This document shows, in pieces, positions 1-64,000 of a DNA stretch of 64,000 nt. Numbering within the stretch: the first letter of the stretch is position 1; every line of letters starts with the position of its first letter. Under the pieces are notes generated by a model. It worked only from the letters and a program-made list of their open reading frames with translations. It ran no database searches and had not been told where the DNA came from. Source of the stretch: Microbacteriaceae bacterium VKM Ac-2855 (GTDB lineage: Bacteria > Actinomycetota > Actinomycetes > Actinomycetales > Microbacteriaceae); assembly GCA_013204985.1 (NCBI GenBank), contig JABMLG010000004.1:1-64000 (forward strand). Reading direction: 5' to 3'. The position numbers were made by a program, and so were the translations under genes.

Positions 1-70
1 GAAGACCTCGACCTCTTTCATGGCTCCGACGCGCCAACCTCACACCCGTACGGCTACACCGTCTTTTGCG

Positions 71-526
71 ATGAGCCGATTTGAGCGACTGTCAGAAATC
101 CAGAATGAGATTCTCATCTTTACAATGCAGCAAGTCGGCAACAAAGTCGACAAGTTCTACGTGCAGGGCAAGATCACCGACGACGCGCGGGGCAACGTTA
201 CGGGATACGAAGGTAACCTCAGGAACGTTGTCGTCGCCGGCGCCGTTCTCGACGTCTCTGATGTTCTCGCCAAGGATGTATTCAGAGAGAACGCTCGCTA
301 TATCAAGCCTCGAATCGTGGAGTTGCATGACATCCTCCGCGAGTTGCAGGGTAAGTCGCCGGTGAGGTTTCGGTGGGTGGTTGATACGAGAACCGGTGCG
401 GTTGAGAGTGAGTGGACGTATTACGAGAACCTGACTGACGCGGAGAAGAAGGATGACTTCTGGGAGAACTGGCAGGGCGATTTTGCATGGAAGGCTCAGC
501 TTGAGGCTGAGCTGGCCGGGCAGTAG
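71..526 (+). CDS. Putative immunity protein, DUF600/YezG-like (copy A)
   Basis: A 151-residue cytosolic protein with no signal or membrane segment. The C-terminal half carries an FRW / EWTYY / WQGDFAW pattern resembling DUF600 (YezG-like) immunity proteins that neutralise nuclease toxins; the family name is from memory and only moderately sure. The start at 71 was chosen over an upstream in-frame ATG at 20 because homology with the paralogue at 2516-2977 begins here (FERLSEIQ in both). The C-terminal 60 or so residues of the copies are almost identical while the middles diverge, as expected for immunity paralogues adapted to different toxins. Its cognate toxin would lie left of the window edge. 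Confidence 0.6.
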   Translation: MSRFERLSEIQNEILIFTMQQVGNKVDKFYVQGKITDDARGNVTGYEGNLRNVVVAGAVLDVSDVLAKDVFRENARYIKPRIVELHDILRELQGKSPVRFRWVVDTRTGAVESEWTYYENLTDAEKKDDFWENWQGDFAWKAQLEAELAGQ

Positions 527-594
527 CCTCAACTCTTCGCCGGTGTCGGCTCTGGCGCACTGCAGGTCCCCAGGGAGGCCGAGCGGGTGAACAT
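527..594. repeat. Duplicated 3' flank, copy A
   Basis: These 68 bases directly after the immunity gene stop are repeated almost exactly at 2978-3046 after the paralogue (about four substitutions and one inserted C). Homology runs leftwards into the 3' half of both immunity genes (from about 311 and 2762), so the duplicated unit is longer than the gene. It marks a cassette duplication or a recombination end in the toxin array. Confidence 0.8.
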
Positions 595-851
595 TGAGGA
601 GATCGGTACCGCGATCAACACCCTCGCCACCAGAGATTTCAGGCGCCTGGAAACTCCTCGAATGGCGACCCGGCGAACCCCGCAAAGGCATCTGGGATAT
701 GGGACACCTACCGCAGGCCAAGTTTGCTGATCTTCGAAACAATTACCTTAGCGGCAAGATCTCGAAGGAAACATTCTTCGCCGAGTATCGCAAGCCTGAG
801 AACTATCAGGTCGAAGACCCTCTCAGAAATTGGTCGCATATTGATGAGTAG
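591..851 (+). pseudogene. C-terminal tip of a polymorphic toxin, GH-E (HNH/EndoVII-like) nuclease
   Basis: The frame encodes a short polypeptide whose last 50 residues match the GH-E nuclease toxin signature: WDMGH, then KFADLRNNYLSGKIS, EYRKPENYQ, and a terminal NWSHIDE. In this family G, H and E residues form the metal-dependent DNase site. There is no toxin body: a stop lies at 588-590, the first usable codon is TTG at 594, and nearby text in another frame (533 onward) looks like the continuation of the duplicated flank. This is therefore a detached toxin tip. The ankyrin-type immunity gene follows after 23 bases with its own ribosome binding site, the order expected for a toxin/immunity pair. 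Confidence 0.65.
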
Positions 852-874
852 ACGAGATGGAATAGGAGAATCGT

Positions 875-1441
875 GTGACTATACCCCTATATGACGCAAA
901 AAATGAAACATACGAAAAGTTTATGTCGGTCTACGATCCGGTGACGATGCACAATTACGTCAAGGATGGCATAGGGGGGTTCCTCAGTAAGGCTATGGCG
1001 AACGAGGATCCTGTGGCGCGATTGGCGATCGCGAATCGTTTGCTTGATGATGGTGCTGATCCAAGTTTGGTGAGCACCGATGGTGATCGTGTGAACGTTT
1101 TGCATGTGTTGTGGGGGCGTGATAGGGATCGAGACCCCGAACCGGAGGCGGCCCTTATCGCGCGGTTGTTGGACGGTGGGGCAGACATCAACCTGCGCTC
1201 ACCCCGGTTCGGCCTCCCACTCACAATGCTCTCGCAGAAGATCGTTGCTACGCCAGAGTATTTGCCTGCCGTGTTTGCTGCGATTACGGCGCATTCCCGG
1301 CCTGATCTGACTGCGCACATCGATAATCGACGAGAGAAGAGCGTCGGGCAATCGCTCGCACGAACGAGGTTCGGAATCATGCGTGATGAGGTCCTTGCGT
1401 ACGCCGCCTCGACCGGCCAAGATATTGACGTAATCTCATGA
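875..1441 (+). CDS. Ankyrin-repeat-like immunity protein
   Basis: A 188-residue cytosolic protein starting at GTG 875, with TAGGAGAA at 863-870 as ribosome binding site. Residues about 40-120 contain two ankyrin-like units (RLLDDGADPSLVS, then ARLLDGGADINLRSPRFG). Ankyrin-type proteins are common immunity partners of GH-E and other HNH toxins, and this gene lies directly after the GH-E toxin tip, so the likely role is inhibition of that nuclease. The stop overlaps an ATG by ATGA, linking it to the DUF2185 gene. AT content is visibly higher than in the sugar loci further right, consistent with acquisition by transfer. Confidence 0.65.
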   Translation: MTIPLYDAKNETYEKFMSVYDPVTMHNYVKDGIGGFLSKAMANEDPVARLAIANRLLDDGADPSLVSTDGDRVNVLHVLWGRDRDRDPEPEAALIARLLDGGADINLRSPRFGLPLTMLSQKIVATPEYLPAVFAAITAHSRPDLTAHIDNRREKSVGQSLARTRFGIMRDEVLAYAASTGQDIDVIS

Positions 1442-1455
1442 GCGAAGGAGTAGGT

Positions 1456-1809
1456 ATGGAGTTCATTCCGCAGGCGGGTGCCTGTCTGATGACGTTGAAC
1501 GCGTGGGAGGGTCGCGCTCCAGTGCGCTGGATGATCCGTGAACCGTCGAAGGCGCCCGTCGACAACGGTTGGCGCATCATGAGCGCGGCAGACAGCAGTG
1601 AGTATCTCGCCGATTCGGCCAACTGGCGCATCACTGACTTCAACGACGCCTGCGGCATCGAGCCAGCCCTGATCGGCATCTACGATCTTCCGGTAGGAGC
1701 CGACCTCCAGATCGTTGTCGATGAGCGCGGCAAGCGCATCGTAGAGACGCCGACCGGCCGCGAACTCGCACCCGAGCAGTTGTACGTCCCCAAAAACCAG
1801 CGACGCTAA
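1456..1809 (+). CDS. DUF2185 (Imm33-like) family protein, putative immunity protein
   Basis: A 117-residue protein with a DUF2185-like layout: a CLMTLN strand, APVRWMIREPS, then the hallmark DNGWRIMSAADSSEY, and a C-terminal LPVGADLQIVVDERG. DUF2185 domains recur as immunity proteins in toxin clusters. Two starts are possible: ATG 1438 overlapping the upstream stop, or ATG 1456 preceded by GAAGGAG at 1444-1450 with a 5-base spacer. I prefer 1456. Its last 17 or so residues (IVETPTGRELAPEQ) reappear in the scar at 3047-3182, so a second copy of this gene once existed nearby. Confidence 0.65.
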   Translation: MEFIPQAGACLMTLNAWEGRAPVRWMIREPSKAPVDNGWRIMSAADSSEYLADSANWRITDFNDACGIEPALIGIYDLPVGADLQIVVDERGKRIVETPTGRELAPEQLYVPKNQRR

Positions 1810-2158
1810 TCCGCCTCCTTCGCCGTCTGTCGTCTGGCGCTAGGACCTGCGCAAGATCGGGGGGCTCAATGGGCGGGACTGGACCGAACATCGGCGATGA
1901 ACTCATCCCAACGGCAAAAGCTTCAGTCCGCCCACAAAACTCATAGCGGATACAGGCCAGGCGGTGATATTCCACGCGTCAAGGCTGAGGTCTCGTCAAG
2001 GCTGAGGTCTTTGGCCCGTTCGGTCGGAACTGCAAGAGCGCGTGCTGTGCTCCAGAATCATATATCGAGCGAGTGCACCGGGGTCTAGCGGCACATACCT
2101 GTCTCAAGCGAACGCTGATGGCATGAAAGGCCGTGGCACCGTCGAGAACCCACAATAG
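1810..2158. other. Gene-poor spacer within the toxin array
   Basis: No supported gene. In frame with the nuclease tip that follows, codons upstream of the TAG at 2156-2158 read GMKGRGTVENPQ, which may be decayed toxin sequence. The only obvious structure is the 17-bp tandem duplication at 1977-2010. Confidence 0.5.
1977..2010. repeat. Perfect 17-bp tandem duplication
   Basis: The 17-mer CGTCAAGGCTGAGGTCT occurs at 1977-1993 and again at 1994-2010 with no mismatch. It lies outside any gene and looks like a recent slippage or repair duplication in decaying sequence. Confidence 0.85.
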
Positions 2159-2503
2159 AAGAACAATCGTGACCGATTCACCAACGCCCGCGACACTCCC
2201 GACAAGCTCCCCGGCGACGAGGCAGGCCACCTCATCGCCGACATGTTCGACGACAGCCCAGCCCTCGACAACCTCGACAGCCAAGCCATGGCAATCAACC
2301 GCGGCGCCGGCTCGAAATGGACGGCGATGGAACGAGACTGGCGGAACGCCCTGACCAAAGACCCGCCCAGCACTGTCACCGACATCGAGATACAGGTTCT
2401 CTACGATGGCAGCAGACGACCCTCGGGCTTCGATATAAATTACAAGGTCGATGATGATTCGATAGACGAGCACATTCCGAATCCCGTACCAGGGATGGAT
2501 TAG
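2159..2503 (+). pseudogene. C-terminal tip of a DNA/RNA non-specific nuclease toxin
   Basis: Open from just after the TAG at 2156. It encodes about 114 residues typical of the C-terminal DNA/RNA non-specific endonuclease toxin domain: DRFTNARD, GDEAGHLIADMF, a NRGAGSKWTAMERDW block, TDIEIQVLYDG, and a final IPNPVPGMD. The GH in EAGHLIA matches the catalytic-region histidine of this fold. There is no start codon with a ribosome binding site before the catalytic block and the delivery domain is missing, so it is a toxin tip rather than a full gene. The DUF600-like immunity gene begins 12 bases later. Confidence 0.7.
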
Positions 2504-2515
2504 GAGAAAGAAATT

Positions 2516-2977
2516 ATGATCAGTGAGCGATTCGAACGACTGTCCGAGATTCAAGATGAGATTCTCAACTTCACTATGCAACAGGTCGGTGACCAGGTCG
2601 ACAAGTTTTATGTTCAAGGTAAAGTATCCGACGACAGTCGGGGGAACATAACACGCCTTCAAGGCAATCTAAAATACGTCGTCGTCGGAGAACGAGTGTT
2701 GAACAATTCCGACGTAGTGGATGATGCTGAATTTGATGATAGCGTTGCTTACGTCCGGCCGAGAATCGTGGAGTTGCATGACATTCTGCGTGAGTTGCAG
2801 GAGAAATCTCCGGTGCGGTTTCGGTGGTCGGTGGATACGAAAACCGGTGAGGTTGAGAGTGAATGGACGTATTACGACGACCTGACCGACGAGGAGAAGA
2901 AGGACAACTTCTGGGAGAACTGGCAGGGCGATTTTGCGTGGAAGGCGCAGCTCGAGGCTGAGCTCGCCGGGCAATAG
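2516..2977 (+). CDS. Putative immunity protein, DUF600/YezG-like (copy B)
   Basis: A 153-residue paralogue of the gene at 71-526. The ribosome binding site AGGAGAAAG lies inside and just after the stop of the nuclease tip, so the two were probably translated together. The first 40 and last 70 residues match copy A closely, whereas the segment about residues 45-80 is divergent and includes an acidic stretch (DVVDDAEFDDS) that could contact a basic nuclease. Pairing a DUF600-like protein with a DNA/RNA non-specific nuclease is a known combination; the assignment here is by order and pattern. Confidence 0.65.
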   Translation: MISERFERLSEIQDEILNFTMQQVGDQVDKFYVQGKVSDDSRGNITRLQGNLKYVVVGERVLNNSDVVDDAEFDDSVAYVRPRIVELHDILRELQEKSPVRFRWSVDTKTGEVESEWTYYDDLTDEEKKDNFWENWQGDFAWKAQLEAELAGQ

Positions 2978-3046
2978 CCTCCAACTCTTCGCCGGTGTCG
3001 GCTCTGGCGCACTGCAGGTCTCCAGGGAGGCCGAGCAGGTGAACAT
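2978..3046. repeat. Duplicated 3' flank, copy B
   Basis: Near-identical copy of 527-594, starting directly after the stop of the paralogous immunity gene and ending at the same GTGAACAT. After this point the two loci diverge completely: GH-E toxin at the first, chimeric scar at the second. That places a recombination boundary here. Confidence 0.8.
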
Positions 3047-3182
3047 GCAGGAGAACGGAAGACCGCCTGATGCCTCTATTCCGAACCCTGTTCCGATCGT
3101 CGAAACACCGACGGGTCGGGAACTCGCCCCTGAACAAATGTACGTCCCACCAGGTCAGCGACGCTGGCATTTGATCCGATGA
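3047..3182 (+). pseudogene. Chimeric scar: toxin tail fused to DUF2185 immunity tail
   Basis: In one frame the sequence reads ASIPNPVP, matching the end of the nuclease tip (HIPNPVP at about 2495), followed at once by IVETPTGRELAPEQMYVPP, matching the end of the DUF2185 protein (about 1740-1805). Neither gene is otherwise present. The simplest reading is a deletion or recombination that joined the last codons of a toxin to the last codons of an immunity gene. It has no start codon of its own with a convincing ribosome binding site. Confidence 0.65.
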
Positions 3183-4349
3183 CAGAACACCCCGCCCACG
3201 CCATCAACGAGTGAGGTTGAGCGGAGAGTGTTGTCTAGCTCTGCCGTAGCGACGATATCTCACGGCACGCTCGATGTCGGCGGCGGTGTCTACCCTCGCG
3301 GATTGGGTGCAACTCGGCGATACGGCGATCGCGCGGCCGACCAGATCGAGCAGATAGGCGACCGCCGCGCGCCGTTGGGTCTGACGGATTCCGAGCTGAC
3401 CGTCATGGGTGATGGTGCCACCAGCGCCGCTCGCGGTGCGGGCGTGGGTGCGGTCCGCGAGCTCGTCGGCGCACCTCGACCGCCTCGCGGTCGCGCGGAC
3501 ACCCAAGGCGATGCTGTTCGAGTGGTTGAAGTGCGGCCGGATCACGGAGGTTCGGGTGTGGGCGTCTCCGGTAGTGCGCTGCCGGCCGTGACGATGGCCG
3601 GGCGACACCGACCCGCTTCCACCCCGGCGAGCGCGTGACCGTTGACCCTCGGATGAGCGTTGACCGGAAGGGTGCGGATGGATGCCTTGCGGCAGGTCGC
3701 GGCCCTGTACCACCAACCGTGGGGACGACTCGGCGGGCTGATGACTGCGAACACCGGCGCCGCGAGCGCGTGCGCTCGACTGTCGCGCGGTCCGTATTCT
3801 CGCGCGCCGGGATGATGATCTATTACTCTCCCGCCGACGCGGCCCTCGGAGACGGTGACGAGCGGGTCGACCAGTCGCCGCAGCGCTGGTCATCGCCCAT
3901 CAGTACGCGGTCCCGGAAGGCTCCTCGACCGGCGCCGACGACAAAGAGCCGCGCGAGGCCGCGCTGCGCCGTGCACTGGAGGAACAACACGTGCGGGGCG
4001 CCCCGTCCCGGGGTCGTTCACGCTTATGACCTGATACCCGACGTTCGCGGGCGAGCTTGATGAGGCCGGCTGTACCGCGACGGCGCTGCGCGACGCGGAG
4101 CGTCGATCACCGATCGATGGCCCCCTCCGTCAACGACCACGAAGATCAACGCCAGAAGCGACACCACGCTCTTGGGCTCACCACCCGTCGGCCGGGAGCA
4201 GCCGGGTCGGCGCACGCAACGCAGCCCGCTGCCCGATCGCCGCACCGCGCGCCACGGAACTCGACCACACCCGACATGCGATGAGCGGACGGATGCGGCG
4301 TCCCCGCGCGGACGATCACCCAGAGCGACAGGCAAATCCCGTCCAGGTA
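3183..4349. other. Long stretch without a convincing gene
   Basis: About 1.17 kb. Open frames exist on both strands (for example about 230 codons on the minus strand at 3204-3893), but their translations are rich in R, S, A and P without a domain, and no start has a good ribosome binding site. No tRNA, transposase motif or terminal inverted repeat was seen. It separates the toxin remnants from the sugar loci and may be heavily decayed coding sequence. Confidence 0.5.
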
Positions 4350-4379
4350 TTGACGGCGGTCGGAAACTCGGCTTATCTT
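4350..4379 (+). promoter_or_regulatory. Putative sigma70-type promoter of ABC importer operon 1
   Basis: TTGACG at 4350-4355 and TATCTT at 4374-4379 with an 18-base spacer, about 55 bases before the binding-protein start. The tandem repeats at 4379-4417 begin at the -10 element, well placed for a repressor to block polymerase. Confidence 0.55.
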
Positions 4380-4417
4380 GCAATCGATCGCTGCAACCGA
4401 TCGCAGCAACCGATCTC
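4379..4417. repeat. Three tandem 13-bp repeats, putative operator
   Basis: TGCAATCGATCGC (4379-4391), TGCAACCGATCGC (4392-4404) and AGCAACCGATCTC (4405-4417). The core GCAAYCGATC is kept in all three. The 13-bp spacing is not a whole helical turn. Candidate binder: the LacI regulator at 9235-10227. Confidence 0.65.
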
Positions 4418-4434
4418 ATTGGAGAGATATGACT

Positions 4435-5694
4435 ATGAAGCGATGGAGCTTCGCCGTCGCAGGACTCGCAGTCGCGAGCCTGTTGCTGGCTGGATGCTCG
4501 ACGACGGCCTCGACGCAGAGCGATGCTTCCGACGGCCCCGTGACTCTCACGTACTGGGACTTCCTGGACCCGACCCAGGACAACCCGCGGTCCAACGCCC
4601 TCAAGACGAACATCGCCGCCTTCGAGGAGGCGAACCCGAACATCACGATCGACCTGTCGGTGGTGTCCCTCTCGGACATGCTCAACCGCCTGCCGCAGGC
4701 CGCGGCCGCGGGCCAGGCACCCGACGTTTTCAAGATGTTCACGCCCGTCGTCCCGCAGATGGCCGCGGCCGGTGCGTACTCGCCGCTCCCGGAGGCCGCC
4801 TCCGAGGTGACCGACTGGCTGCGTCCGGTCGACGTCTTCGCCGGTCCCGACGGCAAGCAGGTCGCGGTGCCGTACGAGTACCGCACCTGCGCCCTCTACT
4901 ACAACCAGAAGATCCTCGACCAGATCGGCGCCACCGCGCCCACGACCTATGACGAGGTCGTCGACGTCGCCGCCAAGGCGGCGGCTGCCGGGTTCACCGG
5001 CTTCGGCACCGGCTTCTCAGACACGGACAACTCCGCGATCATCGGCACGTTCTTCGACTGCTTCATGAGCCAGGTGGGCCAGGAGGAGTTCAACGAGGAC
5101 GGCGAGGCCGACTTCGCCACCAAGAAGGGCGAGGAATTCGGCGACCTGCTCGCCTCCTTGCGCGACGCGAAGGCACTGGGCAGCAGTGTGGTGTCCGACA
5201 GCTACTCCACCGTCACCGACGGACTCGCCAACGGCACCTCCGCCATGGCCATCCTGGGCACGGAACGCATCGTGTCGTACGCCGCCTCCAATCCAGACAT
5301 CAAGTGGGCGAAACTGCCCACCGCCTCCGCCGGCGACTCGACGGGAGCGACGCTGGGCTGGACGCTCGGGATCGGCGCCAACAGCAAGCACGTGGATGCG
5401 GCCTGGAAGTTCATCGAGTACATGACCGGTCCCGAGGCCGGCGCGGTGATGGCGACCGGCGGCGAGGTACCCACCCGCGCCGCGACCTATGAAGAGGACT
5501 ACTTCTCCACGCCGGAGGCGGACACGGTCAAGTCGATCGCCGACTACGTCGAGAGCAACAGCGAGCCGCACTCCTACCCGGACAACTGGGTCGCCCTCGC
5601 GACCGGCCTGTCCCGATCCGGTCAGGAGCTGTACCTGAACGGCTCGACCGGCAAGGAATTCATCCAGGCCGCGCAGGACGCGGCGAACCAGTAA
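4435..5694 (+). CDS. Sugar ABC transporter substrate-binding lipoprotein (family 1)
   Basis: Extracellular solute-binding lipoprotein that would capture a sugar for the two permeases that follow. Start at ATG 4435 (MKRWSFAV), 8 bases after GGAGAG at 4421; an upstream in-frame ATG at 4429 is too close to it. A signal peptide ends in the lipobox LLLAGC with the lipidated Cys at residue 21. The mature protein begins with the usual VTLTYWDFLDPTQD strand and has the PDVFKMFTPVV and ALYYNQKILDQIG patterns of family 1 sugar-binding proteins. Length 419 residues is normal. Substrate cannot be deduced from sequence. Confidence 0.9.
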   Translation: MKRWSFAVAGLAVASLLLAGCSTTASTQSDASDGPVTLTYWDFLDPTQDNPRSNALKTNIAAFEEANPNITIDLSVVSLSDMLNRLPQAAAAGQAPDVFKMFTPVVPQMAAAGAYSPLPEAASEVTDWLRPVDVFAGPDGKQVAVPYEYRTCALYYNQKILDQIGATAPTTYDEVVDVAAKAAAAGFTGFGTGFSDTDNSAIIGTFFDCFMSQVGQEEFNEDGEADFATKKGEEFGDLLASLRDAKALGSSVVSDSYSTVTDGLANGTSAMAILGTERIVSYAASNPDIKWAKLPTASAGDSTGATLGWTLGIGANSKHVDAAWKFIEYMTGPEAGAVMATGGEVPTRAATYEEDYFSTPEADTVKSIADYVESNSEPHSYPDNWVALATGLSRSGQELYLNGSTGKEFIQAAQDAANQ

Positions 5695-5709
5695 TCTCGC
5701 CAACCATCC

Positions 5710-5733
5710 GGGGGCCCGAGCGATCGGGCTCCC
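5710..5733 (+). promoter_or_regulatory. Intergenic stem-loop between binding protein and permease
   Basis: A 10-bp stem (GGGGGCCCGA with TCGGGCTCCC, one G-U pair) closed by a GCGA tetraloop of GNRA type. There is no T-run. Such hairpins commonly protect the binding-protein mRNA or attenuate readthrough so that binding protein exceeds permease. Confidence 0.6.
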
Positions 5734-5749
5734 CGGAGAGCGGATCATC

Positions 5750-6682
5750 ATGTCAACAACCAGTGCCGCGCGGGCCGTTGCCCCGCAGACGCCGGACGCC
5801 GCGGTCTCCGTGCCCGCGAATCGTCCCCGCCCGGATCGTCGGGTCTGGCTCTACGTCCTCCCCGTCAGCGTCGTCTTCCTCTTCGTGTTCGTCGGTCCCC
5901 TCTTCTACACCGCGTGGACCGCGCTGCACGAGACGAACTACTACGCCATCGGCGAGTTCTCGGGCCTGAACTCGTTCACCAAGCTCTTCTCCGATCCGAG
6001 CCTCCTCGGGCAGATCGGCACAACACTCGCCTTCTCGCTCGGTGCGCTCGTGATCGCGCTGCCGGCAGGACTGCTGTCGGCCATCGTCCTGAACAACATC
6101 CAGAACTTCAAACGCACCGTCCGGGCCCTGTTCCTGCTGCCGTGGCTGATGTCTCAGGCGACAGCGGGCACGATCTGGCTGTGGTTCCTCAACCCCAACT
6201 TCGGCCCCGCGAGCGCGATCACCACCTCGCTCGGCTTCGGCCCGACCGATGTGTTCTCCTCGCCCACCAGCGCACTGGTCGCCGTCACCTTGATCACCGC
6301 CTGGTGGTCCTACCCGCAAGCGATGCTGCTCTTCCTCGGTGCTCTGCAGACGATTCCGGAGGAACTGCGGGAGAGCCTGCGCGTGGACGGCGGCGGCATC
6401 TGGCGCGGCTTCATCAGCGTCACCTTGCCCTACCTGCGCAACACCATCGTCTCCGTGACGGTCGTGCTGCTGATGCTCTACGTGCAGATGGTCACGATCA
6501 TCCTCGTCACCACCCGCGGCGGGCCGCTCGCCGCGACCGAGACCCTCTCGATGCGGGTCTACAACCAGACCTTCAACGACTTCGACCTCTCCGGAGCATC
6601 CGCGACCGCGATCCTGCTCTTCGCCATCAACGTCGTGCTCACCCTGGTCGCCATCCGGTTCCGACGGAAGGAAAGCCTGTGA
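5750..6682 (+). CDS. Sugar ABC transporter permease (MalF-type)
   Basis: A 310-residue inner-membrane subunit with six predicted helices, the first about residues 32-52 after a basic cytosolic leader. The EAA-like coupling loop that contacts the ATPase reads IPEELRESLRVDGGGIWRGF near residue 205, with the usual conserved glycine. RBS CCGGAGAG lies 9 bases upstream of ATG 5750. The stop overlaps the GTG of the partner permease (GTGA at 6679-6682). No ATPase gene is found in this locus. Confidence 0.9.
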   Translation: MSTTSAARAVAPQTPDAAVSVPANRPRPDRRVWLYVLPVSVVFLFVFVGPLFYTAWTALHETNYYAIGEFSGLNSFTKLFSDPSLLGQIGTTLAFSLGALVIALPAGLLSAIVLNNIQNFKRTVRALFLLPWLMSQATAGTIWLWFLNPNFGPASAITTSLGFGPTDVFSSPTSALVAVTLITAWWSYPQAMLLFLGALQTIPEELRESLRVDGGGIWRGFISVTLPYLRNTIVSVTVVLLMLYVQMVTIILVTTRGGPLAATETLSMRVYNQTFNDFDLSGASATAILLFAINVVLTLVAIRFRRKESL

Positions 6683-7539
6683 CCGCCGCAATCGTCCGTC
6701 CCCGCCGCAAGAAGGGATCCGTTCTCGCAGCGGTCCCATCGTGGGTGTACATCGTCGTCACTGCCCTGATCGTGCTGCCACCCGTCGCGTGGATCCTGTC
6801 CACGTCGCTCAAGGTCGAAGCCGACACGATCCAGTTCCCGCCGGAGTGGATTCCCGACCCGTTCTCCGGCTCCGCCTACGCCGGTTTGTTCACCTCCACG
6901 AACATCCGGTTCTTCATCAACTCACTGATCTACGCCGGCGGCTCGATCATCCTCGCGCTGGTGATCTGCATCCCCGCCGCGTACGTCGCCACCCGATTCC
7001 GCAGCCGCCGCATGGAGACCCTGATGACGGGAATCCTCGTGCTCTCGATGGTTCCCGCGATCGTCGTCTTCATCGCCCTGTACTCCATGTTCGTGAAGAC
7101 CGCGCTGATCAACACCTACCCGATGCTGATCGTGGTCTACACCGCGATCATCTGCGGGCAGACGATCCTGTTCCTGCGCAATTTCATCGAGAACATCCCC
7201 GTCGAGATCGAGGAGGCCGCCGCCATCGACGGCTGCTCGCGATTGCAGATCCTCATCCGCATCGTGCTCCCGCTGATCCGACCCGGCATCGCCGCGATCG
7301 CGATCTTCATCTTCGTGTTCGTCTGGAACGACTTCCTCGTCGGAACCGTGCTCGCAACCACCGAAGACATGAAGACCGTGCAGAACGGCATCGTCCGCTA
7401 CATCACCACCGGATTCGGCAACTTCTGGGGTCTGTTCTCCGCCTTCGTCGTGGTCGCCTTCCTCCCCGTGCTGGCGATCTTCACCGCCTTCCAGCGCTGG
7501 TTCATCGCCGGCCTCACCTCCGGCGGCGTCAAGGGATGA
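6679..7539 (+). CDS. Sugar ABC transporter permease (MalG-type)
   Basis: Second membrane subunit, 286 residues, six helices and a C-terminal EAA loop (EIEEAAAIDGCSRLQIL). GTG start at 6679 overlaps the stop of the first permease, with GGAAGGAAAG just upstream; longer open sequence to the left in this frame is antisense-like and not used. Ends with the LTSGGVKG tail typical of the family. Its stop overlaps the ATG of the oxidoreductase, indicating one transcript. Confidence 0.9.
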   Translation: MTAAIVRPRRKKGSVLAAVPSWVYIVVTALIVLPPVAWILSTSLKVEADTIQFPPEWIPDPFSGSAYAGLFTSTNIRFFINSLIYAGGSIILALVICIPAAYVATRFRSRRMETLMTGILVLSMVPAIVVFIALYSMFVKTALINTYPMLIVVYTAIICGQTILFLRNFIENIPVEIEEAAAIDGCSRLQILIRIVLPLIRPGIAAIAIFIFVFVWNDFLVGTVLATTEDMKTVQNGIVRYITTGFGNFWGLFSAFVVVAFLPVLAIFTAFQRWFIAGLTSGGVKG

Positions 7540-8483
7540 CCGACACGGTACGCGTCGCCGTCATCGGGGCCGCGGGGTGGGCGGGAAGCCGTCACGTCCG
7601 CGCGTTCCACCAGCTCGGCGCCGACGTCGTCGCGCTGGTGGACCCGAGTCCACGAACGGCCGAGCTGGCTCGGGAGGTGGGCGCCACGGTGCTCGCGTCC
7701 GCGGAAGAGATCGACGCCGACGATGTCGATCTGGTCGTCGTGTCCCTGCCGACCAGCGCCCAGCCGGCCACGGCCGCCGCGTTGCTTTGCCGCGGCCTCC
7801 GAGTGCTCACCGAGAAACCGATCGGATCCTCAGCAGCGAATGCGGCCGTCCTCGGCGGAATCGACGATGTCGACGACCACCTCATGGTCGGCTACACCCT
7901 GCATCATCACCCGATCGCGCAACTGCTCGCCGACTGGATCTCGTCCTCGACCGTGATCAGTGTGAGTGTCCGTTCCGCGGCCCGGAAGCTGTCGCTGGAC
8001 TCCTGGCGGACGGGAGCGCAAGAAGGTGGAGTCGCGGTCGTCAACGGGATCCACGCCATCGAGTACGTGGCGTCGCTGTTCCCCGGTGACATCACCGTGC
8101 TCAGTTCGTACGCGAGCTCGCAGTTGCACGACACCAGCGCGCGGGACTACGCCGCCGCCACCCTCTCCTTCGCGAGCGGCCCGCTCTTCCGGCTGGAGAC
8201 CTACTGGAATCCGTGGAATCACACCACCGGCCTGAACCGGAACGACTGGTCGCTCGAGATCGACGTCGTCGCGAGGGAGGGGCGGCGGGTGTGGTCCAAC
8301 TGGGCGCTGCACGAGTGGGACCGTTTCGGATCGGAAACGGTGCGCCACCTGCCCGAGACGGATCTCTTCCTCGCTCAAGCGCAGACGGCGTTGCAGTTCG
8401 CCGGCGGCGCTGGCCCGACCGTGGGGTATCGTCAGGCGATGCGAGCAACAGAGATCGCGGATCGCATCCTGGCTTCCGCCTGA
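7536..8483 (+). CDS. Gfo/Idh/MocA family oxidoreductase
   Basis: A 315-residue NAD(P)-dependent sugar or polyol oxidoreductase. The N-terminal Rossmann motif is VAVIGAAGWAGSRH (residues 6-19), followed by DLVVVSLPT and the family signature LTEKPIG. The C-terminal domain is the alpha/beta substrate-binding fold. ATG 7536 overlaps the permease stop, so it likely acts on the imported sugar in the cytosol. The exact substrate is unknown; dehydrogenases of this family act on inositol, glucose derivatives, apiose and many others. Confidence 0.8.
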   Translation: MTDTVRVAVIGAAGWAGSRHVRAFHQLGADVVALVDPSPRTAELAREVGATVLASAEEIDADDVDLVVVSLPTSAQPATAAALLCRGLRVLTEKPIGSSAANAAVLGGIDDVDDHLMVGYTLHHHPIAQLLADWISSSTVISVSVRSAARKLSLDSWRTGAQEGGVAVVNGIHAIEYVASLFPGDITVLSSYASSQLHDTSARDYAAATLSFASGPLFRLETYWNPWNHTTGLNRNDWSLEIDVVAREGRRVWSNWALHEWDRFGSETVRHLPETDLFLAQAQTALQFAGGAGPTVGYRQAMRATEIADRILASA

Positions 8484-9208
8484 TGGATTGGCTCGGGGTC
8501 GCCGTGCTGCTCGTCGTCGCGGTCGGGGCGGCGGCCCAGGTTGTCACCGGCGTCGGTTTCGCGCTCGTGTGCGCGCCCCTGCTCCTGCTCACCCTGGGCC
8601 GAGACCAGGGGATCCGCACCGTGTTGGCGATGTCGATCCTGCTGAACGTCTACGTACTGCTGCGCTCGTTCCGGCACGTCCGCATCGGCGACGCCGCACG
8701 GATGCTGCTCCCGTCTGTAGCCTTCGTTCCGTTGACCGTCCTCTTCGCCGGTCTCGTTCGCGGTCCCGTCCTCACCGCCGTGGCCGGCGCCGTGATCATC
8801 ACGGCGACCACCATTGTCGCCCTCGGGCGTCCCCTCCCCTTCCTCGAAGGAAACCGCGGCGTCTACATCGCCGGTGCGGCGAGCGGCGTGTTCAACGTTC
8901 TCGCTGCGGCCAGCGGGCCGCCGGTGACGTTGCTCGCCGTCCAGCGACGCTGGTCGCCGGCGGCGACGCGAGGAACGTTGCAGGTCTTCGCCCTGGGTTT
9001 GAACATCCTCACGCTGGTCATCCTGGGACCGATCGCCGGCGACTACTCTCAACTCGGCTGGGCAGCGGCCGGACTCGTGTTCGGAACAGCTGCGGCCTCT
9101 CTGACCGTCCATCGCGCGCCCGCGCACGTCGTCCGACCCGTTACTCTCGCCATAGCGGGGGTCGGCGGGGCGACGCTCGTCGCCACGGGAGTCGCCGCGC
9201 TCCTGTAA
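8483..9208 (+). CDS. TauE/SafE-like (TSUP) membrane protein
   Basis: A 241-residue polytopic membrane protein with about seven hydrophobic segments and the duplicated TSUP pattern: first half VTGVGFALVCAPLLLL, second half SGVFNVLAAASGPPVTLLA. TSUP proteins export or import small organic and sulfur anions. Start ATG 8483 shares one base with the oxidoreductase stop (TGATG). Its place at the end of a sugar-import operon suggests export of an acidic product such as an aldonate or lactone, but this is inference. Confidence 0.7.
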   Translation: MDWLGVAVLLVVAVGAAAQVVTGVGFALVCAPLLLLTLGRDQGIRTVLAMSILLNVYVLLRSFRHVRIGDAARMLLPSVAFVPLTVLFAGLVRGPVLTAVAGAVIITATTIVALGRPLPFLEGNRGVYIAGAASGVFNVLAAASGPPVTLLAVQRRWSPAATRGTLQVFALGLNILTLVILGPIAGDYSQLGWAAAGLVFGTAAASLTVHRAPAHVVRPVTLAIAGVGGATLVATGVAALL

Positions 9209-9234
9209 TAACAGCACCCACGAGGGGGAGTCCG

Positions 9235-10227
9235 ATGACCATTCCGAGCATCGAAGAGGTCGCCGCGGCGGCGGGCGTGCACAAGTCCACCGTGTCTCGG
9301 GCGTTCTCCCGCCCTGAAGCGGTCAAGCAGCAGACGCGGGAGCACATCCTCGAGATCGCTGCGTCGATGGGTTACTCGATGAGCCCGCTCGCCCAAGCGC
9401 TGCGCACGAAGACCAGCACACTGGTCCCGCTCATCGTCCCCGACATCACCAACCCCTTCTTCGCGGAGCTCGCGAAGACGATGACCGCCGCGGCTGTCGA
9501 GCGCGGCTACCAGCTCGTGCTCTGCGTGACGGAGAACGAGCCCGGTGCAACCGCCCGGTATCTCCAAGCCATGCACGCGATGTACGCGCCGTTCGGGGTG
9601 ATCGCCCCCTCCACCCGCATCGACCCCGGCGAACTCGAACCGTTCGGATTCGGCAGCCGCCTCGTCATCATCGACCGGATCGAGACCGATGACCCGATCT
9701 CGACCGTCACCGTGGACAGCGCGAAAGGAATCGAGCTCGCTTTCGACCATCTCCTCGCGCTCGGGCACACCCGGATCGCGTACATCTCCGGCATCGCCGG
9801 AACGCATACCGCCGTCGACCGCCGGCAGGCGTATCACCGGCTGACGGTCTCACACGGCCTTGAGGCACGCGAATTCGACGAGGGCATCGGTGCCGACGCC
9901 GGTGAACGTGCCGGTGAACGTCTCGCCGCCATGACCGAGCGGCCGACCGCCGTGATCGCGGCGAATGACATGGTCGCATTCGGGCTGATCAGCTCGCTCG
10001 GATCGCACGGGATCTCGGTCCCCGCCGACATCTCCGTCGTCGGATTCGACGGCCTTCCCCTCGGGGCGCACACCAATCCCCCACTGACCTCCGTTCAGCA
10101 GCCCATCGACGTGATGGGCCGCCTCGCCATCACCCTCGCCGAAGAGGCTGCAGCGAACGGTCGCGTCGATCACGTCGTGCTAGAGCCTCAACTGCTCGTG
10201 CGGGCCTCGACCGGACCCGCCCGCTAG
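9235..10227 (+). CDS. LacI family transcriptional regulator
   Basis: A 330-residue DNA-binding repressor. The helix-turn-helix is at residues 3-25 (IEEVAAAAGVHKSTVSRAFS) with the hinge region about 45-58. The periplasmic-binding-protein-like effector domain starts at LVPLIVPDITNPFF and ends with the VSVVGFDG-like element (ISVVGFDGLPLGAH). RBS GAGGGGGAG lies before ATG 9235. Transcribed with the ABC operon 1 genes (26-base gap) and therefore a likely regulator of that operon, through the repeats at 4379, or of the adjacent fructan genes through the palindrome at 10332. Confidence 0.85.
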   Translation: MTIPSIEEVAAAAGVHKSTVSRAFSRPEAVKQQTREHILEIAASMGYSMSPLAQALRTKTSTLVPLIVPDITNPFFAELAKTMTAAAVERGYQLVLCVTENEPGATARYLQAMHAMYAPFGVIAPSTRIDPGELEPFGFGSRLVIIDRIETDDPISTVTVDSAKGIELAFDHLLALGHTRIAYISGIAGTHTAVDRRQAYHRLTVSHGLEAREFDEGIGADAGERAGERLAAMTERPTAVIAANDMVAFGLISSLGSHGISVPADISVVGFDGLPLGAHTNPPLTSVQQPIDVMGRLAITLAEEAAANGRVDHVVLEPQLLVRASTGPAR

Positions 10228-10331
10228 GCGTCCCGCCACACACCCCTCAGCGGACTCATCGATCGACCACCGCGCCGATCAAACTCCGTCTTCCCCCCGA
10301 GCGCGCGAGCCCTTACGCTGGTGTCGGCGAA

Positions 10332-10349
10332 TGACAAAACGTTTTGCCA
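10332..10349. promoter_or_regulatory. LacI-type operator, site 1
   Basis: TGACAAAACGTTTTGCCA, built on the perfect 12-bp palindrome CAAAACGTTTTG (10335-10346) with the central CG typical of LacI-family operators. It lies about 57 bases before the Tat leader of the inulin fructotransferase. The same core appears twice in the site at 14650-14680. Confidence 0.75.
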
Positions 10350-10405
10350 CACGCCCGCCGATGCATCTTCCGCATCGTGCGACCTGCACTCGAAGAGGAG
10401 CACGC

Positions 10406-10567
10406 ATGTCCACCCTTGTTCTCAGCCGCCGAACCGTCCTGCAAGCGGCAACGAGTATCACGGCGATCGGAGCGGCCTGGTCGTACCAGCCGGTGTCGGC
10501 CGCAGCGGCCGCCGAACCCCTCGTCGAAGCGGCGGCGAGCCGTTTCGTTCTGGTGGGCCTGCTGTGA
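10406..10567 (+). CDS. Tat signal-peptide leader of the inulin fructotransferase (separate frame)
   Basis: A 53-codon frame with a strong ribosome binding site (GAAGAGGAG at 10392-10400). It encodes a twin-arginine signal peptide: SRRTVLQ, a hydrophobic core and an Ala-rich cleavage region (PVSAAAAAEP). It stops at TGA 10565-10567, exactly where the fructotransferase frame offers a GTG (10564-10566, GTGA overlap). The enzyme body carries no signal of its own, so leader and body were or are one secreted protein. Either a frameshift mutation or sequencing error split the gene, or ribosomal frameshifting joins them. Confidence 0.7.
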   Translation: MSTLVLSRRTVLQAATSITAIGAAWSYQPVSAAAAAEPLVEAAASRFVLVGLL

Positions 10568-11805
10568 GCGGGGCGGCGGTGGACCTGGCGAAGGGGATCT
10601 TCGTCTCGAACGTCTACGACGTCACCTTGTGGAAGGTCCGGGGCCGGAAGGTGACGGCGCAGAGCGACCTCGGTGCCGTGATCAACGACATCATCGCGGA
10701 TGTGAAGCAGAAGCAGCCGAATCAAGCGGACAAGCCCGGGGCCGTCATCTACATCCCGCCGGGAACCTACTCACTGAAGACCCGTGTGGTGGTGGACATC
10801 AGCTACCTCACCATCCGCGGATCCGGGCACGGCTTCACCTCTCTGAGCATCCGCTACAACTCCGGCGACACTTCGGCGTGGAAGGAGATCAACCCGGGCG
10901 GCAGCCACGTCAAAGTCGAGAACACCGACGGCAACACGGAAGCCTTCCTGGTCACCCGCACCGGCGATCCGCGGCTGAGCTCGGTGACGTTCGAGAACTT
11001 CTGCCTCGACGGGGTCTCGTTCGGCGCGGACCAGAATTCGTACCGCAACGGCAAGGTCGGGATCCGGTTCGCGACCGCGACGGATTCCACCCGCGTGCGC
11101 GGCATGGGCATGGTCTATCTGGAACACGGCCTGCTCGTTCAGGACGCGGACGCCCTCGACGTATCCGGCAACTTCCTCGCCGAGTGCGGCAGCTGCATCG
11201 AGCTCGTCGGGTCGGGGCAGGCCTCGAAGGTGGCGGACAACCACTTGGGTGCGGGCCCGATCGGGTTCTCCCTGTTCGCCGAATCGCACAACGGCCTCCT
11301 CATCACGGGGAACAATGTCTTCCCGCGAGGCATCGACTCGGTGCACCTGAAGAACTGCTACCGATCGGCGATCTCCTCGAACCGGCTGCACTCGTTCTAC
11401 CCGGGGATGATCACGCTCGAGGGCAATTGCAAGGAGAACCTGATCGCCGCGAATGTGCTCGAACGCCAGGTGGAGACCTACGGGCCCTTCATCGGCGTGG
11501 GCAACGGTCGCGACGACCTGTTCGGCGTGGTCCAGGTGAACGGTGACGGCAACACCATCACCGGCAATCACGTCTCGCTGATCATGCCGCCCGATCAGGT
11601 GAGCCCGGTGGGCGCGACCGCGGCCGTGTTCCGAGTGCAGTCCGGCGACCAGAACTTCATCGGCGCCAACCACCTGATCACGAATCTCACCGTGCACACG
11701 GTCGTTCTCGACGCGAACACGACGAACTCGCACGTGTTCGACAGTGGCACCGAGGCGCAGTTCAGTGCCGCGACGAGCAGCTACGGATTCCGTCCGACCC
11801 CCTGA
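10564..11805 (+). CDS. Inulin fructotransferase family enzyme (DFA-forming), catalytic body
   Basis: A 413-residue right-handed beta-helix enzyme resembling inulin fructotransferases, which cleave terminal difructose units from inulin as cyclic difructose anhydride (DFA I or DFA III). Recognised by VYDVTLWK, the block GAVIYIPPGTYSLKTRVVVD, RGSGHGF, FCLDGVSF, VYLEHGLLV and FLAECGSCIEL. The probable catalytic pair is Asp196 (11149) and Glu207 (11182), 11 residues apart as I recall for the family. Start shown is GTG 10564, translationally coupled to the Tat leader ORF; the leader is in the -1-related frame. Likely acts outside the cell. DFA I versus III specificity cannot be read here. Confidence 0.75.
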   Translation: MSGAAVDLAKGIFVSNVYDVTLWKVRGRKVTAQSDLGAVINDIIADVKQKQPNQADKPGAVIYIPPGTYSLKTRVVVDISYLTIRGSGHGFTSLSIRYNSGDTSAWKEINPGGSHVKVENTDGNTEAFLVTRTGDPRLSSVTFENFCLDGVSFGADQNSYRNGKVGIRFATATDSTRVRGMGMVYLEHGLLVQDADALDVSGNFLAECGSCIELVGSGQASKVADNHLGAGPIGFSLFAESHNGLLITGNNVFPRGIDSVHLKNCYRSAISSNRLHSFYPGMITLEGNCKENLIAANVLERQVETYGPFIGVGNGRDDLFGVVQVNGDGNTITGNHVSLIMPPDQVSPVGATAAVFRVQSGDQNFIGANHLITNLTVHTVVLDANTTNSHVFDSGTEAQFSAATSSYGFRPTP

Positions 11806-11890
11806 CCCGACCGAGCCGGAGGGGGATGCGACGCGCGACGCCGCGTCCCCCTCCCGATCCACCAGCACCCTGCAACGAAAGTGAGCACCG

Positions 11891-13231
11891 ATGTCGAGCC
11901 CGAACTACTACGACGTGACGGACTGGCCCGTCGGCGACCCCCTGCAAGACATCGGCGACGTGTTCAACAGCATCATCGCCGACATCAAGACCCGCCAGAC
12001 GGCGACGGATGAGAACAACGGCGGCAAACCCGGCGCCGTCATCTACGTCCCGCCCGGCGACTACCCCCTGCGCACGCAGGTCGTGATCGACATCAGCTTC
12101 CTGCGGATCGAGGGCTCCGGTCACGGGTTCACGTCGTCCAGCATCCGCTTCAACGTCCCTGAAGACGAATGGGGCGGGCTGCACGAGCTGTGGCCCGGCG
12201 GCAGCCGGATCCTCGTGCAGCTCCCGGTCGGCGAGGGAGACGACGAGTCCGAGGGCGCGGCCTTCTTCGTCGCCCGGCAGGGTAGCCCGCGCATCAGCTC
12301 GGTCGAGTTCGCGAACTTCTGCATCGACGGGCTGCACTTCACCGCCGACGGCTCGGGCCGGAAACCGGAGAACAGCTATGTCAACGGCAAGACCGGCATC
12401 TACGTCGCCGACGCGAACGACTCGTTCCGCATCACCGGCATGGGCCTGATCTACCTCGAACACGCGCTGACGATCTACAAGGCGGATGCGCTGTCCATCC
12501 ACGACAACTTCATCGCCGAGAGCGGGAGCTGCATCGACCTGCGCGGCTGGGGACAGGCGTCGAAGATCACCGACAACCTGATCGGAGCGGGCCCCGAGGG
12601 CCACTCGATCTACGCGGAGAATCACGGTGGCCTCCTGATCACCGCGAACAACGTCTTCCCCCGCGGAGCCAGCAGTGTCCACCTCAGCGGCGTCACCCGT
12701 TCCAGCGTTACCAACAACCGACTGCACACGTTCTACCCCGGAGCGATCGTCCTCGCAGCGGGCAGCTCCGAGAACCTCATCGCCTCGAATCACGTCCTCC
12801 GCGACCACGAGCCGTGGACGCCGTTCCTCGGTGTCGACAACGGCTTGGACGACACCTTCGGGCTGCTGCGCGTGGACGGAGATGACAACTCGGTCATCGG
12901 TAACCACTTCTCCGAAGTCGTCGACGCGCAGAACATCAGACCGGCCGGAGCGACCCCGGTCGTCATCCGATTGGTCACCGGCGGCGGCAACTACGTCGCG
13001 AGCAACCATGCCGTGGGACGAGCCGTGCACGCCGCGTCCGGCGGCTCCGCCTTCGAGGCCCAGGTGGACGCCCTGTTGACGACCGACTCCGCGGAGACGC
13101 TCACGCTCACGACCGTCCTCGTCGACACCGACTCGGTCGGGAACACGATCCTCGACTCCGGTACCGACGGCGAAGTCGTTCTGGACCGGACGGCCAACGC
13201 GTTCCGGGCGACGCCGTCGATCGGCTCCTGA
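11891..13231 (+). CDS. Inulin fructotransferase paralogue without signal peptide; candidate cytosolic DFA hydrolase
   Basis: A 446-residue paralogue of the preceding enzyme (same blocks: VYDVTDWP-like YYDVTDWP, PGAVIYVPPGDYPLRTQVVI, GSGHGF, IYLEHALTI, FIAESGSCIDL). The catalytic pair is kept as Asp199 and Glu210. It lacks any signal sequence. In Arthrobacter, DFA-III hydrolase is a homologue of inulin fructotransferase that opens imported DFA III to inulobiose; a signal-less second copy beside an importer fits that role. It could equally be a second transferase. Two extra loops (about residues 75-95 and 370-400) distinguish it from the first copy. Gap from upstream stop is 85 bases. Confidence 0.7.
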   Translation: MSSPNYYDVTDWPVGDPLQDIGDVFNSIIADIKTRQTATDENNGGKPGAVIYVPPGDYPLRTQVVIDISFLRIEGSGHGFTSSSIRFNVPEDEWGGLHELWPGGSRILVQLPVGEGDDESEGAAFFVARQGSPRISSVEFANFCIDGLHFTADGSGRKPENSYVNGKTGIYVADANDSFRITGMGLIYLEHALTIYKADALSIHDNFIAESGSCIDLRGWGQASKITDNLIGAGPEGHSIYAENHGGLLITANNVFPRGASSVHLSGVTRSSVTNNRLHTFYPGAIVLAAGSSENLIASNHVLRDHEPWTPFLGVDNGLDDTFGLLRVDGDDNSVIGNHFSEVVDAQNIRPAGATPVVIRLVTGGGNYVASNHAVGRAVHAASGGSAFEAQVDALLTTDSAETLTLTTVLVDTDSVGNTILDSGTDGEVVLDRTANAFRATPSIGS

Positions 13232-13263
13232 TCCACCCCGCAGTACCCAGGCGGGCTGAGGGC

Positions 13264-13291
13264 GCCGGCCTCGAGACGTCTCGAGGCCGGC
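13264..13291. terminator. Bidirectional hairpin between convergent genes
   Basis: A perfect 28-bp palindrome, GCCGGCCTCGAGAC followed by its complement, located between the + strand gene ending at 13231 and the minus-strand GH32 gene ending at 13353. No T-tract, but the stem is extremely stable and the position suits termination from both sides. Confidence 0.7.
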
Positions 13292-13352
13292 ACCGTACGC
13301 CTCGGGTCGGCCACCGAAGACGCCGCTGAGCGCCTCCATCCGCGACCGTCGA

Positions 13353-14645
13353 TCAGTTGATCGTCCGCCCCTCGACCGTGCCGCCGACCGCGGTCACGCG
13401 CACCACCGGCTGAATGGGCCCACCGAGCACCCCGGCGGACGTCACCGCTTCGAGTACCGGTCCGTCCAGCACGACGTGAACCGGGCCACCACCGTGCGGC
13501 GCCGTCCACGTCGGCGAGCCGGCCCGCTGCAGCGCGAGCTCCGCACCATCCCAGACCAAGGTTGCGGACGGCGCCAGCTCGAGACGGTCTCCGGCGTTCT
13601 CGGGCGCCCACTCGATCCGGAGGGGATCGCCGCCGAGTTCATCGAGGCGAGCCGGGTCGCCAGAAGCGCCCGCCCACGCCGGATGCGGCAGCACGACGAG
13701 CCTGTCGTCTCGGACACCGAGCAGGTGCGGCACGCTGAGCGCGCCGGTCCACGCGCCATCCTCATCCTGGACCCCGCGCATCCAGAACATCAGGCACGGC
13801 CGATCCTGCTCATCGCGGAAGAACGAGGGGGCGTAGTAGGAACCGCCGAAACTGAGCCGGCCCCAGTCGTCGGCGGTGAAGCGTCCGTCGGCGTAGTCGC
13901 CGATGCCGTAGCCCGCGTAGTACAGCACATCGGCATCCCAGACGGAGCTGATCAGAACCCACCGGCCGTCGATCTGCACGATCTGCGGGCACTCCCACAG
14001 CGCGCCCATCCAGATCGGCTCGCGCTCGCTCGACGGCCGCCCGGCTGCGACTCCGTCGTACTCCCACGTGTCCAGATCGGACGAGGTGTAGGTGACCGCG
14101 AGCGCTTCGCCCGCCGCCGTCCCGGCCCCGACGAACATCCGCCACGCCTCCCCTTCACGCAGGACGAAGGGATCGCGGAAGACGACGACGTCGAGGCCGG
14201 TGGGCGGGTCGATGAGGATGCCGCCCTTCTCCCACCGGTCCCAACTCGCATCGAGGGGGCGGGCGACGCGGATCCGCCCCAGCCCGAAGTCCTCGGCGAT
14301 CGTGGAGGTGTAGAAGATCCGGGCGCCGTCGTCGGCGACGACGAGGCTACCGGTCCAGATCCCACCGTCCCCCTCCCCCGGCGCGATCGCGATCGGACGG
14401 TGCTCCCAGTGCAGCAGGTCGGAGCCGACGGCGTGACCCCAGTGACAGTTCGGCGCCCAGACCGGACTCCCGGGCACGTACTGGTGGAACAGGTGGTACC
14501 GCCCATTGCGGAAGGTGATCCCATGCGGATCATTGGTCCACCCGGATGCGGGAGTGAAATGGATGCGTGGGCGCGACGGCTGTGCCGCTCGGGACGTCGG
14601 GGCGCCGTCGAGACGTCCAGCCGCGTCGGTGGAGGTCGATGTCAT
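13353..14645 (-). CDS. GH32 family beta-fructosidase (cytosolic)
   Basis: A 430-residue glycoside hydrolase of family 32 (invertase, inulinase, levanase). The nucleophile motif WTNDPHG is present (Asp39), followed by the Arg-Asp-Pro motif in VVFRDPFVL and the acid/base motif WECPQI. No signal peptide, so it should act on imported inulobiose, fructo-oligosaccharide or sucrose-type substrates. The ATG at 14645 lies only 6 bases beyond a -10-like element and has no ribosome binding site, indicating a leaderless message (see 14650-14680). Divergent from the ABC importer that follows. Confidence 0.9.
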   Translation of the reverse strand: MTSTSTDAAGRLDGAPTSRAAQPSRPRIHFTPASGWTNDPHGITFRNGRYHLFHQYVPGSPVWAPNCHWGHAVGSDLLHWEHRPIAIAPGEGDGGIWTGSLVVADDGARIFYTSTIAEDFGLGRIRVARPLDASWDRWEKGGILIDPPTGLDVVVFRDPFVLREGEAWRMFVGAGTAAGEALAVTYTSSDLDTWEYDGVAAGRPSSEREPIWMGALWECPQIVQIDGRWVLISSVWDADVLYYAGYGIGDYADGRFTADDWGRLSFGGSYYAPSFFRDEQDRPCLMFWMRGVQDEDGAWTGALSVPHLLGVRDDRLVVLPHPAWAGASGDPARLDELGGDPLRIEWAPENAGDRLELAPSATLVWDGAELALQRAGSPTWTAPHGGGPVHVVLDGPVLEAVTSAGVLGGPIQPVVRVTAVGGTVEGRTIN

Positions 14646-14649
14646 ACCG

Positions 14650-14680
14650 TGACAATACGTTTTGCCAAAACGTCTTGTCA
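14650..14680. promoter_or_regulatory. Double LacI-type operator overlapping divergent promoters
   Basis: A 31-bp near-perfect palindrome: TGACAATACGTTTTG (14650-14664), central C, CAAAACGTCTTGTCA (14666-14680). On the minus strand TTGACA (14681-14676) and TATTGT (14657-14652) form a promoter with an 18-base spacer for GH32. On the plus strand TTGTCA (14675-14680) with CATGCT at 14698 could serve the importer. A bound repressor would silence both. It shares its half-site with 10332-10349. Confidence 0.75.
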
Positions 14681-14778
14681 ATCGTGCGGATTCGTTGCAT
14701 GCTGTGTTCGTCCGGATGTCGACGACGCCGGCCGCCGTTCCCTGTACCCGCTCAGCGCTCTTGATTGGAGCCGAAGTA

Positions 14779-16110
14779 ATGTCGCTTCGCAGAACATCCC
14801 GCACCTCGCCGACACTCGTGCGGCGTCGCCTCGTCCTCGTCGGCGCATTCGCCCTGACAACCGCCACCGTGCTCACGGGCTGCGGTGCCGGAGGCGGAAC
14901 CGGCGCCGCCGGTGACGGCGACACCCTCACCGTCCTCGTTGAGGCCGGCGGCCACGGCGAGCTGCAGCCCATCGCCGACAAGTTCACCGAAGACACCGGT
15001 ACGAAGATCGACTTCGTCGAGCTGCCCTATGACGGCCTCTACAACCGGCTCAACAGCGAGTTCTCCTCCGGCAGCGTCTCGTTCGACGTGGCCGCGCTCG
15101 ATGCGATCTGGCTGCCCGCCTTCGCCGGCGCCGTCACGCCGCTGGACGATCTCTACACCGACGATGTGAAAGCCGACCTCTTCCCCGCCCTCGTCTCGGA
15201 GGCGAACGTCGACGGCAGCTACGTCGGCCTCCCCGCGTGGACGAACTCCGAGATCCTCTACTACCGGAAGGACCTTTTCGAGGATCCCGCCCAGCAGGCC
15301 GCATTCAAGACGCAGTACGGTTACGATCTGGTCCCGCCGACCACCTGGCAGCAGTACAGCGACGCGGCCGCGTTCTTCACCCAGGACACCAACGGCGACG
15401 GCACCCCCGACATCTACGGCACCGATGTGAAGGGTGCCGTGGAGACCGAGTGGCTGGCCACGCTGTCGCAGACCGGTGAGCAGACGATGGTCACCGATAC
15501 CGACGGAGGCGTCTCGCTCGGCGACGCGGACAGCAAGAAAGCACTCGACTTCTACACCAGCCTGCTCCCCTACGCTCCCCCGGGAGCGGCGCAGCTGGAT
15601 TGGGCCGGGGCGCAGAACCTCTTCAACCAGGGCCAGACCGCGATGATGCGCTTCTGGGCGCACGCCTACCGGCAGATCCCCGCCGACGCGGCCGTCGCCG
15701 GCAACGTCGGTGTCGCGCCGATGATCGGCGGCGACGCCGGCCCGGCCGGACTTCCCGGTGCCTGGTACCTCTCGATCGCGAAGGCGAGCCAGAAGCAGGA
15801 CACGGCGATGGAGTTCCTGAAGTTCGCCTACGACAACAACGAGCTCAGCGCCGACACCAGCCTCGGCCTCGCCGCGCGCATCTCCGTCCTTGAGAAGTAC
15901 CAGGACGTCGCCGGCTACGAGAACTACAAGCCGCTGCTGGACACTCTGAACGCCGCCGCCACGCTCCCGCGCCCCGCGGTACCGGAATGGCAGCAGATCG
16001 TCGACACCGTCCTCGTGCCGATGCTGCAGAAGTCCGTCGAGCCCGGCGCCGACAACCAGCAACTCCTCGACGACGCCAAGAAGCAGGTCGAAGCCCTGGT
16101 GGCCAAGTGA
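14779..16110 (+). CDS. Sugar ABC transporter substrate-binding lipoprotein (fructan locus)
   Basis: A 443-residue family 1 solute-binding lipoprotein. Start ATG 14779 follows GGAG at 14767 by 8 bases. A basic leader and hydrophobic stretch end in VLTGC (Cys35 lipidated). The mature part opens with LTVLVEAGGHGEL and contains YDGLYNRLNSEFSSG and the EILYYRKDLFEDP block typical of oligosaccharide-binding proteins. Being divergent from GH32 and next to two fructotransferase-family genes, it probably binds DFA or short fructo-oligosaccharides. Confidence 0.85.
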   Translation: MSLRRTSRTSPTLVRRRLVLVGAFALTTATVLTGCGAGGGTGAAGDGDTLTVLVEAGGHGELQPIADKFTEDTGTKIDFVELPYDGLYNRLNSEFSSGSVSFDVAALDAIWLPAFAGAVTPLDDLYTDDVKADLFPALVSEANVDGSYVGLPAWTNSEILYYRKDLFEDPAQQAAFKTQYGYDLVPPTTWQQYSDAAAFFTQDTNGDGTPDIYGTDVKGAVETEWLATLSQTGEQTMVTDTDGGVSLGDADSKKALDFYTSLLPYAPPGAAQLDWAGAQNLFNQGQTAMMRFWAHAYRQIPADAAVAGNVGVAPMIGGDAGPAGLPGAWYLSIAKASQKQDTAMEFLKFAYDNNELSADTSLGLAARISVLEKYQDVAGYENYKPLLDTLNAAATLPRPAVPEWQQIVDTVLVPMLQKSVEPGADNQQLLDDAKKQVEALVAK

Positions 16111-17084
16111 CCTCGACCGCTCAGGCGCCCGCCGCCGCCGCGGGCCGGACGGGAACCACCCCGTCGGGCCCCCGGCCCGGCCGCCGCCCGCGCCGCTCAC
16201 TCACCGACCGGCGCTTCGCCACTCTGATGATGGTGCCCGCCACGATCTTCCTCGCGGTCTTCGTCGGCTGGCCGCTGTTGCAGTTCGTCGGAGATTCGTT
16301 CTTCTCGATCAACGCGATCGCCGGCACCCGCGACTTCATCGGCCTCGGCAATTACGCCGCCGCGTTCGCCTCGCCCGACTTCCTCAACGCGTCCTGGCGG
16401 ACCATCGTCTACACGCTCATCGTCGTCGCGTTCGAGTTCGTGCTGGGCCTCGGGATCGCGCTGCTGTTCACCGCTCTCGGAGACGCGTCGCGGGTGTTCC
16501 GGACGATCTTCCTGTACCCGCTGATGATCGCGCCGATCGTCGCCGGTCTGCTGTGGCGGTTCCTGCTCATCGACAACTTCGGCATCGTCAACGAACTGCT
16601 CAGCTCCGTCGGCATCCTGTCCTCGCCCGGTCAGATCGCCTGGCTCAGCGACCCGTCGATCGCCCTGTTCTCCGTCGCGATCCCGGACATCTGGCTGACC
16701 ACCTCGTTCATCACCCTGGTGTTGTTCGCCGGCTTGCAGAACATCCCGGGCGACATCATCGAGGCCGCCCGCCTCGACGGTGCCCGTTATCCCGCGATCC
16801 TTTTCCGGATCGTGATCCCCCTCCTCCGCCCCGTCATCGCCGTCGCGTTGATCCTGCGCGGGATCGACGCCGCCCGCGCCTTCGACGTGATCCTCATCCA
16901 GACCAATGGCGGACCCCAGCAGAGCACCGAGACGATGTCACTCCTGATCTACCGCACCATGATCCGCTTCGGCGATCCCGGCCTCGCCAGCGCGATGGGC
17001 ACGATGTACCTGATCGTGATGCTCGCCGTCGCTCTCGTCGCCATCCTGACCATCTGGCGACCGGGTGGGGAGACCAACTCATGA
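16107..17084 (+). CDS. Sugar ABC transporter permease (fructan locus, MalF-type)
   Basis: A 325-residue membrane subunit. GTG 16107 overlaps the binding-protein stop (GTGA). A long Pro/Arg-rich cytosolic leader (about 35 residues) precedes six helices starting at LMMVPATIFLAVFVGWPLL. The ATPase-contact loop reads GDIIEAARLDGARYPAILF. The 4-base overlap with the next permease (ATGA at 17081) shows one operon. Confidence 0.9.
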   Translation: MTSTAQAPAAAAGRTGTTPSGPRPGRRPRRSLTDRRFATLMMVPATIFLAVFVGWPLLQFVGDSFFSINAIAGTRDFIGLGNYAAAFASPDFLNASWRTIVYTLIVVAFEFVLGLGIALLFTALGDASRVFRTIFLYPLMIAPIVAGLLWRFLLIDNFGIVNELLSSVGILSSPGQIAWLSDPSIALFSVAIPDIWLTTSFITLVLFAGLQNIPGDIIEAARLDGARYPAILFRIVIPLLRPVIAVALILRGIDAARAFDVILIQTNGGPQQSTETMSLLIYRTMIRFGDPGLASAMGTMYLIVMLAVALVAILTIWRPGGETNS

Positions 17085-17920
17085 ACGGCCTCGAAGCAAC
17101 CCGCATCGGACCCCGCACGATCATCTGGATCGCGCTCGTCCTCGCCGTCGTCCTGTACGGCTTCCCCTTCATCTACATGCTGCTGACATCCTTCAAGACG
17201 CCGCTGGAGACCATCGCGGTTCCGCCACGGGTGCTTCCGAGCACCTGGACGCTCGACAACTACGCCGCGGCCCTCGGCCGCGACGGCGTACTCGCCTCCT
17301 TCATCAACAGCGTCGTCACCGCCGTCCTCAGCACCGCCGTCTCGTTGGTCCTCGCGATTCCGGCCGCGTACGCGGTCGCGCGGTTCCGAACCCGACTGGG
17401 CCGGATCTTCATCGTCGGCGCGCTGGTGATGCGGATGGTGCCGCCGATCGTCGTCGGTGCCCCGATGATCTCGATCTTCCGCACCCTCGGCATCGCCGAC
17501 ACGTCCCTCGCCCTGGCGATCGCGCACACCACCATCTCGCTTCCGCTGTCGATCTGGCTCATGTCGAGCTTCTTCGAAGCGGTCCCCGGCGAGCTCGAGG
17601 AGGCCGCGAAGATCGATGGAGCCAGCCGCCTCGGCGCCCTGTGGCGCGTCGTCATCCCGGTCACCGCCGGCGGCGTCGCGGTGACCGCGATCTTCGCCTT
17701 CCTCGCCTCGTGGAACGAGTTCCTCTTCGCGCTCCTGCTCACCGCGGTGCGCGCGCAGACGACCCCGATCGTCATCGCGAACTTCCAGACCCAGTTCGGC
17801 CTGGACTGGGGTGCGATGACCGCTCTGGCCGTGCTCTACTCGCTCCCGGTCATCCTGCTCACCCTCGTGCTGCAGCGGCACATCGTCGCCGGGCTCACGC
17901 TCGGAGCGGTCAAGGGCTGA
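17081..17920 (+). CDS. Sugar ABC transporter permease (fructan locus, MalG-type)
   Basis: A 279-residue partner permease with six helices, an EAA loop GELEEAAKIDGASRLGALW and the family tail LTLGAVKG. Start ATG 17081 overlaps the previous stop. No ATP-binding subunit follows; the LacI regulator comes next, 46 bases later. Confidence 0.9.
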   Translation: MNGLEATRIGPRTIIWIALVLAVVLYGFPFIYMLLTSFKTPLETIAVPPRVLPSTWTLDNYAAALGRDGVLASFINSVVTAVLSTAVSLVLAIPAAYAVARFRTRLGRIFIVGALVMRMVPPIVVGAPMISIFRTLGIADTSLALAIAHTTISLPLSIWLMSSFFEAVPGELEEAAKIDGASRLGALWRVVIPVTAGGVAVTAIFAFLASWNEFLFALLLTAVRAQTTPIVIANFQTQFGLDWGAMTALAVLYSLPVILLTLVLQRHIVAGLTLGAVKG

Positions 17921-17966
17921 GCAACAACCGGTAGTGTCGCGTTGGATCGGAAGGGGTGTGGGAAGC

Positions 17967-19010
17967 GTGGCTCAGAAAGCCGTCGGTATCCGCGACGTCG
18001 CCCGAGAGGCGGGGGTCTCGGTGACGACCGTCTCGCACATCCTCAACGACGTCGAGTACGCCCGCGTCGCCGAGGAGACCCGGGAGCGGGTGCACGCGAC
18101 CGCCGCCCGCCTCGGCTACGGGGCGAACCGTATCGCTCGCAGCCTGCGACGGCAACGCACCGACATGATCGGCCTCATCAGCGAAGAGATCGCGACCACC
18201 CCGCATGCCGGCCGGATCATCCTCGGCGCTCAGGAGGCCGCGCACGCGCACGGACTCACGCTCGTCGTGATCAACACCGTGCGCGGCTCGTCGGACCTGG
18301 ACGCGGACATCGAGACGCTGCTGCGGCAGCAGGTGGACGGCGTCCTGTTCGCGACGATGTTCCACCGCGAGCTCGCTCTGCCGAAGGCGCTCCTCACGGT
18401 GCCCACTGTCCTGATCGACGCCCGTGACACCGCAGGCCGCATCCCCTCCGCGGTCCCGGACGAGGTCGCCGGCGCACGATCCGCTGTGTCGGAACTGGTC
18501 GATGCCGGACACCGGCGGATCGGGTTCCTGACCAACCGCGACGACGTTCCCGCCACCCGCCTCCGGCTGCAGGCCTACCGGGAGGTTCTCACCGAGGCGG
18601 GGATCCCGATCGATGAGTCCTTGATCGTGGAGGAGATCTCCGAGACCCCCGGCGGCTACCGGGCGGGGAAGCGACTGCTGCAGCGTGCCGACCGGCCCAC
18701 CGCTCTGTTCTGCTACAACGACCGCATGGCGATGGGTGCCTACCGGGCGGCCGCGGAACTGCGACTCGAGATCCCCCGCGATCTCTCCCTCGTCGGGTTC
18801 GACAACCAGGAGATCATCGCGGAAGGCCTCTACCCGCCGCTGACGACCGTCGCCCTGCCGCACTACGAGATGGGCGCCTGGGCCGTCGACACCCTCGTCG
18901 GCCTCCTCGCCGGCCGCGGCGAGGAGCTCCTCCTCGCCTCGCACCCCGTCCTCCTGCCGTGTCCGCTTATCCGCCGCGACTCCGTACAGCCCCCGGCCGC
19001 GGCCGCCTGA
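17967..19010 (+). CDS. LacI family transcriptional regulator (fructan locus)
   Basis: A 347-residue repressor. HTH at residues 5-27 (IRDVAREAGVSVTTVSHILN), hinge near LGYGANRIARSLR, effector domain from DMIGLISEEI to LSLVGFDNQEI. Start chosen at GTG 17967, about 10 bases after GGAAGGGG at 17949; in-frame GTGs at 17958 and 17934 are alternatives with worse spacing. Likely binder of the CAAAACGTTTTG sites at 10332 and 14650, since it lies in the operon those sites control. A C-terminal PPAAAA tail is unusual but harmless. Confidence 0.85.
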   Translation: MAQKAVGIRDVAREAGVSVTTVSHILNDVEYARVAEETRERVHATAARLGYGANRIARSLRRQRTDMIGLISEEIATTPHAGRIILGAQEAAHAHGLTLVVINTVRGSSDLDADIETLLRQQVDGVLFATMFHRELALPKALLTVPTVLIDARDTAGRIPSAVPDEVAGARSAVSELVDAGHRRIGFLTNRDDVPATRLRLQAYREVLTEAGIPIDESLIVEEISETPGGYRAGKRLLQRADRPTALFCYNDRMAMGAYRAAAELRLEIPRDLSLVGFDNQEIIAEGLYPPLTTVALPHYEMGAWAVDTLVGLLAGRGEELLLASHPVLLPCPLIRRDSVQPPAAAA

Positions 19011-19137
19011 CCCTCGAGCTCCCCGCCGCCCCCGCTCAGCCATAGGTCGGCTCGGGTGAGATCGTGGATCCACCCGAAGCGGAGATCCCGGAATCGAGTG
19101 CGCCCGCACCGCCGACTCACGAAAGGCGACTTCCGCC

Positions 19138-20037
19138 ATGACCTTCAGCTCCTCCACGTCTGTCGACCCGGTCGTCCTCGTGATCGGGGACGTCCTCATC
19201 GACGAGATGAGGACTCCACTGGGCTCCGTCGACGTGCCCGGTGGATCCGCTCTCAACGTCGCGGTCGGACTGGCCGTCCTCGGCGTCCCGTCCGTCCTCG
19301 CCGCCATGGTCGGCGATGATGCCGCGGGCTCCGCGCTCCGCGCCCACCTGCACTCCCACGGCGTCCCTCTCCTGGCCACGGCGGCACCGCGGGGAACCGG
19401 ACGCGCCGTCTCGGACCGCACCGACGGCGAACCCCGATACTCGTTCTCCGACGCCTCGCGCTCGCGAACCATCCTCCCCACGGATGCACTGCGCGACGTG
19501 GCCGCGCGCGCGGACCTCATCGTCGTCAGCGGCTTCCCGTTCGACGACCCGGCCGAACTCGCGACCTTGCTCAGCCTCATCCCGCGGGGAGCTCGTCTCG
19601 CGATCGATGCGAACCCGCGACCGGGTCTCCTGCGCGATCGCGCGGCGTTCGCCGAGGGTCTGCTCGGCATCGCCGCCGGTGCGGTCCTGGTCAAGCTCGG
19701 GGCCGAGGATGCCGAGCTCGTCTTCGGGGTGTCGCTCTCCTCCGCGACAACGCGCGTGTTGGCCGCCGGCGCCGACACCGTTCTGGAAACCGCTGGAGCG
19801 CAGGGCGCGTCGCTCGTGACGGCCCACGAACGCTGGTCCGTCCCCGTCGCCGCCGTTCCGGGTCGTGTCGTGGACACGATGGGAGCGGGCGATGCCACCT
19901 TCGCAACGGTCGTAGAGGAACTGGCTGCGTCGGGCGGTCATCGCGTCCATCACCCGCGCGCGGTTCTCACCCGGGCGATGAGCGTCGCCGCCGCGACGAT
20001 CCGATCGAGTGGTGGCCTCCTGCGGCTACCCGGCTGA
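19138..20037 (+). CDS. PfkB family sugar kinase, probable fructokinase
   Basis: A 299-residue ribokinase-fold kinase. PfkB signature 1 is GGSALNVAVGLAVLG (about residues 38-52); signature 2 is DTMGAGDATFA near residue 245, containing the GAGD anion hole and the catalytic Asp. Start ATG 19138 has CGAAAGGCGAC upstream. Its place after the fructan importer and regulator makes fructose the natural substrate, giving fructose 6-phosphate, but PfkB members also use ribose or 2-keto-3-deoxygluconate. No promoter was clearly seen in the 127-base gap upstream. Confidence 0.8.
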   Translation: MTFSSSTSVDPVVLVIGDVLIDEMRTPLGSVDVPGGSALNVAVGLAVLGVPSVLAAMVGDDAAGSALRAHLHSHGVPLLATAAPRGTGRAVSDRTDGEPRYSFSDASRSRTILPTDALRDVAARADLIVVSGFPFDDPAELATLLSLIPRGARLAIDANPRPGLLRDRAAFAEGLLGIAAGAVLVKLGAEDAELVFGVSLSSATTRVLAAGADTVLETAGAQGASLVTAHERWSVPVAAVPGRVVDTMGAGDATFATVVEELAASGGHRVHHPRAVLTRAMSVAAATIRSSGGLLRLPG

Positions 20038-20125
20038 GCCTCGGGAGATTCGACCTCGACTCGCTCAGCCGTCCGATGCGGCCACCGCGGTAACCTGCGA
20101 GTCGGGCAGCGAGCAAGGGAGAGTC

Positions 20126-21178
20126 ATGGACCGCAAAGTCACCGTCTACGACGTCGCCCAGCGCGCGGGCGTCTCGATCGCCACGGTGTCCTTCGCGTTC
20201 ACTCGTCCCGAGAAGATCAAGACGTCGACGTTGGAGAACGTGATGGCGGCGGCGGACGAACTCGGTTACGTCCCCAGCGCCAACGCGCGTGGACTCGCGC
20301 GGGGACGCACCGGCGCGATCGGGCTCTATTCCTACGATTACCTCCTCGACCCGCCGACGGGTTCCACGACTCCCGGCGACATCGCCCAGGCGTCGCGCCT
20401 CTTCCCGCTCTACGTGGACGAGGTGCAGCGCGGCGTGCAGCTGGAGAGTCGTCGCCGCGGCCTCGCCCTGATGATCGGCGGCAACCGAACGCCGACCCAT
20501 CTCCCGCACGTCGTCGAGGTGGCGGGGCGGGTGGACGGCTTGATCGTGTTCGCCGGGGCTCTCTCTTTGTCGCACCTCGAGCAGGCCGCGGCGCGTATCC
20601 CCGTCATCGAGCTCGGCGGCGAGGTTCGAGCTCCCGGAGTACGGACCGTGCTCGCCGGCAACGCCGCGGGAATGGCCGACCTGGCACGGCACTTGGTCGA
20701 GGTGCACGGGTACCGGCGCTTCGCGTATCTCGGCGAGCTCGGCACCCAGGAGTTCCGCGATCGCCGCGAGGCGTTCACGGGTGTTCTCGCCGCAGCCGGC
20801 GTGCCGGTCCCGCCCGTCGTGCCCGCCCACGCCGGGGACGATGCGACGACCGTCGCGGCGATCCGCGGCCTTCTCGCCGAGGCGGAGCTTCCCGAGGTCG
20901 TCGTCTGCGACACCGATCAGTCCGCCCTTGTTGCGATCGACGCCCTCACCGCCGCGGGAACGGTCGTCCCGCGCGATGTCGCCGTCACGGGATTCGACGG
21001 CATCGTCGCCGGGCGCCTCGCCGTTCCCACCCTCGCCTCGGTTCGCCAGCCGATGACCGAGGTCGGCGAGACCGCGGTCACGATCCTCGCGCAGGCGCTG
21101 GCCGATCCGGGATCTCCGGCGCATCCGCACGAACTGCGTTCGGTCTTCGTTCCCGGCGGCTCCTGCGGCTGCATCTGA
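20126..21178 (+). CDS. LacI family transcriptional regulator
   Basis: A 350-residue repressor starting at ATG 20126 after AAGGGAGAG. HTH residues 5-27 (VYDVAQRAGVSIATVSFAFT), effector domain from AIGLYSYDYLL to VAVTGFDGIVAG. The C-terminus SCGC-I is cysteine-rich. Two-helix insertions near DPPTGSTTPGDIAQ are longer than usual. It precedes the importer at 21309 in the same direction with the palindrome TTTATGCGCATAAA in the gap, so it most likely controls the importer and GH43 genes. Confidence 0.85.
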   Translation: MDRKVTVYDVAQRAGVSIATVSFAFTRPEKIKTSTLENVMAAADELGYVPSANARGLARGRTGAIGLYSYDYLLDPPTGSTTPGDIAQASRLFPLYVDEVQRGVQLESRRRGLALMIGGNRTPTHLPHVVEVAGRVDGLIVFAGALSLSHLEQAAARIPVIELGGEVRAPGVRTVLAGNAAGMADLARHLVEVHGYRRFAYLGELGTQEFRDRREAFTGVLAAAGVPVPPVVPAHAGDDATTVAAIRGLLAEAELPEVVVCDTDQSALVAIDALTAAGTVVPRDVAVTGFDGIVAGRLAVPTLASVRQPMTEVGETAVTILAQALADPGSPAHPHELRSVFVPGGSCGCI

Positions 21179-21217
21179 GACCGAACGGTGATCATCCTGG
21201 CTCTTGTGCCGCAGCAA

Positions 21218-21231
21218 TTTATGCGCATAAA
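21218..21231. promoter_or_regulatory. Perfect 14-bp palindrome, LacI-type operator
   Basis: TTTATGCGCATAAA with central GC, 78 bases before the binding-protein start. A weak promoter TTGTGC (21204) / CATAAA (21226) would overlap it. Expected ligand: the LacI regulator ending 40 bases upstream. Confidence 0.7.
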
Positions 21232-21308
21232 CTCACCAGCACGACGGAGCAGTCGCCTCGAGCGCATCAGCTCCACACCGGAACGACCACACCCGAACGA
21301 CAGGAACG

Positions 21309-22592
21309 ATGATGATCCGACGTAGAACCGCTGTGACGCTCGCCGTCACCGCATCGGCCGCACTACTGCTCACCGGCTGCGGCCGCAGCACCGACACCGC
21401 GGCGGCCGGGAGTGCCGCTGAGATCAGCTCCGGCCCGGCCACGGGGACCGTGACCATCTGGGCGCAAGGCACCGAGGGCGAGGCGTTGAAGGACTTCATC
21501 GCCCCGTTCGAGGAGGCGAACCCGGACGTCGATGTGAAGGTGACGGCGATCCCGTGGGACTCGGCGCAGAACAAGTACCAGACGGCGATCGCCGGCTCAT
21601 CGACCCCCGACATCGGGATGCTCGGCTCCGACTGGATGCCCGGCTTCGCCTCCGCCCTCTCCCCCGTCCCGGATTCGATCGACACCAGCGACATCTTCCC
21701 GTTCGCGCTCGAATCGACGAACATCGACGGAACCGCCCTCGGTGTCCCGTGGTACGTGGAGACGCGTGTGATCTTCTACCGCACCGACCTGATGCAGCAG
21801 GCCGGCTTCGAGTCCTTCCCGACGGACTGGGACGGGCTGAAGGCGCTGGCGCAGGCGTACAAGGACAAGGCAGGCGCCGACTACGGGATCACCCTCCCCT
21901 CCGGCGGCTGGAACGCCTTCCTCAGCAACCTGCCCTTCGCCTGGTCCGACGGCGCTCAGGTCATGAACGCGGATCAGAGCGAGTGGACGCTCGACACCCC
22001 CGAGATGACCGCGTCGCTCGAGTACCTGAAGTCGTTCTTCGAGGAGGGCCTCGCCGACTCCAGCCCGAGCACGGAGTCCGGCTCCGCCTCCGCGGACCTG
22101 ATCAGCGGCGCCGTGCCGATGTTCCTCAGCGGCCCGTGGGACATTCCCGGCCTGACGCAGAACGGCGGCGAGGGCTTCGCGGACAAGTTCTCCGTCGCCC
22201 CGATCCCCGCCTCACCCACGGGCACCTCGACGTCTTTCGCCGCCGGCGCCAACCTCGCCGTTTTCAAGAACGCCGAGAATCCCGATGCGGCGTGGAAGCT
22301 GATCCAGTGGCTGAACCAGCCCGAGGTGCAGACCGACTGGTTCTCGGCCGTCAATGACCTGCCGTCCCAGCAGTCCGCGTGGGACTCGGAGGCGCTCACC
22401 AGCGACCCGAAGGTCGCCGTCTTCGGTGATCAGCTGAAGAGCGTCGAGATCGCCCCGACCCTTCCCGCCTGGGCCCAGGTCTCGGCGGCGGCCGACACCC
22501 AGATCGAGCAGGTCTTCCGCGGCGGCAAGAGCGTCGCGGATGCGCTGAAGGAGCTGCAGTCGACCGCGGATTCCCTCGGGACCGGGCAGTGA
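21309..22592 (+). CDS. Sugar ABC transporter substrate-binding lipoprotein
   Basis: A 427-residue family 1 lipoprotein. Tandem ATGs at 21309 and 21312; either is reachable from CAGGAA at 21301. Lipobox LLTGC with Cys24. The mature protein opens GTVTIWAQGTEGEALKDF and has DIGMLGSDWMPGF, VIFYRTDLMQQAGF and MFLSGPWDIPG, the last a hallmark of maltose/xylobiose-type binding proteins. Followed by permeases and a GH43 gene, so the ligand is probably a xylo- or arabino-oligosaccharide. Confidence 0.88.
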   Translation: MMIRRRTAVTLAVTASAALLLTGCGRSTDTAAAGSAAEISSGPATGTVTIWAQGTEGEALKDFIAPFEEANPDVDVKVTAIPWDSAQNKYQTAIAGSSTPDIGMLGSDWMPGFASALSPVPDSIDTSDIFPFALESTNIDGTALGVPWYVETRVIFYRTDLMQQAGFESFPTDWDGLKALAQAYKDKAGADYGITLPSGGWNAFLSNLPFAWSDGAQVMNADQSEWTLDTPEMTASLEYLKSFFEEGLADSSPSTESGSASADLISGAVPMFLSGPWDIPGLTQNGGEGFADKFSVAPIPASPTGTSTSFAAGANLAVFKNAENPDAAWKLIQWLNQPEVQTDWFSAVNDLPSQQSAWDSEALTSDPKVAVFGDQLKSVEIAPTLPAWAQVSAAADTQIEQVFRGGKSVADALKELQSTADSLGTGQ

Positions 22593-23527
22593 CCACCTCG
22601 ACCGACGCCCTGGCTGCTCCGGCGATCCGCCGCAGCAGCCGGGGAACCCGCGCCTCCCGGCGGCGCACCGCCGTCGTCGCCTGGCTGTTCGCGCTGCCCT
22701 TCGTGGCCAGCTTCGCCATCTTCATGCTGTTCCCTCTCGGCGCTTCGCTGGCGATGTCGTTCACCGACTTCCGCAACACGGACATCCTCGACCCCCTGGC
22801 CGTCGGCTTCGTGGGCCTCGACCAGTACGTGCGTCTGTTCCAGACCGAGCAATTCGTGCGGTCGTTGCTGAACACCTTCTACTTCGTCGGCGTCGGCATC
22901 CCGTTGACCATGGCGGTCGCCCTCGCGCTGGCCGTCGCACTGAATAACGGGATCACCCGATTCCGTACCTTCTTCCGCGTCGGCTTCTACGCCCCCGTCG
23001 TGACGAGCATCGTCGCCGTCGCCGTCGTCTGGCGCTTCCTGCTGCAGCCCGACGGCCTGTTCAACACGATGCTCGGCGCGATCGGGATCACCGGCCCGGA
23101 CTGGTTGGGGGACCCCGCCTGGTCGATGCCGTCCATGATCATGCTGGCCGTCTGGCGGAACATGGGCACGCTGATGATCATCTTCCTCGCCGGGTTGCAG
23201 GGCATCTCGGAGGAGGTGCTCGAGGCCGCTGAAGTCGATGGCGCAGGCTCCTGGCAGCGCTTCTTCCGGGTCACGCTGCCGATGCTGCGCCCGACGTTGC
23301 TGCTCGGCGCTGTTCTGCTCTCGGTCGGCTTCCTGCAGTTCTTCGAGGAGCCGTTCGTGATGACGAAGGGCGGCCCGTTGGATTCGACGCTCTCGATCAG
23401 CTACTTCACGTTCAACCAATTCGGCTTCGGCAACTACGGCACCGCCTCCGCCGCCAGCTACGTACTGTTCGTGGCGATCGCCCTGCTCAGCCTGTTCCAG
23501 TTCCGCGCGCTGCGCAGTAAGGACTGA
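22589..23527 (+). CDS. Sugar ABC transporter permease (MalF-type)
   Basis: A 312-residue permease. GTG 22589 overlaps the binding-protein stop. Six helices from VVAWLFALPFVASFAIFML onward; EAA loop EEVLEAAEVDGAGSWQRFF; C-terminal FRALRSKD. The next permease starts 3 bases after its stop. Confidence 0.9.
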   Translation: MTTSTDALAAPAIRRSSRGTRASRRRTAVVAWLFALPFVASFAIFMLFPLGASLAMSFTDFRNTDILDPLAVGFVGLDQYVRLFQTEQFVRSLLNTFYFVGVGIPLTMAVALALAVALNNGITRFRTFFRVGFYAPVVTSIVAVAVVWRFLLQPDGLFNTMLGAIGITGPDWLGDPAWSMPSMIMLAVWRNMGTLMIIFLAGLQGISEEVLEAAEVDGAGSWQRFFRVTLPMLRPTLLLGAVLLSVGFLQFFEEPFVMTKGGPLDSTLSISYFTFNQFGFGNYGTASAASYVLFVAIALLSLFQFRALRSKD

Positions 23528-23529
23528 CC

Positions 23530-24459
23530 ATGACCGCCACTGTCGAGCCCGACCTCACCCGCCCGAGCGACACCATCCGCTCGAAGCCCCCTCGCGACGC
23601 CGACGCCGCGATCAAGCGCCCCGTCCGCGGAAGTCGCGGGCGTGGGCGTCGCAGCCGCACGATCGTGATGGTGCTGCTCTCCCTCGCGCTCATCGCGACC
23701 CTCGTGCCGTTCGCCTGGATGTTCCTCGGGTCGGTGAAGACCGAGGCGGAGTTGCGACAGCGACCGCCGACGTGGTGGCCGCAGACCTTCACCTGGGACA
23801 ACTTCGCCGCGTGGTTCGGCCGGCTCGACATCGGCACGTTCTTCCTCAACAGCGTCATCGTCGCCGGCTTCACCGTTCTCGGCACCCTGTTGTTCTGCTC
23901 GATGGTCGGCTACGCCCTCGCCAAGTTGGACTTCCCCGGCAAACGCGCGCTCTTCGTCGTCGTCCTGATCACCCTGATGGTGCCCGGCGTGGTCACCTTC
24001 GTCCCCCTCTTCGTCGTCATCAGCAAGCTCGGCCTCGTCAGCACGTACCCGGCCCTGATCCTGCCCTTCCTGGCCGGCCCACTGGGGGTGTTCCTGATGC
24101 GCCAGTTCATCGGCGAGATCCCGGATTCGTTGATCGAGGCCGCGCGGATCGACGGCGCGAGCGAGGTGCGCATCTTCCTCGGGATCGTGCTGCCGCTGTG
24201 CGGCCCGGCACTCGCCACGCTCGCGATCCTGACCTTCCTGGGCTCCTGGAACAACTTCCTGTGGCCGCTCGTCGTCGCCCAGTCGGAAGACATGTACACA
24301 CTGCCCGTGGCTCTGTCGCTGTACTCGGTCGGGCAGAACGCGACGAACTACGGCGTCCTCCTCGCCGGATCGGTGCTCGTGATCGCACCGGTGCTGCTGC
24401 TCTTCGTGGCACTTCAGAAGTACTTCATCCAGGGCATCGCCGCGACAGGAATCAAATGA
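23530..24459 (+). CDS. Sugar ABC transporter permease (MalG-type)
   Basis: A 309-residue permease with a 45-residue basic leader, six helices and the EAA loop DSLIEAARIDGASEVRIFL. Ends IQGIAATGIK. Its stop overlaps the GH43 ATG (ATGA at 24456-24459), tying import to hydrolysis. Confidence 0.9.
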   Translation: MTATVEPDLTRPSDTIRSKPPRDADAAIKRPVRGSRGRGRRSRTIVMVLLSLALIATLVPFAWMFLGSVKTEAELRQRPPTWWPQTFTWDNFAAWFGRLDIGTFFLNSVIVAGFTVLGTLLFCSMVGYALAKLDFPGKRALFVVVLITLMVPGVVTFVPLFVVISKLGLVSTYPALILPFLAGPLGVFLMRQFIGEIPDSLIEAARIDGASEVRIFLGIVLPLCGPALATLAILTFLGSWNNFLWPLVVAQSEDMYTLPVALSLYSVGQNATNYGVLLAGSVLVIAPVLLLFVALQKYFIQGIAATGIK

Positions 24460-25988
24460 CAACCCTCACCCTCCCCGTCACCGACGACACGACTCCCGCC
24501 CTCATCTCGACGAGCCTGCATCCGATCGTTCCCGGCTTCCACCCGGATCCGACCATCTGCCGCGTCGGCGACGACTATTACCTCGCCAACTCGTCGTTCG
24601 AGTACTCCCCCGGCGTGCCCATCAGACACAGCCGAGACCTCGTGCACTGGGAACTCATCGGCAACGCCCTCGAACGCGCCGACCAGTTCCCGGCCGGACA
24701 CTCCGGGGCGAGCAAGGGCGTCTACGCCCCGACGCTGCGCCACCACAACGGGCGCTTCTGGCTGATCACCACCGACGTCTCCGGAAGCGGCGGCCAGCTC
24801 CTCGTCTCCGCAGAACAGGCATCCGGCCCATGGACGGCCGCCCGCGTCATCCCCGGCCTGCAAGGAATCGACCCCGACCTCGCCTGGACCGACGACGGAC
24901 GCTGCTACGTCACCTATTGCTCGACCGCCGTCGGGCTCACCGGGATCGCCCAAGCGCAGATCGATCTCGACTCCACCGCCGTGCTCACGGATCCGCGACT
25001 GATCTGGAACGGCACCGGACTGGCGTTCCCCGAAGGGCCGCACCTCTACCGCCACGACGGCTGGTGGTACCTCGTGATCGCCGAAGGAGGGACCGAGCGC
25101 GGACACACCGTCTCCGTCGCACGCTCGCGCGACATCGAAGGCCCCTTCACCGCCGCACCGACCAGCCCGCTGCTCAGCCACCGCAGCACCGAACACCCTG
25201 TGCAGAACATCGGACACGCCGACTTCGTCCGCACCGTCGACGGCTCGTGGGCCGTCGTCTACCTCGGGGTGCGCCCGCGCGGGATCACCCCGATGTTCCA
25301 CGTGAACGGGCGCGAGACGTTTCTGGCCGGCGTCGATTGGATCAACGGCTGGCCCACGATCGACGAAGACCGATACAGCAGGGCGCTTCGCCTCACCAGG
25401 TATGTGGACACCTTCGACGCGCCTCGACTGCACCAGCGCTGGATCTCACCCGGCGCCGCCCTCGCCGACATGGCCACGGCGACTCCGGGAACCGGTCTGA
25501 CGTTGCGCCCTGCGCGCGCGGCGAGCGGCGCGATCAGCGCCCTGACCGCCCGGGTGGAGGATCCGTGGTGGTCGTTCGAGATCTCGATGGACACAACAGC
25601 GGGCTCCGCCTCGCTGCTCGTCCGACTCGACGATCGGCACTGGTACGAGCTCCGCGCACAGGACGGATACGCCTGCGCAGTCGCTCGGATCGGAGAGATC
25701 GAGGCGGTGGTCGGTGAAACCGTGACGATCGATGCGTCCAGGACGCGACTGCTCGCCGAAACCGTCGAATCGGAATCCGGCGGCCCGGACGACGTCTTGT
25801 TCTCCGCGATCATCAATGGGTCGAACCAGCCGATCGCTCGAATCGATGGTCGGTACTTGTCGACCGAAGTGGCCGGAGGGTTCACGGGGCGCGTCGTCGG
25901 CATCCGACCGATCGATGGGGTGGTGGCAGTGCATCGCGTCGAATACATCGGATCCGCGACAGTGCCGGAATCCGTCGATCTCGGGTGA
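24456..25988 (+). CDS. GH43 family glycosidase (beta-xylosidase / alpha-L-arabinofuranosidase type)
   Basis: A 510-residue two-domain enzyme. The N-terminal five-bladed propeller carries the GH43 catalytic triad: general base Asp31 in GFHPDPT, the pKa-tuning Asp in GIDPDLAW, and the general acid Glu in FPEGPHLY. The C-terminal third is a beta-sandwich seen in XynB-type GH43 enzymes. No signal peptide, so it hydrolyses oligosaccharides after import. The pattern PGFHPDPTICRVGDDYYLANS is that of GH43 subfamilies rich in beta-xylosidases, but arabinofuranosidase activity is also possible. Confidence 0.88.
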   Translation: MTTLTLPVTDDTTPALISTSLHPIVPGFHPDPTICRVGDDYYLANSSFEYSPGVPIRHSRDLVHWELIGNALERADQFPAGHSGASKGVYAPTLRHHNGRFWLITTDVSGSGGQLLVSAEQASGPWTAARVIPGLQGIDPDLAWTDDGRCYVTYCSTAVGLTGIAQAQIDLDSTAVLTDPRLIWNGTGLAFPEGPHLYRHDGWWYLVIAEGGTERGHTVSVARSRDIEGPFTAAPTSPLLSHRSTEHPVQNIGHADFVRTVDGSWAVVYLGVRPRGITPMFHVNGRETFLAGVDWINGWPTIDEDRYSRALRLTRYVDTFDAPRLHQRWISPGAALADMATATPGTGLTLRPARAASGAISALTARVEDPWWSFEISMDTTAGSASLLVRLDDRHWYELRAQDGYACAVARIGEIEAVVGETVTIDASRTRLLAETVESESGGPDDVLFSAIINGSNQPIARIDGRYLSTEVAGGFTGRVVGIRPIDGVVAVHRVEYIGSATVPESVDLG

Positions 25989-26055
25989 CCCGACCAATCC
26001 TATCGGCCGGTTTCCGACGCGTCACTGAGACGGCCCGCTTCCTGCTCTGACGGGC

Positions 26056-26063
26056 TTGCGCAA
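26056..26063. promoter_or_regulatory. TTGCGCAA palindrome (candidate operator)
   Basis: The 8-bp palindrome lies between the GH43 gene and the apiose-type operon. The same octamer occurs at 42227, 61225 and 62420, all between genes. On its own it is weak evidence here. Confidence 0.35.
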
Positions 26064-26174
26064 AATCCGCTCGTCGGAGGGCGTCGGCCTGATCATCCGC
26101 GTACGTTTCTCGAGCGACGATCGCAGTACGCGCTGCGATGCGACCTGTCGTCGATCCGGTCAGCTCACCGTCTT

Positions 26175-26201
26175 TTGGTCAACCGGTTGTCCAACTATGG
26201 T
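26175..26201 (+). promoter_or_regulatory. GntR/FadR-type operator with overlapping -10 element
   Basis: TTGGTCAACCGGTTGTCCAA at 26175-26194, a near-palindrome centred on CCGG, followed at once by TATGGT (26196-26201) as a -10 candidate. A matching site lies at 29616-29634 before the kinase operon. Candidate binder: the FadR-type regulator at 28791-29525. Confidence 0.7.
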
Positions 26202-26231
26202 GGTTGCATCGACTCGAAGGAGAGAAACAGA

Positions 26232-26984
26232 ATGAGCGGACGCCTGAACGGCAAGAACGCCCTCATCACAGGTGCCGGCTCCGGCATCGGCCGGGCCGTC
26301 GCAGAACGATTCGCGCGCGAGGGCGCCCGGGTGGCCTTCTCGGACCGGGACCTCACCGCTGCCCAGGGCGCCGCGGATGGATTCGCCGATGCGGTGGCCG
26401 TCGAGCTCGACATCTCGGACGAGAGCAGCGTCGAGGCGGCCTTCGCCCAGCTCGCCGCCGAGGGCCGCGCGCCCGACGTGGTCGTGGCGAACGCCGGAGT
26501 GCAGCTGTTCGGGCAGGACGCGAAGATCGCCGACCTCGCTCTCGAGACGTGGCGCCGAACGATCGACATCAACCTGACGGGCACGTTCCTGACCGTCAAG
26601 CACGCGGTCCGCGCCATGCTCGGACGCGGCGGCTCCATCGTCCTGACCGGCAGCCCGACGGGCCTGAACGGCGAAGGACAGGACTTCACCGCCTACAGCA
26701 GCTCGAAGGCCGGCATCCACGGCCTCGGCCGCACCGTCGCCGCCGCCTACGCGGGCGAAGGGATCCGCGTCAACACCGTCGTGCCGGGCTACACCGAGAC
26801 ACCGCTGGTCACCGCCATCTCGGGCGACGCCGAGGCGCGCGCCGCGATCGTCTCGCGCATTCCGATCGGCCGGCCGGGATCGGCCGCCGACGTCGAGGGC
26901 ATCATGGTGTACCTCGCCAGCGACGAGTCCTCCTACGCAACCGGCGCGCTCTTCCGCGTCGACGGCGGCATGACCACCCTCTGA
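26232..26984 (+). CDS. SDR family dehydrogenase, candidate D-apiose (or tetritol) dehydrogenase
   Basis: A 250-residue short-chain dehydrogenase, NAD(P)-dependent and cytosolic. Cofactor motif TGAGSGIG (residues about 11-18), NAG near residue 85, catalytic Ser141, Tyr155 and Lys159 (YSSSK). C-terminal DGGMTTL is typical of sugar dehydrogenases of this class. Start ATG 26232 follows AAGGAGAG by 7 bases; an upstream ATG at 26175 lies inside the operator and is rejected. As the first gene of the operon preceding an ApnL-like lactonase it could oxidise D-apiose to apionolactone, a step done by a Gfo/Idh enzyme elsewhere. Confidence 0.8.
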   Translation: MSGRLNGKNALITGAGSGIGRAVAERFAREGARVAFSDRDLTAAQGAADGFADAVAVELDISDESSVEAAFAQLAAEGRAPDVVVANAGVQLFGQDAKIADLALETWRRTIDINLTGTFLTVKHAVRAMLGRGGSIVLTGSPTGLNGEGQDFTAYSSSKAGIHGLGRTVAAAYAGEGIRVNTVVPGYTETPLVTAISGDAEARAAIVSRIPIGRPGSAADVEGIMVYLASDESSYATGALFRVDGGMTTL

Positions 26985-26986
26985 CG

Positions 26987-28777
26987 ATGGCGGAGATCGA
27001 GATCGGGCCGTCGGCTCCGACCGTCCCGGTCGACCTCCTGCTCCCCGGCGAGCGCGGCGAGCAGGAGGTGCGCTGCGGCGCCTGGTCCCTGCGCGCGGCC
27101 GATGGGCGGCTCGACGACATCCGCTTCGACGGGGCTCGGGTCCTCCGAGGAGTCCGGGTCGTGATCCGCGACCGCGACTGGGGCACGTTCGCCACGACGC
27201 GTGCCGACGCTCACGCCGAGGGTGCTGCTCTCGTGGTCGAGGGAACGAGCGAGGCGGACGGCGCGCGCGTCGACTGGACCCTGCGAGCGACGTTCGACGA
27301 TGCGTCCCTCGCGCTCGCACTCGAGGCGCGGGCCGCGACCGCGTTCCTCCGAAATCGTCTCGGCCTGATCGTGCTGCACGGAGTCCAGTCGTTCGGTGCC
27401 CCGCTCGAGGTGCGCCACACCGACGGCGCGATCGAGCGGATCCGATTCCCGGACCGGATCTCGCCGCATCAGCCGGCGCGCGACGTCGCCGGGCTCGCCT
27501 GGACAGCGGACGGTGTCGCCGTCACCGCGGCGTTCGAGGGCGACGTGTTCGAGATGGAGGACCAGCGCAACTGGACGGATGCCTCGTACAAGACCTACTC
27601 GACTCCCCTCGACCGACCGTTCCCGGTGAGTGTCGCGAAGGGCGAGGTCGTACGCCAGAGCCTTGCGCTGACGTGCTCGGGAACGGCGCGGCTGCGCGAC
27701 GAAGCCGCCTCGCCTCCGCGGATCGAGGCGGTCGACGGACGGTTTCCCGAGATCCAGACCGTCGCATCGAGCGCCCCGACCACGCGGCGCCCGGCCGAGC
27801 ACCGACTCCGCGGCGTCGGGCTCCTGGCCGAGATCGATCCACACTGGGCCGGCTGGCGGCGCTCTCTCGCCCGCGTTCTCGAGGAGGCGGACGGGCGGCC
27901 GGTCGACCTGCGGATCGTCGCAACGACTCCCGCCGACGTCGACACGGTGCTCGAGGCTGCGGGCGCAGCACCGCTCGCTCGGCTCGGCGTGTTCGACGCT
28001 CAGCGACATTCCAGCACGCCCGAATTGTCGGCTGCGATCAGGCGAGCCGGCGGCGAACGGGGCATCGAGGTGGTGGGCGGTGTCCGCTCGCACTTCACCG
28101 AACTCAACCGCGGCTCCCGCGAGCTCGCCGACGCCGATGCGGCGCTCGCCTTCAGCCTCACCCCGTTCATGCACGACACGTCCGGGCACCAGCTCGTGGA
28201 GTCGCTCGCCGTGCAGCGGACCGTTCTCCGGGACGCACTCGCGATCGCCCGCGGGCGTCGACTGCACGTCGGCCCGGTCACGCTCGGTGCGCGGATGAAC
28301 GCCGTCGCGACCACACCGCTCGCCCCGGGAGGCCCGGACGTCGACGCTTCCGGTTACGGTCCGGAGCACGTGCCCGGGGCGACGGATGCTCGACAAGCTT
28401 CGCCCTCGCTCGCCGCGTGGGTGGTCGGGAGTCTCGCAGCCCTCGCGCGACCGGGCGTGGACTCCGTGACGTATTTCGAGGAGTGGGGCCCGCGCGGTGC
28501 GGTCGGCACACCCGCCGGGCGCGTCCTGGAATGGGCGGCGGAGCTGAGCGGCGACACGCTCCTCGCGGTCCACAGCGATGCACTCGTCGGAGTGGGCGTG
28601 GTCCGACGGGAGCAGCAGGTGCTCCTTCTCGGCAATGCCGGCGGCGCCGTGATCGAGCCCTCGGTGGACGGCGTGCGCGACTGGCTCCGCTCCGGCGACG
28701 GCAGCCGCGGAGAGGGGCCACTCCGGCTCGGGCCCGGCGAGGCCGCTCGCGTCGTGCGCGACACTCGGCCCGAGTGA
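26987..28777 (+). CDS. apnL: ApnL-like D-apionate lactonase candidate
   Basis: A 596-residue protein with no signal peptide and no common enzyme motif. The N-terminal half has long beta stretches; recognisable points are RDWGTF (residue about 63), RNRLGLIVLHG, SPHQPARD and the block FEMEDQRNWTDASYKTY near residue 195. The C-terminal half looks TIM-barrel-like (VGPVTLGARMN, YFEEWGPRG). I match these to ApnL, the lactonase that opens D-apionolactone in oxidative D-apiose catabolism, from memory of family patterns and because ApnO-, OiaC-, LerI- and RpiB-like genes follow. It starts 2 bases after the SDR stop. Confidence 0.55.
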   Translation: MAEIEIGPSAPTVPVDLLLPGERGEQEVRCGAWSLRAADGRLDDIRFDGARVLRGVRVVIRDRDWGTFATTRADAHAEGAALVVEGTSEADGARVDWTLRATFDDASLALALEARAATAFLRNRLGLIVLHGVQSFGAPLEVRHTDGAIERIRFPDRISPHQPARDVAGLAWTADGVAVTAAFEGDVFEMEDQRNWTDASYKTYSTPLDRPFPVSVAKGEVVRQSLALTCSGTARLRDEAASPPRIEAVDGRFPEIQTVASSAPTTRRPAEHRLRGVGLLAEIDPHWAGWRRSLARVLEEADGRPVDLRIVATTPADVDTVLEAAGAAPLARLGVFDAQRHSSTPELSAAIRRAGGERGIEVVGGVRSHFTELNRGSRELADADAALAFSLTPFMHDTSGHQLVESLAVQRTVLRDALAIARGRRLHVGPVTLGARMNAVATTPLAPGGPDVDASGYGPEHVPGATDARQASPSLAAWVVGSLAALARPGVDSVTYFEEWGPRGAVGTPAGRVLEWAAELSGDTLLAVHSDALVGVGVVRREQQVLLLGNAGGAVIEPSVDGVRDWLRSGDGSRGEGPLRLGPGEAARVVRDTRPE

Positions 28778-28790
28778 GGCGGCGCTCCGA

Positions 28791-29525
28791 TCAGCTCCCC
28801 GACTCCGCCAGCCGGCGCGAGGCGGTGCTCATGTGCGCTTCCATCGCGCGAGCCGCGGCCGCCGGATCGCGCGCGGCGAGCGCCTCCAGCACCGCGCGGT
28901 GCTCGGTGAACGCGTCGAGCGCTTGCTGGGGGCTGCTCAGCGCCCTCTCGACCCAGACGCGCAGGAGTGAGCGGATGGTCTGCAGCAGGTCGCGCAGGAC
29001 CGTGTTGCCGCAGCTGAGCGCGATCTGCAGGTGGAACCGCACGTCCGCCTCCACGAAGGCCGCCATGTCGTCGAGGTGCGACTCCATCGCGCTCAGGTGA
29101 CCGCGCAGTTTCTCGAGGTCGACGTCGTCGATCCGCAGCGCCGCCAGCATCGCGGCCTGGACCTCGAGACCGCTGCGCACCTCGATCAGCTCGGCCGTTC
29201 GGCCGGCCGAGAGCATCAGGCCCCAGCTCAGCGTCGTCGGCAGGAGCTCGGAGGTGTTGTCGCGCAGGTAGGTACCCGAACCGGGACGAACCGTGACGAT
29301 ACCGAGGATCTCGAGAGCGGCGAGGGCCTCACGGACCGCCGAACGACCGACCCCGAGGCTGCCGGCGAGCTGGCGCTCGGGAGGCAACCGCGAGCCGGGA
29401 GCGAGGTCGCCGGAGGTCAGGAGGGAGGTGAGCTGCTTGGCCACCTCGGCGACCGCCGTGCCGCGAGGGACCGCTTGCAACTCCAGGCGCACGAGGGACG
29501 CGTCGTCTTCGGGATACGCCGGCAT
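28791..29525 (-). CDS. GntR family (FadR subfamily) regulator
   Basis: A 244-residue repressor on the opposite strand. N-terminal winged helix (GSRLPPERQLAGSLGVGRS, then AVREALAALEILG and VRPGSGTYL), C-terminal all-helical FCD domain with the metal/effector residues of that fold (Asp in EADVRFHLQIA and His at EHRAVLEAL, AHMSTAS). It lies between the SDR/lactonase operon and the kinase operon, and converges on the first. Operators of matching sequence precede both operons, and a weaker copy (CTCAACCGTTGACAGG, 29575-29590) lies before its own start. Confidence 0.85.
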   Translation of the reverse strand: MPAYPEDDASLVRLELQAVPRGTAVAEVAKQLTSLLTSGDLAPGSRLPPERQLAGSLGVGRSAVREALAALEILGIVTVRPGSGTYLRDNTSELLPTTLSWGLMLSAGRTAELIEVRSGLEVQAAMLAALRIDDVDLEKLRGHLSAMESHLDDMAAFVEADVRFHLQIALSCGNTVLRDLLQTIRSLLRVWVERALSSPQQALDAFTEHRAVLEALAARDPAAAARAMEAHMSTASRRLAESGS

Positions 29526-29615
29526 GGAATGACCGTAGCAACGCCTGGGGCCCGCCGTGACACCGAGTCGATTCTCAACCGTTGACAGGCCGTCCGGAAA
29601 GGTTCATGATCAAAC

Positions 29616-29634
29616 CGGTCAACCGGTTATCCAA
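29616..29634 (+). promoter_or_regulatory. GntR/FadR-type operator before the kinase operon
   Basis: CGGTCAACCGGTTATCCAA, matching the operator at 26175-26194 in 16 of 17 positions of the stretch GTCAACCGGTTNTCCAA. Located 50 bases upstream of the DAK-type kinase. Confidence 0.7.
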
Positions 29635-29683
29635 TTGCCGATCGACTTGCTCGACCCACCGACACGACGAGAAAGACCTCGAC

Positions 29684-31432
29684 ATGACCCGGCTCTACAA
29701 CGACCCGTCCGATTTCGCCGACGAGATGGTCGACGGTTTCGTCGCCGCGAACCGGCGCTTCGTGCGCCGCGTGACGGGTGGCGTGGTGCGCGCGACGGCG
29801 AGCGCACCCGGCACCGTCGCGCTGGTGGTCGGCGGCGGCTCCGGCCACTACCCCGCCTTCGGCGGCCTGGTCGGCCAGGGGCTGGCGCACGGCGCGGCGA
29901 TGGGCAATCTCTTCGCGTCGCCGTCCGCCCAGCAGGTGCACTCGGTCGCGAAGGCCGCCGAGCACGGCGGCGGCGTGCTGCTCAGCTACGGGAACTACGC
30001 CGGAGACGTGCTCAATTTCGACGCCGCCCAGCGACGCCTCCGCGAGGAGGGCCTCGACGTGCGCACGGTGAGAGTCACCGACGACATCTCGAGCGCCGAT
30101 GTCGGCGAGAAGCACAAGCGCCGCGGCATCGCGGGGGACCTGACGGTGTTCAAGGTCGTCGGAGCCGCCGCGGAGGAGGGCGCCTCACTCGATGAGATCG
30201 AGCGCATCGCGATCCTCGCGAACGAACGCACCCGCTCCTTCGGCGTGGCGTTCTCGGGCTGCTCGCTGCCCGGCGCCCCGGAGCCGCTCTTCACCGTGCC
30301 CGAGGGTCGGATGGCGGTCGGGATGGGCATCCACGGCGAGCCCGGAATCCGAGAGGACGATGTGCCCACCGCGGACGGCCTGGCCGAGCTGCTCGTCGAT
30401 TCCCTCCTCGCCGAGCGCCCGGAGGCGGTGGCCGGCCCTGAGGGCGCCCGCCTGGTCGTGATCCTGAACGGCCTCGGCTCGGTGAAGTACGAGGAGCTGT
30501 TCGTGGTCTTCTCCGGCATCGAGCGCCGTCTGCGGGAGCTCGGCGTGGAGATCGTCGAGCCGGAAGTCGGCGAACTCGTCACGAGCTTCGATATGGCCGG
30601 CGTCTCCCTCACCTTCTTCTGGGTCGACGAGGAATTGGAGCGCCTCTGGTCGGCTCCGGTCGACGCCCCCGCCTACCGCAAGGGCGCCGTGCTCCTCGCC
30701 GAGCGGACGGAGACGATCGCCGATGAGGAGTCGCGGCCCGCCGCGATCCCGGCGGCGAGCGCCGATTCACGCGACGCCGCACGCACCGTGATCAGCGCCC
30801 TCGAGGCCGTGCAGCGCGTGATCGACGAGAACGCCGACGAGCTCGGCCGGATCGACGCGGTCGCCGGCGACGGCGACCACGGCATCGGCATGCAGCGCGG
30901 GGTGCACGCCGCCGTCGCCGCAGCGCGAGCGGTGTGCTCGTCGGGAGCCGGAGCGGGCACCGTTCTCGACACCGCCGGGGACGCCTGGTCCGACCGCGCC
31001 GGTGGCACCTCCGGAGCCCTCTGGGGCGCCGCTCTCGGCGCCCTGGGAGCGGCGCTCGGCGACGAGGAACGGCCCACCGCCCAGACGGTGCTCGCCGGAG
31101 TCGACGGCGCCCGCACGGCGATCCTCGCTTTCGGCGCCACGCCCGGCGACAAGACCATGGTCGATTCGCTCGTGCCCTTCGCCGACGTGCTCGGCGAGCG
31201 GATCTCCGCGAGCGACTCCCTCACCGTGGCCTGGACCCGTGCGGCGGAGGCGTGCACGGACGCGGCCGCTGCCACGGCGCAGCTACTGCCGCAGATCGGC
31301 CGGGCCCGACCGCACGCCGAGAAGAGCCTCGGCACCCCCGACGCCGGCGCGCACTCGCTCGCCCTGATCGTCACGGCCGTCGGCGAGGTGCTGCGCGAGA
31401 GCGAGTCCGCCCCGACCGGCCCCGGCGCGTGA
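29684..31432 (+). CDS. DAK-type kinase (DhaK-DhaL fusion), candidate L-erythrulose kinase
   Basis: A 582-residue single-chain ATP-dependent kinase. DhaK domain (1-330): [15 protein letters not shown] and the substrate-binding His217 in GMGIHGEPG, which forms a hemiaminal with the ketose. DhaL domain (about 370-575): [15 protein letters not shown], the Mg-ATP binding Asp cluster. Fused DAK enzymes phosphorylate dihydroxyacetone or tetruloses; beside LerI-like and RpiB genes the best guess is L-erythrulose to its 1-phosphate (LerK). Start ATG 29684 was chosen as first Met aligned with the family ([11 protein letters not shown]); the RBS is weak (GAAAGACC). Confidence 0.8.
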
Positions 31433-31476
31433 CGCCGCCCCCACTCGACCCGTCATCCGACACCAAGGAGAACATC

Positions 31477-31980
31477 ATGAGCGCACCCTTCCGCATCGTC
31501 GTCGGCGCCGACGACGCCGGCTTCGGCTACAAGGAGACCGTCAAGGCCGATCTGGAGAAGGACTTCCGCGTGGCGAGCGTCGTCGACGTGGGTGTGGACG
31601 CCGAGTCGCACACGCCGTACCCGAGTGTCGCGATCGCCGCCGCCGAGATGATCGCGCGCGGCGAGGCCGACCGCGCCGTGCTCATTTGCGGCACCGGCCT
31701 GGGCGTCGCGATCGCGGCGAACAAGGTGCCCGGTATCCGCGCCGTCACCGCGCACGACTCCTTCTCTGTGGAGCGCTCGATCCTGTCGAACGACGCCCAG
31801 GTGCTGTGCATGGGCCAGCGCGTCGTGGGCATCGAGCTGGCCCGCCGCCTGGCGAAGGAGTGGTTGGGCTACGAGTTCGACACGACCTCCGCATCCGCCG
31901 ACAAGGTGCAGATCATCGAGTCGTACGAGGAGGGTCGGCCCACGGAGGCGGCGGCCGCCTCCTCTCCGGCGTCGTGCTGA
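31477..31980 (+). CDS. rpiB: RpiB/LacAB-type sugar-phosphate isomerase
   Basis: A 167-residue isomerase of the RpiB fold. Motifs: [12 protein letters not shown] at the N-terminus (phosphate/substrate binding), catalytic Cys71 in [15 protein letters not shown], and [22 protein letters not shown] at 31465 precedes ATG 31477. In tetrulose pathways an RpiB paralogue (EryI) turns D-erythrulose 4-phosphate into D-erythrose 4-phosphate, which enters the pentose phosphate pathway; its neighbours favour that role over ribose 5-phosphate. The Ala/Ser C-terminal tail overlaps the next start. Confidence 0.85.
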
Positions 31981-32768
31981 GCGCCACCTCCGCGCCCGCC
32001 TTCACCGTGGGCGTGAGCCTGAAGATGTACTTCGGGCACGGGCGGACTCTGGAGTGGAGTCGGAGTGTCGCGCAGATCGCCCGGACCCACCTGGCGGTCA
32101 CGTCGGGTCTCGTCGAATTGTTCGTCGTGCCGACGTTCCCTGCTCTCGTTCCGGTGGCGTCCCTCGTCTCCTCTGCGGGGATCGCTCTCGGAGCCCAGGA
32201 CGTGTTCTGGGAGGACGAGGGCGCGTACACCGGCGAGGTGAGCGCCTCCGAGCTCCGCGAGGTCGGCTGCCGGCTGGTCGAGATCGGCCACGCCGAGCGG
32301 CGCGCGCTCTTCGGCGACGACGACGAGCGGATCCGGCTGAAAGTGGCCGCGGCCTTCCGCAACGACCTCGTTCCGCTGCTCTGCGTCGGCGAGGCGCAGC
32401 GCGGCTCGATCGAGGAGGCGGTCACCTTCGTGCTCGCGCAGATCTCGTCGGCGCTCGAGGCGGCCGACGCCGCGGGCTCGACGGGGCCGGTGCTCGCGGC
32501 GTACGAGCCCGTCTGGGCGATCGGCGCTCTGCAGCCGGCAGAGCCGGCCTTCATCGCCGGAGTCGTCACCGCGCTCCAGGATGCGCTCGCCACTCTCCCC
32601 GGGCGCTCGGGCAGCCGCGTGATCTACGGCGGTAGCGCCGGGCCCGGTCTGCTGACCGCGCTCCAGGGCCGGGTGCCCGGGCTCTTCCTCGGCCGCTTCG
32701 CCCACGACCCCGAGGCCGTCCGCGCGATCCTCGACGAGGCGCTCGCGCTCGCGGGGGCCCGACGGTGA
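31974..32768 (+). CDS. TPI-like isomerase, candidate L-erythrulose 1-phosphate isomerase (LerI)
   Basis: A 264-residue TIM-barrel isomerase homologous to triosephosphate isomerase. Active-site Lys17 (GVSLKMYF), His106 (IGHAERR) and Glu178 (YEPVWAIG) are present, and YGGSAGPG binds phosphate. The usual Asn two positions before the Lys is Ser15. The divergent N-terminal motif and the operon point to LerI rather than a glycolytic TPI. Start is GTG 31974, overlapping the RpiB stop by 7 bases; no better start exists before the first strand. Confidence 0.75.
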
Positions 32769-33589
32769 GCGCGCGCATCGGCCTGAGCAGCTACGCGTTC
32801 TTCTGGCGCTCCTCCGACCGCGTGCCCGAGCCGATGGGCGTCGAGGACATGGTTCGAGAGACTGCGGCGCTGGGGGTGGATCTCCTTCAGCTCTGCGATG
32901 TGCCGGAACTCGAGGAATTCGCCCCCGAGCGGCTCGCGTCCCTCCGCGGCCTCGCCGCGAGCGAGGGCGTCGCGCTCGAGCTCGGCACGCGCGGCACCGA
33001 CCCCGCGCACCTGCGTCGCTGGATCGAACTCGCCCATGCACTCGACGCGGTGCTGCTGCGCAGCATGTGGACGTCGGGTGAGGACCGGCCTGATAGCGCG
33101 GAGACGCTGCGCCGGCTCAGGGTCATCGCGCCGGAGCTCGAGGAGGCGGGGATCACCCTCGCTCTGGAGACCTACGAGCAGGTGACGACGGGCGAACTCG
33201 TCGACGTCATCGCCACGCTGGATCATCCACGCATCCGCATCTGTCTCGACCCCGCCAACACCGTCGCCAACCTCGAGCTGCCAGCCGACGTCACCGCGCT
33301 CTGCGCACCGTACGTCGCCAACTGGCACGTCAAGGACTTCGACTTCAGCCGCAACCCGGGCTGGGTCGGCTTCGTCTACACCGGCACCGCGCTCGGCGAC
33401 GGCCGCCTCGACTACGACGGCATACGCGAGTTCCTGGATCCCGCAGCCCGCGGCATCACCCAGATCATCGAGTTCTGGCTCCCCTGGCAGGACAGCGTTC
33501 CCGCCTCGGAACAGGCACTCGTCACCACCCGGCTGGAAGCCGAGTGGACCACCACCACTCTCGAACACCTGAGGAGAAGGAACCCATGA
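32765..33589 (+). CDS. Sugar phosphate isomerase/epimerase family protein, OiaC-like decarboxylase candidate
   Basis: A 274-residue xylose-isomerase-like TIM barrel. Metal-site features: Glu in LALETYEQ, Asp in ICLDPANTVAN, His in NWHVKDFDF, Glu in IIEFWLPW. The element GFVYTGTALGDGRLDYDGI is typical of this fold. GTG 32765 overlaps the previous stop. In the apionate route a protein of this superfamily (OiaC) decarboxylates 3-oxo-isoapionate to L-erythrulose, which would supply the kinase in this operon. Without a tree the general isomerase/epimerase label is safer. Confidence 0.65.
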   Translation: MSARIGLSSYAFFWRSSDRVPEPMGVEDMVRETAALGVDLLQLCDVPELEEFAPERLASLRGLAASEGVALELGTRGTDPAHLRRWIELAHALDAVLLRSMWTSGEDRPDSAETLRRLRVIAPELEEAGITLALETYEQVTTGELVDVIATLDHPRIRICLDPANTVANLELPADVTALCAPYVANWHVKDFDFSRNPGWVGFVYTGTALGDGRLDYDGIREFLDPAARGITQIIEFWLPWQDSVPASEQALVTTRLEAEWTTTTLEHLRRRNP

Positions 33590-34473
33590 CCGACACCACC
33601 ACCGCCATGTCGGGCACCGCCGCCCCCGCTCTCACCGTCGCCGTCATCGGCGCCGGCGGCAAGATGGGGATGCGGGTGTCGAACAACCTGCAGAAGTCCG
33701 ACTACAACGCGCTCTACAGCGAGGCCTCACCGGCCGGCCAGGAGCGCACCCGCGAGGCGGGTCGCGAGATCACGGCGACCCCTGAAGCGGTCGCGGACGC
33801 CGACGTCGTGATCCTCGCGGTGCCGGACGTCGTGCTCGGCGCGGTGTCGGAGGACGTGATCCCGCAGATGAAGTCGGGGGCGATCATCCTGACCCTCGAC
33901 CCGGCCGCCGCCTACGCCGGCCTGCTCGCGAAGCGCGACGACATCCACTACGCGGTCGCCCACCCGTGCCACCCGTCGGTGTTCCTCGAGCGCACCACCC
34001 CGGAGGAGTGGGCCGACACGTTCGGCGGCATCGCCGCACCCCAGGAGGTCGTCGCGGCCCTCGAATACGGCGACGACGACGTGCGCGCGATCGCCGAGAA
34101 GGTCATCTCGACCATCTACGCGCCCGTGATCGCCGTGCACTGGGTCACGGTCAAGCAGCTCGCCGTGCTCGAACCGACGCTCGTCGAGACGATCGCCTGC
34201 ATGATCGGCGAGTTCCTCAAGGAGGCCCTGGAGGAGACCGTCAACGGCGTCGGAGTGCCCTACGAGGCGGCCCGCGCCATGCTCTACGGCCACACCTGGA
34301 TCGCTCTGACCAACGGGCTGCGCGGCTCCAACCCCTTCTCGGAGGCCTGCCACATCGCCATGGGTTACGGCCGCGAGGCGCTCATCAAAGACGACTGGAA
34401 GAAGATCTTCGACGACTCCGAGCTCGACTCGGTCATCGCCAAGATGCTGAAGATCGACGCCATCAAGCGCTGA
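33586..34473 (+). CDS. apnO: ApnO-like D-apionate oxidoisomerase candidate (6PGDH-like)
   Basis: A 295-residue NAD-dependent enzyme with an N-terminal Rossmann motif VAVIGAGGKMG (residues 18-28) and an all-helical C-terminal domain as in phosphogluconate dehydrogenase-like proteins. Distinctive stretches are TLDPAAAYAGLLAKRDDI, VAHPCHPSVF and FGGIAAPQE. These match my recollection of ApnO, which converts D-apionate to 3-oxo-isoapionate, and the operon supplies the later steps. RBS GGAGAAGGA; ATG 33586 overlaps the upstream stop. Last gene of the operon, followed by a hairpin terminator. Confidence 0.65.
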   Translation: MTDTTTAMSGTAAPALTVAVIGAGGKMGMRVSNNLQKSDYNALYSEASPAGQERTREAGREITATPEAVADADVVILAVPDVVLGAVSEDVIPQMKSGAIILTLDPAAAYAGLLAKRDDIHYAVAHPCHPSVFLERTTPEEWADTFGGIAAPQEVVAALEYGDDDVRAIAEKVISTIYAPVIAVHWVTVKQLAVLEPTLVETIACMIGEFLKEALEETVNGVGVPYEAARAMLYGHTWIALTNGLRGSNPFSEACHIAMGYGREALIKDDWKKIFDDSELDSVIAKMLKIDAIKR

Positions 34474-34484
34474 CCGAAGCAGCT

Positions 34485-34519
34485 GTCCCGGAGTGCCGAC
34501 GTCGTCGGGACTCCGGGAC
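34485..34519 (+). terminator. Hairpin terminator after the apiose-type operon
   Basis: GTCCCGGAGT (34485-34494), then CCGAC / GTCGG around a GTC loop, then ACTCCGGGAC (34510-34519): a 16-bp stem with one internal mismatch, starting 12 bases after the stop. Only a short T-rich stretch follows. Confidence 0.75.
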
Positions 34520-34987
34520 TGTTGCGTGAGTGCGTCGTCCGGCATGAACCGAGGTGCCGCTCCCAGCCGGGTCGCCGAATGGTCCCCTCCGTGAGAGGCG
34601 CGTCATCTCTGAGGATGCGACTTCCGAACGCCTCGTCGACGTCCACTCGAGGAGCGTGAGTGACGGCGCACAAATATCGGACGGCGCGGCTGCGTCGAGC
34701 GCCGAGAGAAGCAGGTATTCGGGAAGATGAATGTGCGAGCGTATCGACGTTCCAAGCGATAGAAGCAGGAGGAAGTGGCAACGCCAACGTCAGAAAGGCG
34801 GGCAAGGACGCCAGATCATCGTCTTCTAGAGACAAGAATGAGGCGGCGGCTCTGCTCGGTTGCGTCGACGTAGGTCCCGGCGGTCGCGCCTGCGCCGAGC
34901 GAGATCAGCGACGGGGAACCACAGCGTCGAGCACGTCGGGCCGGCGGCGCCTCAGCGTCGCTGGCCCGGCGATGATCGTCCGTGCCG
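34520..34987. other. Intergenic region without a recognised gene
   Basis: Somewhat AT-richer around 34650-34830 than its surroundings. Open frames on both strands have no domain and no good ribosome binding site. It separates two convergent transcription units. Confidence 0.5.
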
Positions 34988-36037
34988 CTATCCGCCGAGC
35001 GTGGGAGGTTGCGCAGTACTCTCCCGAATGATGAGCTCTGCCGGCACGAGGTCCATAGGTCCGACCGGCCGCCGCTCGACCGCCGAGAGGAGAACGCGGA
35101 TCGCCGTCTCGCCGACCAGAGCGAAATCCTGGCGAATCGTCGTCAGTGGCGGCCAGAAAGCCGCCGACTCCGCAAGATCATCGAAGCCGACGACGCTCAC
35201 GTCTTCCGGAACACGACGACCAGCGGTGTGCAGAGCATTGATGACCCCGAGCGCCATCTGGTCGTTCGCGGCGAAGATCGCTGTGACCTCGGGCAACGCG
35301 GCCAGTCGCGCACCGGCGAGGACACCGGACGCAGAGGTCCAATCGCCGAGGAGGGGCGGAGGCACCGGAGCATGATGCTCCGTGAGCGTCTGCTCCCAGG
35401 AAACCTTTCGGCGGTGCGCCGAGTACGAGTTCGGCGGCCCGGCGATGTGCCAGACCGTCGTGTGGCCGAGCTCGAGGAGATGCTCGACCGCCTGGCGCGC
35501 GCCCGACACCTGGTCAGTGTCGACGACGGGGTATTTATCGCCGCCGGCGGAGTCGATCACCACGACGGGCAGATCCGGGGGCAGCACGACGTCGGTCTCG
35601 TCGATCAGGTGCGCCTCGACGATGATGACGACGCCGTCGACGGCCTCTTCCCCCAAACGGTGGAATGCGCCGGAGACCTCGCCCTGCGTGGGGTGGGAGA
35701 CGGGGATGAGGGTGATCGAGTAACCGGCTTCGGCCGCAGCCACAGCGATCGCATCGAGGGTGCGCATGTTGCCGAAGGAGGAAAGCGTGAACATGATCAC
35801 GCCGATGCTGTGGAAGCGCCCGGTGCGCAGGGCCCGGGCGGCGCTGTTGGGGCGATAGCCGAGTTCGCGCATCGCGCGGAGCACGCGTTCGCGCGTCTCG
35901 CCGTCGACGTTTCGCATCCCGTTCGACACGCGTGAGACCGTTTGGGCGGAGACCTGGGCTCGACCGGCGACATCCGCCATCGACACTCCGCGGCGCCGGG
36001 GAGCGGCGCCGGTGGTCGGTTTCGCCTCGATGGCCAT
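34988..36037 (-). CDS. LacI family transcriptional regulator
   Basis: A 349-residue repressor; ATG at 36037 preceded (minus strand) by AGAAGGGTGG. A 17-residue leader precedes the HTH (MADVAGRAQVSAQTVSRVSN), hinge LGYRPNSAARAL, effector domain SIGVIMFTLSSFGN to VSVVGFDDLAES. Divergent from the importer at 36218; the two TGTTGACGTGAACA sites lie between them and probably let it repress the importer and GH35 operon and itself. The family ligand would be a galactoside or related sugar. Confidence 0.88.
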   Translation of the reverse strand: MAIEAKPTTGAAPRRRGVSMADVAGRAQVSAQTVSRVSNGMRNVDGETRERVLRAMRELGYRPNSAARALRTGRFHSIGVIMFTLSSFGNMRTLDAIAVAAAEAGYSITLIPVSHPTQGEVSGAFHRLGEEAVDGVVIIVEAHLIDETDVVLPPDLPVVVIDSAGGDKYPVVDTDQVSGARQAVEHLLELGHTTVWHIAGPPNSYSAHRRKVSWEQTLTEHHAPVPPPLLGDWTSASGVLAGARLAALPEVTAIFAANDQMALGVINALHTAGRRVPEDVSVVGFDDLAESAAFWPPLTTIRQDFALVGETAIRVLLSAVERRPVGPMDLVPAELIIRESTAQPPTLGG

Positions 36038-36137
36038 GAGCCACCCTTCTATCGCTGGGTCACAGTGACGCGATATCGCGGATCCGGATGCGAGTGAAGG
36101 CACCGAACCGCCGATGCCGGAGAGGAACAGTCGCATC

Positions 36138-36186
36138 TGTTGACGTGAACATGCTACCGTGGCGTCCTGCCATGTTGACGTGAACA
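36138..36186. promoter_or_regulatory. Pair of identical LacI-type operators
   Basis: TGTTGACGTGAACA at 36138-36151 and again at 36173-36186, centre to centre 35 bases. Each is a palindrome TGTT-N-ACGT-N-AACA with central CG. They fill the space between the divergent LacI gene and the importer start. Confidence 0.8.
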
Positions 36187-36217
36187 TCTCGACAGGCGTT
36201 TCAACGAACGGAAAACC

Positions 36218-37159
36218 ATGACGACGACGTCTCCACCCGTCCCGCTGGCCGAGGTCTCCCCTCCAGCGGCGCCCCTCGGGCTGCCCCGCTCCCGCGAGAA
36301 GAGCGAGTGGAAGGGCCTCGCATTCGTCGTCCCGTTCCTCGTGGTCTTCGTGCTGGTGTTCATCGCACCGGTCGTCTACTCGATCTACCTCAGCCTTTTC
36401 CGCGAGCAGCTCGTCGGCGGCAATTCCTTCGTCGGCTTCGACAACTACCTCGCGCTGTTCGCCGACCCGAACTTCTGGGAGGGCTTCTTCCGCGTCCTGC
36501 TGTTCCTGGTCGTGCAGGTGCCGATCATGCTCGCGCTGGCGCTCATCGCCGCTCTGGCCATCGACAGCGGCCGGCTGCACGGCACCGGCTTCTTCCGCAT
36601 CGTGGTCTTCCTGCCGTACGCGGTCCCCGCCGTCGTCGCCGTACTGATGTGGGGCTTCATCTACGGCGACAACTTCGGCCTCACCGCCAACGTGAACGAC
36701 CTGCTCGGCTCGGATGTGGTCCAGCCGTTCTCGCGCGACTGGATCCTGCCCTCGATCGGCAACATCGTCACGTGGGAGTTCGTCGGCTACAACATGCTGA
36801 TCTTCTACTCCGCCCTCAAGACGATCCCGACCGACCTCTACGAGGCCGCTGAGATCGATGGCGCCGGAGCGATGCGCGTGATCACCGCGATCAAACTGCC
36901 CGCGCTGCGCGGCGCCATCGTGATCGCGACGATCTTCTCGATCATCGGCAGCTTCCAGCTCTTCAACGAGCCGAACATCCTGCGCACGCTCGCGCCGAAC
37001 ATCATCACCACCTACTTCACCCCCAACATGTACGCCTTCAACCTCTCCTTCGCGGGGCAGCAGTACAACGCCTCCGCGACGGTCGCGATCGTGATGGGCG
37101 TGATCACCGCGGTGATCGCCTACGTGGTCCAGCTCCGCGGCGCACGAAAGGAAAGCTGA
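36218..37159 (+). CDS. Sugar ABC transporter permease (MalF-type)
   Basis: A 313-residue permease and first gene of the operon, unusual because the binding protein comes third. Six helices from AFVVPFLVVFVLVFIAPVVYS; EAA loop TDLYEAAEIDGAGAMRVIT. Weak RBS (ACGGAAAA). TGATG overlap with the next permease. Confidence 0.9.
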   Translation: MTTTSPPVPLAEVSPPAAPLGLPRSREKSEWKGLAFVVPFLVVFVLVFIAPVVYSIYLSLFREQLVGGNSFVGFDNYLALFADPNFWEGFFRVLLFLVVQVPIMLALALIAALAIDSGRLHGTGFFRIVVFLPYAVPAVVAVLMWGFIYGDNFGLTANVNDLLGSDVVQPFSRDWILPSIGNIVTWEFVGYNMLIFYSALKTIPTDLYEAAEIDGAGAMRVITAIKLPALRGAIVIATIFSIIGSFQLFNEPNILRTLAPNIITTYFTPNMYAFNLSFAGQQYNASATVAIVMGVITAVIAYVVQLRGARKES

Positions 37160-38046
37160 TGGCGATCGCAACCGCCCCTCGTTCCCGGCGCGGATCCTCC
37201 GTGCATCCGCGCAAGTCAGTGGCGTTCACGCTGCTGATGTCGCTGTTCATCCTCTACAGCCTCGTGCCGCTGGCGTGGCTCGTCATCAACGCGACCAAGA
37301 CGCAGGGCGGCCTGCTGTCCAGCTTCGGCCTGTGGTTCGACGACGACTTCGTCTTCTTCCAGAACATCGCCGAGACGCTGACCTACCGCGATGGGATCTT
37401 CCTGCGCTGGTTGGGCAACACCCTCGTCTACGTCGTGGTCGGCGCGGGTGGAGCGACGCTGCTGGCGACGCTCGCCGGCTATGGGCTCGCGAAGTTCCGT
37501 TTCGTCGGGCGGCGCGCGATCTCCGCGGTCGTGCTCGGTGCGATCGCCGTGCCCGGTACGGCGCTGGCCGTCCCGACGTTCTTGATGTTCAGCCAGCTCG
37601 GCCTCACCAACACGCCGTGGGCGATCATCATCCCGTCCCTGATCAGCCCCTTCGGCCTCTACCTGGTCTGGGTCTACGCCGTCGAGTCGGTGCCGACCGA
37701 ACTGCTCGAGGCCGCCCGGATGGACGGCGCCGGTGAGTTCCGCACCTTCTTCACCATCTCGGCACGGCTGCTCGCCCCCGGCATCGTGACGGTGCTGCTC
37801 TTCTCGGTCGTCGCGACCTGGAACAACTATTTCCTGCCGCTGATCATGCTCAGCGATCCCTCCTGGTATCCGCTCACCGTGGGGCTCAACCAGTGGAACG
37901 CCCAGGCCACCGGCGTCAGCGCGCAACCGATCTACAACCTGGTGATCACGGGCTCGCTGCTCACGATCATCCCCATCGTCGTCGCCTTCCTCGGCCTCCA
38001 GCGCTTCTGGCAGTCCGGCCTGAGCGCGGGCAGCGTCAAGGGCTGA
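37159..38046 (+). CDS. Sugar ABC transporter permease (MalG-type)
   Basis: A 295-residue partner permease, six helices, EAA loop TELLEAARMDGAGEFRTFF, tail LSAGSVKG. ATG 37159 shares one base with the previous stop; GAAAGGAAAG lies upstream. Confidence 0.9.
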   Translation: MAIATAPRSRRGSSVHPRKSVAFTLLMSLFILYSLVPLAWLVINATKTQGGLLSSFGLWFDDDFVFFQNIAETLTYRDGIFLRWLGNTLVYVVVGAGGATLLATLAGYGLAKFRFVGRRAISAVVLGAIAVPGTALAVPTFLMFSQLGLTNTPWAIIIPSLISPFGLYLVWVYAVESVPTELLEAARMDGAGEFRTFFTISARLLAPGIVTVLLFSVVATWNNYFLPLIMLSDPSWYPLTVGLNQWNAQATGVSAQPIYNLVITGSLLTIIPIVVAFLGLQRFWQSGLSAGSVKG

Positions 38047-38128
38047 GCGCCCCACGAACTCATCCCCCCGAGCGGAGCGTCCTGCCCCGACTCACCCACA
38101 GCACGAAGAAGTGAAGGGAACACCCACT

Positions 38129-39478
38129 ATGAAGATCGCCCGTTCCGCCCTGCGGCGGACACTCACGGTCGTTGCGGCCGCAGCTCTCGCTGCCGGCTCG
38201 CTCGCGGCCTGCTCGTCGGGCTCCGGCGGCGACACCAGCAGCGCGAGCGGCACCGCAGCCGACCTCGACGCCGCGCTCGAGGCCGGTGGAAACATCACCT
38301 ACTGGAGCTGGACGCCGAGCGCCGAGGCCCAGGTCGCCGCGTTCGAGAAGGCCTACCCCAAGGTGAAGGTCGACCTGGTCAACGCCGGAACGAACAAGGA
38401 CGAGTACACCAAGCTCGAGAACGCGATCAAGGCCGGCTCGGGTGCTCCCGACGTCGTGCAGATCGAGTACTACGCGATGCCGCAGTTCGCCCTGTCGGAC
38501 TCGCTGCTCGACCTCTCGCAATACGGCCTGGGCGACCTCGAGGACAAGTACAGTGCCTCGACCTGGGGCAGCGTGAACATCGACGGCAAGCTCGTCGGCC
38601 TCCCGCAGGACTCGGGCCCCATGGCGATGTTCTACAACAAGAAGGTCTTCGACCAGTACGGCATCGCCGTGCCGACGACCTGGGACGAGTACGTCGAGGC
38701 GGCCAAGACCCTGCACACCGCCGACCCGTCCAAGTACATCACCGCCGACACCGGCGACGCGGGCTTCGCGACCAGCATGATCTGGCAGGCGGGCGGCGAA
38801 CCGTTCACGGCCGACGGCACGAATGTCGCCGTGAACCTCGAGGACGAGGGCACCAAGAAGTGGACCGGCGTCTGGAACCAGCTCGTCGAGGGCGGCCTGC
38901 TCTCCGACACCCCCGGCTGGGGCGACGAGTGGTACAAGGGACTCGGCGACGGCTCCATCGCCTCACTGATCACGGGCGCGTGGATGCCCGGCGTGCTCGA
39001 GTCGAGCGTTCCGGATGCGGCCGGTGACTGGGCCGTCGCGCCCATCCCGACCTACGACGGCACCGCCGTCAGCGCCGAGAACGGCGGAGGCGGCCAGTCG
39101 GTCACCAAGCAGAGCGAGAACCCGGCGCTCGCCGCGGCGTTCCTGCGCTGGCTGAACAGCGACCAGTCCTCGGTCGACGTCTTCCTCGAGAGCGGCGGAT
39201 TCCCGTCGACCACGGCCGACCTGACCAGCTCCGACTTCACCGGCAAGGCATCCGACTACTTCGGCGGCCAGAAGATCAACGAGGTGCTGACGCAGGCTTC
39301 GGAGGACGTGCGTCCGGGCTGGTCGTACCTGCCCTACCAGGTCTACGCGAACAGCGTCTTCGGCGACACCGTCGGCCAGGCCTACGCCAATGGCACCAGC
39401 CTCGACGACGGCCTCTCGGCCTGGCAGAGCCAGATCGTGCAGTACGGCGAGAAGCAGGGCTTCACGGTCTCCGAGTAA
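38129..39478 (+). CDS. Sugar ABC transporter substrate-binding lipoprotein
   Basis: A 449-residue lipoprotein of family 1. ATG 38129 follows GAAGGGAA by 8 bases. Signal ends SLAAC with Cys28. Mature sequence starts NITYWSWTPSAEAQVAAF; PDVVQIEYYAMPQF and MAMFYNKKVFDQYG are typical sugar-binding landmarks. With the GH35 gene directly downstream the ligand is probably a galactose-containing oligosaccharide. Confidence 0.88.
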   Translation: MKIARSALRRTLTVVAAAALAAGSLAACSSGSGGDTSSASGTAADLDAALEAGGNITYWSWTPSAEAQVAAFEKAYPKVKVDLVNAGTNKDEYTKLENAIKAGSGAPDVVQIEYYAMPQFALSDSLLDLSQYGLGDLEDKYSASTWGSVNIDGKLVGLPQDSGPMAMFYNKKVFDQYGIAVPTTWDEYVEAAKTLHTADPSKYITADTGDAGFATSMIWQAGGEPFTADGTNVAVNLEDEGTKKWTGVWNQLVEGGLLSDTPGWGDEWYKGLGDGSIASLITGAWMPGVLESSVPDAAGDWAVAPIPTYDGTAVSAENGGGGQSVTKQSENPALAAAFLRWLNSDQSSVDVFLESGGFPSTTADLTSSDFTGKASDYFGGQKINEVLTQASEDVRPGWSYLPYQVYANSVFGDTVGQAYANGTSLDDGLSAWQSQIVQYGEKQGFTVSE

Positions 39479-39491
39479 CACCAACGACGTT

Positions 39492-39522
39492 CGAGGCCGG
39501 CCGGATTCTCCGGCCGGCCTCG
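39492..39522 (+). terminator. Perfect hairpin after the binding-protein gene
   Basis: A 14-bp perfect stem CGAGGCCGGCCGGA with a TTC loop, starting 14 bases after the stop. It probably ends most transcripts or lowers readthrough into the GH35 gene 50 bases further on. Confidence 0.75.
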
Positions 39523-39571
39523 ACCCGTCCCATCGCTCGAGAGAGCGCTTCGATCCTGAGGGGGATCCCGC

Positions 39572-41341
39572 ATGACCACCGCTCCCGCGAGCCGCTTCGC
39601 CATCGGCACCGACGACTTCGAACTCGACGGCCGCCCGCATCGCATCCTGTCGGGGGCGCTGCACTACTTCCGGATCCACCCCGACCTCTGGGCCGACCGC
39701 ATCCACAAGGCCCGTCTGATGGGCCTGAACACCATCGAGACCTACGTGGCGTGGAACGCGCACGAGCCGCAGCGCGGCGCCTGGAACGAGGACGGCGGTC
39801 TCGATCTGGGCCGGTTCCTCGACCTCATCGCCGCCGAGGGCATGCACGCGATCGTGCGTCCCGGCCCCTACATCTGCGCGGAGTGGGACAACGGAGCGCT
39901 TCCCGCCTGGTTGTTCCGCGACCCGGAGGTGGGCGTTCGGCGTTCGGAGCCGCACTATCTCGCCGCGGTCACCGAGTACCTCCGCCGCGTCTACGCGATC
40001 GTCGCGCCGCGGCAGATCGATGTCGGCGGGCCCGTCGTGCTCGTACAGATCGAGAACGAGTACGGCGCGTACGGCTCCGACAAGGAGTATCTGACCGAGC
40101 TGGTCCGCGTGACCCGCGACTGCGGCATCACGGTGCCGTTGACGACGATCGACCAGCCCACCCCGCAGATGCTCGCCGACGGCAGCCTCCCGGGCCTGCA
40201 CATGACCGGCTCCTTCGGATCGCGCACGGCGGAGCGTCTCGAGACGCTCCGCGCGTTCCAGCCCACCGGCCCCCTGATGTGCATGGAGTTCTGGTGCGGC
40301 TGGTTCGACGACTGGGGCACCCACCACCACACCACCGACGCCGAGGCCTCAGCGTTCGAGCTCGACGAACTGCTCTCGAGGGGCGGATCGGTCAACATCT
40401 ACATGTTCCACGGGGGCACCAATTTCGGCCTGACCAGCGGCGCGAACGACAAGGGCCGCTACTCGCCGATCACGACGAGCTACGACTACGACGCCCCTCT
40501 CGACGAGAGCGGCGAGCCGACGGCGAAGTTCTGGGCCTTCCGCGAGGTCATCGCGCGCTACGCGCCCGTGCCGGACGAGGTGCCCACCATGCGGTCCCCC
40601 GCGCCCGAACTCACGGCTGTGCTGCACTCCGGCCCCGTGCTGATCGGTCTGGAGGAGGCCTTCGGCCCGGAGGCCCGGCTCGAGACGATGGCGAGCTTCG
40701 ACGACCTCGGACACGACCACGGCTTCGTCCTCTTCACTACGACGCTGTCGGGGACCGACTGCCCGGAACGGCTCGTCGTCGGCGAAGAGGTGCGCGACCG
40801 CGCCTGGGTGCTCCTCGACGGCATCCCCATCGGGACTCTGGCGCGGGACAGCCACGAGCGTTCGATCACGCTCCCGCGCAGCCACGGCGAGCTGGCGATC
40901 CTCGTCGAGAATCAGGGGCGGGTGAACTACGGGACCCGCATCGGCGAGCACAAAGGCCTGATCGGAGGCGTGCGGCTCGGCGGCGCCGAGCTCTCCGGGT
41001 GGACGGCGCGCCCCGTCGATCTCGACCGTCTGCCCGATCTCGCCGGCCGCGCCGCGTCGAGCCCGGTGCCGGCCGGTCCCGCCCTCTCCTCCGGTTCGTT
41101 CGAACTCGATGACCAGGCCGACCTGTATCTCGACACGCTGCACTGGGGCAAGGGTCTCGTGTGGGTCAACGGCTTCCTCCTGGGCCGCTACTGGCGGCGG
41201 GGCCCGCAGCGCACGCTCATCGTGCCGTCGCCCGTCACGCGCGTCGGTCGGAACGAGGTCGCGGTGCTCGAACTGGAGTCGATGGCCGAGCCCGAGATCC
41301 GCCTCCTCGCGGGGGCCGAGCTGGGGCACACCGAGCTGTAG
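39572..41341 (+). CDS. GH35 family beta-galactosidase
   Basis: A 589-residue retaining glycosidase. The N-terminal TIM barrel carries RILSGALHYFRIHPD, acid/base Glu163 in QIENEYG and nucleophile Glu239 in MEFWCGWFDDWG. C-terminal beta-sandwich domains include LVWVNGFLLGRYW, a conserved jelly-roll motif of family 35. No signal peptide, so it releases terminal galactose (or a related residue) from imported oligosaccharides. GAGGGGGA precedes ATG 39572. Confidence 0.92.
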   Translation: MTTAPASRFAIGTDDFELDGRPHRILSGALHYFRIHPDLWADRIHKARLMGLNTIETYVAWNAHEPQRGAWNEDGGLDLGRFLDLIAAEGMHAIVRPGPYICAEWDNGALPAWLFRDPEVGVRRSEPHYLAAVTEYLRRVYAIVAPRQIDVGGPVVLVQIENEYGAYGSDKEYLTELVRVTRDCGITVPLTTIDQPTPQMLADGSLPGLHMTGSFGSRTAERLETLRAFQPTGPLMCMEFWCGWFDDWGTHHHTTDAEASAFELDELLSRGGSVNIYMFHGGTNFGLTSGANDKGRYSPITTSYDYDAPLDESGEPTAKFWAFREVIARYAPVPDEVPTMRSPAPELTAVLHSGPVLIGLEEAFGPEARLETMASFDDLGHDHGFVLFTTTLSGTDCPERLVVGEEVRDRAWVLLDGIPIGTLARDSHERSITLPRSHGELAILVENQGRVNYGTRIGEHKGLIGGVRLGGAELSGWTARPVDLDRLPDLAGRAASSPVPAGPALSSGSFELDDQADLYLDTLHWGKGLVWVNGFLLGRYWRRGPQRTLIVPSPVTRVGRNEVAVLELESMAEPEIRLLAGAELGHTEL

Positions 41342-41466
41342 CCCGCTGCTCACAGCCTCCGGTGCCACGCGCGGGCGCGACCTGCGCCCCGCACGGCGGC
41401 GGAGTCGGGGGAACCGCCACCACCGGCTTCATGGCTGCGGAACCCCGGGTGTTCACGTGCAGGAGT

Positions 41467-42099
41467 TCAGATCGAGCGCATCGCCATCATCCAGTTCTCG
41501 CCGGACAACCGTCGCACTCCCTCCGCCATGGCGCGCCCGACGTCCAGAGTGCGGTCGTGCATCCACATTCCCGTGAGACCCTCGAAGAGTGCATGGATCT
41601 GGAGGGCAACGAGCTCGGGGTCGAAATCTGGATGCGCCATGCCCTGTTGCTGACGATGAACGATGAGTCGCGTGAAGATCGCGAGGGCCTGCTCCTGGCG
41701 ATGCGCGAAATATGCCGCCGCGGGATGTCCCGGGTCGGCCGAACTGCCCTTGAGCGCCTCGAACAAGCGAAGGCGATGCTCGTCGGCCATCACCCCTGAG
41801 GTGGCGATGACGAGCATCGCTGCCGGATCGATGACCGCGGTGTCGCTTTCCAGGCCGGCTGCTGCCAGCGCGATCTCGTCGGCGACCCTGACCGCGTGAA
41901 CGAGGAGATGATCCTTCGTCGGGAAGTGATAAAGGACCGTGGCGACAGCGGTACCGGAGCGCTCGGCGACCTGAGCAATGGTGAGGGCGACGTGACCCGC
42001 CTCCTCGACGAGTTCCAGCACCGCTGTTGCGATCTCACTTCGCCTTTGCGTCGAGCGTGCGTAGGGGCCCCGCTTGCCCGCTGTCGTGGAAGTGCTCAT
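41467..42099 (-). CDS. TetR family transcriptional regulator
   Basis: A 210-residue regulator. Basic leader, then the TetR helix-turn-helix (LTIAQVAERSGTAVATVLYHF, about residues 39-58) and an all-helical ligand domain. Divergent from the GPH transporter at 42390 across a 290-base gap, so it probably controls that transporter and the hydrolase behind it. Confidence 0.85.
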   Translation of the reverse strand: MSTSTTAGKRGPYARSTQRRSEIATAVLELVEEAGHVALTIAQVAERSGTAVATVLYHFPTKDHLLVHAVRVADEIALAAAGLESDTAVIDPAAMLVIATSGVMADEHRLRLFEALKGSSADPGHPAAAYFAHRQEQALAIFTRLIVHRQQQGMAHPDFDPELVALQIHALFEGLTGMWMHDRTLDVGRAMAEGVRRLSGENWMMAMRSI

Positions 42100-42226
42100 T
42101 CAGCCACGCTACCCCGCCATGGTCTGCGCCATGAGGGCGACCGACAGCAGTCCACCCGACAGGCGGGGCGGTCATGCCCACTTGGGACTGAAATCCGAGT
42201 CAAGACCGAATTTTGACGGGATATTT

Positions 42227-42234
42227 TTGCGCAA
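42227..42234. promoter_or_regulatory. TTGCGCAA palindrome before the GPH transporter
   Basis: Octamer TTGCGCAA within TTTTTGCGCAAGA, 156 bases before the transporter start. Identical cores flank the LacI gene at 61313, raising the possibility of shared control. Confidence 0.45.
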
Positions 42235-42389
42235 GACCGCTGCTCGATACTGCAACTGTGCCTAAAGTCATAACAGCTCTCAAGGTTGACGAGCGCAGGA
42301 CACTTCAGTAGGTCAATGGGCCGTGCTGAGGGGGAATGCTCCGGGACGGTCGTGAACGAATTGCACGGCCGGACACAGGTAGAGATGAG

Positions 42390-43934
42390 ATGACGATGGA
42401 GTCCAACGAATCCCCGACGCTCGAGAGGCCGTCCAAAGCGGACCGGATGGCTGCGAAGGCGGAGAAGCGCCGAGACCGCGTGTCGATCGGGAGGGTGATC
42501 CCCTGGTCCGCGCACTCGTTCTCGATGAACGCGCTCGTCGTCTTGACCGGTTACTTCACGATCTACGCGACGGACACCCTCGCGCTGAACCCTGCGGTCG
42601 TCGGCGGCCTGTTGGTGCTCGCCAAGGTGATCGACGCCCTCGGCGCACTTCTCGCCGGCTACCTGGTCGACCGTGCGCCCGACACCCGCTTCGGCAAGGC
42701 GCGGCCCTTCGACCTGGTCATCATCCTGTGCTGGGCGACGACGGCGTTCATGTTCTCGGTGCCCGGAGACCTCGGTGAGGTGGCCAAGTACATCTGGCTC
42801 TTCAGCTCCTACGCGCTGCTGACCGCGCTCTTCATGCCGCTGTACAACGCGAACAACCCCCTGTTCACCGCGCGCGTCTTCCCGCGTCGCGAGCACTACA
42901 GCGATCTGGCCGCGAAGAGCGGCCTCGTGACCGTCATCGTCGCGATCTTCATCACCATCGGTCTCCCGATCGCCGTGCAGACCGCCGGGAAGGACCCGGG
43001 AATGTGGTCCCTCGTCGCTGTCTGCCTCGCCGTACCTTTCACACTCATCGGCCTGATCCGGTTCTGGGCGTTCCGCGAGTCGAAGGACGCTTCCGAGATC
43101 GTCCTCGAGCGGTTGCGGATGGCCGACATCCTTCTCGTGCTGCGCACGAATCCGTACATGTGGGTCGTCTCGATCATCGCGCTCCTGGTCGGGATCTACG
43201 CTGGCCTCGGTGCCAGCGCCTACTACTTCCGCTATATCGTCGGAAACCTCGGCCTCCAGGGTGTCGTCTCCATATCGTTCGTCGCTCTGCTGCCGCTGAT
43301 GTTCTTCTTCCCGATGCTCATCCGGAAGTTCTCGATCTCGAGAATGATCGCCGTCTCCAGCTTCATCGGCGCCGGCGGGTTCATGGTCATGATGTTCGCT
43401 GGCGGGAACATCGCGCTGATCATGTTGTCCGCTGTGCTGACTGCGCTTGCCTCTCTGCCGTTCAACTTCCTCGCACCCGTGCTGATCATCGACAACGCCA
43501 CGTACAACGAGTACCGCGGCAACCGCAGGCTGGAAAGCGTCGGAGGCGCTCTCTTCTCGTTCGCCAGCACCGTCGGCGCGGCCCTCGCTGCGGGGGTGCT
43601 CGGCGTCGTGCTCAGCGTGACCGGCTACAGCGGGTCCGCCGACGAACAGTCGAAATCCGCTCTCGACGGCATCATCGCCCTGAACAGCTGGATCCCCGCA
43701 TTCTTCGCGCTGATCGTCGGATTCGTCGCTCTGTACTACCACCGCCTCGAAAAGGAGATGAAGGTCATCAGCGCCGAAGTCCTCGCTCGCCGCGAGATCG
43801 GCAAGGAGGACACTCTCGTCGACGGCATCCCGCTCTCCACCGCCGCCGCCGTCTCCGGGACCGAAGCCATTCGCGTCGTGCGGGAGGAGAGCGGTTCGCC
43901 TCTCGGGCGCCGCGGACGCCGGAACAGGAAGTAG
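42390..43934 (+). CDS. GPH-type (MFS) glycoside/pentoside/hexuronide cation symporter
   Basis: A 514-residue membrane transporter with 12 predicted helices. The GPH hallmark DRAPDTRFGKARPF lies in the loop after helix 2-3, and NATYNEYRGNRRLESVGG after helix 10 matches the second family motif. Such symporters carry glycosides or uronides with sodium or protons. Start ATG 42390 or ATG 42396. First gene of a two-gene unit with the hydrolase at 43978 (43-base gap). Confidence 0.85.
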   Translation: MTMESNESPTLERPSKADRMAAKAEKRRDRVSIGRVIPWSAHSFSMNALVVLTGYFTIYATDTLALNPAVVGGLLVLAKVIDALGALLAGYLVDRAPDTRFGKARPFDLVIILCWATTAFMFSVPGDLGEVAKYIWLFSSYALLTALFMPLYNANNPLFTARVFPRREHYSDLAAKSGLVTVIVAIFITIGLPIAVQTAGKDPGMWSLVAVCLAVPFTLIGLIRFWAFRESKDASEIVLERLRMADILLVLRTNPYMWVVSIIALLVGIYAGLGASAYYFRYIVGNLGLQGVVSISFVALLPLMFFFPMLIRKFSISRMIAVSSFIGAGGFMVMMFAGGNIALIMLSAVLTALASLPFNFLAPVLIIDNATYNEYRGNRRLESVGGALFSFASTVGAALAAGVLGVVLSVTGYSGSADEQSKSALDGIIALNSWIPAFFALIVGFVALYYHRLEKEMKVISAEVLARREIGKEDTLVDGIPLSTAAAVSGTEAIRVVREESGSPLGRRGRRNRK

Positions 43935-43977
43935 TCGCACCATCCACCCTCGATGCGCACGGAAAGAGCTTCGAACC

Positions 43978-46017
43978 ATGACCAGCACCTCCCCTGCCGA
44001 TACCCAGTCCGATCTGACCACGGGCCCGTGGGAATTCGCGACGACCGACGAGATGTTCGGGCTGCCCTACGTCGACGTCGACGAATGGCGCGATGCTCCG
44101 GTCAAGCATCGCTACGTGCACGGCGGCTTCACCGAGACGGACACGCGCTTCTCCTTCTACTTCCCGGAGCCATCAGCGTACGAGGGCCGGTTCTTCCAGC
44201 ACGTCACGCCGTTCCCACAGAGCGAGAATCTGGGACCGCTGGATCAGAGCGGTTACAACAAGATCGCGTTCGCCGTCGAGAGCGGTGCGTACTTCGTCGA
44301 GACGAACGGCGGGGGCGGGAAGTCGGCCGATCCGACGTCCGGAGCAGACCCTTCGATCGGCGCCTACCGGGCCAACGCCGCATCCGCGGAATTCTCCCGC
44401 CTCATCGCGAATCGGATCTTCGGCGAGCACCGCGTCTACGGCTACCTCTATGGCGGGAGCGGCGGCGGCTACCGCACCATCGGCGCCGCCGAGAACACCG
44501 TCGGCACGTGGGACGGCTTCGCTCCCTACGTGATCGGCAGCTCCGTGGCCATTCCGAACGTCTTCACCGTCCGGATGCATGCCATGCGCATCCTGCGCGA
44601 CAAGCTCCCACAGATCGTGGACGCCTACGATGCCGGCGGCGACCCGTCAGCCCTCGACCTCACCGCAGAGGAGGCCGCCGCACTCACCGAAGTGACGAGG
44701 ATGGGATTCCCGCCCCGGTCCTGGTTCGGCTGGAAGACCATGGGCATGCACGCCTTCAGCGTTCTCTACCCCACCGTGATGATGGTCGACCCGGGCTACG
44801 CCGACGACTTCTGGACGGTGGACGGGTACCTCGGAGCGGATCCGGATGCGTCGATCCACCAGGACCGCATCCAGCACACGAGCACGGTGGTCGAGCTCAT
44901 CGCCGCTGCGGCGTCCGAAGACGGCGAACTGACCGCAGGGGGTGTCGACGAATCCTTCCTGCACTCCGCCTCCGGTGCGCACAACATCGTCGGGGTACGC
45001 CTGGCCAGTGCACCGACCGGCTGGCTGCTGGGCGGTCAACTCGACATCCGGTCAGGTGCCTCCGCGGGACGGACCCTGCAGATCAACGCGATCGACGACG
45101 GCGTCGTCGACATCCAGCCCGGGCAAGGAGACGTCCTCGCGGGCCTCGCTGTCGGTGACGAGGTGACCGTCGACACCTCGAAATTCCTGGCCGTGCAGAC
45201 CTACCACCGGCACCAGGTGCCCGGTCCGGACTTCCCCGTCTGGGATCAGTTCCGCGACGGGAGCGGAGCGCCGGCGCTTCCGCAACGCGCCATGCTGCTC
45301 GGCCCGCTGATGAGCCGCGGCGCCTCCGGCACCGTGCAGAGCGGCCGCATCAGCGGCAAGATGATCGTGGTCTCGTGCCTTCTCGATCGCGAGGCGTTCG
45401 CGTGGCAGGCCGACTGGTATCGCCGCTTGGTCGTCGAGCATCTCGGCGATGCGGAGAAGGATCAGTTCCGCCTCTGGTACGTCGACAACGCGCTGCACGG
45501 CGACGACGACGTGCAGGAGTTCCCCGCACGCACGGTCGCCTATCTCGGCGCGCTCGAGACCGCTCTTCGCCAGCTCGCCGCCTGGGTCGAGCGCGGGATC
45601 GAGCCGTCGCCGACGAGCGCCTACGAGGTCGTGGACGGACAGATCCGGATCCCTGCCGACGTCGAGCAGCGCGGAGGTGTCCAGCCCGTCGTCGCTCTCA
45701 CGGTCGACGGCGAGTCCAGCGCTCGGACTCGCGTGGGAGAGAGCATTTCGGTGCGCATCGATGTCACGGCGGCTCCGGGTGGCGTGATCGTCGAGGTCCG
45801 GGAGGTGGTGACGAATGCCGAAGGGGAAGAACATCTCAGCGATCCCCTGGATATCGATCCGGCCGAGCACGTGGTCCTGCAGCGCAACGCCGTCTTCGAC
45901 GCTCCCGGCGTGCACGTCATCGCCGTGAGGGTGAGCGCGCAGATGAACGCCGACCCGACCGATCCTCACGCCCGCGTACAGAACATCGCCCGAGCCCGTG
46001 TGACCGTCGTCGACTGA
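43978..46017 (+). CDS. Uncharacterised alpha/beta-hydrolase-like protein (tannase-like nucleophile)
   Basis: A 679-residue protein without a signal peptide. The nucleophile elbow YGGSGGGYRT puts Ser161 in a Gly-rich context as in tannase/feruloyl-esterase-like proteins; DPTSGAD and LWYVDNALHGDDDVQEF (possible Asp and His of the triad near 490-510) fit an alpha/beta hydrolase. The C-terminal 110 residues look like an immunoglobulin-type beta-sandwich. A middle stretch about 330-400 with repeated short strands is an insertion. It may hydrolyse an ester or acylated glycoside brought in by the GPH transporter. I do not recognise a characterised relative. Confidence 0.6.
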   Translation: MTSTSPADTQSDLTTGPWEFATTDEMFGLPYVDVDEWRDAPVKHRYVHGGFTETDTRFSFYFPEPSAYEGRFFQHVTPFPQSENLGPLDQSGYNKIAFAVESGAYFVETNGGGGKSADPTSGADPSIGAYRANAASAEFSRLIANRIFGEHRVYGYLYGGSGGGYRTIGAAENTVGTWDGFAPYVIGSSVAIPNVFTVRMHAMRILRDKLPQIVDAYDAGGDPSALDLTAEEAAALTEVTRMGFPPRSWFGWKTMGMHAFSVLYPTVMMVDPGYADDFWTVDGYLGADPDASIHQDRIQHTSTVVELIAAAASEDGELTAGGVDESFLHSASGAHNIVGVRLASAPTGWLLGGQLDIRSGASAGRTLQINAIDDGVVDIQPGQGDVLAGLAVGDEVTVDTSKFLAVQTYHRHQVPGPDFPVWDQFRDGSGAPALPQRAMLLGPLMSRGASGTVQSGRISGKMIVVSCLLDREAFAWQADWYRRLVVEHLGDAEKDQFRLWYVDNALHGDDDVQEFPARTVAYLGALETALRQLAAWVERGIEPSPTSAYEVVDGQIRIPADVEQRGGVQPVVALTVDGESSARTRVGESISVRIDVTAAPGGVIVEVREVVTNAEGEEHLSDPLDIDPAEHVVLQRNAVFDAPGVHVIAVRVSAQMNADPTDPHARVQNIARARVTVVD

Positions 46018-46093
46018 GTCCCGACGCCGAGGAGAGAGATCCCGTGTGGACGTGGACCACCGCCGAGGAAGGAGAGCGAAGGAGTGGTGGTGC

Positions 46094-48430
46094 TCATCCG
46101 CGCCCGATCGGGTTCGCGCGGAGTTCCGCCAGGCGTGCCAGCAGACGCTCGCCCAGCACGGGGAACGGCAGCTTGGACGCGGCCATCGGCAGGATGGTGC
46201 GAAGCGGCATGGGGAGCACGAGCGGCAGGGTCGCTTCGTCGAACTCGCCCGCCCCCTGGGTCGCGAACTGGGTCATCATCTCCTGAAGGGCGACCGCACC
46301 CTCGGCGTCGGCGAACCAGTCCCCCATGGCGGAGTCGAGGGTCAGAGGCGGCGCGGGCTCGGTGCCCGCGAGTTCGATACCGACTTCGGCGCGGATGTCG
46401 CGCGATGAGGCTCCGGCCTGGATCGTGTACGTGCCGTCGGCGCGCACCCATTGGCGAGAGCGGCTGCTCCAGTAGTCCAGGTCGCCGAGCGGGATCCTCG
46501 TGGTGACCGTGACGCTCTCGCCGGCCGCGACCTCGACCTTCTCGAAGCCGACGAGCTCGTGCGACGGCCGGTCCTCCCCCGACGTCGGTGGGACGGAGTA
46601 GAACTGCACGATCTCCGCGCCGTCTCTGGATCCCGTATTGGTGACGTGAACGTGGACCTGCAGGGCCTCCTCGACGACGTCGACGCTGAGGCGGTCGTAG
46701 TCGAAACTCGTGTAGGACAGGCCGTGGCCGAAGGGGTAGGCGAGGTCGCGGCCGACCGAGTCGAAGTGGCGATACCCCACGTAGATCCGTTCGCCGTAGA
46801 GCACGGTCTGACCGTTCCCGGGGAAGTTGTGGAACGAGGAGGTATCGGAGAGCGCGAGGGGGATGGTTTCGGCGAGCTTGCCCGAGGGGTTCGCGTCACC
46901 GAAGAGAAGGGAGGCCGTCGCCGTGCCTGCGGCCTGGCCGGCCAGCCACATCTCGAGGATGGCGGACACTCCCGCCCGCCATGGCTCGACCGACACCACT
47001 CCCCCGTTCGAGAGGACCACGGTGACGCGATCATTGACCGCCGTGACCTGCTCCAGCAGTGACAACTGGTCGGCGGGCAGGTCCATCGTGGTGCGGTCGA
47101 ACGCCTCGGACTCGTCTTCGGGCGGGAGGCCGAGGAAGACGACGACGTCGGACGCCGAGCGAGCCGCGGAGACCGCCCGCTCGATCAACTCGACGTCTTC
47201 GTGGCCGTCGAGCGTGAATCCCGGTTCGAAAAGCACCGGACGGTCGCCGGCGCGTTCTCGGATCGCGTCGAGGGCGGTGTCGAGGCGGGTGGGCACGATG
47301 TGACTGCTCCCCGCGCCCTGGTAGCGGGGAGTGCGAGCGAATTCCCCGATGACAGCGAGACTTCCGCGGTCGCGGGTGGAGAGCGGAAGGACTCCCTCGT
47401 TCTTGAGGAGCACCGCCGAGCGCTCGGCGATCTCCCGAGCGAGCGCGTGATGCGTGTCGACGTCGAAGGCAGGCACGTCGCCGGTGCGTTCTCCGACGAT
47501 GGTGGCGGCGAGTTCAGCCACACGGGACGCTGCCCGATCGAGGATGTCTTCCTCGAGGACTCCGGTCTGCACGGCCTCGATCAGGGCGGCGGATCCCGCT
47601 CCGGTGCCCGGCATATCGAGGTCGAGGCCTGCCCGCACCGCGGCGACGACATCGGATGCGGCCGCTCCCCAGTCGGAGACGACGACGCCGTCGAAGCCCC
47701 ACTCGTCACGAAGGATCGCCGTCAGCAGCCACGCGTTGGCGATGACGGGCACTCCGTTGACGGCGTTGTAGGAGGCCATGATCGTGGCAGGCGACGAGCC
47801 TTCGACGACCCGTTGGAACGCCCGCAGGTAGATCTCCCGCAGAGTTCGCTCGTCCACCTCCGCGCTGATGCTCATGCGGTCGGTCTCCTGATCGTTCGCC
47901 ACGTAGTGCTTGACCGATGCCCCGACTCCCCGGGTCTTGAGGCCTCGCACCCAGGCAGCGCCGAGCTCGCCGGACAGGAAGGGGTCCTCGGAGAAGTACT
48001 CGAAGTTCCGCCCGCAGAGCGGGCTGCGCTTGATGTTCACTCCGGGACCGAGCAGAACGTCGACTCCCAGGCTTCGCGCTTCTTCCCCGAGCGCGACGCC
48101 CAGGGTGGAGAGCAGGTCCCGATCCCACGAACTGGCCGTCGCGGATGCCGTCGGGTAGGCAGTCGATGCTCTGGCGGCGTTGATGCCCAGATGGTCGGCA
48201 CCCTGCTCCTGCCGGCGCACCCCGTGGGGACCATCCGACAGGGTCACGGCCGGCACACCGGCCGACTCGACCGCGGTGGTGTTCCAGAAGGCGAAACCGG
48301 ATACCAGGGACGCTTTCTCCTCGAGGCTCATGCCCTCGATCAGCGGGTAGGTGCTCAATGTGTGGATCTCCTCTGACGAGTCCTGCAACAGTTCGTCCTG
48401 TCGCACGGCGGGGGACGTGGGCGACGTCAT
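46094..48430 (-). CDS. GH3 family beta-glycosidase
   Basis: A 778-residue glycosidase with the three-domain GH3 layout: TIM barrel, alpha/beta sandwich and a fibronectin type III domain (HVHVTNTGSRDGAEIVQFY, DYWSSRSRQWV). Nucleophile Asp253 in VVVSDWGAA; KHYVANDQETDR and FEYFSEDPFLSG line the site. No signal peptide, so it acts inside the cell. ATG 48430 overlaps the stop of the SDR (ATGA), so both are co-translated from an MFS-SDR-GH3 operon. Likely a beta-glucosidase on an imported glycoside. About 70 residues beyond the usual C-terminus are present. Confidence 0.88.
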   Translation of the reverse strand: MTSPTSPAVRQDELLQDSSEEIHTLSTYPLIEGMSLEEKASLVSGFAFWNTTAVESAGVPAVTLSDGPHGVRRQEQGADHLGINAARASTAYPTASATASSWDRDLLSTLGVALGEEARSLGVDVLLGPGVNIKRSPLCGRNFEYFSEDPFLSGELGAAWVRGLKTRGVGASVKHYVANDQETDRMSISAEVDERTLREIYLRAFQRVVEGSSPATIMASYNAVNGVPVIANAWLLTAILRDEWGFDGVVVSDWGAAASDVVAAVRAGLDLDMPGTGAGSAALIEAVQTGVLEEDILDRAASRVAELAATIVGERTGDVPAFDVDTHHALAREIAERSAVLLKNEGVLPLSTRDRGSLAVIGEFARTPRYQGAGSSHIVPTRLDTALDAIRERAGDRPVLFEPGFTLDGHEDVELIERAVSAARSASDVVVFLGLPPEDESEAFDRTTMDLPADQLSLLEQVTAVNDRVTVVLSNGGVVSVEPWRAGVSAILEMWLAGQAAGTATASLLFGDANPSGKLAETIPLALSDTSSFHNFPGNGQTVLYGERIYVGYRHFDSVGRDLAYPFGHGLSYTSFDYDRLSVDVVEEALQVHVHVTNTGSRDGAEIVQFYSVPPTSGEDRPSHELVGFEKVEVAAGESVTVTTRIPLGDLDYWSSRSRQWVRADGTYTIQAGASSRDIRAEVGIELAGTEPAPPLTLDSAMGDWFADAEGAVALQEMMTQFATQGAGEFDEATLPLVLPMPLRTILPMAASKLPFPVLGERLLARLAELRANPIGRG

Positions 48431-49167
48431 GAAATGGCTCGGGCCAGGCCGGCGCTCTCTCCGCCGTCGGCGACGAACTCCGAACCGGTGGAGAACGACG
48501 CCTCGTCGCTGGCGAGGAAGACCACGAGCTTGGCGATCTCGCTCATCTCGCCCATGCGATGGAGGGCGACGTGGTCTTGGGGGAACTCCATGCCCTGAAG
48601 GAGCGGGGTGCGGATGAGGCCCGGATGCACGGTGTTCACTCGAACGTTGTAGGGGCCGAGATCGAGGGCCGCGCTCTTGGTGAGCCCGCGGAGACCGAAC
48701 TTCGAGGCGTTGTAGCCCGTGATCCCCCCGTATCCCTGGAGGCCCGCGTCGGAGGAGATGTTGATGATCGATCCGCGCCCGGACGCTTTCAGGGCCGCCG
48801 CCGCCGCTCGGATCCCGTAGAAAGAACCCGTCAAATTGATGTCGATGACCAGGTTCCAGTCCTCGGGTGTGTGCTCGTCGATCGGGGCCCTTCGCACCAC
48901 CCCGGCATTGTTGACCAGGATGTCGAGGCGGCCGAAAGCCCGCTCGGTCTCCGCCACCGCGGCGACCCACTCGTCGTAGCTCCGGACGTCGAGATGCGCA
49001 TAGCGCGCTCTCTCCCCGATCTCCTCCGCGAGCTGTCGACCGTCGTCGTCGAGCACATCCCCGATGACGACCGAGGCCCCCTCGGCGGCCAGGGCTCGCG
49101 CGAACTCGGCCCCGAGACCCCGGGCTGCCCCGGAGATGAGTGCAACTTTGTCGGTAAGACGGTTCAT
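48427..49167 (-). CDS. SDR family oxidoreductase
   Basis: A 246-residue classical short-chain dehydrogenase: cofactor motif SGAARGLG (residues 11-18), NNAG near 86, catalytic Ser about 139 and Tyr152/Lys156 (YNASK). Sequence style is close to 3-oxoacyl-ACP reductase and hydroxysteroid dehydrogenase-like SDRs. In an operon with an MFS transporter and GH3, it may oxidise the sugar or the released aglycone. Substrate unknown. Confidence 0.85.
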   Translation of the reverse strand: MNRLTDKVALISGAARGLGAEFARALAAEGASVVIGDVLDDDGRQLAEEIGERARYAHLDVRSYDEWVAAVAETERAFGRLDILVNNAGVVRRAPIDEHTPEDWNLVIDINLTGSFYGIRAAAAALKASGRGSIINISSDAGLQGYGGITGYNASKFGLRGLTKSAALDLGPYNVRVNTVHPGLIRTPLLQGMEFPQDHVALHRMGEMSEIAKLVVFLASDEASFSTGSEFVADGGESAGLARAIS

Positions 49168-49231
49168 AGCTGATGACTCGCTTTCTTGTCGTTCATGGTG
49201 TGAGTGATCGCACGCGTGCGCGAATGCCCGC

Positions 49232-50638
49232 CTACCGGACGCCGCGCACCTTGAACAGGATCACCAACGCCCCGAGGAGGGCGAGCGATCCCGACAGCAC
49301 GTACATGAGCGTGTAGTTGGGGGACGAACCGGCGCCGATCACCAGGATCCCGGCTGCAGCGAGCGGACCCACCGTGTTCGGGAGCTGCTGGGCGAGCTGC
49401 ATGATGCCCAGGTAGCGGCCTGACTCTTCACGATCGGGAAGCACGTCGAGGACGATCGCCTGGTCGACGGTGGAGAATGCGCCGATCGCCATGGTTGCGA
49501 GCAGTGCTCCGCCGATGAGGCCGGGCAGCTCGTAGGACACGGCGGACAGCACGGTTCCGGCCAGCATGATGACACCGGCGAGCACCACGAAGATCTTGCG
49601 GCGCTTGAGCCGGTCCGAGAGGAACCCGACACCGAGCGCTCCGATCGCACCCGTGACGATGCCACCGACACCGAGGATGGCCACGATGCCGCCGACACCG
49701 CTGACAGGCAGATCGAGCCGGGAAGCGATGAAGTAGGTGCCGTAGGTCGTGGTGAATGACAGGCCGAAGAAGAGCAGTGCGCGCCCGAGCCAGTTCCACG
49801 CGTAGCTCGGGGCCTTGCGCGGGTTGAAGACCATGTTCGACACGATCTGCCCGATCGAGGTCGTCTTCGGCGGCGCCAGGTCCGGGACCTCCCGCGCGAA
49901 GATGACGAAGACGATCACGCCCGCAACCGCGATGATGCCCGGGATCAGGAACAACAGGACCAGCTGCGAGGCGACGGATGAGACAAGGCCGATACCGAAG
50001 ATCGGAGCGACCATGTTCGCGAACCCGATGTACGCCGAGACGCGGCCACGCTGCTCCTCAGGGAGGCGGTCGCCCATGAAGGCGATGACCATGCCGCTCG
50101 CCGTCTGCCAGCCCACCAACGTCACGATCCACCCCACGAGGAGGATCGGCACGGAGGGCGCCACGGCCAACGCGTAGAGGCCGATGAGACCGGCGATCCC
50201 GCCGCCGATCGCCCACGGCCGGCGTCGTCCGAGTCGCGTGCGGGTGCGATCGGACAGCACCCCGACCAGCGGTGTCGCGATCACCGACGCGATCGCTCCC
50301 ACACCCGTGACAAGTCCGAGGACGTCCACCCGGCCGGGAACCAGGATGTCCAGCTTCACCGAGAGGGAGAAGGCGATCGGGGCGACGACCGCCATCGAGG
50401 CGCCGAAAGTCAGGAAGATCAGCACCCAGATGAGCCCCGCGCGCAGGCGTGCCTGTGGCGCCGCGGCTTCCGCTCCCGCGGACTCGCTCGTCGCCGCGAG
50501 CACCGCACGTGCGGGTGACACCGCCGCAGCCGGCAGGAGCACCGCGTCAGCGGCGACGTCCTCGACCATGTGTCGATCGTGGCCCTCGGACACGGGCGGC
50601 ACGTTCTCAGGGGGCGTTCGGTTCACGGCAATCTCCAT
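49232..50638 (-). CDS. MFS transporter
   Basis: A 468-residue transporter with a long 65-residue N-terminal cytosolic leader and 12 helices. The loop DRTRTRLGRRRPW after helix 2 is the MFS A-type motif in the form seen in sugar/drug:H+ symporters of the GPH-related group; DRLKRRK after helix 8 is its repeat. Start ATG 50638; a Met at codon 24 is an alternative. Divergent from TetR at 50726 with inverted repeats between. Confidence 0.8.
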   Translation of the reverse strand: MEIAVNRTPPENVPPVSEGHDRHMVEDVAADAVLLPAAAVSPARAVLAATSESAGAEAAAPQARLRAGLIWVLIFLTFGASMAVVAPIAFSLSVKLDILVPGRVDVLGLVTGVGAIASVIATPLVGVLSDRTRTRLGRRRPWAIGGGIAGLIGLYALAVAPSVPILLVGWIVTLVGWQTASGMVIAFMGDRLPEEQRGRVSAYIGFANMVAPIFGIGLVSSVASQLVLLFLIPGIIAVAGVIVFVIFAREVPDLAPPKTTSIGQIVSNMVFNPRKAPSYAWNWLGRALLFFGLSFTTTYGTYFIASRLDLPVSGVGGIVAILGVGGIVTGAIGALGVGFLSDRLKRRKIFVVLAGVIMLAGTVLSAVSYELPGLIGGALLATMAIGAFSTVDQAIVLDVLPDREESGRYLGIMQLAQQLPNTVGPLAAAGILVIGAGSSPNYTLMYVLSGSLALLGALVILFKVRGVR

Positions 50639-50652
50639 CGACTGGTTGAAAC

Positions 50653-50680
50653 TTGCGCCTCTGCGCAACATTGGGCAATG
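50653..50680. promoter_or_regulatory. Two inverted repeats in the MFS/TetR divergent region
   Basis: TTGCGC-CTCT-GCGCAA at 50653-50668 and CATTG-GG-CAATG at 50669-50680, side by side in the 87-base gap. Likely TetR operators controlling the MFS-SDR-GH3 operon and the regulator itself. Confidence 0.55.
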
Positions 50681-50725
50681 TAGCGAAAATCGCGGAGCAG
50701 CGCAAGGTTCAGGTACGGTGATGGC

Positions 50726-51424
50726 ATGACTGTCACGGTGGCCGCGTCCTCGACATCCCACGCTCGGCAGGTCGCTGCGCCTCGGGGGCGCTACGCCAAG
50801 TCCGAAGAGGTGCAGAAGCGAATCGTGAAGGCGGCTGCTGAGGCGTTCGCAGCGAGTGGCTTCAACGCCGGCACCTTCAAGGAGATCGCCCGACGAGCAG
50901 GTGTCAGTGAACGCGGACTCGCCTATCACTTCCACACCAAGGAGGCCCTGCTCGAGGCCGTTATGAACGACCATCACCAGCGGCGGTCCGCCGTGGTGAC
51001 GTCCGCCTCGGGTCTCGCCTCGTTCGCGGCCGTGATCGCTGTCGTGGAGGCCGACGCGCTCCGACCCGACGTCGTCGGTCTGCAGAGCATCCTCATCGGG
51101 GAGGCCACCGCCCGCGAGCATCCCGTTCACGACCACTACCGGCTCCGGTACGCCGACCTCCGCAACTATCTCAGCGAGGCCTTCTCAGCTGCACTGCGCG
51201 GTGGCCAAGCACGTTCGGACCTCACGGCCGAGGACCTCTCCGCCGGGCTGATCGCCCTGCTCGACGGCCTCCAGATGCAGTGGCTCTACGCTCCGGAATC
51301 GGTTCGTGTAGCGACCACCGTGGACGGGTACCTCGCCGCGATCCTGTCTCGTGAAGCGATGGCAGAGGTGCGCCGACTCCGCCACGAGTTCAGTAGCGAC
51401 TTCGCCGAGGAACCTCGGCCCTAG
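50726..51424 (+). CDS. TetR family transcriptional regulator
   Basis: A 232-residue regulator with a 20-residue leader, then the TetR HTH (FKEIARRAGVSERGLAYHF). The ligand domain is rich in Ala/Leu helices with DHYRLRYADLRNYLSEAF. Divergent from the MFS gene and tail-to-tail with the next TetR gene, overlapping by 4 bases (51421-51424). Confidence 0.85.
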   Translation: MTVTVAASSTSHARQVAAPRGRYAKSEEVQKRIVKAAAEAFAASGFNAGTFKEIARRAGVSERGLAYHFHTKEALLEAVMNDHHQRRSAVVTSASGLASFAAVIAVVEADALRPDVVGLQSILIGEATAREHPVHDHYRLRYADLRNYLSEAFSAALRGGQARSDLTAEDLSAGLIALLDGLQMQWLYAPESVRVATTVDGYLAAILSREAMAEVRRLRHEFSSDFAEEPRP

Positions 51425-52056
51425 AGGTAGCCCCTCTCGAGTGACTCGATGAGCCGATTCAGGAGTTCACTCCACAGGGCACGCGCCGCATCACTGGTCC
51501 GTCCATCCGTCGCAGCGAGCCAGTGAGTGGTGATGACGACGATCCCGCTCGTCAGTGCGCCCGCGAGCAACTCGCACTCGAGCACATCCGTTTCCGTCCC
51601 TCGTCGCGCGAACGGGAGCACGAGTTGGTCCGCCGTCCTGGTCAGGGCATCGAAGGCGAATTCTCTGTAGCGGCCAGTGGGCTGCTCCTGAGCGCCGAGC
51701 GCCGCCCAGACCACGGCGATCCCGGCGGGGAAGTCGGTCTGTCGGAGCGCCCCGGTCATCTCCTCGAACATGGTCCGTCGTGTGCGGGCACCACTGGGGG
51801 CCGGAACAGAAGCAGCCTCGATGCTGCCGATCACGTTCGCCAACTTGCGTCGGCACTCGGCGATGATCACGTCGTCGACGGAGGAGAAGTAGTTGAAGAC
51901 GGTCCGACGAGCCACACCCGCGCGTTCAGCCAGCTCGTCGACCGTGAAGTCCGGCCTGCCGCGCTCCGTCATGAGAGCGCCGGCGGCATCGAGGATGGCG
52001 ACCCGGTACCTGCTATCGGACGTCCTCCGGCGGTTCGTACTCGGAACGATGCTCAT
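51421..52056 (-). CDS. TetR family transcriptional regulator
   Basis: A 211-residue regulator. HTH FTVDELAERAGVARRTVFNYF. ATG 52056 is preceded on the minus strand by AGGAGAG at a 9-base spacing; the longer GTG start at 52086 is less likely. It faces away from the ferredoxin-P450 operon, with a 17-bp palindrome between, and so probably regulates it. Confidence 0.85.
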   Translation of the reverse strand: MSIVPSTNRRRTSDSRYRVAILDAAGALMTERGRPDFTVDELAERAGVARRTVFNYFSSVDDVIIAECRRKLANVIGSIEAASVPAPSGARTRRTMFEEMTGALRQTDFPAGIAVVWAALGAQEQPTGRYREFAFDALTRTADQLVLPFARRGTETDVLECELLAGALTSGIVVITTHWLAATDGRTSDAARALWSELLNRLIESLERGYL

Positions 52057-52103
52057 CCGCACATTCTCTCCTGACGGCGCACTCACGGCTCACTCGCACC
52101 GAT

Positions 52104-52120
52104 CGTGCACTGAGTGCACG
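52104..52120. promoter_or_regulatory. 17-bp palindrome, TetR-type operator
   Basis: CGTGCACTGAGTGCACG, symmetric around a central G, 48 bases from the TetR start and 73 from the ferredoxin start. Confidence 0.7.
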
Positions 52121-52192
52121 TAAGGTGTCAGAGTCTGAACCGAACGGTCCGAGGCGCGATGCCATTCGGACCCATCACGTTACGAGGTGTTC

Positions 52193-52393
52193 ATGCTCGT
52201 CGTCGTCGACCTCAACCGCTGTCAGTCCTACGGGCAGTGCGTCTTCGCCGCGCCGGAAGTCTTCCGAATGGATCACAACGAGACCGTGGAGTGGACGTAC
52301 AGTCCCGATGCCTCCGAAGAGGATCGCGTCGTCCGGGCATTCCACGCCTGCCCCGTTCAGGCCATCACGCTCACCACGGATGGACACCAGTGA
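52193..52393 (+). CDS. Ferredoxin, [3Fe-4S] type
   Basis: A 66-residue acidic ferredoxin with Cys10, Cys16 and Cys53 (RCQSYGQC, then ACPVQAI). The three-Cys spacing C-X5-C...C-P is that of actinobacterial [3Fe-4S] ferredoxins that feed electrons to cytochromes P450. RBS GAGG 5 bases before ATG 52193. Its stop overlaps the GTG of the reductase. Confidence 0.9.
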   Translation: MLVVVDLNRCQSYGQCVFAAPEVFRMDHNETVEWTYSPDASEEDRVVRAFHACPVQAITLTTDGHQ

Positions 52394-53751
52394 CGTCGGC
52401 CGAGCGCGTCGTCATCGTGGGAGCATCCCTCGCCGGCACGCACACCGCCCGCTCGCTCCGAGCGCAGGGGCACATCGGCGAGATCGTGCTCATCGGTGAT
52501 GAGCCGCATCCGCCCTACGATCGACCGCCGCTGTCCAAGGGGCTGCTGAGCGCGGACCGACCTTTCGCCGTCCCTGTACTGACGCGGCCGGACGAGCTCG
52601 ACGTCGTCTGGCGACTCGGCGAGACGGCGACGGCACTCGACCGGAGCCGCCGAGCAGTCCAGTTGCACAACGGCGACAGTGTGGGCTACGACCGGCTGGT
52701 CATCGCCACGGGCCGCCGCGCGCGCCCCTGGGACGACCCGATCGAAAGCCGAATCGCGGGCGTCTTCGCGCTGCGCTCGTTCGAGGACGCCCACAGGTTG
52801 CGTGCCGCGCTCGCCGACCGGGCGGGACGGGTGGTCGTGGTGGGTGCCGGTTTCATCGGATCCGAGATCGCCTCCGTGGCCCGCGCCCACGGTGTGCCGG
52901 TCACCGTCATCGCGCGGGGCCGGACACCGCTCGACGGCGCTCTCGGCGAGAGCGTCGGCCGCATCGCCACGGGGTACTACCGTCGGGCGGGCGTCGACTT
53001 CCGTCCGAACACAGCGGTCGTCAGAATCGTCGATCGAGACGGCCGGGTCGCGGCGGTCGAGCTCGATGACGGCTCGACCGTCTCCACCGACGTGGTCGTG
53101 ATCGCAACAGGCTCGCTCCCGAATGTCGAGTGGCTGCAGGGCTCCGGGCTGGACGCCGGCGGCGGCGTCGCCGTCGACGGCCGACTGCGCGCGCTGGATG
53201 AGGCCGGTGCGCCCGATCCTCGCGTGTTCGCCGCCGGCGACGTCACCAGGTGGGCCCATCCGCTCAGCGAGGGCCGCCTACGCTCCGTCGAGCACTGGGG
53301 TAATGCCGTCGAACAGGCCGGACACGTGGCTCGCACCATCGCCCTCCACGACCAGCAGCAGGCGGAGTTCGCCGAGCTGCCCCGCTACTGGTCGATGATG
53401 TTCGGTTCGAACATCAAGTCCGTCGGCGTGCCCTCCCTGGGAACCGAGGTCGTCGTGGTGCAGGGTTCCGCGCTCGACCGGCGCGGCGTCGTCCTCTACG
53501 GGCGGGACGGCAGAACCGTTGGCGCGGTCGCTCTCGATTCGCCTCGTGAGCTGGTCTTCTTCGACTCGCTCGTTGCTGCCGGTGCACCGTTCCCTCCTCG
53601 ATTGACCGTGACGGATTGGGGCTCCTCTCCGCCCCCGAGACCAGTGCCGGCTCGCTTCCCCGACCGGCTGTCCCGTTATGCCGATCGGGACGAGGGCGGG
53701 ACCCGCGCAAACCCGGCAGCCGGCAGACCCGACGGACGGCTCGTGCCGTGA
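52390..53751 (+). CDS. FAD-dependent ferredoxin reductase
   Basis: A 453-residue flavoprotein of the putidaredoxin-reductase type. FAD-binding VIVGASLAGTHTARSL at the N-terminus, PYDRPPLSKG, NAD-binding VVVVGAGFIGSEIAS near residue 155, and VFAAGDVTRW before the C-terminal domain that ends in a long variable tail. Transfers electrons from NAD(P)H to the ferredoxin encoded next to it, for the P450 that follows. GTG 52390 overlaps the ferredoxin stop; its own stop overlaps a GTG of the P450 frame. Confidence 0.9.
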   Translation: MTSAERVVIVGASLAGTHTARSLRAQGHIGEIVLIGDEPHPPYDRPPLSKGLLSADRPFAVPVLTRPDELDVVWRLGETATALDRSRRAVQLHNGDSVGYDRLVIATGRRARPWDDPIESRIAGVFALRSFEDAHRLRAALADRAGRVVVVGAGFIGSEIASVARAHGVPVTVIARGRTPLDGALGESVGRIATGYYRRAGVDFRPNTAVVRIVDRDGRVAAVELDDGSTVSTDVVVIATGSLPNVEWLQGSGLDAGGGVAVDGRLRALDEAGAPDPRVFAAGDVTRWAHPLSEGRLRSVEHWGNAVEQAGHVARTIALHDQQQAEFAELPRYWSMMFGSNIKSVGVPSLGTEVVVVQGSALDRRGVVLYGRDGRTVGAVALDSPRELVFFDSLVAAGAPFPPRLTVTDWGSSPPPRPVPARFPDRLSRYADRDEGGTRANPAAGRPDGRLVP

Positions 53752-55043
53752 CCTGCACGGGAGAGCCGCTCATCCCCAGCGCTGCACCGATCCCCGACCC
53801 GAACGACGAACGACAAACGACGAACGACAAGGAGAACATCATTCCTACCGCCACACTGTTCAGTGAACTGCTCGACCAGTCCCATCGCGCCGCGCCCGAG
53901 ACGATCTGGGCCCAGCTGCGCGCTGACCCGGTCAGCGAGCAGAACGACGGCACGTGGGTCGTCACGTCCTACGAGGCCGTTCGCGCCTTGACCGCGGACC
54001 CTCGAGTGAGTGCGGCGGCCCGCTTCACGGAGGAGGGTGCGCACGGAGACGCCGCGGGGAGCAAGAACTTCGTCATCGAGGACCCGCCGGAGCACACGCG
54101 CGACCGTGCGTCCGTGATGAAGCACTTCGGCCCACCCCATCGTCCCGGGTTCGTCGCCTCGCTCGAATCAGCCATCACGAGGTACACCGGTGCCGCCCTG
54201 GACGAATTGCGCGGCCGGCGGCGACTCGACGTGGTCGCGGACTTCGCCTACCCGCTTCCCGTCCGCGTCATCTGCGACGTGCTGGGCGTTCCCCCTGAGG
54301 ACGAGCCGTCCTTCTCCGTCTGGTCGGCCGCGCTCTCGATGCTGGGGGCACCCGAGGCGCAGGGGGACCCCGACGTGCTCGCTCGCGGCGCCGAGGCCGG
54401 TCAGGCGGCGGGAGAGTACATGGGGGCCCTCATCCAGCGCCGGAAGACCGATCCCGGGAACGACATGATCTCCGACATGGTGCAGGACACCTCAGCGGAC
54501 AGGCTCTCCGACGAGCAGATCATCAGCAACTCGATCATCCTGTTGATCGGCGGTCACGAGACGACCGTCAACGCCGTCACCAGTGGCATCCTGCTCTTCC
54601 TCCGCAACCCGGAGCAGGCGGACCGCGTTCGTCGCAACCCGGCGCTCATGCCGGGCGCATTCGAAGAGATCCTCCGACTCGAGCCGCCCATCCAGTTCCG
54701 CGACCGTACCGCTCTGAGCGACATCGCCATCGCCGGCAAGACCATACCGAAAGGTGCGACGCTGCAACTCTCCTACGCCGCCGCCAATCGCGACCCGGCC
54801 CGCTTCGCCGATCCCGACCGGTTCGATCCCGAACGGGTCGACAATCAGCACCTCGCCTTCAACACGGGACTCCACTACTGCTTCGGAGCCCCCCTCGCCC
54901 GGCTGGAGGGGATCATCGCCCTCAACGCCTGGCTGGCGCGGGTTCACAACCCGCGCCTGGTCCAGGACCCCCCGCCCTACCGCAGCAACCCCGCCCTCCG
55001 CGGTCCGAGCGAGCTGCTCGTCGATTTCGACAGCATCGGCTGA
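53748..55043 (+). CDS. Cytochrome P450
   Basis: A soluble class I cytochrome P450. I-helix IGGHETTVNAV (oxygen activation Glu-Thr), K-helix EEILR (ExxR), heme-ligand loop FNTGLHYCFGAPLAR with the axial Cys at residue 378 from GTG 53748. That position is late for bacterial P450s; counting from ATT 53841, which lies 6 bases after AAGGAG (53829-53834), it is residue 347, the usual place. The true start may therefore be ATT 53841, giving 400 residues, with 53748-53840 untranslated or an extension. Substrate could be an aglycone, terpenoid or methoxylated sugar; the cluster does not decide. Confidence 0.88.
   Translation: MTCTGEPLIPSAAPIPDPNDERQTTNDKENIIPTATLFSELLDQSHRAAPETIWAQLRADPVSEQNDGTWVVTSYEAVRALTADPRVSAAARFTEEGAHGDAAGSKNFVIEDPPEHTRDRASVMKHFGPPHRPGFVASLESAITRYTGAALDELRGRRRLDVVADFAYPLPVRVICDVLGVPPEDEPSFSVWSAALSMLGAPEAQGDPDVLARGAEAGQAAGEYMGALIQRRKTDPGNDMISDMVQDTSADRLSDEQIISNSIILLIGGHETTVNAVTSGILLFLRNPEQADRVRRNPALMPGAFEEILRLEPPIQFRDRTALSDIAIAGKTIPKGATLQLSYAAANRDPARFADPDRFDPERVDNQHLAFNTGLHYCFGAPLARLEGIIALNAWLARVHNPRLVQDPPPYRSNPALRGPSELLVDFDSIG
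53801..53829. repeat. Heptamer repeats (GAACGAC-like) before the P450 ribosome binding site
   Basis: Four consecutive units, GAACGAC GAACGAC AAACGAC GAACGAC, end directly before AAGGAG. Low-complexity sequence that argues against this stretch being conserved P450 protein. Confidence 0.6.
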
Positions 55044-55095
55044 CGCGGAGCCACGGACCTTCGCTGGCGGGCCGGACGCCCCGACCAGTCCGTGA

Positions 55096-56862
55096 TCACG
55101 GTGCGCCAGGGAACCGCTCGTCCTGCACGCGCACGCGCACGGCGAGGTAGGGCTTGCTCGGTAGACCGATCGGCACCCTGCCCTCGTGGTGGCCGGGAAC
55201 GGTTTCGATCGTCATCGCCCACGTGTCGATGATGTCGACCTCCGCCCGCCGGCCGGCGGGCACGGTCACGTGGATCATCCGCGGCTGAGCCAGGCCCAGA
55301 TACAACACCTCGTAGACCCCGGCGACACCGCCGACCCGTCCGAGCAGCCCCGTGCGCACGACGCCGAGACGGCCGGACGGCGAGTCGGCGACGATGCCCG
55401 CGAGGAACGCGATGCGGGCTGGGCTGTCGCCGGTCAGTCGACCGCCCTTCGCCCAGAACACCACTCCGTCCTCCCGCCAGAAGGTCTCACCGTGCGTGAC
55501 GTAGGCGCCGGCGACGGTCGCCTCCCAGAACTGCCGCACCACCTCGAAACCGGGCACGTTCCCCCACTCCGGTTCCAGGTCGCCCTCGTAGCCCATCTCA
55601 TCGAAGACGACGGGCTTGCCCCACTGCCGCAGCAACTCGCCGGCGGCATCGGTCGTCCGGATCGAATCGCACCTCTGCAGGCTCGCGTGAGTGGCCCACT
55701 CCGCCGTGTAGTCGAAGGGATACAGGCCGTTGTGGATGGAGAGCAGGTGGTCGGCGTGATCCTCCGAGCGCACGATCCCGGCGAGGCGGTGCCACTCGGG
55801 GACGTCCTTTGACGAGATGAGATCGTACTCGTTGGCCAGCGACCACCACACATTCGGAAGACTCGCGAGACGGCGCACCACGTAGCGCAGGTAACGCTCG
55901 TCGACGGCCTGCCCGAGATCCGCGAACCCCCAGCGGTCGTACGGGTGGAAGAGGATCACGTCCGCCTCGATGCCGAGGGCGTCGAGGTCGCGGATCCGCT
56001 GCTCGAGGTGGCGGAAGAACGCGGGGACGAAGCGGGTGGTGTCGAAGCCGCCCTCCGTCGCCTCGAAAGGTACGAGCTCGGGATCGTCGACGCTGTAGGG
56101 GTAGGACTTCGGGAAGACGCACATGCGGACTTTCGTGAACGCAGCAGCCTCGAGCGTCGCCAGGGTCTGCTCCTGCAGTTCCGCCGACTGGTGGGTCCAC
56201 GCGTAGATCGTCGTGCCGTAGGGCGTGAACGCCGTGCCGTCCGCAGCAGCGAATCCGGTGGCTCCGTCGACGCGGACGACACCACGACCCCGTCCCTCCT
56301 CTACCTCGACCACGCCTTCGAGCCCGTCGAGGGCGTGTGCGGTTGATCCGGTTCGAAAGCTCCAGGGCCCGGCCGCCTCCGGGAGAAAGCGCACGCGGTA
56401 GATGCCGTCGCCGTCGTAGAAGCCGCCCGCGCGGATCACCGTGCCGGACTCGGACGTGAACTCGGCCCACAGCTCGACATCGACGAAGGGGTTGCCGTGC
56501 GAGGGGCCCTCGAGAACGACCTCCATCGTTGCGTAGACCTCGGCAGTCAGCGGCGCTCGGACCCGCGCGCGGACCGCATCCTCGGAGTCGTACCCGTCGT
56601 TCGGAGCGATCGCGGAGCCGTGCGGCCTCGCCGCACGCGGCACGCGCGCCAGCTCTTGATAGAGCGCGCCGTGCTCGTGCGTCGGCACGCCGATGATCGC
56701 GAGAGCAACAGAGGTCGGCTGGTCCAGCAGCGCGTCGGGCAGGACGCCGTCGGGAACGGCCGCGTCGAAGATCTCGCCGAGCGCAGCGCGGCCGGCCTCG
56801 GAAGCGAGCGCCTCGCGCAGCGTCGAGTGGGGACCCATCATGACCGTCGTGGTGGGGTGCAT
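55096..56862 (-). CDS. DUF5060 / apiosidase-like (DUF4038, GH140-type) glycosidase, copy A
   Basis: A 588-residue TIM-barrel glycosidase. N-terminal beta domain with FTSESGTVIRAGGFYDGDG and FRTGST (DUF5060-like), then the barrel opening YGTTIYAWTHQ, FPKSYPY, HPYDRWGF; acid/base candidate Glu345 (ANEYD) and nucleophile candidate Glu422 (DEMGYEG). The DUF4038 fold includes GH140 enzymes that release D-apiose from rhamnogalacturonan II side chains, which suits the apiose-type cluster in this window. No signal peptide. Specificity is inferred only from fold and context. Confidence 0.7.
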   Translation of the reverse strand: MHPTTTVMMGPHSTLREALASEAGRAALGEIFDAAVPDGVLPDALLDQPTSVALAIIGVPTHEHGALYQELARVPRAARPHGSAIAPNDGYDSEDAVRARVRAPLTAEVYATMEVVLEGPSHGNPFVDVELWAEFTSESGTVIRAGGFYDGDGIYRVRFLPEAAGPWSFRTGSTAHALDGLEGVVEVEEGRGRGVVRVDGATGFAAADGTAFTPYGTTIYAWTHQSAELQEQTLATLEAAAFTKVRMCVFPKSYPYSVDDPELVPFEATEGGFDTTRFVPAFFRHLEQRIRDLDALGIEADVILFHPYDRWGFADLGQAVDERYLRYVVRRLASLPNVWWSLANEYDLISSKDVPEWHRLAGIVRSEDHADHLLSIHNGLYPFDYTAEWATHASLQRCDSIRTTDAAGELLRQWGKPVVFDEMGYEGDLEPEWGNVPGFEVVRQFWEATVAGAYVTHGETFWREDGVVFWAKGGRLTGDSPARIAFLAGIVADSPSGRLGVVRTGLLGRVGGVAGVYEVLYLGLAQPRMIHVTVPAGRRAEVDIIDTWAMTIETVPGHHEGRVPIGLPSKPYLAVRVRVQDERFPGAP

Positions 56863-56874
56863 CGAGGGGACTCC

Positions 56875-59313
56875 CTATCGCTTCGTCGTTGTCGCAGTGC
56901 CGTCGCATCCCTGATCGGGACGGTCGGATGAGAGTCGATCCAGCCATGATCGCGAGAAGTGCACCCGCCGCGCCCGATCGACCTCGAGGCTCGGACCGTT
57001 CACGGAGACGCTCGCCCGGCGGGCGTCGTCCTCGGCGTGCAGTCCGACGACGACCTCGACGTCGGCCGGGTCGACGACGAGCCGGAGGTCGCGTCCGGTA
57101 TGAGCCAGCTGCGTCGCGTCGACGACGAAGCGCACCCGCGCGCGCTCACCGAGGCCCAGCTCGACCTCCTGGAAACCAGCCAGCTGCTGGAACGGCCGAG
57201 TCAGCCCGCTCCCCCGCACGCGCAGGTACAGCTGAACGATCGTGGCGCCGTGCCGGGCGCCGGTGTTCTCGATGTCAACCTCGACAGGAAGTTCGTCGCT
57301 CGTTCCGATCGCGGCCGGCGCGCGGGGCACTCCGAGCTCGAACGTCGTGGTGCTCATCCCCGCCCCGAACGGATACGCGGGAGTCGCGGGCAGGTCGAGG
57401 TACGTCGACGTGCCTGAGGAGGCATGCCGGCCGCCGCTGCCGGTGTCGCGGTGGTGGAAGATCGGGATCTGACCGCCGTGCCGCGGGATCGAGTACGGCA
57501 AGCGGCCGATCGGCGGAACGACCCCGGTCAGGACGTCCACGACGGCGCGCGCGCCATGCGGTCCGCCGAAGCTCGACACGATCAGCGCCCGCGCTTGCGA
57601 CGCGCACGGCGGGAGCGGATACGGACGCCCCTGCACCATCACGATCGCGAACGGCATCCCGGTCGCGGCGATGCGCTCGAGCAGTTCGCGCTGGGCGGCT
57701 GGCAGGGCGATGTCGGCCGTGTCGCTGGCCTCCCCCTCCGTCCGCTCACCGCTGAACCAGAGGCTCGCGCCGCCCAGCGCCACGATCGTCAGCTCCGCCG
57801 ACCGCGCGGCCTCCTCCGCATCCTCGAGAGCGGAGCCGGCCAGACGCTCGGTGATGCCGGAGCCCGGAGCGCGGACGACGTCGGCGCCGGCGGCCGCGAG
57901 GGCATCGGCGAGTGAGAGGGTGCCGTACCGCTCGCGAGCGAGGTGCTGCCCCTCGCCGGCGGGCAGCAGCGCCTGATGCCACGCGTCTGCCCGCTCGTCG
58001 ACGCCGACCATCGTGATCTCGCCGCCCAGGTGGATCGCGTCCACGGCCTGGCGCCAGGACGGGTAACTGTAGGCGGCGAACTGGAGCGAGGGGGCGTCCG
58101 CGTGCGGGCCGACGACGGCGATCCTCCGCCCCGAGGCTCGCAGCGGAACCAGCCCATCGTTCTCCAGAAGGACGACGCTGCGGCGGGCGAGTTCGAGCGA
58201 GAGGTCGTCGCCCTCGTGCGCGATGCCGTCGAGATCGATCACCTCCTGCGGGTACGGGTCCTCGAACAGCCCGACGCGGAACTTCGCGGCCAGGACGCGG
58301 GCGACGGACGTGTCGAGCACGTCCAGCGCGAGGCGTCCGGACTCGACTTCTGCCACGAGAAGGTCGCCGTACGCCGCGGGGCGGGGGTACTCGACGTCGA
58401 GGCCGGCCTCGAGGGCCAGGCGACCCGCCTCGGAGAGGTCGCGCGCGACGCCTTTCACGGTGACGAGCTGCTCGATGCTCGCGTAGTCGGCCGAGACGAA
58501 ACCGTCGAAACCCAACTCGTCGCGCAGCAACCCCGTGAGGATCTCGCGGGAGGCCGCGACCGGCGCTCCGTCGATGTCCGAGTAGGAGTTCATCACCGAT
58601 GCCAGGCCCGCGGTGCGGATCGCCGCCTCGAAGGGCACGGCGAACAGATCGCGCAGACGGCGCGGGCCCACGGGGATCGTCGCCGCGTTGAGACCGGCCT
58701 CGGGCGCGGCATAGCCCAGGAAGTGCTTGCCGGTGGCGATCACACTCTCGCGGAGATCCCCGCCCTGCATACCGCGGACGTACGCGACCGCATTCGCCGA
58801 CACGAGGTAGGGGTCCTCGCCGTAGGTCTCGTGCACGCGTCCCCAGCGCGGATCGAGGGCGACATCCATCACGGGCGAGAGCACGTGCCGCATCCCCACC
58901 CGCCGCAGCTGCTGCCGCATCAGCAACGCCATGCGCTCCACGAGTTCTGGCTTCCACGCGGCGGCGAGACCGATCGCGGTCGGGAAGACCATGTGGCCGC
59001 CCGCGAGGAGGCCGTTCAGCGCCTCCGCGTGGAAGAGCGCCGGGATGCCCAGTCGCGTGCGCTCGATGAAGCGGCGCTGCAGAGCCGCCACGTCATCGGC
59101 CAACAGCCGCGGATCGTCGCGGATCAGCTGCGCGACATGCCCCGGCGGTCGCGACAGCACGGCCGCCGTGGTGTCGAGATCGCTCCCGTCGGGTCGCACG
59201 AGATCGAACGCCATGATGCCGGTGAGCTGGTGCGCCTTCTCGGGTAGCGTCATCACGCGCAGCAGCGCGCCGACGCGGTCGTCGATCGAGAGGGACGAGT
59301 CGAGGTGGTGCAT
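56875..59313 (-). CDS. GH3 family beta-glycosidase (second)
   Basis: An 812-residue GH3 enzyme with N-terminal barrel, central sandwich and C-terminal FnIII domain. Nucleophile candidate Asp276 (VSADYAS); KHFLGYAAPEAG and WGRVHETYGEDPYL line the site. The N-terminal HAEALNG motif and the AEAL/ PTAIGLAAAWKPEL stretch are typical of beta-xylosidase/beta-glucosidase GH3. AGGAGTT before the ATG at 59313. Lies between the two apiosidase-like genes in one minus-strand operon and is only distantly similar to the GH3 at 46094. Confidence 0.88.
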   Translation of the reverse strand: MHHLDSSLSIDDRVGALLRVMTLPEKAHQLTGIMAFDLVRPDGSDLDTTAAVLSRPPGHVAQLIRDDPRLLADDVAALQRRFIERTRLGIPALFHAEALNGLLAGGHMVFPTAIGLAAAWKPELVERMALLMRQQLRRVGMRHVLSPVMDVALDPRWGRVHETYGEDPYLVSANAVAYVRGMQGGDLRESVIATGKHFLGYAAPEAGLNAATIPVGPRRLRDLFAVPFEAAIRTAGLASVMNSYSDIDGAPVAASREILTGLLRDELGFDGFVSADYASIEQLVTVKGVARDLSEAGRLALEAGLDVEYPRPAAYGDLLVAEVESGRLALDVLDTSVARVLAAKFRVGLFEDPYPQEVIDLDGIAHEGDDLSLELARRSVVLLENDGLVPLRASGRRIAVVGPHADAPSLQFAAYSYPSWRQAVDAIHLGGEITMVGVDERADAWHQALLPAGEGQHLARERYGTLSLADALAAAGADVVRAPGSGITERLAGSALEDAEEAARSAELTIVALGGASLWFSGERTEGEASDTADIALPAAQRELLERIAATGMPFAIVMVQGRPYPLPPCASQARALIVSSFGGPHGARAVVDVLTGVVPPIGRLPYSIPRHGGQIPIFHHRDTGSGGRHASSGTSTYLDLPATPAYPFGAGMSTTTFELGVPRAPAAIGTSDELPVEVDIENTGARHGATIVQLYLRVRGSGLTRPFQQLAGFQEVELGLGERARVRFVVDATQLAHTGRDLRLVVDPADVEVVVGLHAEDDARRASVSVNGPSLEVDRARRVHFSRSWLDRLSSDRPDQGCDGTATTTKR

Positions 59314-59384
59314 GGGAACTCCTTCGAGGCGGTTCGGCCGGGTGCGAGCGGACGGGACCGCACCGCCCCGAGAGGAGTGGCGGT

Positions 59385-61118
59385 TCAGTCGATGACGAAC
59401 CGGATCGCCATCCACGGACGGGCCGGAAGCGGGACGCGGACGACGCCCTCGTGGCGGCCCTCGAGCGGGGTCACGGTGCCGTTCCAGGTGTCGAGGACGT
59501 CGATGCGCGCCGTCGCTCCCTCCGGGATGCGCACGTCGCGGAACGCGGGGCGCCGCTCGTCGAAGTAGATCACGACGTAGCGGCCCTCGACGCCGCCACG
59601 AGTGGCATCGAAGTCGGAGGACAGCGGTTCCAGCCGCCCCGTGGGCGACTCGGCCACGATCCACTCCAGGAAGCGGAGCTTGTCGGGCACGTCCCCCTGG
59701 AGCGTCCCGCCCTTCGCCCAGAAGATCACGTGGTCATCGCGATAGAAGGTCTCGCCGTGGGTCAGGTAGCCGCCGCGGAGAGTGCCCTGCCAGTGCCGCG
59801 ACAGGGCGACCTCGCCGGTGAGGTTGCCCCAGCCCTGATCGAGGTCGCCCTCGTAGCCGAACTCGTCGACGAGGACCGGCTTGCCCCACTGGTACCGCCA
59901 CTTGTCCACATTGCCCGCGATGGAGTCGCCGTACTGGACGCTGACGTGCGTCGCCCAGGGGGCCGAGTAGTCGAAGATCTCGACCCAGTTGTGGATCGAG
60001 AGCGGGTGCCCGACGGGGTCGTTCGTGCGGACGAGTTCGGCGAGGCGGTCCCAGTCCTCGCGCGTCTTGCCCAGCAGCAGGTCGTACTCGTTCGCCATCG
60101 ACCACCACACGTTCGAGAACCCGGCCAGGCGCCGCACGGCGTAGGAGATGTAGCGGTCATCCGCCGCGCGGCCGAGGTCTGCGAACCCCCAGCGGTCGTA
60201 GGGGTGGAAGAGGATGAGGTCGGCCTGGATCCCCAGCTCGTCCAGCTGTCGGATCCGCTTCTCGAGGTGACGGAAGTACTCGGGATCGAACCGGGTGGTG
60301 TCCCAATCGCCGTCGGCCGACTTCTCGAACACGAAGCGCTCCGGCTCGTTCTCGTTGTAGAGGAACGACTTCGGGAAGAGGCACATCCGCAGCTTCGTGA
60401 ACGGCGTCGACGCGAGCGAGTTCAGCGTCTCCTCCTGCAGGTGCTCGTCCTGGTGGGTCCAGGCGTAGGCCGTCGTGCCGACGGGGCGGTACGGAGATCC
60501 GTCGGCGTAGGCGAAGTGGAAGGTGTCCGCAACTCGGACGGGACCGTGACCGAGGCCCGCAGCGACCTCGAGCTCGGTCTCGACGGCGTCGAGGGAGCGA
60601 GCGGTGGAGGCCGTCGTGACGGTCCAGGTGCCGGCGAAGGGCGCGAGGAAGCGCAGCACGTAGCGACCGTCGCCGTCGTAGAAGCCACCGACCCGCACCT
60701 CGGCGTCACCGGAGCGGAAGACCGACGTGAGTTCGACGTCCACGAAAGGGTTCCCGTGATCGGGGCCGAGCAGCACCACGTCGGCCGGAGCGTCCGTCGT
60801 CGCATACGCGGGGACGCTGATCGCGGCCGACCCGCGGGCGACCGAGGGCGATTCCAGCTCGGGGTCCGGCACGATCGCGGCGGGCGCCGGCTTGCGGGGC
60901 GTCGGGTCCTCGATCTCGGAGACGCGCGCGATCACCCTCGCCGCGAGCTCTTCCTCCACACCGAGCGCCGCGCGCACGGTCGTGCCCAGCGGGAAGTCCG
61001 TGCCGATCTCGACCCACGGTGAGGTGAGGAAGCGGGGGGCGATCTCGCTGATCGCCGCTGTCGCCTCGGTGGAGGCGAGCACATCGCCGAGACGCGACTG
61101 GGGGCTGAAAACGGGCAT
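59385..61118 (-). CDS. DUF5060 / apiosidase-like (DUF4038, GH140-type) glycosidase, copy B
   Basis: A 577-residue paralogue of the gene at 55096. Same order: GGFYDGDGRYVLRF beta domain, VGTTAYAWTHQDE, FPKSFLYNENEP, HPYDRWGFADLG; candidate catalytic residues Glu344 (ANEYD) and Glu419 (DEFGYEG). The N-terminal 90 residues differ fully from copy A. RBS AGAGAGG before ATG 61118. First gene of the minus-strand operon, with the palindrome ATTGCGCAAT about 105 bases upstream, so under probable control of the LacI regulator next door. Confidence 0.7.
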   Translation of the reverse strand: MPVFSPQSRLGDVLASTEATAAISEIAPRFLTSPWVEIGTDFPLGTTVRAALGVEEELAARVIARVSEIEDPTPRKPAPAAIVPDPELESPSVARGSAAISVPAYATTDAPADVVLLGPDHGNPFVDVELTSVFRSGDAEVRVGGFYDGDGRYVLRFLAPFAGTWTVTTASTARSLDAVETELEVAAGLGHGPVRVADTFHFAYADGSPYRPVGTTAYAWTHQDEHLQEETLNSLASTPFTKLRMCLFPKSFLYNENEPERFVFEKSADGDWDTTRFDPEYFRHLEKRIRQLDELGIQADLILFHPYDRWGFADLGRAADDRYISYAVRRLAGFSNVWWSMANEYDLLLGKTREDWDRLAELVRTNDPVGHPLSIHNWVEIFDYSAPWATHVSVQYGDSIAGNVDKWRYQWGKPVLVDEFGYEGDLDQGWGNLTGEVALSRHWQGTLRGGYLTHGETFYRDDHVIFWAKGGTLQGDVPDKLRFLEWIVAESPTGRLEPLSSDFDATRGGVEGRYVVIYFDERRPAFRDVRIPEGATARIDVLDTWNGTVTPLEGRHEGVVRVPLPARPWMAIRFVID

Positions 61119-61223
61119 AACGACCTCTCTGAGTGATGCCGCACTGAGAGGTGGCCACACCTTCGTCAACCGGCCCATCGATCGTCCATCGGATCGGAGG
61201 GCCGCATCAAGTGATTCCCCTTT

Positions 61224-61233
61224 ATTGCGCAAT
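61224..61233. promoter_or_regulatory. ATTGCGCAAT palindrome, LacI-type operator
   Basis: Perfect 10-bp palindrome with central CG between the apiosidase-like operon and the LacI gene. Core TTGCGCAA recurs at 62420, on the other side of that LacI gene. Confidence 0.6.
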
Positions 61234-61312
61234 CGACGTCCTGTTCAATCGACCGCGGGCAGACGGCGTGGCTCGCGCGGACTGATGCCCAGGCTGCTCG
61301 TGGTCAGGCCGG

Positions 61313-62338
61313 CTATTCGCCCGCCCCGAGCTCGAGAACCCGACTGGAGCCACGGACGATCAGCTCGGTGGGCAGCTCGATGCGCTCGTGGTGCGTCTCG
61401 CGCAGCTCACGCAGTTCGCGCACTCTCTCAACGGCGCGCGCAGCCATCATCCGCAGCGGCTGGCGCACCGAGGTCAATCCCGGTGCCGCGAGTGCGGCCC
61501 GTGGCTCATCGTTGAAACCGACGACGCCGACGTCGTCGGGAATGCTCCGCCCGAGCCGGCGCGCCGCCTCATACACTGCGAAGGCCATCTCGTCGTTGCA
61601 GGCGAAGACACCCACCCGCCCCCGGTCGGGCGCCAGGGCGCGGAGCATCGTCTCGTCCACCCGAGCCGCCGTCCAATCCGAGTTCACCTTCTCCACCTCG
61701 GCACCCGGCCGCAGCTCTGCAAGGGCGGCGCGGAAACCGTCCTCCCGCGCCCGCCCGAAGCGGTACCGCGGTGTCCCTGACACGATGACGAACCGCTCAG
61801 CGCCGGTGCGGGCGAGGTGGGCGCCCGCGTCGTATCCGCCCTGTCGGTCGGTCGTGCCGACGCTGGGCAACTCCCCGTCGGGGTCCGAGCGCGGGTCGAG
61901 CAGCAGAACAGGGATCCGGAGTCCCTGCAACTCGGCGAGCTGACGGGCGGTCGGGCGGATGATGCCGACGATCACTCCGGAGGGCCGCCGCGTCGCGGCC
62001 CTCGTCGGCCAATCCTCCGCGGGGTTGTCGCGCTCGAGGGTGAGCACCAGGTCGTAATTCAGCCGGAACGCAGCGTCGCGGGCGCCGTCCGTGACAGCGG
62101 TGGTCCAGGCGTCGTCGAAGCTACCGAGCACGAGCTCGATCAGGTGCGGGTCGAGAGTGCGCGGTCGACCGCGCCCCCGCTCCATTCGGACATAGCCCAG
62201 AGCCTCGGCGGCGTCGGCCACCCGCTCGCGCGTCGCTCGCGAGAGGTCGCCTCGACCGGCGAGGGCTCGCGAGGCGGATGCGATCGAGACGCCCGCCGCC
62301 TCAGCCACGTCCTTGAGGGTCGATCCGGTCGGTTCCAT
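61313..62338 (-). CDS. LacI family transcriptional regulator
   Basis: A 341-residue repressor. HTH LKDVAEAAGVSIASASRALA (residues 8-27), hinge ALGYVRMERGRGRPR, effector domain IELVLGSFDDAW to VGVVGFNDEPRAA. AGGAGG 9 bases before ATG 62338. TTGCGCAA cores flank it on both sides (61225 and 62420), so it probably controls the apiosidase-like/GH3 operon and the divergent binding protein. Confidence 0.88.
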   Translation of the reverse strand: MEPTGSTLKDVAEAAGVSIASASRALAGRGDLSRATRERVADAAEALGYVRMERGRGRPRTLDPHLIELVLGSFDDAWTTAVTDGARDAAFRLNYDLVLTLERDNPAEDWPTRAATRRPSGVIVGIIRPTARQLAELQGLRIPVLLLDPRSDPDGELPSVGTTDRQGGYDAGAHLARTGAERFVIVSGTPRYRFGRAREDGFRAALAELRPGAEVEKVNSDWTAARVDETMLRALAPDRGRVGVFACNDEMAFAVYEAARRLGRSIPDDVGVVGFNDEPRAALAAPGLTSVRQPLRMMAARAVERVRELRELRETHHERIELPTELIVRGSSRVLELGAGE

Positions 62339-62419
62339 GTATGTCGTTCCTCCTGCGCTGCGTTGCGCTGCGATGCGGTACGGGTCCAGTTTCTCCCTCA
62401 GGCGAAGGAGACTCCATGA

Positions 62420-62427
62420 TTGCGCAA
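62420..62427. promoter_or_regulatory. TTGCGCAA site before the family-5 binding protein
   Basis: Core TTGCGCAA within ATTGCGCAAAA, 82 bases from the LacI start and 127 from the binding-protein start, in the divergent region. Confidence 0.55.
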
Positions 62428-62553
62428 AAAAGGACCGTTCCGTTGCCGGGGCAAATGCACCCGCATAGTCTCCAGACGCGGACGGATCCGACAGCAGGGG
62501 TCCCACCCCGCTTCGGCTCCCCCGCCGAGATCCCTCACAACAAAGGAGTTGCA

Positions 62554-64000
62554 ATGCGATCCAATCGTCGCCGCGTGGTCACAGCCCTGGCGCTGCCCGC
62601 GGCCGCCATCTTCGCCCTCTCGGCCTGTGCCCCCGGAGGCGGAACCTCCGGCACCTCCGGTGACGGCAAGACCCTCACCCTGGGTATGACGGCCGATGTC
62701 CCCGGCCTGAGCATGCTCATTCAGCCCAGCTATCAGGGCTGGTTCGCCGATGCCGTCTGGGACACCCTGCTCATCTGCGACGAGTTCGGCAAGCCCTCCG
62801 CCCAGCTCGCCGAGAGCTGGGAGTACAACGAGGACCGCTCCGCCGCCACGCTGAAGCTGCGCGAGGGCGTGAAGTTCTCCGACGGCTCGGACTTCGACGC
62901 CGCGGACGTCGAGGCCAGCCTGAACGCCGCGGGCACCGTCAATGCGCGCTTCGAGGGCCTCACCTTCGACATCGCGGATGACCACGACATCACCATCACC
63001 TTCCCGCAGCCCATCCCGACCCTCGACCTCATCATGTGCGAGTCGACGATCACCAGCTCGGAGGCGATCGAGGAGGACAACCTCGACAACACGGTCGTCG
63101 GCTCCGGCCCCTACCTGTACCAGCCGGGCGAGAGCACCGTCGGCTCGAGCTACACGGTCACGAAGAACCCCGACTACTGGGACTCCGAGACCTACCCCTA
63201 CGACAAGGTCGTCTTCAAGGTCTTCACCAATGAGACCGCGGCCCTCAACGCTCTGAAGACGGGCCAGATCAACGGCACGCTCGTCTCCGCCGCGACCGTC
63301 GACGAGGCCAAGAGCTCCGGCCAGGAGATCGTGACCCTCCGCGGCACGACGACCCGGCTCCTCATCACCGACCACGACGGCGCCTCCATCCCCGCACTCG
63401 GCGACGTCCGCGTGCGCCAGGCGATGAACATGGTGTTCGATCGTCAGTCGATCGCGGACCAGCTCTACCGGGGTTACGCCGACCCGGCCTACCAGATCTT
63501 CCGACCCGGGAGCGACGCCTACCTCGACACCATCACCGAGGACCCGTACCCCTACGACGTCGAGAAGGCCAAGGCCCTGATGGCCGAGGCCGGCTACGCG
63601 GACGGCTTCACCCTGAAGATCCCGTTCCTCGAGGGCCAGAACCATGACCTGCTGTTCCCGTACATCACCGCCCAGCTCGCTCAGCTGAACATCACCGTCG
63701 AGCAGGCCAACCTGTCCGGTCCCGACGCGATCTCGAACCTGCTCAGCGGCGACTACCCCGTGCCGCTCTGGCAGCTCGGCAACTACGGCGAGTCGCTCCA
63801 GGACATCAAGGATTACGTCCTCCCCGACGGCATCTGGAACGTCTCGCACCAGCCCGACGCGACCATCGACGGCCTCTGGCAGCAGATCCTGACCGCCACT
63901 CCCGAGGAGCGCGTCGGACTCGAGCAGCAGATCAACCAGTACGTGATCGACCAGGCCTGGTTCGTTCCGATGGCGTACCCGGACGGTTTCTACGCTCACA
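62554..64000 (+). CDS. ABC transporter substrate-binding protein, family 5 (peptide/oligosaccharide type), partial
   Basis: A lipoprotein running off the right edge, at least 482 residues visible. ATG 62554 follows AAAGGAG by 5 bases. Signal peptide ending ALSAC (Cys25). The family 5 layout is clear: LTLGMTADVPGLSML, LAESWEYNEDRSAATLKLRE, VKFSDGSDFDAADV, GSGPYLYQPGE, and VRVRQAMNMVFDRQSIADQL. Family 5 proteins bind oligopeptides, nickel, or plant oligosaccharides such as cello- and xylo-oligomers; next to GH3 and apiosidase-like genes a glycoside is likely. Permeases and ATPases should lie beyond the edge. Confidence 0.88.
   Translation, partial: MRSNRRRVVTALALPAAAIFALSACAPGGGTSGTSGDGKTLTLGMTADVPGLSMLIQPSYQGWFADAVWDTLLICDEFGKPSAQLAESWEYNEDRSAATLKLREGVKFSDGSDFDAADVEASLNAAGTVNARFEGLTFDIADDHDITITFPQPIPTLDLIMCESTITSSEAIEEDNLDNTVVGSGPYLYQPGESTVGSSYTVTKNPDYWDSETYPYDKVVFKVFTNETAALNALKTGQINGTLVSAATVDEAKSSGQEIVTLRGTTTRLLITDHDGASIPALGDVRVRQAMNMVFDRQSIADQLYRGYADPAYQIFRPGSDAYLDTITEDPYPYDVEKAKALMAEAGYADGFTLKIPFLEGQNHDLLFPYITAQLAQLNITVEQANLSGPDAISNLLSGDYPVPLWQLGNYGESLQDIKDYVLPDGIWNVSHQPDATIDGLWQQILTATPEERVGLEQQINQYVIDQAWFVPMAYPDGFYAH

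Follow-up and report, generated by a model that had tools for sequence, protein, structure and literature searches.

A candidate regulon for oxidative D-apiose catabolism in actinomycetes with an SDR as probable first enzyme

Introduction

Can the oxidative catabolism of D-apiose begin with an SDR in place of a Gfo/Idh dehydrogenase, as a cluster of eight genes in Microbacteriaceae bacterium VKM Ac-2855 seems to suggest? Apiose, a rare branched sugar of plants, forms cross-links in the pectin RG-II and is a component of many plant glycosides. In the pathways reportedly described by Carter et al. in 2018, the first enzyme is the Gfo/Idh protein ApsD, and apionolactone is said to be converted to D-erythrose 4-phosphate via ApnL, ApnO, OiaC, LerK, LerI and DerI. 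To our knowledge, these pathways include no SDR.

Materials and Methods

The window is the whole stretch of 64,000 nucleotides that was analysed (contig JABMLG010000004.1, positions 1 to 64,000). Family genomes (299) were scored with one E threshold per gene (ApnL 1e-40, SDR 1e-80, ApnO 1e-60 and ApsD 1e-30), applied in each genome to the best four (ApnL), nine (SDR), eight (ApnO) or seven (ApsD) first-look candidates. From 568 relatives the best 80 loci were fetched, so the locus counts lean toward near kin. Sixty-six of them were counted as actinomycetes according to their record titles; the 14 left out (L067, L069-L081) include a further actinobacterium, L071 (Rubrobacter; 6 kb contig). Several loci are interrupted by contig ends.

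Results

The locus contains the eight genes in the order given in the preliminary description, from the SDR through the ApnO-like gene, with all frames intact and family matches for each (Table 1), and seems to be a complete D-apiose catabolic set. The SDR probably starts at ATG 26232, a TTG at 26175 lying further upstream, and the ApnL-like gene begins 2 bases after the SDR end. A second unit on the + strand extends from the DAK gene to the ApnO-like gene (29684-34473).

Table 1. Features of the cluster and its surroundings in the window
Feature	Position	Strand	Evidence
GH43, possible neighbour function	24456..25988	+	homologues (39-40%) near relocated SDRs in two genomes
Operator-like site GGTCAACCGGTT, overlapped by an opposite-strand match with one mismatch	26177..26192	.	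upstream of SDR
SDR, candidate D-apiose 1-dehydrogenase	26232..26984	+	PF13561/PF00106
ApnL-like, candidate D-apionolactone hydrolase	26987..28777	+	NF049900 homology, 30% to R. etli ApnL
GntR-family regulator with FCD, candidate repressor	28791..29525	-	PF00392, PF07729
Operator-like site GGTCAACCGGTT	29617..29628	+	between regulator and DAK
DAK-family kinase, candidate L-erythrulose 1-kinase (LerK-like)	29684..31432	+	NF011049
RpiB-family isomerase, candidate D-erythrulose 4-phosphate isomerase (DerI-like)	31477..31980	+	TIGR02133
TIM-family isomerase, candidate L-erythrulose 1-phosphate isomerase (LerI-like)	~31974..32768 (start approximate)	+	PF00121
OiaC-like TIM barrel, candidate 3-oxo-isoapionate decarboxylase	32765..33589	+	PF01261
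ApnO-like, candidate D-apionate oxidoisomerase	33586..34473	+	PF16896
Apiosidase-like GH, possible free-apiose source	55096..56862	-	PF13204 35.0 bits (cut-off 26.5), DUF5060, DUF5605
Apiosidase-like GH	59385..61232	-	PF13204 39.2 bits (cut-off 26.5), DUF5060, DUF5605

The enzymes of the second unit resemble those of other apiose-related clusters to different degrees. The ApnO-like protein matches PF16896 (PGDH_C domain) with 198.2 bits and PDB entry 5t57 with E 3.3e-67, and it has homologues in apiose loci, with 39% identity to the ApnO-like protein of Rhizobium etli and 65-67% to those of Pantoea and Erwinia; it thus groups with ApnO, as had been expected. The OiaC-like protein combines a PF01261 domain with TIM and ApnO neighbours and is 46% identical to the gene found between TIM and ApnO in Erwinia/Pantoea, and it matches no NCBIfam family at E≤0.001; the Erwinia gene itself matches two epimerase models only, both far under cut-off. 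The annotation of these Erwinia and Pantoea counterparts is generic only. The kinase exceeds the cut-off of NF011049 (735.7 bits, cut-off 492) and has both Dak1 and Dak2 domains, which places it at the family level, the LerK-like substrate being a candidate; it is 62-63% identical to the Pantoea/Erwinia DAK proteins encoded near OiaC and ApnO. The RpiB protein passes TIGR02133 (203.3 bits, cut-off 168.2) and misses NF051858, the rhizobial DerI model (143.7 bits, cut-off 240). The TIM-family isomerase, with 51-52% identity to Erwinia/Pantoea and 38% to the R. etli apiose-cluster gene, passes none of the TPI models listed for it (best 188.8, cut-off 293).

The ApnL-like protein scores 198.3 bits (E 2.1e-58) against NF049900 and so misses the curated cut-off of 750, which R. 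etli ApnL passes with 1049.7 bits. The two proteins are 30% identical over 531 positions (E 3e-49) and have FEMEDQ, ELNR, H396 and D467 in common, ELNR being kept in 36 of 39 ApnL relatives. The expected grouping with ApnL was therefore borne out by homology and signature residues, although not by the curated cut-off. In comparison with Rathayibacter Leaf185 the identities are 58-59% for ApnL, 89% for the SDR and 96% for ApnO, by which measure ApnL diverges faster than the neighbouring genes. A sequence search gave zero PDB chain matches at E≤1. In the predicted structure the C-terminal half is clan GH-A-like, the fold comparison rows covering residues 241-595 and barely the N-terminal part, which may be mutarotase-like judging from Foldseek rows without printed ranges. 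The protein could also be conceived as an intracellular glycosidase freeing apiose, with the lactone opening spontaneously; we give this very little credence, since R. etli ApnL, which passes the curated model, has homology to it along most of its length, with the residues named above in common, and since E498 of the ApnL-like protein is also found in locus L081, which has ApsD-like, ApnO, OiaX and OiaK homologues.

The SDR carries TGxxxGIG and an Asn-Ser-Tyr-Lys tetrad, the motifs of classical SDRs, together with its two Pfam matches. Residues T13, G14, G18, I19 and G20 are near-invariant across 58 sequences, as are D38, N114, S141, Y155 and K159 (≥97%). Its ortholog group has 63-90% identity in family genomes vs 32-40% for the other SDRs of its own genome. 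An attempt to derive the substrate from PDB sequence matches was abandoned, the 688 matches being too numerous and too generic to name any. In the portion of the matching open-licence literature covered, no title or abstract beginning names an SDR-type apiose dehydrogenase.

An ortholog of the SDR is present in 47 genomes, ApnL in 50 and both in 46 (299 family genomes; 25 genera), a co-occurrence with a Fisher value of 3e-48 in a test that ignores kinship, and the two matches lie at most 400 bp apart in 38 of the 46. At their respective thresholds, an SDR match is absent from four of the 50 ApnL genomes (G066, G067, G238 and G278; 1e-80) and an ApnO match from two (G039 and G082; 1e-60). ApnO occurs in 61 of the 299 genomes, 13 of which are without an ApnL match; because 12 of these 13 also lack the SDR, the SDR tracks the lactonase and not the tetrose half of the cluster. 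In the remaining one, G036, the same locus holds a divergent ApnL (29% to R. etli).

Among the 66 actinomycete loci, drawn from the best 80 of 568 relatives, the SDR (at least 55% identity) is found in 57, 55 of which have ApnL within 400 bp of it, and the SDR and all five other enzymes occur together in 36 of the 66; this grouping exceeds chance. Another 11 of the 66 have the SDR-ApnL pair without the other five enzymes, a number that depends on the threshold (the DAK relative of L046, for example, at 54%, falls just short of the 55% limit).

These counts bear on the possibility that the cluster serves a tetritol or a tetrose, the SDR being a tetritol dehydrogenase. DAK, TIM-like and RpiB-like enzymes are also used in erythritol and threitol degradation, and those of the cluster would fit such a use; we know of no tetritol-pathway role, however, for ApnL, ApnO or OiaC. 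Tetritol routes through erythrulose phosphates are described in PMC12780249. We rejected a tetritol pathway as extremely improbable, since it leaves no place for ApnL and ApnO and the SDR does not track the tetrose genes, as seen both in the loci pairing it with ApnL alone and in the ApnO genomes from which it is missing.

In nine loci ApnL is found without the SDR, and four of the nine genomes carry the SDR elsewhere. In two it lies beside a GH 52% identical to the apiosidase-like protein of the window, with a rhamnosidase beyond; in one it belongs to a pair preceded at 96 bp by the operator core; and in one it appears to lie beside a second ApnL, as the coordinates agree between the genome and the locus data. 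The other five genomes are without an SDR at E≤1e-60, and one of them, Jiangella, has an ApsD-like match (36%, E 2e-49) with an internal stop.

Could the first step be carried out by a Gfo/Idh enzyme encoded elsewhere, the SDR being a reductase or an enzyme for another sugar? The classical SDR fold says little on substrate, and R. etli ApsD has 22 Gfo/Idh-like matches in the genome at E≤0.001. The best of them (contig C22), however, reaches 32% identity over residues 4-275 of 344 (E 1.6e-19), there is no Gfo/Idh protein among the eight genes of the cluster, and at E≤1e-30 ApsD-like proteins occur in three of the 299 family genomes, VKM Ac-2855 not among them, against 50 with ApnL; of the three, one is ApnL-positive and also SDR-positive. 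Furthermore, as described above, the presence of the SDR goes with that of ApnL rather than of ApnO. We thus consider a Gfo/Idh enzyme elsewhere unlikely. Close relatives of the R. etli/Martelella ApsD (35-42% over most of the length) were found in L067, L072 and L081 only, whose titles name no actinomycete, while L075 and L020 gave weak ones (24-27%); a rough Gfo/Idh motif scan in the frames of the 80 loci found one, in L020. Two substitutes were considered and discarded: a hidden Gfo/Idh in the SDR-less loci, where ten open frames around ApnL gave zero Gfo/Idh Pfam matches, and an extended-SDR/epimerase neighbour, present in eight loci (five alongside the SDR) and without an informative family. 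The proposal that an SDR stands in place of the Gfo/Idh dehydrogenase is consequently sustained by its position before ApnL, its co-occurrence with ApnL and the scarcity of ApsD-like proteins.

Both transcription units are preceded by the operator-like site GGTCAACCGGTT, which with at most one mismatch has three matches in the window vs 0.13 expected. The 10-base core occurs at 93 sites in the 66 loci, of which 74 are no more than 350 bp upstream of a cluster gene, and in 35 of the loci the GntR regulator gene is the cluster gene nearest to such a site. The GntR/FCD protein is a candidate repressor of both units, with GGTCAACCGGTT in front of each as its probable binding site.

The only two PF13204 matches of the genome are both in the window, 21-27 kb downstream of the cluster, and their possible apiosidase-like label rests on modest scores. 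The homologues of the 59385..61232 protein mentioned above belong to two Microbacterium genomes, where they adjoin relocated SDR genes, and one of these homologues fails to reach PF13204. In three loci of the same genus the SDR is not accompanied by the GH43 gene and the ABC importer that lie upstream here. The cluster might alternatively act on another branched or furanose sugar, or on an apiose derivative, through a similarly built paralogous pathway, a reading which would agree with the distance of ApnL and the RpiB protein from their curated cut-offs and with the faster change of ApnL. The retention of the R. etli ApnL signature residues, the apiosidase-like genes and the association of one of them with relocated SDRs argue against it, making it very unlikely.

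Discussion

The gene content and order, the orthology, the SDR-ApnL co-occurrence and the shared site uphold the oxidative D-apiose pathway proposed at the outset, and from them we infer the reactions, the cofactor, the binding of the regulator and the inducer. The SDR would act as a D-apiose dehydrogenase (EC 1.1.1.420) and oxidise D-apiose at C1 with NAD+ to D-apionolactone, whose ring would be opened by the ApnL-like protein to give D-apionate. ApnO would then form 3-oxo-isoapionate, OiaC would decarboxylate it to L-erythrulose and the DAK kinase would yield L-erythrulose 1-phosphate, from which the TIM-family and RpiB-family isomerases would produce D-erythrulose 4-phosphate and then D-erythrose 4-phosphate, entering the pentose phosphate pathway. 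In this mechanism the GntR/FCD protein would act on the operator-like sites.

Comparative evidence thus supports the SDR as the aldose 1-dehydrogenase of oxidative D-apiose catabolism. We regard it as likely, on sequence grounds, that the locus is a two-unit regulon for this catabolism, spread over actinomycetes, in which the SDR replaces the Gfo/Idh-type ApsD known from rhizobia. It is also fairly probable that this actinomycete SDR represents a second, unrelated family of D-apiose 1-dehydrogenases, placed under the GntR operator in an apiose regulon together with the lactonase and the OiaC branch, to which some genomes add apiosidase-like, rhamnosidase and nucleoside-hydrolase-like enzymes. 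One GntR operator over SDR, lactonase, OiaC and glycosidases would suggest a family regulon for apiose from pectin or apiosides. If so, the SDR and ApnL would offer one marker pair for annotating actinobacterial apiose use, which escapes annotation at present since the lactonase scores far under its cut-off and the dehydrogenase is labelled SDR only, and the entry of the pathway would provide a clean case of non-orthologous replacement.

The cluster on plasmid p42f of R. etli CFN 42 consists of OiaX, a four-carbon acid sugar kinase, TIM, RpiB, an ApnO-like gene, an ABC importer, Gfo/Idh, ApnL, DhaK and DhaL. It shares with the window the lactonase, the oxidoisomerase, the TIM and RpiB isomerases, the DAK kinase and a dehydrogenase gene directly before the lactonase, ApnO and ApnL being 39% and 30% identical. 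However, that dehydrogenase, whose gene overlaps ApnL by 4 bases, is a Gfo/Idh protein and not an SDR, OiaX and the acid sugar kinase stand where the window has an OiaC-like gene, and a ribose-type ABC importer lies within the cluster. A Gfo/Idh-ApnL pair is also present in Martelella.

The preliminary description had also seen a variant of the published routes in decarboxylation before phosphorylation, which was not supported, as Erwinia/Pantoea plasmids (MFS-DAK-TIM-OiaC-ApnO) have DAK, TIM, OiaC-like and ApnO genes in the order of the window with 46-67% identity, and the one deep split with full support places their ApnO together with that of the window. OiaC reportedly already figures by name in the D-apiose pathways of Carter et al. 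The back half of the pathway is not a new route; the new element is probably the non-orthologous first enzyme. Within 20.8 kb of each, the Erwinia/Pantoea clusters have no SDR ortholog and no annotated ApnL, so they are presumably fed by apionate.

Two further systems can be likened to the locus by description. According to PMC13001218, E. coli ST131 has an apiose cluster and was shown to grow on D-apiose; the enzyme replaced there is an isomerase, which normally opens apiose use and for which oxidoreductases are hypothesised to substitute. The SDR aldose 1-dehydrogenases of Herbaspirillum huttiense (PMC6336799) act on other pentoses, yet they belong to the same superfamily and place on record the oxidation of an aldose to its lactone by an SDR.

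Results

The gene set put forward in the preliminary description, from the SDR to the ApnO-like gene, is present in full and intact (see table). The ApnL-like gene starts 2 bases past the end of the SDR, and the ends of the back-half genes (DAK, RpiB, TIM, OiaC-like and ApnO-like) overlap or almost abut, the DAK-RpiB gap being 44 bases. Among the matches listed, the nearest named relative is Rathayibacter sp. Leaf185 (84% identity for DAK and 96% for ApnO), followed by other Microbacteriaceae; judged by these two identities, the window may itself come from a Rathayibacter. In an alignment of 39 ApnL relatives Glu372 and Glu498 are each found in 38; R. etli and Martelella, however, have Ala in place of Glu498.

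Features of the window and of two other loci
Feature	Position	Strand or orientation	Remarks
tRNA-Val (aac)	14877-14977	minus	only tRNA call; unusually long (101 bases)
Apiose cluster	26232-34473		eight genes
ApnL-like protein	26987-28777		structural model with clan GH-A-like second half
GntR/FCD regulator		opposite to SDR and ApnL-like
DAK, RpiB, TIM, OiaC-like, ApnO-like		divergent from regulator
Polysaccharide-degradation region	46094-62554	mostly minus	about 12-28 kb downstream of apiose cluster; two GH3, MFS transporter, two apiosidase-like GHs, LacI regulator
Ferredoxin-reductase-like gene, then cytochrome P450	52114-55043		amid sugar genes
Apiosidase-like GH	55096-56862		PF13204 35 bits (cut-off 26.5), DUF5060, DUF5605
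Apiosidase-like GH	59385-61232		PF13204 39 bits (cut-off 26.5), DUF5060, DUF5605
Zinc-type alcohol dehydrogenase, Rubrobacter locus L071	3088-4185		PF08240/PF00107; downstream of ApnL
Nucleoside-hydrolase-like protein, locus L104	8586-9548	minus	beside SDR

The window (64 kb) holds exactly two copies of GGTCAACCGGTT, one ahead of the SDR and one separating the regulator from DAK, and allowing one mismatch gives 3 matches against 0.13 expected. A 10-base core of this operator-like sequence, read on either strand, was found at 93 sites in the 66 actinomycete loci (1.3 Mb); 74 of them precede a gene of the cluster by no more than 350 bp, and the other 19 are elsewhere. By locus count, the gene nearest to the core is the regulator (35), the SDR (15), ApnL (6), DAK (6) or OiaC (1), and we infer that the GntR protein binds these sites.

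The association of SDR and lactonase was analysed in these 66 loci, drawn from the best 80 of 568 relatives, with the SDR called at 55% identity or above. It is present in 57 of them, lying at most 400 bp from ApnL in 55 of the 57; 36 of the 66 carry the SDR plus all five back-half enzymes and 11 carry the SDR-ApnL pair with none of the five at the thresholds used. Among 299 genomes of the family, searched at E<=1e-80 for the SDR and E<=1e-40 for ApnL, the SDR is found in 47 and ApnL in 50, that is, both in 46, the SDR only in 1, ApnL only in 4 and neither in 248. In the lone SDR-only genome, one stretch of 20 kb includes an ApnL that is divergent (29% identical to that of R. etli), an ApnO (47%), a GntR gene and ABC genes of the ribose type. 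ApnO is present in 61 of the 299 genomes, 13 of them without an ApnL match, and 12 of those 13 lack the SDR; two ApnL-positive genomes have no ApnO match. As judged from gene distribution, such co-occurrence would be expected if the SDR forms the lactone, but not if its substrate were erythrulose or a tetritol. Among the other SDRs of its own genome, the best-scoring is 36% identical to the cluster SDR and the top identity is 40%. The 12 of 299 genomes with ApnO and neither an ApnL nor an SDR match resemble Erwinia and Pantoea, and are probably users of apionate rather than apiose.

The first enzyme may instead be a more distant Gfo/Idh protein, as the best match of the own genome to the R. 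etli D-apiose dehydrogenase ApsD is 32% identical (E 1.6e-19); against this, relatives of ApsD at E<=1e-30 occur in just 3 of the 299 genomes, only one of which has ApnL, together with the SDR. In the 80 loci, close relatives of ApsD are confined to L067, L072 and L081, all three of which lack the SDR and have titles that name no actinomycete. The earlier claim of an SDR in place of a Gfo/Idh first enzyme is supported by an SDR that tracks ApnL and by the few close ApsD relatives. The Rubrobacter alcohol dehydrogenase is possibly yet another apiose dehydrogenase. In five ApnL loci from Poribacteria, Sphaerobacteraceae and Caldilineaceae MAGs (L074, L076-L079) a shared protein cluster, HpcH/HpaI aldolase-like in the scanned member (L076) and directly upstream of ApnL in 4 of the 5, suggests a further downstream route.

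Nine of the 66 actinomycete loci lack the SDR. Four of the nine genomes carry it elsewhere (66-74% identity), and in the remaining five it was not found at E<=1e-60. The relocated SDR of Microbacterium aurantiacum and that of M. oxydans each adjoin a glycoside hydrolase (52% identity to the 59385-61232 protein), past which lie a rhamnosidase and a GH43. The one in Frondihabitans adjoins a nucleoside-hydrolase-like gene, and the operator core is found 96 bp ahead of this pair; in the fourth genome the SDR would stand beside a second ApnL (37%), as judged by equal coordinates in separate genome searches. These surroundings again point to the release of apiose and the formation of its lactone. 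Among the SDR-less genomes, Jiangella has an ApsD-like match (36%, E 2e-49) with an internal stop; the genome of locus L068 has one at 30% (E 5e-27).

Both PF13204 apiosidase-like genes of the own genome lie inside the window, with modest scores that do not imply GH140 activity. One homologue beside a relocated SDR falls short of the model, and PF13204 recurs near ApnL in other loci as a 12-member protein cluster, assigned from the scan of a single member. An ABC importer and a GH43, which may serve apiosides, end 243 bp ahead of the SDR start; in three same-genus loci neither is found beside the SDR. The cluster of the L104 nucleoside-hydrolase-like protein, assigned to PF01156 from two members scanned in Pfam, also occurs in ApnL loci L047, L056, L057, L060, L061 and L065. 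Because apiose is a furanose, this protein could be an apiofuranosidase.

Discussion

We consider it likely that the cluster encodes an apiose pathway whose first enzyme is the SDR. Decarboxylation before phosphorylation, previously presented as a variant of the published routes, is not novel because the enzymes ApnO, OiaC, LerK, LerI and DerI are already named in the literature and the chemistry of the back half is known. No SDR named as D-apiose dehydrogenase was found among the matches listed in the openly licensed literature. What is probably new is a substituted first enzyme that has spread within one family of actinobacteria. A Rhodobacteraceae strain is reported to grow on D-apiose and to have an oxidative cluster including a gene for EC 1.1.1.420 (PMC11747546), and Herbaspirillum SDRs are reported to oxidise pentoses to lactones (PMC6336799).

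In a small ApnO tree, R. etli, L067, L070, L072 and L081 group with a divergent actinobacterial copy, that of L054, in a clade with support 1.000, outside which fall the window, the remaining actinobacterial proteins and the enterobacterial pair. The R. etli p42f cluster runs OiaX, four-carbon acid sugar kinase, TIM, RpiB, ApnO-like, ribose-type ABC importer, Gfo/Idh, ApnL, DhaK and DhaL, with a 4-base overlap between Gfo/Idh and ApnL, and Martelella has the same Gfo/Idh-ApnL pair. Plasmids of Erwinia and Pantoea carry an MFS importer followed by DAK, TIM, OiaC-like and ApnO, the order of the window, with RpiB close by, and no ApnL or SDR annotation within the 20.8 kb examined of each. Since the back-half order is shared with Erwinia and Pantoea, and R. 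etli and Martelella have a Gfo/Idh gene before ApnL, the window looks like a combination of the back half known from enterobacteria and a front half whose Gfo/Idh enzyme is replaced by an SDR.
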